Positions 1 through 37,900 of a DNA stretch of 37,900 nucleotides are shown here, piece after piece (position 1 is the first letter of the stretch; each line of letters begins with the position of its first letter). The translations under genes were made by a program, and so were the position numbers. The stretch comes from an uncultured Roseburia sp. (lineage in GTDB: Bacteria > Bacillota > Clostridia > Lachnospirales > Lachnospiraceae). The notes under the pieces were generated by a model. The model searched no databases and was not told the DNA's origin. It saw only the letters and a program-made list of their open reading frames with translations. The stretch covers positions 1 to 37,900 of the forward strand of contig CANSKO010000023.1 of assembly GCA_947647505.1 (NCBI GenBank), in the 5' to 3' direction.

Positions 1-42
1 TAATTCTTCCCATTTTGTCTGCTTTGTTTCCATGTTTCCCAT
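1..42 (-). CDS. Possible 5' end of a leftward gene, cut by the window edge
   Basis: Fourteen codons run open from an ATG at 42 to the left edge (MGNMETKQTKWEEL). An AAGGCAGG stretch lies a few bases upstream as a plausible ribosome site, and a good promoter lies further upstream (119-147). The fragment is too short to recognise a family. It could also be a chance ATG downstream of the promoter. Confidence 0.4.
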   Translation of the reverse strand, partial: MGNMETKQTKWEEL

Positions 43-118
43 TTTATCTACCTGCCTTCTTTCAACAAATCATTGCTGGAAAACTCTGCATGTTCCAAAA
101 GCCCTGTTATCTATTTTT

Positions 119-147
119 ATTATACACAGCCTTCCGGCAAATTACAA
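119..147 (-). promoter_or_regulatory. Sigma-A-type promoter for the gene leaving the left edge
   Basis: On the minus strand there is a perfect -10 TATAAT (119-124), a -35 TTGTAA (142-147) and a 17-bp spacer. The predicted start is near 111, giving a leader of about 70 nt before the ATG at 42. Confidence 0.5.
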
Positions 148-498
148 TAAGCCAAGAGCCTGTTTCCTGCTCTATTGTAAAAGAGTATGCGTTCATCCTC
201 TGGGTAGCCACAGTATCACTCACCCCCCCCGCATCCTCTGCCACCATACCATCATTTAACTAAAATCTTTTCATGACCTGGAACATCCTTGACAGCATGG
301 TTTTCTTTCCGAATCTGCACGTTTCCGTAAAATCCGGACTCTTCAAGTCGTATATGTAATCTTATTTTTAGAACCATCTTTGAGTGAATTTTAACTATAA
401 GTACATAATATGAACCCCATGGAAGCCACACACTCCCATGGGGTAAAATACAACTCTTATTCTCTTTTATTCCCAAGAACTCCCATTCCTTTTCGCCT
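148..498. other. Intergenic region with one perfect inverted repeat
   Basis: No convincing gene is seen between the promoter at 147 and the rlmH stop at 499. A perfect 8-bp inverted repeat (CCCCATGG at 415-422, CCATGGGG at 436-443, 13-nt loop) lies about 55 nt past the rlmH stop. It could end that operon, but it lacks a clear T-run on either strand, so it may instead be a processing or protein-binding site. Confidence 0.4.
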
Positions 499-981
499 TT
501 ACTTATGATATGGCTCTCCACAGATAATGCGAAAGCTCCGATACGTCTGCTCCAATAAGATGACGCGCATCAGCTGATGCGGAAACGTCATCCTGGAAAA
601 ACTAAGCGCAAGATCCGCACGCTTTAACACCTGCTCCGAAAGGCCAAGCGACCCGCCGATCACAAACGCTACATGGCTCTTTCCGGAAACGCCAAGCCGC
701 GAAATCGTATCCGCCATCTGTATCGAATCCATCTCCACTCCGTCGATGGCAAGCGCAATCACATACATATTTTCTTTGATCAGGCGCAGCAGACGCTCGC
801 CCTCTTTTTCCCGTATCTGACGCGCAAGCGCTTCTTCCGCCAGATCCGGCGTCTTCTCATCCGGCGTTTCCAGAATGGACAGCTTACAGTACCGGCTCAG
901 TCGCTTGCTGTATTCCAAAACCGCTTTTCGGTAAAACTCTTCTTTGATTTTTCCTGTGCATAAAATCGTAATATTCATCAT
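499..981 (-). CDS. rlmH: 23S rRNA (pseudouridine1915-N3)-methyltransferase RlmH
   Basis: The 160-residue product matches the usual RlmH length. RlmH is a SPOUT-fold enzyme that methylates pseudouridine 1915 in helix 69 of 23S rRNA, using S-adenosylmethionine. Visible hallmarks are the N-terminal MNITILCTGKIKE strand, the SAM-site loop FVIGGSLGLSEQV, and the conserved C-terminus running from FPHQLMRVILLEQ to a terminal GEPYHK. It is the last gene of a leftward run that includes folD, fhs and the zinc-ribbon protein, 33 bp after its upstream neighbour. Two adjacent ATG codons (981 and 978) are possible starts; the ribosome site is weak. Confidence 0.95.
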   Translation of the reverse strand: MMNITILCTGKIKEEFYRKAVLEYSKRLSRYCKLSILETPDEKTPDLAEEALARQIREKEGERLLRLIKENMYVIALAIDGVEMDSIQMADTISRLGVSGKSHVAFVIGGSLGLSEQVLKRADLALSFSRMTFPHQLMRVILLEQTYRSFRIICGEPYHK

Positions 982-1014
982 AATCTGTCCATCTTTTTAC
1001 GCTGTGCAGCCGCG

Positions 1015-2142
1015 TTACGGCATATAAATGTAATTGACGCGATAGACGCCGCTTTTTAACCCGGAGGCATTCACAAGAATCACGGACAGCACCTGATTTC
1101 CCGGCTGCATTTCCAGAGGACCTGTATAACGAAACGACGCTTCAGACGGATCGCTGCCATCCCAGGTATAATAAGCCGTGCAGTCCTGCGGCACGGAAAC
1201 GGTAATCTTCTGCGGCGCGTCATACGTTCCGCCCGCTGGCGTCACCTCCGGAAGCTCCGGCGCTTCGTAACGGATCGTGTACGACGCTTCCACCGGACGG
1301 CTGTATATCCCCTTCTGATTTCGCGCCACGGCAAGAAACGTTGTCGTGCCTTCCTCTTTCAGAAGAATCCTGCCCCGATAAGGCGTCCCATGCTCTGTCG
1401 GGTCCTGTCCGTCCGTCGTATAAAAGACGTCATATTCCGTTTCATAAAAAAGTTCAACTTCCAGAGGCTTGTGATACGTCCCCGATATATTGCTGAACCT
1501 GGGCTGTTCCACCAGATATGCTTCAAACAGATCCATCATCCGACTGCTTTTTACCGCATCGCACAGCGCAAGAATTTTATCGTACGCCTCCATTTTATCA
1601 TAGAGGGCAACCAGCCGCTCCACATATGTTCGATTCGACGCGTCTTCTGAAATCCGCTCTTCCAGCAGGGCGGCCGCTTCTTCCTCCCGCTTCGTATCCA
1701 CATAAATGTCAAGCAGCGTCCCGGTGGCTTTCGCGTCGCCGGGCGCAAGCGAAAGAGCCGCCTTACAATACGATTCCGCCTCGTCATACTCTTTTTCCAA
1801 AAAGCATTCCATCGCTTTTTGATATTGATACCCATAACTGTTTTTCTGGTTTTCCCAAACCTTTGCAACAAGCAGAACAGCAACGGACGCGACGCAGAAA
1901 AGCAGAACGACGACGCCAATCCGCACATATGCCGTCGAAATTGATTTTTTACGACTGTTTTGGGAACGTTTCCGCTTTTGTCTGGCCGTCTGCTCTCTGT
2001 CCTTTGCCTCCTGCCGGAGAATGCCGCCAAGCACGTCCTCATCCAGCAGATTGTAATCGGGCACAAGCTGCACTTCGCTGCCGCAGGCGCTGCAATAGAC
2101 ATACCCCTTTTGAATTTCGGCTCCGCATTTCTTACATATCAT
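1015..2142 (-). CDS. Zinc-ribbon, single-pass membrane protein with TPR-like and chitobiase-type repeat domains
   Basis: The 375-residue product opens with a zinc ribbon (Cys3-x2-Cys6 and Cys17-x2-Cys20) and a basic linker. One membrane helix follows (about residues 72-96), then a TPR-like helical section (about 105-200: YQKAMECFLEKEYDEAESYC and later repeats). The C-terminus holds two beta-sandwich repeats of the chitobiase/hexosaminidase C-terminal type (YTTDGQDPTEHGTPYRG and YTWDGSDPSEASFRYTG). The ribbon would face the cytoplasm and the repeats the outside. Substrate and partner are unknown. A ribosome site (GCGGGAG) precedes the ATG at 2142. It is 14 bp after folD, so probably co-transcribed with it. 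Confidence 0.85.
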   Translation of the reverse strand: MICKKCGAEIQKGYVYCSACGSEVQLVPDYNLLDEDVLGGILRQEAKDREQTARQKRKRSQNSRKKSISTAYVRIGVVVLLFCVASVAVLLVAKVWENQKNSYGYQYQKAMECFLEKEYDEAESYCKAALSLAPGDAKATGTLLDIYVDTKREEEAAALLEERISEDASNRTYVERLVALYDKMEAYDKILALCDAVKSSRMMDLFEAYLVEQPRFSNISGTYHKPLEVELFYETEYDVFYTTDGQDPTEHGTPYRGRILLKEEGTTTFLAVARNQKGIYSRPVEASYTIRYEAPELPEVTPAGGTYDAPQKITVSVPQDCTAYYTWDGSDPSEASFRYTGPLEMQPGNQVLSVILVNASGLKSGVYRVNYIYMP

Positions 2143-2156
2143 GTATATACTCCCGC

Positions 2157-2996
2157 TTATCTGGTCATTGCTTCTACACAGTTATGCATCAGCATAGCAA
2201 TCGTCATCGGTCCTACGCCGCCTGGAACGGGTGTAATCATCGACGCTTTTTCAAACGCCTCGTCATATTTGACGTCTCCGAAAAGATGATTGTCCTCATC
2301 TCTGTGAATGCCGACGTCGATGACGACGGCGCCCGGCCTGACATAGTCGCCGGTGATAAATTCTTTCCTGCCAACGGCTACGATTAAGATATCCGCCGTC
2401 CGGCAAAGCTCCTGCAGCTGCCTGGTATGAGAATGCGCGACCGTTACCGTGGCATTTTCCCGCAGCATCAGAAGCGCCATCGGCTTGCCTACAATATTGC
2501 TTCTTCCAACGATAACGCAATGTTTCCCGTCCATTTCCACGCCGGAACGCTTTAACAGCTCTATAATTCCGGCCGGCGTACAGGATACGAAGCCCGGCTG
2601 ACCGATCGTAAGCGAGCCGACGCTCTGCGGATGAAAGCCGTCCACGTCTTTATCGGGTGAAATCGCATTGATCACCGTCTTTTCATCAATATGCGCCGGA
2701 ACCGGAAGCTGTACCAGAATGCCATTTACAGCGTCGTCCCGATTCAGACGTTCAATCAGATCCAAAAGCTCCTTCTGCGTCGTCTCTTCCGGCAGCTCAA
2801 ACGATTGAGAATGCAGGCCGATGTATGCGCACGCCTTTTTTTTATTGCGGACGTATACGCCGGACGCCGGATCGTCCCCAACCTGAATTACGGCAAGCGT
2901 CCCCTCTGCGCCCGCTTCTTTTAACTGCTCCACCTTTTCTTTCAATTCTTCCTTAATTTCCGCGGAAATCTTTTTTCCATCAATGATCGTTGCCAT
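2157..2996 (-). CDS. folD: Bifunctional methylene-THF dehydrogenase / methenyl-THF cyclohydrolase FolD
   Basis: The 279-residue enzyme interconverts 5,10-methylene-, 5,10-methenyl- and 10-formyl-tetrahydrofolate in cytosolic one-carbon metabolism. Family motifs are visible: Y-x3-K in YVRNKKKAC, the QLPVPAHIDE and DKDVDGFHP stretches, the nucleotide-binding GRSNIVGKPMALLM, and the C-terminal TPVPGGVGPMTIAML. I chose the start at 2996 (MATIIDGKKIS) because AGGAGG sits just upstream; the in-frame codons up to 3020 overlap this ribosome site. It lies 27 bp downstream of fhs, whose product feeds it 10-formyl-THF, so the two form a functional pair. Confidence 0.96.
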   Translation of the reverse strand: MATIIDGKKISAEIKEELKEKVEQLKEAGAEGTLAVIQVGDDPASGVYVRNKKKACAYIGLHSQSFELPEETTQKELLDLIERLNRDDAVNGILVQLPVPAHIDEKTVINAISPDKDVDGFHPQSVGSLTIGQPGFVSCTPAGIIELLKRSGVEMDGKHCVIVGRSNIVGKPMALLMLRENATVTVAHSHTRQLQELCRTADILIVAVGRKEFITGDYVRPGAVVIDVGIHRDEDNHLFGDVKYDEAFEKASMITPVPGGVGPMTIAMLMHNCVEAMTR

Positions 2997-3023
2997 ATCT
3001 GTCCTCCTCTTATTTCGCATCGT

Positions 3024-4694
3024 TTAAAATAATCCAATGATTCGATCGTTTTCATCCACGTCAATCGCATGAGCCGCCGGCGCTTTTGGCAGTCCCGGCA
3101 TTGTCATCATCGCGCCAAGAATCACGACGACAAAGCCTGCGCCCGCCGATGCGTACGCTTCTCTTACATGAACGGTAAAACCGGACGGTCTGCCCGTCTT
3201 TGCCGGGTCATCCGACAGCGAATACTGCGTTTTGGCAATGCAGACCGGAAAATCCCCCATGCCAAGCTCTGTCATTTTTGTAAGGGATTTTTCCGCCGAC
3301 GGGCTGTAGGTTACGCCGTCTGCGCCGTATATTTTTGTGGCAATCGTTTCGATTTTTTCTTTCAGTCCAAGCGTATCGGGATACAGCGGCTGAAAATGGC
3401 TCTCCTGTCCGGCAAGCGCTTCAAGCACTCGTTCGGCAAGCGCAATCCCGCCTTTTCCGCCCTGCTCCCACACCTTAGACAGCGCAAAGGAACAGCCGCG
3501 CTCCTGGCAGAATGCTGCGACAAAATCCGTCTCCGCTTTGGTATCTGTTGCAAATGCGTTTAATGTTACAACGATCGGAACACGATATTGCTTCAGATTT
3601 TCGATGTGTTTTTCCAGATTGACGATGCCCTGCGCAAGCGCCGGAAGATTTTCGTCGGAAAGCATGGCCTTTGGCACGCCTCCGTTATATTTTAACGCGC
3701 GGATGGTCGCAACCAGCACAACGCAGTCGGGATGCAGCCCCGCTTTGCGGCACTTGATGTCAAAAAACTTCTCCGCTCCCAGATCCGCGCCAAATCCCGC
3801 CTCCGTTATTACAAAATCCGCCAGCTTTAACGCCGCTTTTGTCGCCCGTACGCTGTTGCATCCATGCGCAATATTGGCAAACGGACCGCCGTGAACGATC
3901 GCCGGCGTATGCTCTAATGTCTGGATCAGATTTGGCTTGATCGCGTCTTTTAACAAAGCGGCCATTGCGCCCGCCGCATGCAGATCATCCGCTGTAACAG
4001 GCGTACCGTCAAACGTATAGGCGACAATAATCTTTGCAAGCCGCCGCTTTAAATCCTGCATATCTTCTGCCAGACAGAGAATGGCCATTACCTCCGACGC
4101 TACCGTAATGACAAAGTGATCTTCCCGGACTATTCCGTCTGCCTTGCCGCCAAGCCCCACAACGAGATTGCGGAGCGCGCGGTCGTTCATGTCCAGACAG
4201 CGTTTGAAGACGATCTGCCTGGGATCAATGCCAAGCGCATTGCCCTGATGCATGTGATTGTCCAGCAATGCGGCAAGCAGATTGTTTGCTGCCGTAATCG
4301 CATGAAAATCGCCCGTAAAATGCAGATTCAGATCTTCCATCGGCACAACCTGCGCCATGCCGCCGCCCGCGGCGCCGCCCTTGATGCCAAAGCATGGGCC
4401 AAGCGAAGGCTCCCGCAGCGCAAGCGCCGCTTTTTTGCCAAGCTGTCCAAATGCCTGTCCAAGACCGATGGAAGTCGTTGTCTTTCCTTCCCCGGCCGGC
4501 GTTGGATTGACGGCCGTCACAAGTATCAGCTTTCCGTCCGGATTTGCAGCCGTCTTTTTTAAAAGCGCATCGGACAGTTTCGCTTTGTATCGACCATAAA
4601 GCTCAAGATCATCTTCTGAAATGGAAAGCTGTTTCGCTACTTCCGAAATCGGGAGCATTTCTGCGCTCTGCGCAATTTCAATATCCGTTTTCAT
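3024..4694 (-). CDS. fhs: Formate--tetrahydrofolate ligase
   Basis: This 556-residue protein is full length for the family. It makes 10-formyl-THF from formate, THF and ATP, the entry of formate into the one-carbon pool and, in acetogens, into the methyl branch of the Wood-Ljungdahl pathway. Visible features are the ATP-binding loop in [36 protein letters not shown], and the conserved [27 protein letters not shown] precedes the ATG at 4694. It sits between spoIIIE (12 bp) and folD (27 bp). No other acetogenesis genes are in the window, so acetogenesis cannot be claimed. Confidence 0.97.
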
Positions 4695-4706
4695 ACAAAC
4701 GCCTCC

Positions 4707-7331
4707 TTAAACGCACTCTTCGATATACTGTTCAAACTCCTCCGGCGACATCAGCACTTTACGCGCCTTTGTCCCCTCCTCCGGCCCGACAAGCCCCGCC
4801 TCTTCCAGCTGATCCATGATACGAGCGGCCCGGTTAAAGCCAACTTTGAACTTTCGCTGAATTGAGCCAATCGAGCCTTTTTCGCTTTCGATTAAAAACC
4901 GGCCGACGTCTTTGAACAAAACGTCTCTGTCATCGCTGCCGGAAGAACTCTCAGAAATAGAGATGGAAAGATTCTCGGAATGCTCCATCTTCTCCTGCAC
5001 AGTCGCATTATACTGCACAGATCCGTTTTCCTGCTTCAAAAAATCCACAACGGCCGACACTTCCTGATCGGAAACAAACGCGCCCTGCACACGCAGCGGC
5101 TTCTGATAATTTTGCGGAAAGAACAGCATATCGCCCTTTCCAAGCAGCTTTTCCGCGCCGACCATATCCAAAATCGTCCTGGAATCGACGCCGGAAGTTA
5201 CGGCAAACGCGATGCGGGACGGCATATTTGCCTTAATCAGTCCGGTAATAACGTTAACCGACGGACGCTGCGTTGCAATAATCAGGTGCAGCCCAGCGGC
5301 ACGCGCAAGCTGCGCCAGACGGCAAATGGCCGTTTCCACTTCGTGCGAGGCAACCATCATCAGATCCGCAAGCTCATCTACGATAATAACGATCTGCGGC
5401 AGACGGGTTGGTTTTTCTTCTCCCTCAAGATCGGCTATGGATTCTGCCTTTGCATTGTAGCCTTTCAGATCCCGGACGCCGTATTCGGCAAATTTCCGGT
5501 AACGGTCATCCATCTCCGCTACGGCCCAGTTTAATGCGCCGGCCGCTTTTTTCGGATCGGTGACAACGGGAATCATCAGATGGGGAATGCCATTGTATAC
5601 GCTTAGCTCCACCACTTTGGGATCGACCATAATCAGCTTGACGTCGTCGGGATGCGCTTTATACAAAATGCTCATGATAATTGTATTGATGCAGACGGAT
5701 TTACCGGAACCCGTCGCGCCTGCAATAAGCACATGCGGCATTTTTGCAATGTCTGTGACAACGACCTGCCCGCCAATGTCTTTTCCGGCGGCAAAGGCGA
5801 GATAGGACGGATTCTTTTGAAACGCGTCGGATTCGATCAGCTCCCGGAACATAACCGTTACATTTTCTTTATTTGGAATCTCAATCCCGATTGCCGCCTT
5901 GCCCGGAATCGGCGCCTCCATACGAATGTCCGCAGCAGCCAGATTTAGCTTGATATCATCCGTCAGGTTCACAATCTTGCTGACCTTTACGCCCATTTCC
6001 GGCTGGATTTCATACCGCGTCACCGACGGCCCGCTGCTGACGTTTGTAATCGTTACGTTGACGCCAAAATTTTTTAACGTCTGCTGCAATTTGTTGGCTG
6101 TCGCCATCAGGTGGGCTTTCGAGTCTCCCGTTGCTTTGGATTTGCCTTTTTTCAGAAGAGATACGTCCGGAAACGCATAGGGCTTTTCAGGCGCGGCTTC
6201 CATTGCGCCGTCCAGAGCTTTCGCAACCGCGGCGTCCTCTTCCGCCTCCTTCACTTCTGCCCTTTTCGGCTTTCTACGCTCCGCAGATCTTTGTTCCGGC
6301 GCATCCTCCGCCCGATATTCGCTGACAGGAGGTTCTTCCGGCTCTACCATGCCAGACACATCGGAAAGCAGCTCTTCTAACATGCCCGCATCTTCATACT
6401 CCGCCTGCGGCAGTTCTTCCGCTTCTTCCACCGGCTCGATAAAGATTTCCGGCAGCGGCAGATCCTCCTGCGGCGAAACGTCAGATGGCACGGACGCTAT
6501 GGGGATCTGCTCTCGTTTTTTCACTTTTGGAGCAAACGAAGCGTCCTTTGGCGAAATCTCGTTCAGCTCATCCGAATGCGCCGCGTCTTTTCGCTTCAGC
6601 TTTGTATCGGCCGCAACGCCTTCAACCTTTTTATCCATGCGGCGCAGCTTCTGCTTCTGCTCCCGCTTTTCTTCCCGCTTCCTCTGATTGTCATGGTATC
6701 GTATGGCGTCTTCTTTTGCCGTCTCATAGACCTTCTGCCCACCGCGTTTTACGCCGCGCAGCAGCGAGCGCTCCGTAAGCAGCACAAGCGATATGATCAT
6801 TGTGATGACGGCAATCACATACGAGCTGAACACGCCGAAATTCGGCACAAAAAGCCATACGAAAACACCGCCCAGCGCGCCGCCGCCGACTTTTCCCGTT
6901 GAAGAATATGTATAGGCGTATGCAATCAGATTTTGATTCGCGGCGTCGCCGTCCGTTACAATTAATTGCGCAAACATACAGATGGCGCAAAACAGGAGAA
7001 TACCCGCGATAAATTTAAAAATTGCAAAATGGTTTCGTCTGTTTGAAATCAGAAAACAGGAACTTAAGAATAACAGGATGGGAAAAAGATAAGCCATACA
7101 TCCAAACAATCCAAAGATCAGCGCGCTTGCGCCGTTTCCGATTTTTCCGCCAAAGCCAAAATTGCTGGCAAACAGCAGAATAGATACGCCAAGCAGTATC
7201 CAGAGTATAATTTCACTTTCAAATGTAAGACCTTTGTTTTTCGTCCGCCGCGGCTTTCGGCGAACGGCTTTTTTGGGCGCGGTCCGTCTGGCGCCCCGCC
7301 CGCTTTTTGATTGTGTGTTTCGTGCCGCCAT
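4707..7331 (-). CDS. spoIIIE: DNA translocase of the FtsK/SpoIIIE family
   Basis: The 874-residue protein pumps DNA through division or sporulation septa. A basic N-terminus (SGRGARRTAPKKAVRRKPRR) is followed by hydrophobic membrane segments up to about residue 190. A charged, low-complexity linker rich in Glu, Pro and Lys runs to about 390, then the RecA-like motor with Walker A GATGSGKSVCINT and Walker B-like IVIIVDELADLMM. The C-terminal gamma winged-helix domain (QRKFKVGFNRAARIMDQLEEAG) normally reads polar DNA sequences. GGAGG precedes the ATG. The gene is 12 bp from uppP and near tepA, as tepA and spoIIIE are also neighbours in Bacillus subtilis. Whether it acts mainly in vegetative growth or sporulation cannot be told from sequence. 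Confidence 0.95.
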   Translation of the reverse strand: MAARNTQSKSGRGARRTAPKKAVRRKPRRTKNKGLTFESEIILWILLGVSILLFASNFGFGGKIGNGASALIFGLFGCMAYLFPILLFLSSCFLISNRRNHFAIFKFIAGILLFCAICMFAQLIVTDGDAANQNLIAYAYTYSSTGKVGGGALGGVFVWLFVPNFGVFSSYVIAVITMIISLVLLTERSLLRGVKRGGQKVYETAKEDAIRYHDNQRKREEKREQKQKLRRMDKKVEGVAADTKLKRKDAAHSDELNEISPKDASFAPKVKKREQIPIASVPSDVSPQEDLPLPEIFIEPVEEAEELPQAEYEDAGMLEELLSDVSGMVEPEEPPVSEYRAEDAPEQRSAERRKPKRAEVKEAEEDAAVAKALDGAMEAAPEKPYAFPDVSLLKKGKSKATGDSKAHLMATANKLQQTLKNFGVNVTITNVSSGPSVTRYEIQPEMGVKVSKIVNLTDDIKLNLAAADIRMEAPIPGKAAIGIEIPNKENVTVMFRELIESDAFQKNPSYLAFAAGKDIGGQVVVTDIAKMPHVLIAGATGSGKSVCINTIIMSILYKAHPDDVKLIMVDPKVVELSVYNGIPHLMIPVVTDPKKAAGALNWAVAEMDDRYRKFAEYGVRDLKGYNAKAESIADLEGEEKPTRLPQIVIIVDELADLMMVASHEVETAICRLAQLARAAGLHLIIATQRPSVNVITGLIKANMPSRIAFAVTSGVDSRTILDMVGAEKLLGKGDMLFFPQNYQKPLRVQGAFVSDQEVSAVVDFLKQENGSVQYNATVQEKMEHSENLSISISESSSGSDDRDVLFKDVGRFLIESEKGSIGSIQRKFKVGFNRAARIMDQLEEAGLVGPEEGTKARKVLMSPEEFEQYIEECV

Positions 7332-7343
7332 ACGCTCCTCCGT

Positions 7344-8225
7344 CTATGCCGAATAAAAATAACCGCCGATGGACACCAGTCCGATAAGCAGGCAGTATAC
7401 TGCAAAAATTGTGAATTTCTTTCTCTTTACAACGACAAGCATCGTCCGGATGCAGATATAACCGACAACGGCCGCGCAAAGCACGCCGACCAGACAAAAG
7501 CCAAGCTCCGACGCCGTCACTTCAGACATCTCGGAAACGTCTGTAAGCTTTAACACGACGGCGCCAAGAATGGCCGGAATCGACATAATAAACGAATATT
7601 TGACTGCAAATTTCCGGTTAAAATTGCTGAGCAGACAGGCGGAAATCGTCGTCCCCGAACGGGAAAGCCCGGGAAGCGTTGCAAAGCCCTGGCAGATTCC
7701 GATAAAAAACGCATTTGAATACGAAATCGTCCGGGGCGTCTTGCTTCCGTCCGGAATCCGGTCCGATACAAACAAAAGCACGGACGTCAGCACAAGACAG
7801 CAGCCGGGCACAAGCAGTATCCCGGACGCAGCCTCTACAACGTCTGCCGCAACATAGCCGATGATGCCTGTCGGTATCGTCGATACGATCACCAGCATAA
7901 CGAATTTCCGGTAGCTGTTGTCAATCAGCCTGTAATACGGCGCGTCTCTTTTCTGAAACACATTGCCTGCAAATACGCCCACATTCCGAAAAAAATCACC
8001 GATAATGGCAAAGCCTTCCTGTATCATACGAAAGATATCTTTATAAAAAGCCACAAAAACGGCGATCAGCGTTCCAAGATGCAAAAGCACGTCAAAGAGC
8101 ATGCCCGTGTCCGTTTCGATCTCAAACAGTATTTTAAACAAAGCCAGATGCCCGGAACTGCTGACCGGAAGAAATTCTGTTAATCCCTGTATCACGCCCA
8201 TGAGTATCGCATCCAATAATGACAT
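7344..8225 (-). CDS. uppP: Undecaprenyl-diphosphate phosphatase (BacA/UppP)
   Basis: The 293-residue integral membrane enzyme removes a phosphate from undecaprenyl diphosphate and so recycles the lipid carrier of peptidoglycan synthesis. Overproduction in other bacteria gives bacitracin resistance. The active-site motifs are intact: GLTEFLPVSSSGHL near the N-terminus and PGLSRSGTTISACLL in the second half, with many hydrophobic segments between. I start it at 8225 (MSLLDAILMGVIQG), where TTGGAGGCAGCT precedes the ATG; an in-frame extension to 8303 has no ribosome site and runs through the likely promoter. It is the first gene of the uppP-spoIIIE-fhs-folD run. Confidence 0.95.
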   Translation of the reverse strand: MSLLDAILMGVIQGLTEFLPVSSSGHLALFKILFEIETDTGMLFDVLLHLGTLIAVFVAFYKDIFRMIQEGFAIIGDFFRNVGVFAGNVFQKRDAPYYRLIDNSYRKFVMLVIVSTIPTGIIGYVAADVVEAASGILLVPGCCLVLTSVLLFVSDRIPDGSKTPRTISYSNAFFIGICQGFATLPGLSRSGTTISACLLSNFNRKFAVKYSFIMSIPAILGAVVLKLTDVSEMSEVTASELGFCLVGVLCAAVVGYICIRTMLVVVKRKKFTIFAVYCLLIGLVSIGGYFYSA

Positions 8226-8274
8226 AGCTGCCTCCAATCCGTAAGTGAAACTGTATTCTGTTCCAATAAACATT

Positions 8275-8303
8275 AGTTTACCATATTCAGGGAGGATTGT
8301 CAT
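8275..8303 (-). promoter_or_regulatory. Likely promoter of the uppP-spoIIIE-fhs-folD operon
   Basis: Minus-strand ATGACA (-35, 8298-8303) and TAAACT (-10, 8275-8280) are separated by 17 bp in the 92-bp gap between tepA and uppP. The -35 matches consensus at 5 of 6 bases and the -10 at 4 of 6, so support is moderate. Confidence 0.4.
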
Positions 8304-8317
8304 TACTTTGTTGCGGA

Positions 8318-9004
8318 TCAGTGAGGCGCAGCGCGTTCAATCAGCTCATGCAGTTTGGATACCGCGTCATGGATGCCTCCCACTGCATTGATCAGGCCTT
8401 CTTTGACCGCCTCTTCCCCCACGAGAATCGTCCCAAGATCTTTGGACATCATATCCGTATTCATCATCAGCTCCTCCATGCGTTTTTGCTTCGCGCCGGA
8501 ATGGCTTTCGATAAAGCGCAGAATCCGATTCTGCATCTGCTTGAAATAATCATACGTCTGCTTCGCGCCAATCACGGTCCCGCTCATGCGCACCGGATGG
8601 ATCACCATCGTCCCGCTTGGCACGATAAACGAATAATCCGTGGAAACGGCAAGCGGCACGCCAATCGAATGGGAGCCGCCCAGTACGAGCGAAACGGACG
8701 GCTTATTGACGGAAGCCACCATTTCGGCAATGGCAAGCCCGCTTTCCACATCGCCGCCCACCGTATTCAGCATCAGAAGGATGCCGTCAATTTTTTCACT
8801 GTCCTCGATCACGGCAAGCTGCGGCAAAACGTGTTCGTATTTCGTTGTCTTTGTCGTAGACGGCAGACATTCATGCCCTTCGATTTCTCCAATGATATTC
8901 AAAAGATGAATCTGATGATTCGTATTCGGATTGTTTAATACGGCCTGCCCGTATTCCTTTATCTGTTCCATTTCCTGACTGCTCTGCTTTTCTGCATCGC
9001 CCAT
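8318..9004 (-). CDS. tepA: ClpP-class serine protease, TepA/YmfB-like
   Basis: The 228-residue protein has the ClpP/crotonase fold of the TepA family. TepA was first linked to protein export in Bacillus subtilis; its substrates remain poorly known. Visible motifs are the oxyanion strand MLNTVGGDVESGLAIAEMV, the region around the expected nucleophilic serine in LGGSHSIGVPLAVS, and the histidine in GTMVIHPVRMSG. There is no signal peptide. GAGGTGAAAG precedes the ATG at 9004. It stands between a terminator (9027-9045) and the uppP promoter, so it may be a single-gene unit. A nearby spoIIIE gene supports the TepA assignment over a housekeeping ClpP. Confidence 0.88.
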   Translation of the reverse strand: MGDAEKQSSQEMEQIKEYGQAVLNNPNTNHQIHLLNIIGEIEGHECLPSTTKTTKYEHVLPQLAVIEDSEKIDGILLMLNTVGGDVESGLAIAEMVASVNKPSVSLVLGGSHSIGVPLAVSTDYSFIVPSGTMVIHPVRMSGTVIGAKQTYDYFKQMQNRILRFIESHSGAKQKRMEELMMNTDMMSKDLGTILVGEEAVKEGLINAVGGIHDAVSKLHELIERAAPH

Positions 9005-9018
9005 ATGCTTTCACCTCA

Positions 9019-9045
9019 CAAAAACAGAGGGTACGTCGTACCCTC
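9019..9045 (-). terminator. Rho-independent terminator after glgA
   Basis: A perfect inverted repeat (GAGGGTACG at 9027-9035, CGTACCCTC at 9037-9045) is followed on the minus strand by TGTTTTTG. On the plus strand it is followed by CTTTTT, so it could work both ways. It separates glgA from tepA. Confidence 0.7.
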
Positions 9046-9082
9046 CTTTTTGCTTAGTATGTCCAAATGCACGGCTTCCTAT

Positions 9083-10534
9083 TTAATATCCGAGCAGATA
9101 ATTGTAAAGATTCTGATATTTTTCTCTGGAAGACTTCCAGGAATAATCCTGTCCCATTCCCCGGTCCACCATCTGGTTCCACTGGCGCTTGCGGTCGAAG
9201 AAAATATGCTTGGAATAATTGATAATGCCCATCATCTCATCCGCATTGTAATGCGTAAAAGAGAAGCCCTCTCCCGTATTGTCATATTCGTTAAACGGCG
9301 AAACGGTATCCCGTAAGCCGCCCGTCTCCCGAACGATTGGAACGGTGCCATAGCGGAACGAAATCAGCTGCGTCAGTCCGCACGGCTCAAACCGCGACGG
9401 CATTAAGAACGCGTCGGCGGCCGCATACAGCTTGTGCGCCAGATCGTCCGAATAGCAGATATTCGCCGAAATGCGGTCCGGATATTTCCATGCATAGTGG
9501 CGGAACATGTTTTCATACCGCACTTCTCCGGTTCCAATCACAACAAGCTGCGTAAAATCATCCGCAATAAAATCCATCATATAGCTGATTAAATCCAGTC
9601 CCTTTTGGTCCGTCAGACGAGAAATCAGTCCGATCATATATTTCTTTTTGTCAACGGCAAGCCCAAGATCCTGCTGAAGCTTCGTCTTATTCAGGGCTTT
9701 CTTCTGCCGCCAGTTGTCTTTGCCGTAGTTCGTATAGATTCTGGGATCGGATTCCGGATTATAGACGTTGTAATCAATGCCGTTTACAATGCCCTGCATA
9801 TCAAAATGCCTTGCCGAAAGCAGACCGTCGAGACCTTCTCCATATTCGCCCGTCTGAATTTCGTTTGCATAGGAATCGCTTACCGTCGTAATGTAATCCG
9901 CATAGACAAGCCCGCCCTTTAACATATTCGCATCTTTTTTGTATTCTAGCTTATCCGGCACAAATAAGCCGTTTGCAAAGCCTGTAAGCCCCCGCATCGT
10001 CTGAATATCCCACACCCCCTGGAATTTCAGATTGTGGATCGTCATAATCGTACGGATGCCCCAGAAAAATCCGTCTGCGCTGAACTCGTTTTTCAGATAG
10101 ACGGGTATGAATCCCGTTTCCCAGTCATGGCAGTGAATCAGATCCGGCCGAAAATCAATCAGCGGCAGCATCGACAATACGGCTTTGTCAAAAAATACGA
10201 ATTTTTCAATGTCGTTTCGAATGTTTCCATAGGGCTGAAAGCAATTGAAGTACTCTTCATTGTCAATAAAATAGTATGTAATGCCATCCAGCTCATACTT
10301 TAAGACGCCGACGTACTTATTCTGAATATAGCTTCCGGCGCTCATGTAAAAATGCGTAACGTAGGAAAACTGCCGCCTGAAATGCTCCGGTATGCAGCTG
10401 TAATTGGGTATGACGACCCTTACGTCCCATTCCTCCTTTGAAAACTCGCCTGGCAGTGCGCCGCATACGTCCGCAAGGCCGCCCGTCTTGATAAACGGAA
10501 CGCACTCAGACGCGGCAAAAAGAATTTTTTTCAT
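9083..10534 (-). CDS. glgA: Glycogen (starch) synthase, ADP-glucose type, GT5 family
   Basis: The 483-residue enzyme extends alpha-1,4-glucan chains from ADP-glucose. It begins with the typical MKKILFAASECVPFIKTGGL, containing the K-x-G-G-L substrate loop, and carries the C-terminal E-x7-E region in SRFEPCGLTQLISFRYG followed by PIVRETGGL. Length is normal for bacterial GlgA. No other glycogen genes (glgC, glgB, glgP) are nearby. It lies 17 bp after metY, so it is probably co-transcribed with it, and the transcript ends at the 9027-9045 hairpin. AGGAGGGG precedes the ATG at 10534. Confidence 0.96.
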   Translation of the reverse strand: MKKILFAASECVPFIKTGGLADVCGALPGEFSKEEWDVRVVIPNYSCIPEHFRRQFSYVTHFYMSAGSYIQNKYVGVLKYELDGITYYFIDNEEYFNCFQPYGNIRNDIEKFVFFDKAVLSMLPLIDFRPDLIHCHDWETGFIPVYLKNEFSADGFFWGIRTIMTIHNLKFQGVWDIQTMRGLTGFANGLFVPDKLEYKKDANMLKGGLVYADYITTVSDSYANEIQTGEYGEGLDGLLSARHFDMQGIVNGIDYNVYNPESDPRIYTNYGKDNWRQKKALNKTKLQQDLGLAVDKKKYMIGLISRLTDQKGLDLISYMMDFIADDFTQLVVIGTGEVRYENMFRHYAWKYPDRISANICYSDDLAHKLYAAADAFLMPSRFEPCGLTQLISFRYGTVPIVRETGGLRDTVSPFNEYDNTGEGFSFTHYNADEMMGIINYSKHIFFDRKRQWNQMVDRGMGQDYSWKSSREKYQNLYNYLLGY

Positions 10535-10551
10535 GTGAAACCCCTCCTTAT

Positions 10552-11835
10552 TTATACGGTTGCCAGAGCCTGCTTCAAATCAGCGATAATATCTTCGGCG
10601 TGTTCGATGCCTACGGAAAACCGAATCAAATCCGGCGCCACGCCAGCCTCGATCAGCTGTTCCTCCGTCATCTGGCGATGCGTATGGCTCGCCGGATGCA
10701 GCACGCAGGTTCTCGCGTCTGCGACATGCGTCACGATCGCCGCCAGCTTCAGACGATCCATAAAAGAAACGGAAGCGTCCCTGCCGCCCTTTAATCCAAA
10801 GGAGATCACGCCGCACGTTCCATTTGGCATATATTTTTCCGCCAGCTTATGATATTTATTATCGCCAAGTCCCGCATAATTTACCCAGGCAACCTTTTCA
10901 TGCTGATTCAGGTATTCCGCCACCTTCTGCGCGTTTTCACAATGTCTTGGCATGCGCAAATGCAGCGTCTCAAGCCCCAGATTCACAAGAAATGCATTCT
11001 GCGGAGACTGGATGGAGCCAAGATCCCGCATCAGCTGTGCCGTTGCTTTCTGAATGTACGCCATTTTACCAAATTTTTCCGTATATACAATGCCGTGGTA
11101 CGACGCATCCGGCATCGTAAGCCCCGGAAACTTCTCTTTGTGCGCCATCCAGTCAAAATTGCCGGAATCCACAATGGCCCCGCCTACGCTGGACGCATGC
11201 CCGTCCATGTATTTCGTCGTCGAATGCGTCACGATATCCGCGCCCCATGCAATCGGCCGGCAGTTGATCGGCGTCGCAAACGTATTATCGACAATAAGCG
11301 GCACGCCGTGCGAATGCGCAAGCTTTGCAAACCGCTCGATATCCAAAACGACGAGCGAGGGGTTGGATATCGTCTCCGCAAACACCGCTTTCGTATTGGG
11401 CAAAAACGCCGCCTCAAGCTCCGCGTCCGACGCGTCCGGATCGACAAATGTACAGGAAATGCCCTGCTTTTTCATCGTCGTGCCAAACAGATTGTAGGTT
11501 CCGCCGTAAATGGCGTTTGTGCAGATAAAATGATCGCCCGCTTCACAGATATTAAAAATGGCATAATAATTCGCCGCCTGTCCGGAAGATGTCAGCATGC
11601 CGGCAAGCCCGCCTTCCAGTTCGGCAATCTTGGCCGCCACGCAATCATTCGTCGGGTTCTGCAATCTTGTATAAAAATATCCGGCGTCTTCCAGATCAAA
11701 CAGCCTGCCCATCTGATCGCTGTTTTCATATCGAAACGTCGTGCTCTGATAGATGGGAAGCACGCGCGGCTCGCCTTTTTTGGGCTTCCAGCCCGCCTGG
11801 ACGCAGACAGTGTCCGGCCTGTATTGTTCACTCAT
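10552..11835 (-). CDS. metY: O-acetylhomoserine aminocarboxypropyltransferase (sulfhydrylase), PLP enzyme
   Basis: The 427-residue protein belongs to the Cys/Met metabolism PLP family. It makes homocysteine (or methionine) from O-acetylhomoserine and sulfide (or methanethiol). The N-terminus MSEQYRPDTVCVQAGWKP and the stretch PIYQSTTFRYENSDQM are typical of MetY rather than cystathionine synthase. The PLP lysine lies in THSTTKYMDGH, and the C-terminal HPASHTHRQM and RFSVGIEHAEDI are conserved. GGGAG precedes the ATG at 11835. It is 24 bp after yebC; there is no room for a SAM riboswitch directly upstream, so methionine control, if any, acts elsewhere. Confidence 0.94.
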   Translation of the reverse strand: MSEQYRPDTVCVQAGWKPKKGEPRVLPIYQSTTFRYENSDQMGRLFDLEDAGYFYTRLQNPTNDCVAAKIAELEGGLAGMLTSSGQAANYYAIFNICEAGDHFICTNAIYGGTYNLFGTTMKKQGISCTFVDPDASDAELEAAFLPNTKAVFAETISNPSLVVLDIERFAKLAHSHGVPLIVDNTFATPINCRPIAWGADIVTHSTTKYMDGHASSVGGAIVDSGNFDWMAHKEKFPGLTMPDASYHGIVYTEKFGKMAYIQKATAQLMRDLGSIQSPQNAFLVNLGLETLHLRMPRHCENAQKVAEYLNQHEKVAWVNYAGLGDNKYHKLAEKYMPNGTCGVISFGLKGGRDASVSFMDRLKLAAIVTHVADARTCVLHPASHTHRQMTEEQLIEAGVAPDLIRFSVGIEHAEDIIADLKQALATV

Positions 11836-11859
11836 AGCATCTTCTCCCTGTAAAATCCC

Positions 11860-12588
11860 TTATTCGTCCCAGTTGTGGTACACTTCCTGTACGTCGTCAT
11901 CCTCATCTAAAAGGTCCAACGTCTTTTGAATGTTGTTCAGATCGGCCTCCTCCGTCAGCGTAACGTATGTCTGCGGCAGCATCGTAACCTCCGCATTGGC
12001 GATGGAAATATGCGCGCCTTCCAGCGCTTCGCGAACGGCTGCAAACTGTTCCGGAGACGTTATAATTTCATAGCTGTCTTCCTCTTCCGAAAAATCGTCC
12101 GCGCCCGCATCGAGCGCCTGCATCATCAGATCGTCCGCATCCAGATCACACTCGTCTTTGGCAATAATAATCTGTCCTTTTTCATCGAACATATAGGAGA
12201 CGCAGCCCTGCGTGCCAATGCTTCCGTACCCTTTGGTAAACGCGTTTCTGACATTCGCCGCCGTCCGGTTCTTATTGTCGGTCAGCGCCTTTACAATAAT
12301 AGCGGTTCCGCCCGGCCCGTAGCCTTCATATGTAACCTGCTCGTAGTTGACATTGTCCGTATCGCCAGCCGCTTTTTTGATGCCGCGTTCGATGGTGTCA
12401 TTGGGCATATTGTTGGATTTGGCCTTTGCAATGACGTCGCGCAGCTTGCTGTTATTCGCCGGGTCCGCGCCGCCTTCTTTGACTGCAATCGCAATCTCTC
12501 GACCGATAATGGTAAATATTTTTCCTCTTGCCTTATCATTTTTTTCTTTTTTGTGCTTGATGTTGGCAAATTTGGAATGTCCTGACAT
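11860..12588 (-). CDS. yebC: YebC/PmpR-family protein (TACO1-like)
   Basis: The 242-residue protein has the conserved start MSGHSKFANIKHKKEK and the GGAIIVK-like region (GPGGTAIIVKALTDNKNRT) of the family. Members were first described as DNA-binding regulators; related proteins assist translation of proline-rich stretches, so the molecular role here is uncertain. The acidic C-terminus (LLDEDDDVQEVYHNWDE) is normal. GAGGGAG precedes the ATG. It lies between the CBS-domain gene (46 bp upstream) and metY. Confidence 0.95.
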   Translation of the reverse strand: MSGHSKFANIKHKKEKNDKARGKIFTIIGREIAIAVKEGGADPANNSKLRDVIAKAKSNNMPNDTIERGIKKAAGDTDNVNYEQVTYEGYGPGGTAIIVKALTDNKNRTAANVRNAFTKGYGSIGTQGCVSYMFDEKGQIIIAKDECDLDADDLMMQALDAGADDFSEEEDSYEIITSPEQFAAVREALEGAHISIANAEVTMLPQTYVTLTEEADLNNIQKTLDLLDEDDDVQEVYHNWDE

Positions 12589-12634
12589 AGTCTCCCTCTT
12601 TTCTTCGTGTTTCGGATCTTATTTCTTATTGTTC

Positions 12635-13567
12635 CTATCTTATCATTTTTTCCGGGTCCTGACAAGGCGTATCCGTAAGCCTTCGAACGGAAACTTTCTG
12701 TATGATTTTATTTTCTACAGACAGTATTTTAAAACAAAAGCCGTGCGACAGAACTTCCATACGGTCGCTGTCTTTTGGGATTTTATCGATTCTGGAAATC
12801 AGAAAGCCATTTAACGTCTCATATTCATCCGATTCTTCGGTGGAAATCCCGAGTGTTTTCGCAACCTCCTCAAAATCCGCCATGCCGTCGATGATAAAGC
12901 TTCCATCATATTGTTTTTGTATCGTCTCTTCATATTCGTCGTGCTCATCTAAAATATTGCCGACGATTTCTTCCAGAATATCTTCCATCGCGACAATGCC
13001 GGCCGTCTGTCCGTACTCGTCTACGACGATGACCATATGGCTTTTTCTCGACTGCATTTCTTTAAACAATGCATTGATATTTCTCGTTTCGGGTATGACA
13101 TCCACTTTTCGAATCAGTCCCGGAATCGTCCGGATCGGCCTGTCATAGCAGTCCGGATTGGTGCAGAGCTTTAAGACTTCTTTGATATGCAGCACGCCGA
13201 TGATATTATCGATGTCATTTATGTAAACGGGAAAGCGGGAATTCGCGCTTTCCGTTATAAATTTCATTGCTTCCCCAAACGTCATTTCTCCGTTCAGCGC
13301 AATCATGTTTTTCCGATGGGTCATAATATCTTTGGCCTCTTTGTCGCCGAATTCAAAGATATTATGTATCATTTCCGCTTCGCTTGCGAGCAGCACGCCC
13401 TGTTCATGGCCTTCGTTGACCAGCGTCATGATCTCTTCTTCCGTCAGATCCTCTTTCCTGAAAAACCATCTGCTCCTGAATTTATACGCGAGATACAGCG
13501 CAGGCAGCGCAATGGCAAGCAGCAGCAAAATCAGCAGCCCCGTTCCGGGACTTCCTCCATCTTCCAT
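12635..13567 (-). CDS. CBS-pair transporter-associated protein (HlyC/CorC family, lacking DUF21)
   Basis: The 310-residue protein has one N-terminal membrane helix (about residues 8-28), an EEEIMTLVNEGHEQGVLLASEAEMI linker typical of CorC/CNNM proteins, two CBS domains (about 70-190) and a C-terminal CorC/HlyC domain. The four-helix DUF21 transport domain of full CNNM proteins is missing, so it is shorter than the usual 420-450 residues. Family members are linked to Mg2+ or Co2+ efflux and to adenosine nucleotide sensing by the CBS pair; this short form is more likely regulatory than a channel. It has its own promoter (13615-13643) and heads the run towards yebC-metY-glgA. Confidence 0.88.
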   Translation of the reverse strand: MEDGGSPGTGLLILLLLAIALPALYLAYKFRSRWFFRKEDLTEEEIMTLVNEGHEQGVLLASEAEMIHNIFEFGDKEAKDIMTHRKNMIALNGEMTFGEAMKFITESANSRFPVYINDIDNIIGVLHIKEVLKLCTNPDCYDRPIRTIPGLIRKVDVIPETRNINALFKEMQSRKSHMVIVVDEYGQTAGIVAMEDILEEIVGNILDEHDEYEETIQKQYDGSFIIDGMADFEEVAKTLGISTEESDEYETLNGFLISRIDKIPKDSDRMEVLSHGFCFKILSVENKIIQKVSVRRLTDTPCQDPEKMIR

Positions 13568-13614
13568 TTTTTCGTTTCCTCCGATTTATTCCAGAATTTA
13601 TTACAAACATCTGA

Positions 13615-13643
13615 AATATACCATTAACCGGTACATTCGTCAA
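13615..13643 (-). promoter_or_regulatory. Promoter of the CBS-protein/yebC/metY/glgA run
   Basis: Minus-strand TTGACG (13638-13643) and TATATT (13615-13620) with a 17-bp spacer, both 5 of 6 to consensus. The spacer holds an imperfect palindrome (TACCGGTTAATGGTA) that could bind a regulator. Confidence 0.6.
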
Positions 13644-13645
13644 GA

Positions 13646-13993
13646 CTATGTAAGCAATTCCAGACTTACCTCAAGCGCCTTGTCCACTTTAAACAGCATG
13701 CTGCTGTCCAGATGGCAGACTTTGTCTTTTAATCTTTTTTTATCAATCGTGCGAAGCTGCTCCAATAAAATGACGGAATCCTTCACCATATCGTATTTTT
13801 CGCTGTCCAGCTCCACGTGCGTCGGCAGTTTGGCTTTGTGCATCTGCGAAGTGATTGCCGCACAGATCACGGTCGGGGAATGACGGTTTCCGACATCATT
13901 TTGGATAATCAGCACCGGACGCACGCCGCCCTGCTCCGATCCAATGACCGGCCGAAGATCTGCATAATAGATATCTCCTCTGTGAATCGCCAT
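13646..13993 (-). CDS. ndoA: MazF/PemK-family endoribonuclease toxin (EndoA/NdoA-like)
   Basis: The 115-residue protein matches the length and motifs of the MazF family, which cuts mRNA at short sequences: [19 protein letters not shown] with the conserved arginine-proline strand, [12 protein letters not shown], and the [16 protein letters not shown] segment. I place the start at 13993 (MAIHRGD), where GGAGGGAGT precedes the ATG; the longer frame to 14293 runs antisense-like through alr codons and lacks any family similarity. In Bacillus subtilis alr is followed by an antitoxin gene and then ndoA. Here only 82 bp separate alr from the toxin and no antitoxin frame is present, so the toxin is an orphan in this locus. 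Confidence 0.92.
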
Positions 13994-14075
13994 ATATGAC
14001 TCCCTCCATTTTTTTATGATAGAAAGAGTATTTCCAGTTTTTACAGTTCTATTCACAGATGTTTCAGGGATTTTT

Positions 14076-15203
14076 TCAGAAAAAAATGCGCGGCACGCGC
14101 CGGCCGATGCAGCAGGCGAATTCATAATTGAAGCGTCCGGACAGCGCGCCAAGCTCCTCCATTGTAATGCAATGCGCTCCGTCTTTTCCAAGAAGCGTAA
14201 CCGTATCGAATAAGTCCGCCTCCGGGATATCCGTAACGTCCGCCATAAACTGATCCATACAGACCCTGCCAAGAATCGGAGCCTTTTTTCCATGAATCAG
14301 CACATAGCCCCGATTGGAAAGGCTTCTGGGATAGCCGTCCCCATAGCCAACCGGAATCGTAGCAATCCGTTTCTCTTCCTGCAACCGATACGTTCCGCCA
14401 TAGCTTACGCTTCTCCCGCGCTCTAACGTTTTGATATGTACAATCCTGCTTTTTAACTCCATCACGGGCCGTAACGAAACAGACGCCGCCCCAACGTCTG
14501 CGGAAGGATACAGGCCGTACAAAATAATTCCGGCGCGCACCAGATCAAGCCCGGCTTCCGGAAGCTGCACAATCCCTGCGCTGTTTGCGCAATGCCGCAT
14601 TCGAATGCGTATTCCCCGCGCTTTTAATTTGTCGCACATGCGCAAAAACAATGCAAGCTGTTCCTTAGAGGCCGAAAGATCCAATTCGTCCGCGCGTGCA
14701 AAATGCGTAAAAATCCCTTCGATTGCAAGGCCGGAAAGCGCATGGATGCGCGCAATTTCCTCCACGGACATATCTGTCGCCTGAAATCCAATCCGGCTCA
14801 TGCCAGTATCTATCTTGATATGAATTTGAGCCTGCATTCCTGTTTTTTGGGCCGCTTTTGCGATCTGTTCCGCCATTTCATACGAATAGACGGTCAGACG
14901 CACCGCATGGCGTATTAACGCTTCATAATCCTCTTCAAATGCATAGCCTAAAATCAGAATTGGTTTTTTTATGCCCTGCTCCCGCAAAAAAAGGGCTTCC
15001 TCCGCCGTAGCGACCGCAAAACCAAAGACGCGTTCAAACGCTTCCGCAATGGCTGCAATTTCCGCGGCTCCATGTCCGTAGGCGTCCGTTTTTACAACGG
15101 CCAGTATTTGCGTCTGCGGCGAAAGCATCTGTTCGATCGCCTTTATATTATAGGAAACTGCACTTCGGTCAATGGACGCGTAAACTCTGTTTGGCTTTTT
15201 CAT
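14076..15203 (-). CDS. alr: Alanine racemase
   Basis: The 375-residue PLP enzyme makes D-alanine for the cell wall. The PLP lysine is in [17 protein letters not shown] and the catalytic tyrosine region is in [40 protein letters not shown] is also conserved. Its ATG overlaps the nnr stop (ATGA at 15200-15203), which indicates translational coupling. The order nnr-alr-ndoA is common in Firmicutes, although acpS, often beside them, is absent. Confidence 0.96.
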
Positions 15204-16705
15204 GTATGCAAAACCTCCATGATCGCGTTCGGAAGCTGTTCCAGTAAATCGGAAGCCAGCATGCCGTACGCGCCCTTTTTTGCCGCAGCCAGATCACCGG
15301 CCAGACCGTGCAGATAAACGCCGGCGACGGCTGCCTCTTCACAGGAGCTGCCCTGCGCCAAAAGACCGGCTAAAAATCCGGACAGCGCGTCGCCGCTTCC
15401 GCCCGTCGCCATGCCGTGATTGCCCGTGGCATTGACATAAAACGTCTGATCCGGCATGCCGACGACGGTTCTTGCGTCTTTCAGCACACAGACGGCGTGA
15501 TGCGCGTTTGCAAACGATTGCGCGGCGGCCGGCAGATCCTGCTGTAATTCCGTTATGCTCTTTTCCGTCAGGCGGCTCATTTCTTTCAGATGCGGCGTGA
15601 CAATCCACTCACCCGGCGCATGGAGCCTGTGCAGCAGACCGTCCGCTAAAAGATTGAGCGCATCCGCATCGAGCGCCGTTTTTTTGGAAGGATGCTGCAA
15701 AACGGCTTCTACCAGCGTCCGCGCGGCGGGCGCCGTTGAAAGGCCGGGCCCAATCAAAATGGCGTCCGCCCATTCGATGCAGGCGTTGACCACGGAAACA
15801 TCAAGTTCGTCCGAACGATACGTTGTAACAATCGCTTCCGGCAGTCGGGAAAGTAAAAGCCCTTTATTTTCTTCCTCCGTCAGAATCCGAACCAGGCCGC
15901 ATCCGCTGTAGTACGCCGCTTTTGCCGCAAGGTAAGCCGCTCCCGCCATATGGGAAGAGCCTGCGATCACAAGCGTCTTTCCATATGTTCCCTTATTGGA
16001 ATGCGCGCTTCGCTTTGGAAGCAGCGCGCGCGCCGCTTCCTTTTCGCATAAGCGACCGGCGGGCCATTTTCTGTCAAAGCCGTATTCGGTCACTCCAATA
16101 TCCGCAACTACAAGCTCCCCGGTATACGATGCGCCCGGATACAGAAGCTGACCGATTTTGGCAAAACCAAACGTCACTGTCAGATCGGCGCAGACGGCCG
16201 TTCCTCCTATTTGTCCGGTATCCGCCAGAATGCCCGATGAAAGGTCGACGGCGATTTTGTAGGCGTCCGAGTGATTGATGCATTCGATCAGCGCGCACAG
16301 CGGCCCTTTTATGCGCCGCGACAGGCCAATGCCAAACAGCGCATCCACGATGACGGCATACGCCGCATCCTTAAGATCGTAAATTTCCGGCACGCCGTAT
16401 GTCTGCGCGATCGTATACTGCGCGCCCGCCTCCTGCGTCATCTTCCCTTTCTCCACGGGAACATGCATGCATACGTCATAGCCGGACAGATGCAGCAGTC
16501 TTGCAACGGCAAAGCCGTCCCCTCCGTTATTGCCGGCGCCGCATACGACAAGCATGCGGCCCGCTTCTTTGGAAAAGCGCTTTGTCAGCTCCGTAAAAAC
16601 CGCCAGTGCAGCGCGCTCCATCAGCACGACAGACGGCATGCCAAAATAGTCTATGGTATGTCTGTCGCACCGTTTCATTTCCTGACTGTTGACAAGATAC
16701 TGCAT
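15200..16705 (-). CDS. nnr: Bifunctional NAD(P)H-hydrate epimerase / ADP-dependent NAD(P)H-hydrate dehydratase
   Basis: The 501-residue protein repairs damaged hydrated NADH and NADPH. The N-terminal YjeF epimerase domain (about 1-210) shows VVCGAGNNGGDGFAVARLL and VDALFGIGLSR. The C-terminal ribokinase-like dehydratase domain shows KGTYGKTLVIAGSSHMAGAA and the anionic-hole motif GNHGMATGGSGDALSGF. I start it at 16705 (MQYLVNSQEMKRCD), where GGAGGCGGTAC precedes the ATG; the frame continues to 16831 but overlaps the ABC-F gene. It lies 22 bp after the ABC-F gene and overlaps alr by 4 bp. Confidence 0.95.
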   Translation of the reverse strand: MQYLVNSQEMKRCDRHTIDYFGMPSVVLMERAALAVFTELTKRFSKEAGRMLVVCGAGNNGGDGFAVARLLHLSGYDVCMHVPVEKGKMTQEAGAQYTIAQTYGVPEIYDLKDAAYAVIVDALFGIGLSRRIKGPLCALIECINHSDAYKIAVDLSSGILADTGQIGGTAVCADLTVTFGFAKIGQLLYPGASYTGELVVADIGVTEYGFDRKWPAGRLCEKEAARALLPKRSAHSNKGTYGKTLVIAGSSHMAGAAYLAAKAAYYSGCGLVRILTEEENKGLLLSRLPEAIVTTYRSDELDVSVVNACIEWADAILIGPGLSTAPAARTLVEAVLQHPSKKTALDADALNLLADGLLHRLHAPGEWIVTPHLKEMSRLTEKSITELQQDLPAAAQSFANAHHAVCVLKDARTVVGMPDQTFYVNATGNHGMATGGSGDALSGFLAGLLAQGSSCEEAAVAGVYLHGLAGDLAAAKKGAYGMLASDLLEQLPNAIMEVLHT

Positions 16706-16727
16706 TGTACCGCCTCCCTGTTGCCTG

Positions 16728-18638
16728 TCAGTCCGCCAGAAGCTCCCATGTCTCATACAACGCTTCCAGCTCCTCCTGCGTTTTTTGCATGGCGCAGTGA
16801 ATTTCCGAAAGCTTTCCGGCGTTCGTGGCATGCGCCGGATCGTTTAACGCCTCGTTCAAATCGGAAAGATACGCTTCCTTTTCGGCGATCGCTTCCTCCG
16901 TCCGTTTCAAATCGGCCGCTTTTTTCCGCTCCTTCGCCTGCGCTGCTTTCTTCTGCTTCCAGTCAAGCTTTGCCTCTCCGTTTTTTTCTTCCTTCTTCTC
17001 CTGCGCGCCCGCGGCTTTGACCGACTGCATCCGCGCATCCCGCTTTTCCAGATAGTAGTCGTAATTGCCCGGATAGCCGATCAGCGTCTGCTCCGTCAGA
17101 TCTAAAATCCGCGTCGCCGTTTTGTTGATAAAATAACGGTCATGCGAAACAAACAGAACCGTTCCCGTATACTGGTTCAGCGCTTCCTCCAGAATCTCTT
17201 TTGACGTAATGTCCAAATGATTCGTCGGCTCATCCAAAATCAGAAGGTTGGCTTTGGAAAGCATCAGCTTCGCAAGGGAAACTCTTCCCTTTTCACCGCC
17301 GCTCAAATCGCCGATCCGCTTAAACGCGTCGTCTCCCGTAAATAAAAATGCGGCCAGCACGTTCCGCACCTGCGTCTGGTTCAAATCCGGCCGTTCATCC
17401 GAAATTTCTTCAAACAGCGTCTTTTCCTCGTGCAGCGCCTGATGCTCCTGATCGTAATACGCGATGTGCACGTTGGTTCCACACAGGATTTCTCCCGTAT
17501 CAAACGAAAGATCGCCATGAATGATCTTTAGCATTGTCGTCTTTCCGGCGCCGTTGTCTCCGATCAAAGCGACATGCTCTCCACGCCGGATGGCAAACGA
17601 AAGACCGGAAAACAACTGCTTTCTGCCAAAGGATTTGGACAGATTTTCGACGGAAAGCACGTCGTTTCCGCTTGTGACCGCCGGCTCTAACCGTATTTTC
17701 ATGTCCGCATGCTCCTCAACCGGCTTTTCCACCCGTTCGATTTTATCCAGCATTTTTTCACGGCTTTCGGCCCGCCGTATGGATTTTTCCCGATTGAACG
17801 ATTTTAATTTGGCGATGACGGCTTCCTGACGACGGATTTCCTGCTGCTGGTTGTACCATGCCTTCCGTTCCGCTTCCCGCATCGCCGCTTTTTTGACGGC
17901 ATAATCCGAATAGTTTCCCTGAAAGACGATTGCCCGCCGATTGGATAATTCTATGACTTTTGTTACGATTTTATCCAGAAAATATCTGTCATGGCTGACA
18001 ATTAAAACCGCGCCCTTGTAATTCGACAAAAAGCCCTCCAGCCATGCGATGGAGGAAAGATCCAAATGATTCGTCGGCTCATCCAGAATCAGAAAATCCG
18101 GTCTGGCGATCAGCAGTTTTGAAAGAAATATCCTTGTCTTTTGTCCGCCGGAAAGCTTTTCAACCGGCTGACTGAAATCCGATTCCAAAAACCCAAGCCC
18201 TTTTAAGATGCCGTTTACCTCGCTGCGATACGCATAACCGCCCTGCAGCTCGAATTCATGATGCAGCCGATTATACTGCTCCAAAAGCTGCGTCAGACGA
18301 TCCCCCTCCATCAGACGCATGTCCTCTTCCATCGTTCGCAGCTTCTCCTCCATGCGTAAAATCTCTTCTTTTGCCAGAAGCGCTTCTTCTAAAATTGTGC
18401 GTCCGCCGGAAATCTCCTGATACTGCGCCAGATAGCCGACGGAAACGTTTTTTGACAAAACAACTTCTCCGGCATCCGCCAAAAGCTGCCGCATAATAAT
18501 TTTTAAAAGCGTCGATTTGCCGGCCCCGTTGATGCCGGCAATGGCCGCTTTTTCTCCGTCGTTGATATGAAACGAAACGTCTTTTAAAATTTCATCCGTG
18601 CCAAATGCCTTACTGATCCGCTGGCAGTCTAAAATCAT
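16728..18638 (-). CDS. ABC-F family ATPase (ribosome-associated type)
   Basis: The 636-residue protein has two ABC ATPase domains in one chain and no membrane segments, the hallmark of ABC-F proteins, which act on the ribosome as translation factors or antibiotic-resistance proteins. The first Walker A is GINGAGKST (residues 35-43), with [11 protein letters not shown] and LDEPTNHLD. The second domain has [20 protein letters not shown] and [10 protein letters not shown] charged linker joins them, and a Lys/Glu/Ala-rich coiled-coil tail follows (about 540-636), as in YdiF/Uup-like proteins. No resistance role can be assigned from sequence. Its ATG overlaps the icd stop (18635-18638). Confidence 0.95.
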
Positions 18639-19852
18639 AACATCTCCTCTAACGTGCCGCGAATGGCCTGAATAAATGCCTGGCTGTTTAAAACGGTCGG
18701 CTGTTCGATCGAAGTGATCAATGCAAGATCCTTCGTCATTTTTCCTTCTTCAATCGTTTTCACGCAGGCCGCTTCCAGCTTCTCCGCAAATTTCACAAGC
18801 GCAGGGTTCTCATCAAGCTCTCCGCGTTTTTTCAGCGCGCCGCTCCACGCAAAGATCGTAGCGACGGAATTTGTGGACGTCTCTTCCCCGTTCTGGTGCT
18901 TATAATAATGCCGCTGCACGGTGCCATGCGCCGCCTCGTATTCGTAATATCCATCCGGAGAGACAAGCACGGAAGTCATCATGGCAAGCGAGCCAAATGC
19001 AGAAGAAATCATATCGCTCATCACATCGCCGTCATAATTTTTGCACGCCCAGATATAACCGCCCTCCGACTTCATGACGCGCGCCACCGCATCGTCGATC
19101 AGCGTGTAAAAATACGTTATGCCGGCCTGCGCAAACGCGTCTTTGAACTCACGTTCAAAAATCTCCTGAAAAATATCTTTAAACGTATGATCGTATTGCT
19201 TGGAAATCGTGTCTTTCGTCGCAAACCACAAGTCCTGCTTCACATCCAGCGCATACGTAAAGCAGCTGCGCGCAAAGCTTTCTATCGAGCCTTCCAGATT
19301 GTGCTGCCCCTGTAAGACGCCGGCTCCCGAAAACGCATGAATCTGCTCTCTTCTTTCGCTTCCATCTTCCGCCGTAAAAACAAGCTCCGCTTTTCCCGCG
19401 CCGGGAACCTTCATCTCGACCGCCTTATATACGTCGCCATACGCATGCCTTGCAATCGTAATCGGCTTTTTCCAGTTTTTCACGCATGGCTCAATGCCCT
19501 TCACCAGAATCGGCGCGCGGAAAACCGTTCCGTCCAGCATCGCGCGGATCGTCCCGTTGGGGCTTTTCCACATCTCTTTTAACTGATATTCGTCCATACG
19601 CGCCGCATTTGGCGTAATCGTCGCGCATTTTACGGCCACGCCGTACTTTTTCGTCGCATTTGCAGAATCCACTGTAACCTGATCGTTCGTCGCATTTCGA
19701 TGCGCAAGCCCCAGATCGTAATATTCCGTCTTCAGATCCACAAACGGCTCTAACAGCTCTTCCTTAATCATCGACCATAAAATACGGGTCATTTCGTCCC
19801 CGTCCATCTCTACAAGCGGCGTTTTCATTTGAATTTTATCCATAAATTTCAT
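18635..19852 (-). CDS. icd: NADP-dependent isocitrate dehydrogenase (eukaryote-like type)
   Basis: The 405-residue enzyme converts isocitrate to 2-oxoglutarate with NADPH formation, supplying glutamate synthesis. The start [20 protein letters not shown] and the motif [18 protein letters not shown], together with [12 protein letters not shown], place it in the homodimeric, eukaryote-like IDH group rather than the E. coli Icd group. The first ATG at 19852 has GAGGATG upstream; a second (MDKIQM) follows three codons later. It heads the icd-ABC-F-nnr-alr-ndoA series and has a strong promoter at 19884-19911. Confidence 0.96.
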
Positions 19853-19883
19853 CCTCCCTGCACTTCCTTTTCTGCCTTATTTT

Positions 19884-19911
19884 ATAATACCAGTCCTCAC
19901 AGGGCTGTCAA
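19884..19911 (-). promoter_or_regulatory. Promoter of the icd operon, extended -10 type
   Basis: Minus-strand perfect TTGACA (19906-19911), 16-bp spacer, TATTAT (19884-19889) preceded by TGG as an extended -10. It lies 32 bp before the icd ATG. Confidence 0.65.
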
Positions 19912-19996
19912 GATTTTTTTTATTTTGTCCACTGGAAACACTGCCAGGCCCTCGACATATGATGAAGTGTAATCAATCAAAAATGGAGGTTTTCAA

Positions 19997-20212
19997 ATGA
20001 GTGATTTAGCAGCAACAAACTGTGGATGCGGAAATGAAGGAGGATGCGGTTCCATTCTCTGGCTCATCGTTTTGCTTTGCATGTGCAACGGCAACGGCGG
20101 CGGCTTCTTTGGCGGCGGCAATTGCGGCGGCGGATGCGAAGGCGGCAACAGCTGCATCTGGATCATCTTATTACTGCTCTGCTGCGGCGGCTGTGGAAAC
20201 AGCTTCTGCTAA
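19997..20212 (+). CDS. Small Gly/Cys-rich hydrophobic protein
   Basis: This 71-residue product alternates cysteine/glycine-rich clusters (NCGCGNEGGCG, FFGGGNCGGGCEGG, CCGGCGNSFC) with two hydrophobic stretches (SILWLIVLLCMC and CIWIILLLLCC). TGGAGG lies 8 nt before the ATG and a strong terminator follows, so the unit is a real single-gene transcript. Similar cysteine-rich, glycine-rich short proteins in spore formers are suspected spore-layer or membrane peptides, but I know no proven function. A weak match to a mother-cell SigK-type promoter (AC at 19938-19939, 16-bp gap, CATATGATG at 19956-19964) fits that idea without proving it. Confidence 0.8.
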   Translation: MSDLAATNCGCGNEGGCGSILWLIVLLCMCNGNGGGFFGGGNCGGGCEGGNSCIWIILLLLCCGGCGNSFC

Positions 20213-20226
20213 GAAGATCCGGAAAA

Positions 20227-20259
20227 GAAGGGAGGAGCTTATTGGCTCCTTCCTTCTTT
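20227..20259 (+). terminator. Rho-independent terminator of the Gly/Cys-rich gene
   Basis: A 12-bp stem (GAAGGGAGGAGC at 20227-20238, GCTCCTTCCTTC at 20245-20256, one G-T pair) with loop TTATTG is followed by TTTACTT. Confidence 0.75.
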
Positions 20260-20335
20260 ACTTCCCCGCATATGGACAAACCGCATGCAAAACGGTATAC
20301 TTGACCTATCAAGCAAAACCAGGGAGATTTCTTAT

Positions 20336-21355
20336 ATGAATGCGAGACAACCATCAAACCGCGCCATCTGCATCACGCTTTTTACACTCCTCTCCTGCAC
20401 CTGTCTTTTGGGCTGTTTTCCTGCGGCGCATCAGCCGCTGCAAAAAACAGGCTTCTATTTTAATACCGTGATTACCGTCACGCTTTCCAAAGGTGGAAGC
20501 GACGCGCTTTTAGAAGAAGCGTTTCACATGGCGGACCGCTACGAAGACATGTTCAGCGCCACGATCGCATCCAGTGACATCTCCCGCATCAATCAGGCGC
20601 GCGGAAAATCCGTTTCCGTCAGTGAAGAGACGATCGCGCTTTTGGAAAAGGGCCTGCAATACTGCGCGCTTTCAGACGGCGGCTTTGACATCACCATAGG
20701 AAAGCTCTCTTCTCTCTGGAATTTTTCGGAAAACGAAGGCGTCGTTCCAGATGCGGCCGCGATTGCAGAAGCCGCTTCGACGGTGGATTACCGCGCCGTC
20801 GTCATCTCGGGCCATGAAGTGCGGCTGCAAAACCCGGATGCGGCCATTGATATCGGAGGAATTGCCAAAGGATATATTGCAGATCAGATGAAAGCGTACC
20901 TGATGGAACACGGCGTGACGGAGGGCACAATCAATCTGGGCGGAAACGTGCTTTGCCTGGCGCCAAAGGCAGACGGCTCGTTGTATCGCATCGGCATACA
21001 AAAGCCTTTTGACGCAAGACAGGCGACGGCGGCAGTCGTGGAGGTCGAGGAAAAGACGGTCGTCTCTTCCGGCGTTTATGAGCGGTTTTTCTATGCGGAC
21101 GATACGCTGTATCACCATATTTTAGATCCGTCCACCGGCTATCCCTTTGAAAATAACCTGCTGAGCGTTACCGTCATCTGTGAAAGCTCGGCGGACGGCG
21201 ACGGATTGAGCACGGCGTGCTTTTCGCTTGGCCTTGCGGATGGAATGGAGCTGATCGAACGCCTTCCCGATACGGAAGCCATTTTTATCACAGACGACTA
21301 CGCGCTGCACTGCTCTTCCGGCATTGGCGATACGATTCCACTGGAAGAACAATAA
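20336..21355 (+). CDS. apbE: FAD:protein FMN transferase, ApbE family lipoprotein
   Basis: The 339-residue protein attaches FMN to Ser/Thr of target proteins such as Rnf/Nqr subunits or extracellular electron-transfer proteins. A signal segment ends in a lipobox (LLGC, Cys27), so it is anchored outside the membrane. Family motifs are DIGGIAKGYIADQMKAYL, INLGGNVLCLAP, HILDPSTGYP and the metal-site region DGLSTACFSLG. I chose the ATG at 20336 because GGGAGA lies 8 nt upstream; the open frame to 20285 lacks one. It stands alone on the plus strand; no flavinylation target is next to it. Confidence 0.93.
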   Translation: MNARQPSNRAICITLFTLLSCTCLLGCFPAAHQPLQKTGFYFNTVITVTLSKGGSDALLEEAFHMADRYEDMFSATIASSDISRINQARGKSVSVSEETIALLEKGLQYCALSDGGFDITIGKLSSLWNFSENEGVVPDAAAIAEAASTVDYRAVVISGHEVRLQNPDAAIDIGGIAKGYIADQMKAYLMEHGVTEGTINLGGNVLCLAPKADGSLYRIGIQKPFDARQATAAVVEVEEKTVVSSGVYERFFYADDTLYHHILDPSTGYPFENNLLSVTVICESSADGDGLSTACFSLGLADGMELIERLPDTEAIFITDDYALHCSSGIGDTIPLEEQ

Positions 21356-21373
21356 AAAAGGGCGTTGCCGCCC
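21354..21373 (-). terminator. Terminator of the leftward adenylation gene
   Basis: A GC-rich stem (GGGCG at 21360-21364, CGCCC at 21369-21373) is followed on the minus strand by TTTTTT and lies 20 nt past the stop at 21394. The T-run overlaps the apbE stop codon region, so the two convergent genes are tightly packed. Confidence 0.7.
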
Positions 21374-21393
21374 ATTGACAGGCGTTTTTCGCC

Positions 21394-22902
21394 TTACCGC
21401 TTCTTTGCCGCCACTTTTTCCTGCAGCAGCGCGCGGTCAATCGTTCCATCTTCGGCCAGCGGCATTTTATGCAGCTGTGCGATATGGTGGGGCATCATAT
21501 AACGCGGCAGCGTCTTCACAAGCTTTGCCGCCAGCCGCCGTTCTGTGATTCTCCCAACGTAATACAAAGCGATCCTTCCCTTTTCTTTTTCAAACATACA
21601 GCAGCACATACGGATTTCTTTTAACGCGCCAACGCAGCGTTCAATTTCCCCGGATTCAATTCGATGCCCCATATGGTGAATCTGATCTCGTGTTCCGGCG
21701 ACCAAAACAAGCTCTCCATACGCATTATACCGCCCAACGTCTCCCGTCCTGTAAATCATTTCCGAATAAGCCGGCTGCATGGGATTTTGCACAAACGCTT
21801 CTGCCGTCTGCTTTGGATTGTTATAATATCCAGGCGCCACAGAAGCGCCGCGAATGCAGATTTCACCTTCTGCCGCCGGCCTGTCTTTTGCATCCAGCAG
21901 CAAAATCTCCGTATTGGGAAACGGCTTTCCAATCGGCATGCTCCCATTGCCTCTTTTTTCCCGCAAAGCCGAAGCGTAACAGCACATGCCCATTCCTTCT
22001 ATTGGTCCATATAAGCTGATAAAAGAAGCCTCCGGCAGCGCTTCTTTCCAGATTTTATACTGTTTGGCCGGAAACGCCTCGCTGATCGACGCAATCGTCT
22101 TTAAGCGCTCCGGCTTTACGGTCTGAAACGTCCCGAATGCGGAAATCATCGTCAGAACAGATACATCCCAGCAAATCGTATTGATTTGACAGGCATTTAA
22201 AAATTCCACCAGCTTTATGGGAAACAAAAGAAGGCCATCCGGAACAAGATACGTCGTTGCGCCGGCCTTTAACGCCGGATAGACGGCATGCAGGCCAGCA
22301 TCCGAGCAAAACGGAATCTGACTTGCAAATATCGTATGCCTGTGAAACGAAAGCAGCTCCGACAGCTGTTCCGTATAATCCAATACCAGACGATGGCACG
22401 CCGCTACGCCTTTTGGCGCGCCGGAAGAATCGGAATGGTAAGAAATGTAAACCAGATCGGCGTCTACCGCCCTTTTTCGTATCTCATGCAGCGCATTGGC
22501 GTCTTCTTTCGTCTGCGCCATCGCATCGTACAGGCAGACCTCTCCCGAAAATGAAACGGCTTTGACCTTTTCCAGAACGCTTTCCTCACAGATCATGCAT
22601 TCCGGCTGACAGTTTTCCAGAATCCGCTCAATTCTGCTCACCGGCATTTCCCTGTCAACGGGCACATAAAAACAGCCTGCCGCAATTACGCCAAGAAAAG
22701 CGGCGATCGTTTTGGGCGTTCGTTCCATAAATACGACGACCGGCTTTCGATACAGCCCCTTTTTGTGTAAAAACGTGCCGACTGCACGGCTCTGTCTGTA
22801 TGCCTGACGAAACGTGCAGACCTCCGTTTCACCGGAAAATGCCACTTTATCCGGTTCCTGTTTTACAATGGCGTCCAGATAAGACAGTACATTTCTGTTC
22901 AT
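21394..22902 (-). CDS. Stand-alone AMP-binding (adenylation-domain) protein, DltA/NRPS-like, with altered catalytic motifs
   Basis: The 502-residue protein has the ANL adenylation fold, which normally activates an amino or other acid as an AMP ester. Recognisable core motifs are GEICIRGASVAPGYY, IYRTGDVGRYNAYGEL and DQIHHMGHRIESGEIE. Two motifs are unusual. The phosphate-loop motif reads YISYHSDSSGAPKG instead of the usual YTSGSTGxPKG, and the C-terminal motif reads AEDGTIDR, with Thr where the catalytic Lys of NGKIDR is expected. No carrier-protein gene is adjacent. I start it at 22902 (MNRNVLSYLD), behind GGAATGGAG; a TTG start at 22995 lies inside the operator. It is transcribed from a promoter covered by palindromes, divergent from an XRE regulator. 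Confidence 0.85.
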   Translation of the reverse strand: MNRNVLSYLDAIVKQEPDKVAFSGETEVCTFRQAYRQSRAVGTFLHKKGLYRKPVVVFMERTPKTIAAFLGVIAAGCFYVPVDREMPVSRIERILENCQPECMICEESVLEKVKAVSFSGEVCLYDAMAQTKEDANALHEIRKRAVDADLVYISYHSDSSGAPKGVAACHRLVLDYTEQLSELLSFHRHTIFASQIPFCSDAGLHAVYPALKAGATTYLVPDGLLLFPIKLVEFLNACQINTICWDVSVLTMISAFGTFQTVKPERLKTIASISEAFPAKQYKIWKEALPEASFISLYGPIEGMGMCCYASALREKRGNGSMPIGKPFPNTEILLLDAKDRPAAEGEICIRGASVAPGYYNNPKQTAEAFVQNPMQPAYSEMIYRTGDVGRYNAYGELVLVAGTRDQIHHMGHRIESGEIERCVGALKEIRMCCCMFEKEKGRIALYYVGRITERRLAAKLVKTLPRYMMPHHIAQLHKMPLAEDGTIDRALLQEKVAAKKR

Positions 22903-22983
22903 GCTCCATTCCCGTTCTTTCTTATTTGCTTTTGTAGGATTCCCCTGCGCGTACCGTTCCCGGAATATTTTTTTGAGAAATTC

Positions 22984-23007
22984 ATATGCTACCAAATGGT
23001 AGCATAT
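22984..23007. promoter_or_regulatory. Palindromic operator (site 1)
   Basis: A near-perfect palindrome with 10-bp arms (ATATGCTACC and GGTAGCATAT) around a 4-nt centre AAAT. It lies at and just downstream of the predicted transcription start of the adenylation gene, where a bound repressor would block transcription. Confidence 0.7.
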
Positions 23008-23015
23008 TCAAATGC

Positions 23016-23044
23016 ATGATACCACCATTTGATAGCATTGTCAA
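23016..23044 (-). promoter_or_regulatory. Promoter of the adenylation gene with embedded operator (site 2)
   Basis: Minus-strand perfect -35 TTGACA (23039-23044), 17-bp spacer and -10 TATCAT (23016-23021). The spacer and -10 (23016-23038) form a second, imperfect copy of the site 1 palindrome: ATGCTATCAAATGGT on the minus strand differs from the site 1 half by one base. Confidence 0.75.
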
Positions 23045-23088
23045 GAAAAGGCGCCGACAAAACAGCCAGCATAAAATTGGAGGATGTT

Positions 23089-23292
23089 ATGTATTTTCAG
23101 AGAATTGCAGATTTGCGCCAGGATCATGATCTAACGCAGCAGGACGTGGCGGATATCTTAAACTGCAAGCGGGAAGTCTACCGCAGATATGAAAAGGGCA
23201 TACGGGAAATTCCTGTTTCCTATGCGATTACGCTTGCAAATTATTATAACGTTTCTCTGGATTATCTTCTGGGATTATCCGATAAAAAATAA
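23089..23292 (+). CDS. XRE-family helix-turn-helix regulator
   Basis: The 67-residue protein is one Cro/C1-type HTH domain: RIADLRQDHDLTQQDVADIL, then CKREVYRRYEKGIREIPVS and LANYYNVSLDYLLGLSDKK. I use the ATG at 23089, with GGAGG 5 nt upstream, rather than the frame start at 23029, which lies in the promoter. It is divergent from the adenylation gene and its start is about 80 bp from the two operator copies, so it is the obvious candidate to bind them. It is 22 bp upstream of the M15 peptidase gene and probably co-transcribed with it. Confidence 0.92.
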   Translation: MYFQRIADLRQDHDLTQQDVADILNCKREVYRRYEKGIREIPVSYAITLANYYNVSLDYLLGLSDKK

Positions 23293-23314
23293 AACAGGCG
23301 TAAAAGGAGGCATT

Positions 23315-24250
23315 ATGAAACGAAAACAAAGACGACTGCTTCGACTTTCTGTTTCGCTGGCGACCGGCGGCGCCGCTTTTTGCATTCTGCTGTCCGTTCT
23401 GATGGAACCGGATATTCCGGAAGCAAACCGGAGCGAAACAGAAACGGCAGAACACACCCTTTTCAACAGAGCGGAAACAGAAGAAGCTGCCGCGCAGCAT
23501 GCAGCAGAAACGGAAACGCGCGCAAACGAGCCCCATACGGAAACGATTTCCGGAAAACAAAATCTGCATACGGAACGGGAACGCATCTTAAATCTTGCCG
23601 CAGGAGAACTGGCTGCGATCGGAAAGCTTACGGCGGAACAAATTCCGGACCTGTTTTTTGCATGTGAAATTGACGATACGATTTTTGCACGCATCAACGG
23701 AGCCTCCTATACAGAAAACGATGCGATTTCCCTTTCGGAGCTTTCGTATCTGAAACTGCTGTATTATGGATTTGACGGAAATACCTACGTTGGTGAAATG
23801 ATTGTAAATAAAAAAATCGAAAACGATGTGCTTTCGATTTTTCAGACACTGTATGAAAACAACTACCCGATTGAACGTATGACGCTTATCGACGCTTACG
23901 GCGCAAGCGATGCTTTGTCTATGGAAGACAACAATACTTCCGCGTTCAATTACCGCACGATTTCCGGCAGCAGCAAGCTTTCCAATCACAGCTACGGCAT
24001 GGCAATCGACTTAAATCCAAAATACAACCCCTACGTCAAAACGGCCTCTGACGGATCGCTCGTATGCCAGCCTGAAAGCGGAAGGGAATACGCAGACCGC
24101 TCCGCCGATTTTGCATACAAAATCGACGAAAACGATCTGGCCTTTCGCCTGTTTACACAGGCCGGCTTTGACTGGGGCGGAAACTGGAACAGCGTCAGGG
24201 ATTATCAGCATTTTGAAAAGAAGCCAGAAGATCCAGCAGCGTCTCACTAA
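23315..24250 (+). CDS. M15-family zinc peptidase (VanY/D,D-carboxypeptidase-like), membrane-anchored
   Basis: The 311-residue protein has an N-terminal membrane anchor (about residues 10-28), a Glu/Thr/Ala-rich linker (about 35-90) and a C-terminal M15 peptidase domain that would cut peptidoglycan stem peptides or cross-bridges outside the cell. The zinc ligands are visible: His225 and Asp232 in SNHSYGMAIDLNP, and His299 in DYQHFEK. AAAGGAGG precedes the ATG at 23315. It follows the XRE gene by 22 bp. Its last 56 bp overlap the convergent gene at 24195. The exact bond cut cannot be told from sequence. Confidence 0.9.
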   Translation: MKRKQRRLLRLSVSLATGGAAFCILLSVLMEPDIPEANRSETETAEHTLFNRAETEEAAAQHAAETETRANEPHTETISGKQNLHTERERILNLAAGELAAIGKLTAEQIPDLFFACEIDDTIFARINGASYTENDAISLSELSYLKLLYYGFDGNTYVGEMIVNKKIENDVLSIFQTLYENNYPIERMTLIDAYGASDALSMEDNNTSAFNYRTISGSSKLSNHSYGMAIDLNPKYNPYVKTASDGSLVCQPESGREYADRSADFAYKIDENDLAFRLFTQAGFDWGGNWNSVRDYQHFEKKPEDPAASH

Positions 24251-24971
24251 TGCGCTGATCCGTACACTCTGAAAGCTTTGCATTCCAATCCTGATTGGTA
24301 TACAAAAATTCGATCAGATTGCAGGCGTCAAAGATTCCTTCTGCCCTTCCTTCCTGATACAGATTCGGATTCCCTACGGCCATCCCCTGCTTTTCGCAAT
24401 GTGAAAGCAGCGCAAACAGCTCCATCTCCGTCGCACGGCCTTTATCAATGGCGTTGACGTCCACATAATAACGCTGCTCTCCTTCCGACGTCTTAAGACA
24501 AACCTCTACAATCGGACGTTCTGCCGTAGAATGTTCGGCATACCGTGCAAAAAACGGCACGTTTCCTACGGCGCCAAGCCCAAGCACGCCAGACGTCTGT
24601 TCACCCTGGCGATAAGAAACTGCAATCTGCCCGGATTCCGATTCCAGATACACAGATTTGCAGGTAAGGCTGCGCATGGCTTCATATGCTTCCTGCACCT
24701 TTCGATATCCTTCCATATCGCCGGAGTCCCTCTGCTGCGTCTTAAGGTTTTTGACCTCTTCCAGATAATTGTACCGCTGCTCCTCTCCTTCCGGTTCCTT
24801 CAGAAAATCAAACGCCCCCTCCGACACGCTTCCCTGTGCCAGCATTGCATCGGCAAACGTCCGCATTTCTTCGTACGTCGCATTGGAAAAATCGACGGTT
24901 CCTGCCGTTCGCATTCTAAAACCGGCATATCCTGCGCCATGCGCAACGTATTTCATCTGTCCTGTAAACAT
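24195..24971 (-). CDS. Protein of unknown function
   Basis: I do not recognise this 258-residue protein. It is soluble in appearance, with no signal peptide or membrane segment. The N-terminal part has a short Gly-rich stretch (VAHGAGYAGFRMRTAG), followed by charged helices (about 45-110, EEMRTFADAML, EEVKNLKTQQRD). A likely beta-rich middle (VYLESESGQIAVSYRQGEQ, RYYVDVNAIDKG) leads to a helical C-terminus. AAGGAGAG lies just before the ATG at 24971, so I prefer it to the frame start at 25001. The gene is convergent with the M15 peptidase gene and overlaps it by 56 bp. No function is proposed. Confidence 0.75.
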   Translation of the reverse strand: MFTGQMKYVAHGAGYAGFRMRTAGTVDFSNATYEEMRTFADAMLAQGSVSEGAFDFLKEPEGEEQRYNYLEEVKNLKTQQRDSGDMEGYRKVQEAYEAMRSLTCKSVYLESESGQIAVSYRQGEQTSGVLGLGAVGNVPFFARYAEHSTAERPIVEVCLKTSEGEQRYYVDVNAIDKGRATEMELFALLSHCEKQGMAVGNPNLYQEGRAEGIFDACNLIEFLYTNQDWNAKLSECTDQRISETLLDLLASFQNADNP

Positions 24972-25048
24972 ATCTCTCCTTTCCGCAATCCTTCTCTCCA
25001 TCCGGACTGCACGCCCTCCTTTTGGTCCGGGCGCAACATGTTATTGCA

Positions 25049-25098
25049 CAAAAAAAGACATTTTATTTCAAATCATTCCATTGAAACAAAACGTCTTT
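25049..25098 (-). terminator. Strong rho-independent terminator after the small lipoprotein gene
   Basis: An 18-bp stem (25054-25071 with 25081-25098, only two G-T pairs) with a 9-nt loop is followed on the minus strand by seven T. It lies about 80 nt past the stop at 25179. Confidence 0.75.
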
Positions 25099-25178
25099 CC
25101 CTGACACAATATGTATCGGCAAGCCTTATGCGAATCCTGATACCTTTTGCGCTGTTTGCAGGAAAACAATCTTATAAA

Positions 25179-25601
25179 TCAATATCCGCAGTCAGCATGC
25201 TCCCATTCTCCGCCATCCCTTCGAATCAGAATCCAGTTCCAATCCTCATACGTCGAGTCAGGATCAAGGGAACCGTCTCCCCCGGATGCGTCTACATCAA
25301 AAGACGAAACCAGTACGATCGCTTCCTCAGCATCATATTGCTCCGCCCATTCATGAAATACATCCGCATACGTGTCCCCAGGATAATAGAGTTCCGTAAG
25401 CGTACAGCCGGTAAACTCGTTTTTGAAATAATCTTTTACCGTTTCACATGCCGCTTTAATATCGTCATCGGAATATATTTCAGACGGTGTCCAATCCGGA
25501 ATTTGAACGTGATCAATATTGCCCCCGATGTCTTTCTCTCCACAGCCGGCAATATTTAATATCATTATCAAAGTTATAAGAATAAGCGCTTTCTTTGTCA
25601 T
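25179..25601 (-). CDS. Small lipoprotein of unknown function
   Basis: The 140-residue protein starts with a lipoprotein signal (MTKKALILITLIMILNIAGC, acylated Cys20), so the rest should face outward on the membrane. The mature part is acidic, with Asp-rich stretches (EIYSDDDIKAAC, DVDASGGDGSLDPDST) and a C-terminal EHADCGY. The gene has its own promoter (25662-25690), a GGGAGATG ribosome site and a strong terminator. I do not recognise a named family. Confidence 0.85.
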   Translation of the reverse strand: MTKKALILITLIMILNIAGCGEKDIGGNIDHVQIPDWTPSEIYSDDDIKAACETVKDYFKNEFTGCTLTELYYPGDTYADVFHEWAEQYDAEEAIVLVSSFDVDASGGDGSLDPDSTYEDWNWILIRRDGGEWEHADCGY

Positions 25602-25661
25602 TTTGTTTCATCTCCCTGCGAATAAACCGGATTGTCATCGTTCATACCTTCTGACAGTTGT

Positions 25662-25690
25662 ATTATATCCTATTTACGGGATGCATTCAA
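25662..25690 (-). promoter_or_regulatory. Promoter of the small lipoprotein gene
   Basis: Minus-strand perfect -10 TATAAT (25662-25667), 17-bp spacer and TTGAAT (25685-25690). The leader is about 50 nt. Confidence 0.65.
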
Positions 25691-25942
25691 CCTGTTTTCA
25701 CCCTTCATCCTATAACAGTCCATATAAGATGAACGCGTTCCCTTCCATCGCATTGAAATTACAGGCGTACATTTCTTTGCAGGCAAAACAGTGAAAAACA
25801 CGCTGTAGCGTAACAATCTGTTCTGCCTCTCTGGGATAAAGATCGTTTTTTCCTTTCGTATGAATCGCGCTATCCCTGTTGCCACGCATAGTCTATGAAT
25901 ATACTTTTTAATGTTTAAGGGGCGCTCTATAAACACATTCTG
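25691..25942. other. Intergenic boundary between GC-rich backbone and AT-rich island
   Basis: No credible gene is seen. An 88-codon open frame on the minus strand (25670-25936) lacks a ribosome site, runs through the lipoprotein promoter and resembles no family I know; it may be a remnant. Composition changes sharply to AT-rich on the right side, making this a candidate island edge. Confidence 0.45.
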
Positions 25943-28054
25943 TTATCTTAATGCGTCATCGATAAATAAACTTCTATTCCCATAATACATGATATCAAGT
26001 TTATGCAGCGCTCTAGTTCCTGCAATATATAATATCTGTCTGTCTCTTTCCGAATTATATTCTTCTACAGTAACACTGGGAACAATCACATAATCAAACT
26101 CTAATCCTTTTACCAGGTACGAATTTGTTACAATAATTCCTTCATGGAAGTTTGAATTCTCATTATTCATTAAATAACACTTTTCTTTATGGTCATCATC
26201 TAATGCAGCATACAATTCATCTGCTGCTGATGCAGTTTTACAAATTACAACCATAGTAGTAGTAACTGATAAATCTACACTATCAATTTTTTTCTGGATA
26301 CTATCTATCATAGAATTGTAATTATCATACTGCTCAATACTTGGCATTTCACCATGTCGCTCAAATGATTCGGCATCTGATAAACTGCACATTTTTCTGC
26401 AAAACTCACTGATTTCAAAAGTTGAACGGTAACTTTTCATCATCTTAACGAACGTAGCTTTCTCTCCAAAGATCTTTTCCAGGTTATCTATTAAAGTAGC
26501 ATTATTACGATCAACTACCTGATTTATATCACCTAAAATAGTCATTTTACATTTGAAAAGAGTATTTAAAATTTCATACTGAACCATCGAATAATCTTGC
26601 ATTTCATCAACTATAACATGCTTTATTCTTTCAAAATATGACCTTTCGTTTCCGAATAAAAGAAATTTTAATAAAATAATTGGAAAAACATCCTCATATT
26701 GAACATTATTATTTGGAGACAAACTAAACGCCTGACATTCAGAATATTTTAAACGCACTTTAGTAATAAACTGCTCATACAATTCCATGATATTTTTTGT
26801 TTTCGCCATATCTTTCAAGTTTTTCTTAATTTCATTTCTAGAAGATATAGAAATAATCGCACCATGATCAGATTCGTATATATCCGCTATTCTATCCGCA
26901 ATATGATCCAATCTTACAAACACAGGATACTTTGACAACATCATTCCAGAATATAATTCCTTAATCCATGCGCCTTCTGTTGACTCACCATTCAACGAAT
27001 ACGCAGAAAATTCAAACAAAGTATCTTCCAATTCTTTTGCAAATTCTTTCAGTTCATTCAGGAATGCAGTCCCACTTTTTAATCTAATGCTTTTTAATCT
27101 TTCATCGTCCTCCTGACAATTAATCACATACTCCATCTGTTTATATTTTTTTTCATATTTTGAAATCCCCTTCATCTCATGCTCGGCAATTTCATCAAAA
27201 CTTACCTCTGTTATGTTTTGCTCACCTAATTCTGGTAATACATTTGAAATATAGTCTGAAAAAATAGTATTTGGCGAAATAATTAAAACTTCACTTGATT
27301 TTAAATTATTTCTATTCTGGTAAAGTAAAAATGCTATTCGATGTAATGCAATCGATGTTTTTCCAGAACCTGCAACCCCCTGAACAACCATGACATTAGA
27401 TGACTGATCCCTTACAATGGAATTCTGTTCTTTTTGAATGGTCGCGACAATATTTCTCATCTTTGTACTCCCATTGCCTGACAATTCTTTCTGTAATATT
27501 TCGTCATCTATATTAAAATTGGATTGTATTGCATATTCCATAACACCTTTTCTAATTTTCAACTGTCTTTTCTGAGTAATCTCGCCATCAATAGTGCCCA
27601 TAGGCGCTTCATAAAACGCTTTTCCTGTATCAAAATCATAATACATACTTGAAATAGGAGCTCTCCAGTCATATATCAGGTTACTGATATTCCCTTTTTC
27701 CTGTAATCCTCCAAGACCGATATATAATATCTCAGCTTCATCCTCACCATCATATACAAAATCAATCCTGCCAAAATAAGGATTTTCATTTTGTTTCATC
27801 AATAGTCTTCTTTTATTGTCCCTCATCTCATAAGAATCATGTTCTTCCGAAATACTTAATCTATTAGAAGCAATTTCTTCCGGATCAAGCTCATAAATGT
27901 TTTCCCAAAGATATCTTTTTTGCTCAAGAATTCCTTCTTTCGCTTTTTCCATCGAATTTTCCACTTCATCCAACTGTTTTGAAATAACACCCTGAATATA
28001 GTCTAAGTGTTCCAATTCTTCTTTCTTTATACTGTTATCTACTTTATTATCCAT
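25943..28054 (-). CDS. HelD-like superfamily 1 helicase/ATPase (RNA polymerase recycling type)
   Basis: The 703-residue protein has the HelD layout. An N-terminal helical hairpin/coiled coil (about 10-60) comes first, then the family hallmarks YFGRIDF and DWRAPISSMYYDFDTG. Walker A is VQGVAGSGKTSIALHRIAFL (GVAGSGKTS, residues 226-234) and the Walker B region is HVIVDEMQDYSMVQYEIL; a C-terminal UvrD-like domain includes VKGLEFDYVIVPSV. HelD proteins pull stalled RNA polymerase off nucleic acid, and some actinobacterial relatives (HelR) protect it from rifamycins. GGAGG precedes the ATG. The gene is AT-rich like the island and follows the CYTH gene by 205 bp, so it may belong functionally to that operon or be an independent passenger. 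Confidence 0.9.
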   Translation of the reverse strand: MDNKVDNSIKKEELEHLDYIQGVISKQLDEVENSMEKAKEGILEQKRYLWENIYELDPEEIASNRLSISEEHDSYEMRDNKRRLLMKQNENPYFGRIDFVYDGEDEAEILYIGLGGLQEKGNISNLIYDWRAPISSMYYDFDTGKAFYEAPMGTIDGEITQKRQLKIRKGVMEYAIQSNFNIDDEILQKELSGNGSTKMRNIVATIQKEQNSIVRDQSSNVMVVQGVAGSGKTSIALHRIAFLLYQNRNNLKSSEVLIISPNTIFSDYISNVLPELGEQNITEVSFDEIAEHEMKGISKYEKKYKQMEYVINCQEDDERLKSIRLKSGTAFLNELKEFAKELEDTLFEFSAYSLNGESTEGAWIKELYSGMMLSKYPVFVRLDHIADRIADIYESDHGAIISISSRNEIKKNLKDMAKTKNIMELYEQFITKVRLKYSECQAFSLSPNNNVQYEDVFPIILLKFLLFGNERSYFERIKHVIVDEMQDYSMVQYEILNTLFKCKMTILGDINQVVDRNNATLIDNLEKIFGEKATFVKMMKSYRSTFEISEFCRKMCSLSDAESFERHGEMPSIEQYDNYNSMIDSIQKKIDSVDLSVTTTMVVICKTASAADELYAALDDDHKEKCYLMNNENSNFHEGIIVTNSYLVKGLEFDYVIVPSVTVEEYNSERDRQILYIAGTRALHKLDIMYYGNRSLFIDDALR

Positions 28055-28259
28055 TTGAAAACCTCCATATATAACCTGTTTACAACAAATTTCTCTCTCA
28101 ATTCATAAAATTTTTCTATATTGATCATCTCACTACATAATTTTTGCATAGATATCACGCATAATTTTTGGATGAAAATCATAATAATGGGTATGAAGAA
28201 TGAAATGCCGTCATGTATCTGTTCTGAAACATAATATCTTTCCAGCTACTACCGGTTCT

Positions 28260-28742
28260 CTATTCCTCACAAAATCGCCTCCATATGTTTTTTACATAGA
28301 ACCTTTCATTTTCTGTGACCTCTTCCTTCACAAAATCGTATCCTTTTATTTTTCCCTGCATCTTATGATAATCTTCCATATCAGCATATTCGATCTCTGC
28401 AAAACAAATATCTATGTTTTTACATTTTTTAAATGAAATGCTATGTATCTCATCAATTGCATATTCCCATACCTCAAAAACTAAATCCTTACAACAATTG
28501 ACATCCATGATATCAAAATACTGTTCCCTGGATAATCTCATTTTGACTTCTTTTCTCTTTAAAAAATTCTCGCTTTTAAAAGTTAAATTATATCGTTCTT
28601 CACCATCATCAAAAACTCTTCTATTTATGCGAATCTCTGGATCTGATGATAAATATTGACGATACACTATTGTATGTCGAATAAATTCTAATTCATTTTG
28701 GGGCAATTTATCAAAAATAAACTTTTGCTCAATTTCATACAT
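28260..28742 (-). CDS. CYTH-domain (triphosphate tunnel) protein
   Basis: The 160-residue protein begins MYEIEQKF, giving the CYTH signature E-x-E-x-K at residues 3-7. It continues with basic strands (EIRINRRVF, YNLTFKS, VKMRLSRE) and an acidic strand CFAEIEYADMEDY, as in triphosphate tunnel metalloenzymes. Such proteins bind triphosphates or nucleotides with divalent metals and act as triphosphatases or adenylate cyclases. I start it at 28742, five bases after the upstream stop, because the signature then sits at the N-terminus; an upstream ATG at 28769 lies inside the previous gene without a ribosome site. It is the last close-packed gene of the peptide-maturation operon. Confidence 0.78.
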   Translation of the reverse strand: MYEIEQKFIFDKLPQNELEFIRHTIVYRQYLSSDPEIRINRRVFDDGEERYNLTFKSENFLKRKEVKMRLSREQYFDIMDVNCCKDLVFEVWEYAIDEIHSISFKKCKNIDICFAEIEYADMEDYHKMQGKIKGYDFVKEEVTENERFYVKNIWRRFCEE

Positions 28743-28747
28743 ATTAA

Positions 28748-30832
28748 TTAGCCAACTCCTATAATCCATTGTCCATTGTCTTTTATTAGACTCATAAAAT
28801 AATCTACAGGAAAGATCACCTTATAAAACGCTTCTTTTCCCGGAGATACCAAAACTACGCTGTTTTCTTTTATCTCATCTAATACTACATAATGATGATT
28901 TCCTCTAAATTCTTCATCATTAAATAATACGTCGCTCCTCACACACAAAATAATATCACTTACCTGTTTTTTTAATTCCTTAATAACAAGAAGATCCATT
29001 TCTTTTTCAATGAAACAATTATGCCTGCCGATGCAATCATCAAGCCTCTTCATTTCAATACAGTCATAATTCACTTTATTTTTGTAATCATTCATAAGAT
29101 TACTTTTATAATAAAAAACTTTTGTATTAATACCAACTTCATCCTCCAAGTAATTTACCAATTCGAAAATCCAAATTAACTCCTTGTCATTTCGACTTCC
29201 TCTTTTCTCTTTTAAAATGAAATCTACACATGCATTTCCACAAGATAAATCCCTTTTTTTTGCAGCAAATGGATACCATATTATCTTATTCATCCAATTT
29301 TTTCCATTTATAAAGAACTCATGGTTAGATTGGCTCACAAAAACAGCTGTTTTTTCTTCAAACGAATTACGCCAACTGTTTTCGATTTTCATGTTCTCTG
29401 GTATTACTACTTTTTTTAATCTTACTTGTCCAAAGCTTCGCTCTCCTATATCATTAACCACTTCGTCCAATAAAAGGTTCACTATTTTACATTTTTCAAA
29501 TGCAAAAGCTCCAATCTTTACTGTTTTTACATTCAATTCTTTTACGTTAATTTTTTCATAATAAGCATATGGGTATATATATATTCCACTGTTAATTGTT
29601 AACTTATTTTTTATTTGACTTTGAATACAGAAAAATACATTATTATCTTTATCTATGATACATCCCTGAAAGGTTTTATACTGCATTGAATCCAATTTTA
29701 TATTATCAATACTGTTACTCCCAACAAAACACCCTGGCGCTAAGAAGATAATGTTATTTCCATTAAATATAATTTCCTGGAGTTTTTTACAATATGAAAA
29801 AGCAGCATATCCAACTTTTTCAACAGTGTGTGGAACACTAATTCTCTTAATCCTTCCACAGCCTGCAAATGCACAATTTTCAATTTTTTTTACTTGAGCT
29901 AAAACAAGATTTTTTTTTAAATTAGGAACTTTTATCAAAGTATCTATACTTTTATCATATAAAACTCCGTAATAGGATGAAAACCTGTCATTATCAGGAT
30001 CTACAATATATTCGGTTATATCTGCTTCTTCAAATGCAAATGCAGATATCTCAGTAACACTCTCTGGTATTTCTATCCGTATTTTTCCAGTACAGTTTCT
30101 AAATGCCCGCTCTCGTATACAAGTTATTCCATTCGGCACTTTTACAGTTTCCGAATTATATATACATTTTATCAACTCATTCTTATAGCAAATAAACTTT
30201 CCCGATTCTGTTTCAATAGCATCTTTTGTTGGCTGCAATATCTTACATATTGATGTATATTTCTCTGCGCATTTTTCCATCCCATATTGATATGCATAAA
30301 AAATAACATCACTCGTCTCATCAAAAGTAATACTTGAATTATCAATTACTAAAACTTTAAAATTCATTTGCCCAACAAACTCAAACATGAATCTATATGC
30401 CATTTCCGATATTTTGGGTTTTACCAGATCTTTATCATGGTTATTTCTGCTATATATACGACGAAACAATGTTTCAGAGTCGGCATACAGAATAATCATT
30501 AAATCCGGCTCACCCCAAGCCATTGAAATACATTTAAAATACTCCACTGATAAATCATTTGCCCTTGACCAATAATTTGAAATATAAAATCTGTCCGTTA
30601 CAACATTCTTCTTTTCTAATTTGTTAAAAAAATAATTTTGTCTTATTCCGTATATCCCCGGAACATCGCCTCCTGTATACTTATCAATTGTTACAAAACT
30701 ATCATAAATTCCACTCGTATCATGCATTTCGTGAAATGATTTAGCAATAAACTCGCCGCCAATTCTTTTAGCAAGAACTTTGGCCTGACTCGTTTTTCCC
30801 ACACCATCCATTCCTTCAATAGCTATATGCAT
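28748..30832 (-). CDS. Three-part protein: thymidylate-kinase-like domain, BspA-type leucine-rich repeats, GUCD1/C39-like papain-fold domain
   Basis: Three regions are visible in this 694-residue protein. Residues 1-190 resemble thymidylate kinase: P-loop EGMDGVGKTS (6-15), the DRFYISNYWSRAND motif and PDLMIILYADSETLFRRI. Residues about 210-490 are leucine-rich repeats of the BspA/LRR_5 type (IPESVTEISAFAFEEADI, CAFAGCGRIKRISVPHTVEKVGYAAF). Residues 525-694 resemble the guanylylate cyclase 2/GUCD1 and C39 peptidase-like papain fold: Cys531 in SCGNACVDFIL, His646/647 in GNHHYVVLDEI, then VSPG where these families often have a D/N-P-A. GAGGTGAT precedes the ATG. It lies 4 bp after the nucleotidyltransferase gene. 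There is no signal peptide, so it is cytosolic. A role in leader removal or peptide binding is inference. Confidence 0.75.
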   Translation of the reverse strand: MHIAIEGMDGVGKTSQAKVLAKRIGGEFIAKSFHEMHDTSGIYDSFVTIDKYTGGDVPGIYGIRQNYFFNKLEKKNVVTDRFYISNYWSRANDLSVEYFKCISMAWGEPDLMIILYADSETLFRRIYSRNNHDKDLVKPKISEMAYRFMFEFVGQMNFKVLVIDNSSITFDETSDVIFYAYQYGMEKCAEKYTSICKILQPTKDAIETESGKFICYKNELIKCIYNSETVKVPNGITCIRERAFRNCTGKIRIEIPESVTEISAFAFEEADITEYIVDPDNDRFSSYYGVLYDKSIDTLIKVPNLKKNLVLAQVKKIENCAFAGCGRIKRISVPHTVEKVGYAAFSYCKKLQEIIFNGNNIIFLAPGCFVGSNSIDNIKLDSMQYKTFQGCIIDKDNNVFFCIQSQIKNKLTINSGIYIYPYAYYEKINVKELNVKTVKIGAFAFEKCKIVNLLLDEVVNDIGERSFGQVRLKKVVIPENMKIENSWRNSFEEKTAVFVSQSNHEFFINGKNWMNKIIWYPFAAKKRDLSCGNACVDFILKEKRGSRNDKELIWIFELVNYLEDEVGINTKVFYYKSNLMNDYKNKVNYDCIEMKRLDDCIGRHNCFIEKEMDLLVIKELKKQVSDIILCVRSDVLFNDEEFRGNHHYVVLDEIKENSVVLVSPGKEAFYKVIFPVDYFMSLIKDNGQWIIGVG

Positions 30833-30836
30833 AAAA

Positions 30837-32597
30837 TCACCTCAAACTATCCAGCCATCGTTCCTCAAAAGCTATAGCATATGGTATGTCCATAATCTCT
30901 GAGCCTGACACTTCCACAATTCGCTTTAAATATTTTCTAATCTCAGTTTTCATACTTTCCTCATAGTTCTCTCGCATTTCAAGAAATATACCTACCGGCG
31001 TTACAATTAAAAAAATGTATCCAATTTGAATTCGATAAATCAGATCTGTAAGCCGACTCATTCGTATTATTTTTTCATAAAATTCACACTGTTTGATTTT
31101 ATTGACAAACTTATCGACATTTATTACTTTTTTGAATATTAATGTCGGATACAAATATACCCTCTGTGTATCAACCTGATCTTCAATATATTTCTCAAAA
31201 TAGACCGTTTTAATTCTTCTAACATCATCTTCACTGTATGGCCATTCTCTTAAATTAACACGATCCATTAATTCTTTATACTCCTCAAACACCGCATAAA
31301 TCATACTTGAATTATCGGAAATAACATAGTCTTGCTTTATAAATTTCAATACAACAGAGAATAACTCACCTAAACCATTCTTTTCTATTTCCTTCTTCAA
31401 TACATCCAAACTATATTTATTTTGAGATAACATGATAAACAAGTCATTAATATCCTTCAAAAAAACTTCTTTATGTTTAAACAAATGACATAATGCGACA
31501 ACAATTAAACTTTCCAAAGCCAGTCCCTGTTCAGAAGCTATTGGGACATAACTGGCTACCCTAATCATTGGAAAACCAGTGAAATTCACATCAATTATTA
31601 ACCGAAATTGCAAATTTATGATTTTCTGAACATGTAAATGCCCCGTATAGCTTTCTTCATCTCCTTTTACTGTTTTCTTTAATGAAAAAGAATCTGGAAA
31701 AATATTAAAATCGTTTTCCAGCAGCCAACCAATAATTGTAAAAGCGTCTATTTCATTTAATACAAGTAAATCAAAATCTGTCAAATTTCTCATTTGTGGT
31801 TCTGCATACAAATTTTTTGTAAATGCACCTTTTACCCAATACGCCTTTAATTTTTTGTCACTAATAAATTTGTTTACCTTATCAACCTCACTTTTTGCCA
31901 TTCTCGTTCTTTGATATTGATAGATAAGCAATCTCCATCGATTATCATGTAAATCGATTGCTTCCAGTTTCTTTAAATTTTGATAAACCATTGGCATCAA
32001 TTTATATTCTTCCATAAATTCAAATTCAGCTTCTCCCAATGATTCATATAACTGTATGGCTTCGTTGCGGGATATATCATGAATATTTAAGCGCCCCAAA
32101 CGCATTAATATTTTTCTTTTATTTTCTGATATTTCGTACTGCCCATGAATATGTCTCGGTTTTTGGTATAACCAGGACACATTCTCTCTTGTAGCACATG
32201 CATCACAATCTAATTTATCAACATAAAGATTAATTTTTTCGTTATTTTCCTCACCGGCAGAGGTTCTTTCCATTGAACATTCACGCAAGATGGATATTGG
32301 TGACATATAACATCCTAATCTATCCATTTTAACAACGTCATCAATTCCCTCTATCCCTTCTCCCTTCTCAAGTTTTAGTCCAATGTCATTGCATATTTTT
32401 GTGATTGCGCTACACGGTTTCCCATTCGCCACTTTCTGCAGATGTCTGCACATTAGTTCACAACATTTACACCCATTTGAGATCATATTAAAGTTCATAA
32501 GACCATCTTCAAAGTCGTATAACAATGTAACGCTATCCCCGCAAGCCAGACCATCTTTCATTACAATGTGACTGGGCATTATTAATTTACTATGCAT
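30837..32597 (-). CDS. SufU/IscU-like domain fused to an NTP_transf_5-type nucleotidyltransferase
   Basis: The 586-residue protein has two parts. Residues 1-110 look like an Fe-S scaffold/sulfur-carrier domain: Cys19 in ACGDSVTLLYDF (compare CGD in SufU), Cys43/45/46/50 in GCKCCELMC, and Cys107 in SILREC at the place of the third ligand cysteine. A CxxC (131-134) follows. Residues about 180-450 resemble the uncharacterised nucleotidyltransferase family often found in peptide-maturation loci: WVKGAFTKNLY (Lys256) and MRNLTDFDLLV (Asp274, Asp276). The remainder is helical and unassigned. Its ATG overlaps the stop of the cysteine desulfurase gene by one base (TAATG), so the sulfur donor and this acceptor are translationally coupled. 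Confidence 0.75.
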   Translation of the reverse strand: MHSKLIMPSHIVMKDGLACGDSVTLLYDFEDGLMNFNMISNGCKCCELMCRHLQKVANGKPCSAITKICNDIGLKLEKGEGIEGIDDVVKMDRLGCYMSPISILRECSMERTSAGEENNEKINLYVDKLDCDACATRENVSWLYQKPRHIHGQYEISENKRKILMRLGRLNIHDISRNEAIQLYESLGEAEFEFMEEYKLMPMVYQNLKKLEAIDLHDNRWRLLIYQYQRTRMAKSEVDKVNKFISDKKLKAYWVKGAFTKNLYAEPQMRNLTDFDLLVLNEIDAFTIIGWLLENDFNIFPDSFSLKKTVKGDEESYTGHLHVQKIINLQFRLIIDVNFTGFPMIRVASYVPIASEQGLALESLIVVALCHLFKHKEVFLKDINDLFIMLSQNKYSLDVLKKEIEKNGLGELFSVVLKFIKQDYVISDNSSMIYAVFEEYKELMDRVNLREWPYSEDDVRRIKTVYFEKYIEDQVDTQRVYLYPTLIFKKVINVDKFVNKIKQCEFYEKIIRMSRLTDLIYRIQIGYIFLIVTPVGIFLEMRENYEESMKTEIRKYLKRIVEVSGSEIMDIPYAIAFEERWLDSLR

Positions 32598-33733
32598 TAC
32601 AAATACCCCCTGATAACATTAACAATCCTCTCCACATCATAACCTTCTATGCCAATCCCCAATGATATTCTAACTATAGGTTTCATACTGAACTTTGCAA
32701 TTGAATTTTGTGAACATATATGACCTGCTCTTACAATTATACCGTTATTTGAAAAAATTTCTTCAACATCATGTGCGTGTATATTTTTATGCCAAAATGA
32801 AACTATAGAAGTCGATTCTCCTGCGCTTACAATAGTAACCTTACTTTTTTTTCTTAATTCTTCCAATATTTCTGATGAATATCGTTTTTCTAAAAATTTT
32901 ATATGATCGAATCCAAACTCATTCATGTACTTACAGGCTTCTTTCCAACCAATGCAATTCGCAACATCGATAGAGCCCGGCTCATATTTTTGAACACCCA
33001 ACTTCCATACATTAGGAAATCCTACTCTTTCTACCATTCCTCCTCCAAAAATACTTGGATTTAAATGATTTAGAAATTTTTTATTTACAAGAGCGCCGGC
33101 TAATGATTTTGGACCATACATTTTATGAGAATTCACAATATTGCAATCTGCCATCTCATTCTTTCTAAATCTAGAGTGGGCACATTTTTGTGAATCATCT
33201 GATATGTATATAATATCATCTCCAAATATTTCTTTCAATCTCACGGTACTTAATGTATACCCATTCGTATTGGCTACTGATGAATATGAAATGATTTTTA
33301 CCCTTTCCTTTATTTCTTTTAGGTACTCAAAGTCAATATCGCCATTACTTAGCAATGGCATTTCAAACAAAATGGCTTTCTTTCGCGAAGCTAATTCACG
33401 CCATGGGAGATAGTTGCTGTGATGCTCATATGGACCAATTAAAATTATATCCATTGGTTCAATCATGTGTTCAAGCCCATAAGCTATGGCATTAATTGCA
33501 TATGTCGCTCCTGGATAAAATATCAATTCAAAATCTGAATCTGTAAAAAAGTTTCTTATATAAGCTCTACTATCCTCAAAAAGCTTATTTGCCTTTATGC
33601 CAATTGAAGAACCTCCACGATTTGGAGCAACATTTATGTCTTTATGATATTGATTTATACTATCAATAACACTCTCTGGCATGAATGTAGTCGCTGCATA
33701 ATCAAAATACGCTATTCTATCATTCATTTTCAT
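32597..33733 (-). CDS. Group II cysteine desulfurase-like PLP enzyme (SufS/CsdA-type)
   Basis: The 378-residue protein carries the catalytic set of class V aminotransferase-fold cysteine desulfurases: His104-His105 in YEHHSNYLPW, Asp179-x2-Gln182 in SDDSQ, PLP Lys204 in NSHKMYGPKSLAGAL, GGGMVERV, and the persulfide-forming Cys340 in VRAGHICSQ. It should release sulfur from cysteine (or selenium from selenocysteine) as an enzyme-bound persulfide. It is slightly shorter than housekeeping SufS (about 405 residues). No sufBCD genes are nearby; instead its partner is the SufU-like/nucleotidyltransferase fusion just downstream. Start ATG 33733 overlaps the ATPase stop (ATGA); a second ATG lies two codons later. 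Confidence 0.87.
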   Translation of the reverse strand: MKMNDRIAYFDYAATTFMPESVIDSINQYHKDINVAPNRGGSSIGIKANKLFEDSRAYIRNFFTDSDFELIFYPGATYAINAIAYGLEHMIEPMDIILIGPYEHHSNYLPWRELASRKKAILFEMPLLSNGDIDFEYLKEIKERVKIISYSSVANTNGYTLSTVRLKEIFGDDIIYISDDSQKCAHSRFRKNEMADCNIVNSHKMYGPKSLAGALVNKKFLNHLNPSIFGGGMVERVGFPNVWKLGVQKYEPGSIDVANCIGWKEACKYMNEFGFDHIKFLEKRYSSEILEELRKKSKVTIVSAGESTSIVSFWHKNIHAHDVEEIFSNNGIIVRAGHICSQNSIAKFSMKPIVRISLGIGIEGYDVERIVNVIRGYL

Positions 33734-34284
33734 ATCCTTTCAATTTCAAATAAGTACTGCAATCCAGCCAAACCGTCATCTTTATGCAATGCCATATACA
33801 GTTCTTTATTCTCTGATTTTATTCTTTCCAATATATCCTTCGATTCTGGAATTAACTCTATCTCGTCAAAAATAATTACATCAACAACGCCTAAAAACAC
33901 TGAAACCACCTGCATGGCATATCTTTGATATATTTTTCTACAACGCTCTCTCTGTTCTCCTGCAGGATAATCGTATCCTTTTTCGAGATAATAGGAAGCA
34001 TCACATAAAATCACTTCTGAATCCAATTCCACTAAATGTGAGGGATACATGTTTTCCCTGATTAATGGATATATAATATCCTTTTTATCACATTGCGAAA
34101 TATTCAGATACTCTTTTGTCTTTGATTGTATTTTTATAAGTAAAGATTTTTCTACATGCTCCGTTGCAGAATCTATAATTAAAATTTTTTTCCCCTTTTC
34201 TAAAGCCTTTTTATATTCTCGAAAAAGATATGTTGATTTCCCCGTATCTCTGTCACCAACGACTGCATTTAATAGATTACTCAT
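33730..34284 (-). CDS. Small P-loop ATPase of unknown role in the peptide-maturation operon
   Basis: The 184-residue protein has Walker A GDRDTGKST (residues 10-18) and Walker B VDVIIFDEIE (134-143), with the catalytic acidic pair Asp140-Glu141. Between them lies a strand ELDSEVILCDASYYLEKG. The fold is RecA/AAA-like, but I cannot name the family. I start it at ATG 34284 (MSNLLNAVVG) rather than the TTG at 34293. It overlaps the radical SAM stop by 8 bp and the desulfurase start by 4 bp, so it is surely part of the operon. It might power peptide handling or complex assembly, which is not shown by sequence. Confidence 0.75.
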   Translation of the reverse strand: MSNLLNAVVGDRDTGKSTYLFREYKKALEKGKKILIIDSATEHVEKSLLIKIQSKTKEYLNISQCDKKDIIYPLIRENMYPSHLVELDSEVILCDASYYLEKGYDYPAGEQRERCRKIYQRYAMQVVSVFLGVVDVIIFDEIELIPESKDILERIKSENKELYMALHKDDGLAGLQYLFEIERI

Positions 34285-35836
34285 GTTTTTCAATCCAATC
34301 CTTAATTAAATACAAGAAAATCTTTCTCCTATCCTCACACTGAGGATCTTCCCTATAGATTGTACCATATGCCCCGTATGCCGAATAACAACATGAACAG
34401 CACATAGCCCGAAATATGCACTTGCTACATTTTTCAATATCTTTATGCGTTCTGTCTCTTAACTTCAAAACCCAATCTTTTGATAAAATATCCTCCAAAG
34501 TTTCTTCCATAATATTACCCATGTTAAATTCCTGTTCATTTTTAAATCCATCACATGGATAAACTGTTCCGTCAGGATTAACAGAAATAACCTCTCTTGC
34601 CGCTCCACATGGATAACGTAAACATATATAATCTCTTACAGGTCCAAAAACATTCTCCTCATGGATATGGACAGAATAATTCTCTATTGGTGCATCTTCT
34701 GATAATTTATGCATCTTAATAAATGCGTCTGCCCACTGCCCACTATTTGTGGTAGTATGATTTTCTAACTCTCTTCCAAGAAGATTTGCCGGTCTGGGCT
34801 TAAAGCTAATTCCCTGTTCAATAAAGAAATTCATAATTCTTTCTGCCTCAGTCATATTATGCTGACCAATAGTACACACAGATCCATCTATTTCGTATTC
34901 TTCTTTTAGCTTATGAACACCCTTAAGTATCTCAGAGAAAGCGCCTTTTCCATTTGCATAAACACGAGTCTGGTTTGTCATCTCTTCATCTCCATCCAGG
35001 CTTACACAAACAGCGACATTATACTTCTTTGCAAACCGAATAAAATCATCGGAAACTAATGTAGCATTCGTAACAGTTCTATACTTAACAAGTTTTGAAT
35101 ACTTTTCTTTCAGTCCCTCAGATATCTCAACAAACATCCTCATACCCTCTAAGTAACATAACGGTTCTCCTCCTTGAAGCTCAAATGTTATCAATTTTGA
35201 AGGCATCTGAAACATTTGTTCAATAATTCTTTTCATTACATCCTTAGACATAAAGTCCCCTGCTTCTGGCTCACATGCAGCAAAACAATACTTACATCTC
35301 AGATTACATGTCATTGTCAGGTTAACTACTATTACACTGGGTTTTTCAGCCGGTTTCGGAAAATCCATTTCCACAGATTCATGATCTGTATCCCTTGCAA
35401 GTTTTCTTACATATAGATTTTCCATCTTATACTTATCCAGTTTACCAGATTCATAATCAGCGATTTCCTCCTCCGTCATAGCAACCCATGAGCCTACACT
35501 TGGATTAAGAACAACAAAATAATCATTTTTTTCCGTTTTAACTGGTATTTTTACATATTCTTTTTTGTCTAATGGTATATACTCAGCGTCAACATTCTCA
35601 TCAGATAAGACACAAAGTTCTCCTTCATCATCAAATGCCATTCCTCTGTAATATAAATTTTCCATTTTAAGAAAATCCAAATTGTTATTTAACAAATCAT
35701 TGTACTCTTCTTTGGTTAACCGGTATCTGTTATTTCCCTTCTTTAAAATCAAAATGCTTTCATCACTTGAATTTATATATTTAAAATCATAATTTTCTAA
35801 TTTCCTATAATTAGTTTGCATCCATGGTGTTTTCAT
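34277..35836 (-). CDS. Radical SAM/SPASM peptide maturase with a duplicated N-terminal domain
   Basis: The 519-residue enzyme has the radical SAM cluster motif CNLRCKYC (Cys177, 181, 184) and GGEP in LQGGEPLCYLEG. The C-terminal SPASM region (about 400-505) has many cysteines (CGAAREVISVNPDGTVYPC, then CSKCIFRAMCCSCC and QCE) for auxiliary Fe-S clusters. Such enzymes install carbon-sulfur, carbon-carbon or related crosslinks in ribosomal peptides. The first 155 residues hold two similar units in gapless register 80 residues apart (KMENLY at 57-62 and 137-142); they resemble the peptide-recognition-like N-termini of other maturases. I start it at ATG 35836, with TTGGAG 6 nt upstream. It is the first enzyme gene after the 46-residue peptide gene. 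Confidence 0.92.
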   Translation of the reverse strand: MKTPWMQTNYRKLENYDFKYINSSDESILILKKGNNRYRLTKEEYNDLLNNNLDFLKMENLYYRGMAFDDEGELCVLSDENVDAEYIPLDKKEYVKIPVKTEKNDYFVVLNPSVGSWVAMTEEEIADYESGKLDKYKMENLYVRKLARDTDHESVEMDFPKPAEKPSVIVVNLTMTCNLRCKYCFAACEPEAGDFMSKDVMKRIIEQMFQMPSKLITFELQGGEPLCYLEGMRMFVEISEGLKEKYSKLVKYRTVTNATLVSDDFIRFAKKYNVAVCVSLDGDEEMTNQTRVYANGKGAFSEILKGVHKLKEEYEIDGSVCTIGQHNMTEAERIMNFFIEQGISFKPRPANLLGRELENHTTTNSGQWADAFIKMHKLSEDAPIENYSVHIHEENVFGPVRDYICLRYPCGAAREVISVNPDGTVYPCDGFKNEQEFNMGNIMEETLEDILSKDWVLKLRDRTHKDIEKCSKCIFRAMCCSCCYSAYGAYGTIYREDPQCEDRRKIFLYLIKDWIEKHE

Positions 35837-35871
35837 AAGAATCTCCAATCATTCTATTTGAGATAAATGAA

Positions 35872-35903
35872 AGAGGCGACTTGCTTCCAGCAACATCACC
35901 TCT
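35872..35903 (-). terminator. Hairpin between peptide gene and maturase, possible attenuator
   Basis: An 8-bp stem on the minus strand (AGAGGTGA with TCGCCTCT, one G-T pair; plus coordinates 35896-35903 and 35872-35879) lies 24 nt past the peptide stop and is followed by TTCATTTAT, a weak T-rich tract. A leaky hairpin here would give more peptide mRNA than maturase mRNA, as in many RiPP operons. Confidence 0.5.
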
Positions 35904-35926
35904 TATAATCCCACATTCATATATGA

Positions 35927-36067
35927 TTACTGGTGCGTATGTGTACCACAACCATCGTATCCTAACTTATTACCAACATCAAATCTAACTGTAAGTTTCT
36001 TCTTGCCTTCTTCCGTTTTCTTAACTTCTGCTTTTAAACCTTTTACAACATCATTCGTTCTCTTCAT
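35927..36067 (-). CDS. 46-residue candidate RiPP precursor peptide
   Basis: An ATG at 36067 opens 46 codons ending at TAA 35927-35929. AAAGGAG lies 7-8 nt upstream, and a consensus promoter (36115-36143) points at it. The N-terminal two thirds is charged and Lys/Glu-rich (MKRTNDVVKGLKAEVKK), as expected for a leader that binds a maturase. The C-terminal part RFDVGNKLGYDGCGTHTHQ has a single Cys (40), two His (43, 45), Phe29 and Tyr37, all possible modification sites. No secretion signal or GG cleavage site is seen. Gene order, with the radical SAM maturase next downstream, is the main reason to call it a precursor. I do not recognise a known precursor family. Confidence 0.78.
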   Translation of the reverse strand: MKRTNDVVKGLKAEVKKTEEGKKKLTVRFDVGNKLGYDGCGTHTHQ

Positions 36068-36114
36068 AATACGCTTCTCCTTTCGCTAAGAATAAAATAT
36101 TATCATATGTTAAA

Positions 36115-36143
36115 AGCATATCCTAATACTTTAATTTTGTCAA
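36115..36143 (-). promoter_or_regulatory. Promoter of the peptide-maturation operon
   Basis: Minus-strand perfect -35 TTGACA (36138-36143), 17-bp spacer and -10 TATGCT (36115-36120, 4 of 6). The predicted start near 36108 gives a 40-nt leader to the peptide ATG. It lies outside the IS30 inverted repeats. Confidence 0.6.
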
Positions 36144-36195
36144 TTATTTTGTTTTTGCACGACATCTTCCATTCTATTATACTTAATTGCAAATT

Positions 36196-37639
36196 TAAAT
36201 TCCACCCCTCTATGGAATTTAATCCTGCAAATCTTCCTCCCGGCAGGAAGGACGTACTTATGAATAAACAAAAACATTTAAATCTTGAGTCCCGGATTAT
36301 CATCGAAACGAAACTGAACGAAGGTGAGAGCTTTAAAGCAATCGGCAGATTATTAAACAAGGATTGTACCACCATCTCTAAAGAAGTGAAAAATCACATC
36401 TCTTTCGAAAAAAGCGGAGCCTATGGCAAAGCCTTCAATGATTGCCTCCTGGCTTTTCAGCATGAATGCTTCGCTCAAAGGGTATGTCAGGAATGTACCT
36501 CCCGCAAAAATCGCCTTTGCTGGTCCTGTGGCAAATGCTCCTCTTCCTGTATTCTCTACGAAAAGTATGTTTGCCCTAAACTTTCCAAACCGCCTTATGT
36601 CTGTAATGGCTGCTCACAACGTAATAAATGTTCCTTAGAGAAGCGTTTGTACAAAGCCTCTTATGCTCAAAAAGAGTATGAACTGGTCAGAAGGGAATCC
36701 AGGTCCGGTTTTGCCCTCTCGGAAAGTGAACTCAGACAGATCGATGACATTGTTTCGCCTCTTTTAATAAAAGGACAATCTCTTCATCACATCGCTGTCC
36801 ACCATGCAGATGAACTCATGAAATCCGAACGGACTCTGTATGCCTATATAAACAGCGGCCTTTTTACTGCCAGAAACATGGATATGCCACGAACCGTCCG
36901 CATGCGCCCAAGAAAGAATGTCTCCAAGAATCTCAAAGTGGACAAGGCCTGCCGCCTGGGACGTGATTTCTCCTGTTTCCAGGCATATATGCAAGAACAT
37001 CCTGATCGCTCTATCCGTCAGATTGATTCTGTAGAAGGCAGCAAGGGCAGCGCGGCTCTCCTCACCATACATTTCGTAGAACAGGGACTGCAGCTTGCTT
37101 TTCTCAGACAACACAACGACTCCCAGTCTGTGATCGATATTTTCAACCGTCTTTATCTGGAAATGAGGCCTGATATTTTTATAGAACTGTTCCCTGTTCT
37201 ATTAGCAGATAACGGAAGTGAGTTTTCGAATCCTGCCGCCATTGAATCTGATATGCAGGGAAATCCACGCACGAAAATGTTTTATTGCGACCCCAGTGCG
37301 CCTTATCAGAAAGGCAGCTGCGAAAACAATCATGAAATGATCCGGCGAATCATTCCGAAAGGCGAAGATATCGGTCGATACACGCAGGAACAGATTAATC
37401 TTATGATGAGCCATATCAATTCCTATGCAAGAAAGAAACTTGGAAATAAGAGTCCGTATGAGATATTTGAATTTCAATACGGAAAGGAACTTCTGGATGC
37501 ATTCCATCTGCAAAAGATTCCTGCAGATGAAATCATCCTGAGTCCTGAATTATTAAAATAAACTCTAAAACATAATCAAAAAGCTGGGCAGGAATCTATT
37601 GCAGCCATCATCGCAGAATCTCCCCAGAGGTGGAATTTA
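36196..37639 (+). mobile_element. IS30-family insertion sequence (approximate ends)
   Basis: The element is defined by its transposase and by an 11-bp inverted repeat, TAAATTCCACC at 36196-36206 and GGTGGAATTTA at 37629-37639. Further copies of the GAATTTA motif occur at 36215 and 37779-37838, so the true outer end on the right may lie near 37838. No target-site duplication could be fixed. Confidence 0.55.
36260..37561 (+). CDS. IS30-family transposase
   Basis: The 433-residue protein has an N-terminal HTH typical of IS30 (LNLESRIIIETKLNEGESFKAIGRLLNKDCTTISKEV), a cysteine-rich middle (CQECTSRKNRLCWSCGKC, CNGCSQRNKC) and an integrase-like DDE core. The catalytic acids are in IRQIDSVEGSKG (Asp), LLADNGSEFSNP (Asp) and CENNHEMIRRIIPKG (Glu). 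The frame is intact, so it may be active. The ATG at 36260 follows AGGAAGGACG; the open frame upstream to 36107 crosses the inverted repeat and is unlikely to be translated. It is divergent from the peptide operon. Confidence 0.93.
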   Translation: MNKQKHLNLESRIIIETKLNEGESFKAIGRLLNKDCTTISKEVKNHISFEKSGAYGKAFNDCLLAFQHECFAQRVCQECTSRKNRLCWSCGKCSSSCILYEKYVCPKLSKPPYVCNGCSQRNKCSLEKRLYKASYAQKEYELVRRESRSGFALSESELRQIDDIVSPLLIKGQSLHHIAVHHADELMKSERTLYAYINSGLFTARNMDMPRTVRMRPRKNVSKNLKVDKACRLGRDFSCFQAYMQEHPDRSIRQIDSVEGSKGSAALLTIHFVEQGLQLAFLRQHNDSQSVIDIFNRLYLEMRPDIFIELFPVLLADNGSEFSNPAAIESDMQGNPRTKMFYCDPSAPYQKGSCENNHEMIRRIIPKGEDIGRYTQEQINLMMSHINSYARKKLGNKSPYEIFEFQYGKELLDAFHLQKIPADEIILSPELLK

Positions 37640-37900
37640 CTCTATCCGAAAAATCAACCGTAAATTCGACTTCCGCTCAGCATGCAATAAAACACCCAAA
37701 ACCACAGCTTTTATTTGTATTTTAACTCTGATTTCGGGTATTTTCTATATGAAATCTCTATTTTTCTGTATTCCTATTGAATTTACTTTTTCAAAGCGGA
37801 ATTTAATCTTACAAAGTGGAATTTACTTTTTCAATTCACCTCCATTCTACTACAATGTATTTATGGTTAATGCCCCTTACAGCCAGTAAGGAATTATCCA
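37562..37900. other. Non-coding right flank of the IS30 element
   Basis: No convincing gene is seen. It contains the right inverted repeat (37629-37639) and the three 20-bp tandem repeats (37779-37838). A 96-codon open frame (37599-37889) runs through these repeats and lacks a ribosome site, so I leave it out. Confidence 0.5.
37779..37838. repeat. Three tandem imperfect 20-bp repeats beside the IS30 element
   Basis: Units are GAATTTACTTTTTCAAAGCG (37779-37798), GAATTTAATCTTACAAAGTG (37799-37818) and GAATTTACTTTTTCAATTCA (37819-37838). Each begins with the motif also present in the element's inverted repeats, so they are likely transposase-binding iterons or nested element ends. Confidence 0.7.

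What the first reader, a model, noticed from the sequence alone, without database searches (positions are those of the whole stretch)
28260..36143. Candidate undescribed RiPP operon combining radical SAM, sulfur mobilisation, nucleotidyl transfer and a papain-fold protein
Seven genes are read leftward from one promoter with overlaps or gaps of a few bases: 46-aa peptide, radical SAM/SPASM enzyme, P-loop ATPase, cysteine desulfurase, SufU-like/nucleotidyltransferase fusion, kinase-LRR-papain-fold protein, CYTH protein. Radical SAM/SPASM enzymes beside short peptide genes are the signature of RiPP pathways. A dedicated desulfurase and sulfur-acceptor domain together with a nucleotidyltransferase suggest a sulfur- or nucleotide-based step in addition to the radical chemistry. 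I know no characterised RiPP class with this full set.
Basis: partly seen in the sequence, partly recalled or inferred. Interest (0 to 1): 0.9.

Follow-up and report, generated by a model that had tools for sequence, protein, structure and literature searches.

The report
Peptide-modifying island with polymerase guard
This bacterium carries an AT-rich, likely imported block of eight genes that encodes a small peptide with an almost unchanging ten-residue tail, enzymes predicted to modify it by radical, sulfur and nucleotide chemistry, and a HelD transcription-rescue protein that would likely shield the maker's own RNA polymerase, which points to an undescribed class of peptide product.

The parts
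36115..36143 (-). sigma-70-like promoter match (TTGACA-17-TATGCT) upstream of the peptide gene
   Evidence: consensus scan only, 10 of 12 matches; such sites not enriched over shuffles
35927..36067 (-). 46-aa precursor peptide, leader NDxVKGLK, core GYDGCGTHTH, AGGAG ribosome site upstream
   Evidence: 19-row alignment, 14 invariant columns; core pattern 1 match in window, 0 in 100 shuffles
35871..35904 (-). RNA hairpin between the peptide and radical SAM genes (likely sets peptide:enzyme ratio, inferred)
   Evidence: the 90-nt gap folds at -25.5 kcal/mol, z -2.52; a hairpin at the same place in L008, z -2.51
34277..35836 (-). radical SAM/SPASM maturase (ATG at 35836; longest frame from TTG at 35848)
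   Evidence: 56% identical to L008; 57% by BLAST; 5wgg, which I recall as CteB, E 4.5e-32
33730..34293 (-). small P-loop ATPase, GDRxxGKxT, FDEIE
   Evidence: 27% identical to L008, motifs kept
32597..33733 (-). SufS-like cysteine desulfurase; K204 and C340 invariant in 9 rows
   Evidence: not the genome's only SufS-like gene
30837..32597 (-). SufU-nucleotidyltransferase fusion; SufU metal ligands C19, D21, C43, C96; CDAC motif 131-134; NTase D274, D276, D336
   Evidence: model pLDDT 84.9, pTM 0.86; fold matches
28748..30832 (-). thymidylate-kinase-like domain, BspA-type LRRs, C-terminal C39/papain-like domain (SCGxAC, HY)
   Evidence: C39 part inconclusive
28260..28769 (-). CYTH/triphosphate-tunnel-like protein
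   Evidence: weak: 2fbl E 0.0027; no counterpart found by BLAST in L008
25943..28054 (-). Class I HelD (RNAP-remodelling motor), DWRAP motif, acidic arm tip
   Evidence: NF041464 523 bits, cut-off 419; 6wvk E 1.1e-116

Best explanation
This is an AT-rich, likely horizontally acquired eight-gene island encoding a precursor peptide whose GYDGCG[TS]HTH tail is predicted to be cross-linked by a radical SAM enzyme and further modified by a dedicated sulfur-transfer and nucleotidyl/phosphate-transfer module, giving a product that likely acts on RNA polymerase while the island's HelD would protect the maker. Shown by sequence: the eight genes, their shared composition, the conserved core, the conserved catalytic residues, the co-location of HelD. 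Inferred: (1) the leader NDxVKGLK recruits the maturase; (2) the maturase links conserved core residues (Y, D, C, T/S, H), by resemblance to thioether- and cross-link-forming maturases; (3) the desulfurase passes persulfide to the SufU domain, for the product or for Fe-S loading of the maturase; (4) the kinase domain and the MenT/ANT-like nucleotidyltransferase add phosphate and a nucleotide to the core; (5) the C39-like domain removes the leader; (6) HelD removes the product or product-stalled complexes from RNAP. My estimates: real RiPP-type locus 0.9; HelD an integral part 0.93; RNAP as target about 0.4.
For: Peptide: 17 relatives plus L008; 14 invariant columns although L008 is only 41% identical to the window's. 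Same order in a Lentisphaerae MAG, maturase 56% identical. HelD: inside the L008 operon, frame overlapping the ATPase's; the only one over cut-off in both genomes; in the window's family 39 of 200 genomes have one over cut-off, so it is not universal; contig lengths shared with SufU-NT on 6 contigs, on 3 of them with the peptide too; different HelD lineages in the two loci; no HelD gene in the held flanks of the 6 peptide-less loci L009-L014, and none over cut-off in the 3 of their genomes searched (those of L009, L010, L012). Composition: all 8 genes GC 0.30-0.36 and GC3 0.25-0.29 against 0.45-0.57 and 0.53-0.62 for 15 genes that I chose on the contig; sharp edges near 25.8 and 36.3 kb; AT-rich in L008 too (0.356 vs 0.471). 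Chemistry: SufU ligands and NTase acids invariant in 29 rows, fold matches; desulfurase K204/C340 invariant in 9 rows; another SufS-like and a SufU gene side by side in the genome. Precedents: B. subtilis Class I HelD protects RNAP from rifampicin through its N-terminal arm (PMC12802891, abstract and passages), and the window's HelD keeps an acidic tip (ELDPEE) at the aligned place; a kinase plus annotated nucleotidyltransferase decorate the lasso peptide pseudomycoidin (PMC9266682, passages).
Against: I saw no exporter among the island's genes or in the L008 operon, though the window's upstream side ends in an IS30-like element and the contig end, and L008's operon starts at a contig end. A core this invariant is unusual for a bacteriocin and fits a cofactor or fixed-target effector as well. 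HelD also has a housekeeping role, occurs in family genomes without the peptide (a same-genus genome has one), and its acidic tip is common across the family, so HelD does not prove an RNAP poison. A 205-nt gap separates helD from the CYTH gene, so co-transcription is not shown. BLAST found no CYTH gene in L008. The C39 domain is unproven. Co-location in public contigs rests on equal contig lengths, gene order there was not read, and of 11 close SufU-NT clusters with contigs of 9 kb or more, 5 (two of them the window's own protein) share no length with a listed HelD (only 120 HelD rows were listed). Both genomes are draft assemblies, L008 a MAG.
Confidence: 0.42

Rival explanations
1. The product is a peptide-derived cofactor or intracellular effector (as PQQ or mycofactocin are) rather than a poison; HelD works with it on transcription instead of protecting against it.
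For: Near-invariant core across two phyla; no exporter seen in either operon; many tailoring enzymes for a short core.
Against: Very sporadic spread (peptide in 1 of 391, 1 of 398 and 1 of 15 genomes, each time the window's own); no client enzyme recognised in both loci; HelD of different lineages in the two loci looks like recruitment of a protector.
Confidence: 0.25
2. The desulfurase and SufU domain only load Fe-S clusters into the SPASM maturase; the product carries no extra sulfur, and the nucleotidyltransferase and kinase act on something else.
For: SufS/SufU are Fe-S assembly proteins and SPASM maturases need several clusters (recalled); the SufU ligands are kept.
Against: The genome has another SufS-like gene beside a SufU gene; SufU is fused to a nucleotidyltransferase in all 29 aligned rows (the search only takes proteins of like length), and in one protein the desulfurase is fused on as well (P0024), tying sulfur to nucleotidyl transfer; the same module appears with a PP-loop (ThiI/QueC-like) enzyme in L014.
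Confidence: 0.35
3. It is a defence or conflict system: a modified peptide or nucleotide that stops transcription on phage attack, with HelD as the reset.
For: Sporadic, AT-rich, likely mobile; PADLOC matches of the kinase domain to VakA (E 2.1e-6) and PDC-M51B (3.3e-9), of the radical SAM to pVip (2.7e-15), of the desulfurase to DndA/SspA (2e-21, 4e-21) and of HelD to GajB helicases (best 4.8e-13).
Against: These look like superfamily matches: the radical SAM fits peptide maturases far better (6e-54), the desulfurase SufS (6e-72), the helicase HelD (9e-157). Four of the eight proteins match no PADLOC model. I did not test for neighbouring defence genes.
Confidence: 0.1
4. HelD is a passenger that happens to lie next to the operon.
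For: Own ribosome site and a 205-nt gap in the window; 39 of 200 family genomes have a HelD over cut-off somewhere.
Confidence: 0.06

Closest known systems
His-Xaa-Ser system maturase HxsB (TIGR03978)
   Same: Best NCBIfam match of the maturase, residues 112-522, profile 14-455 of 466 (183.5 bits)
   Different: Far under the cut-off of 370; one radical SAM gene, not the HxsB/HxsC pair (pair recalled); core is GYDGCG[TS]HTH, not His-Xaa-Ser repeats
SCIFF/ranthipeptide/sactipeptide maturases (CteB, PapB, ScfB-like)
   Same: Radical SAM + SPASM beside a short Cys-bearing peptide; closest solved structure 5wgg (E 4.5e-32; recalled as CteB)
   Different: PapB model 158.6 bits against cut-off 340; single-Cys core; desulfurase, SufU-NT, kinase and HelD partners not known to me in those classes
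Paeninodin/pseudomycoidin lasso peptide tailoring (PadeK; PsmK, PsmN)
   Same: Kinase plus annotated nucleotidyltransferase decorate the peptide C-terminus (PMC9266682, passages)
   Different: No lasso cyclase recognised here; the kinase is thymidylate-kinase-like; the NTase is fused to SufU; homology to PsmN not tested
SufS-SufU sulfur transfer
   Same: SufU ligands and fold; desulfurase catalytic residues
   Different: SufU fused to a MenT/ANT-type nucleotidyltransferase; the pair is extra to another one in the genome
MenT1 and ANT(2'')-Ia nucleotidyltransferases
   Different: 7-17% identity, other substrates; a shared fold shows no function
Class I HelD (B. subtilis) and HelR
   Same: HelD_BACSU equivalog over cut-off, DWRAP motif, acidic arm tip; protection of RNAP from rifampicin (HelD: PMC12802891, passages; HelR: abstract start in listing)
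   Different: The stretch between residues 346 and 446 is shorter than in 6wvk; sits in a peptide operon; product to be countered is unknown

Membership tests
RiPP biosynthetic locus | short precursor gene with conserved leader and core next to a peptide maturase | tested here: met
   peptide directly upstream of the maturase in both loci; 14 invariant columns in 19 rows
RiPP biosynthetic locus | peptide is actually modified and released | not testable with these tools
   needs expression and mass spectrometry
His-Xaa-Ser system | HxsB equivalog score over cut-off | tested here: not met
   183.5 bits, cut-off 370
His-Xaa-Ser system | His-Xaa-Ser repeats in the peptide | tested here: not met
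   core GYDGCG[TS]HTH in 19 rows
SCIFF / ranthipeptide (PapB) / other named radical SAM classes | maturase over an NCBIfam cut-off | tested here: not met
   86 NCBIfam families matched; none of the 25 shown reaches its cut-off; the 61 weaker ones were not shown
Zinc-dependent SufU | four metal ligands and SufU fold | tested here: met
Class I HelD | HelD_BACSU score over cut-off, DWR[A/S]P, long N-terminal arm | tested here: met
   523.2 bits, cut-off 419; DWRAP and arm aligned to 6wvk
Class I HelD as self-protection | protects RNAP against the locus's product | not testable with these tools
   needs in vitro transcription
Peptidase C39 / papain fold | Cys-His catalytic site and fold | tested here: inconclusive
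   SCGxAC and HY kept in 2 rows; Pfam 19 bits under cut-off 22, no Pfam C39 match in L008; model pLDDT 46.5
CYTH / triphosphate tunnel | CYTH profile match | tested here: inconclusive
   no Pfam CYTH match; 2fbl E 0.0027
Pseudomycoidin-type tailoring | PsmN-like nucleotidyltransferase modifying a phosphorylated residue | not tested
   no PsmN sequence compared; precedent read only as passages
pVip / DND / other PADLOC defence system | full set of a named system | tested here: not met
   matches by single proteins to models of different systems; 4 of 8 proteins match none

The most novel reading that the evidence does not exclude
A new RiPP class: a peptide whose GYDGCG[TS]HTH core is radically cross-linked, sulfurated and nucleotidylated so that it mimics or blocks a nucleotide in RNA polymerase, with a dedicated HelD, recruited more than once, as the immunity protein that pries it off. 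To my knowledge it would be the first peptide cluster with an RNAP-recycling motor as its immunity gene.
Probability: 0.25. Interest if true: 0.92.

Novelty: new variant of a known kind. Interest (0 to 1): 0.73.

Why it matters
If right, it adds a RiPP class with chemistry (sulfur plus nucleotidyl transfer on a radical-modified peptide) that I found described nowhere in my paper searches, and gives a genomic route to RNA polymerase inhibitors: look for HelD inside biosynthetic operons. It also defines a reusable module (SufS + SufU-nucleotidyltransferase + kinase + radical SAM) seen here in three kinds of cluster, which makes the role of the uncharacterised NTP_transf_5 family testable.

Tried and rejected
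HxsB, SCIFF, PapB and other named maturase classes: rejected on NCBIfam cut-offs, for the 25 of 86 matched families shown. Anti-phage system: PADLOC gave only single-protein matches. Plasmid or phage carriage: window SufU-NT and maturase not found in 72,556 plasmid records (E limits 1e-5 and 1e-30); the L008 maturase matched 1 unannotated 'Bacteriophage sp.' record at 25%, not followed; no viral contig was confirmed to encode SufU-NT (298 stretches matched a seed pattern) and none holds the exact core pattern.

More loci: SufU-NT in 299 family genomes gave 4 matches, 3 of them fragments at E 2e-4 to 8e-4 that I discard; in 392 order genomes only the window's own and the Anaerotignum cluster already held. 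The peptide profile matched only the starting genome each time: 1 of 391, 1 of 197, 1 of 15, 1 of 398 (the draws overlap).

C39 domain: sequence search of solved structures gave nothing credible (29 matches, best E 0.46); the two-row AlphaFold model is too poor to search, so I did not search with it.

Rows dropped: A1 uses 29 of 33 proteins (left out P0002, P0003, P0005, P0006). The HelD tree uses 49 of 120 listed proteins and 10 of 12 loci (L031, L036 left out as odd or short); the AU run also leaves out long-branched P0132, and the clade was named after I had seen the tree, which weakens its p-value. One search used 63 of 64 far HelD rows. A 2323-base length shared by peptide P0043 and HelD P0102 may be chance and is not counted.

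Papers: the 5-term search (desulfurase, RiPP, radical SAM, SPASM, precursor peptide; at least 4) gave 25 papers, 20 shown, of which one mentions a cysteine desulfurase, once. Core motif: 0 papers. HelR/BGC/self-resistance/HelD-like/RiPP (at least 3): 70 papers, the 10 shown hold no HelR. The first HelD search was of little use because 'held' is a common word. His-Xaa-Ser: 2 papers, seen as listing only.
Full report
WHAT IS THERE. The seven frames lie on the minus strand between 36067 and 28260: peptide 35927-36067; radical SAM/SPASM 34277-35836 (longest frame from TTG 35848); P-loop ATPase 33730-34293; SufS-like desulfurase 32597-33733; SufU-nucleotidyltransferase 30837-32597; thymidylate-kinase-like/LRR/C39-like 28748-30832; CYTH-like 28260-28769. 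Domain calls come, with weak support for CYTH and for the C39-like part. The peptide has a clear ribosome site. A 90-nt gap with a hairpin separates it from the maturase gene; L008 has a hairpin at the same place (z -2.52 and -2.51).

AN EIGHTH GENE. HelD (25943-28054) lies directly downstream on the same strand, after a 205-nt gap, and scores 523 bits on the HelD_BACSU equivalog (cut-off 419). It aligns with B. subtilis HelD 6wvk at E 1.1e-116 and keeps DWRAP. All eight genes have GC 0.30-0.36 and GC3 0.25-0.29; 15 other genes that I chose on the same contig have 0.45-0.57 and 0.53-0.62. The GC step lies near 25.8 and 36.3 kb, so the eight genes form one compositional island, likely imported. 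A frame that I read as an IS30-like transposase (36107-37561 +; not searched) borders it.

THE SAME SET IN ANOTHER PHYLUM. A genome-collection scan with the SufU-NT alignment gave 7 loci from 91 stretches. One, L008 (MAG labelled Lentisphaerae), has peptide, radical SAM, ATPase, HelD, desulfurase, SufU-NT and kinase-LRR protein in that order, HelD inside the operon. Maturases are 56% identical over the alignment (57% in the best BLAST piece). BLAST found no CYTH gene there. L008 is AT-rich against its surroundings too (0.356 against 0.471).

THE PEPTIDE IS REAL. A protein search gave 17 relatives at E up to 10, 16 of them at E 3e-13 or better. With the window's and L008's, 19 rows show 14 invariant columns: N5 D6, G10-K12, G36-G41 and H43-H45, with T or S at 42. 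The core pattern occurs once in the window and in none of 100 shuffles, and of the 48 loci then held it is in 4, which cover the window's peptide or L008's.

HELD BELONGS TO THE PEPTIDE CLUSTER. It is the only HelD over cut-off in the window's genome and in the Lentisphaerae genome; in the three genomes of L009, L010 and L012, which lack the peptide at their SufU-NT locus, none is over cut-off. Longest-contig lengths shared between search tables put SufU-NT with HelD on 6 contigs, SufU-NT with the peptide on 6, and all three on 3; this is indirect, as I could not read those contigs. Of the 22 close SufU-NT clusters (some of them the window's own protein) 6 share a contig length with a HelD of 44% identity or more; of the 11 distant ones none does. 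Of the 11 close ones with contigs of 9 kb or more, 6 do and 5 do not; only the best 120 HelDs were listed. In six related loci without the peptide (L009-L014; L009 and L013 are short) no HelD gene lies in the held flank; the one HelD match, a 95-aa frame in L011 at E 0.003, I read as a helicase-tail fragment. In a 61-row tree the window's HelD sits in a 26-row clade and L008's in another 22-row clade; joining them is rejected at p 6.7e-6 (60 rows; group named after seeing the tree). So the two versions carry HelDs of different lineages, which suggests repeated recruitment. Against over-reading: 39 of 200 family genomes have some HelD over cut-off, one of the same genus among them, and the acidic arm tip is common in the family.

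THREE CLUSTER TYPES USE THE MODULE. A: the peptide/HelD type here. B: L010 (and L009 as far as its contig reaches): MoaA-like radical SAM with Mob_synth_C, desulfurase, SufU-NT; in L010 also a nucleoside-kinase-like protein, an unknown, and CYTH. C: L014: heptose-type kinase/cytidylyltransferase, GHMP kinase/NTP-transferase, thymidylate-kinase-like, an unknown, GT9, desulfurase, SufU-NT, GT2, radical SAM (29.3 bits, just under cut-off), MBL, AAA_33, PP-loop. Domain calls for C were run on L014 only; L011-L013 look largely alike by gene order and N-termini, with differences (no GHMP-type gene at that place in L011; no MBL or PP-loop in the held part of L013).

HOW IT LIKELY WORKS. The precursor is bound through its leader and cross-linked in the core by the maturase (inferred from family). 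The desulfurase-SufU pair delivers sulfur and the kinase plus nucleotidyltransferase add phosphate or nucleotide (inferred; a kinase and annotated nucleotidyltransferase decorate pseudomycoidin, PMC9266682, passages). The C39-like domain would trim the leader. HelD would shield RNAP: B. subtilis Class I HelD protects RNAP from rifampicin through its N-terminal arm (PMC12802891, abstract and passages), and HelD isoforms in antibiotic producers are discussed in PMC8655204 (passages). The RNAP target is the least certain step, about 0.4.

NOVELTY. No named maturase class reaches its cut-off among the 25 of 86 families shown. Papers held here, as far as listed, give no description of the core or set (limits in Tried and rejected). 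It is a RiPP-type locus by the features tested, with a gene set I find in no described class: new variant of a known kind, possibly a new class.

Noticed in passing
L011 about 4940-16549, L012 about 3226-16586, L013 661-10110, L014 3198-16589: A largely conserved cluster (in L014: heptose-type kinase, GHMP kinase, thymidylate-kinase-like, GT9, desulfurase, SufU-NT, GT2, radical SAM, MBL, AAA_33, PP-loop) in Dialister, Anaerotignum, a Synergistales and a Lachnospiraceae record; possibly a sulfur-containing sugar or nucleotide product. Domain calls made on L014 only.
   Followed up: partly
L010 809-7050; L009 497-4476: Second cluster type: MoaA-like radical SAM (Mob_synth_C), desulfurase, SufU-NT; in L010 also a kinase, an unknown 328-aa protein and CYTH; no precursor peptide recognised.
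   Followed up: partly
P0024: 979-aa protein fusing the cysteine desulfurase with SufU-nucleotidyltransferase.
   Followed up: no
window 36107-37861: Frame that looks like an IS30-type transposase (my reading, not searched) with imperfect inverted repeats (36185-36205 / 37816-37836) and several GTGGAATTTA-type repeats, next to the peptide promoter and the contig end.
   Followed up: partly
window 35871-35904 and L008 about 617-651: Hairpin between peptide and maturase genes in both phyla, likely setting expression ratio.
   Followed up: partly
window 24195-25601: Overlapping frames on both strands (268, 140 and 342 aa) without Pfam match at E 1e-4.
   Followed up: no
window 28748-30832: The kinase domain matches the PADLOC models PDC-M51B (E 3.3e-9) and VakA (E 2.1e-6).
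   Followed up: no
MT837156.1 3682-4863: A 7.6-kb record labelled 'Bacteriophage sp.' from human faeces encodes a distant relative of the L008 maturase at 25% identity; unannotated.
   Followed up: no
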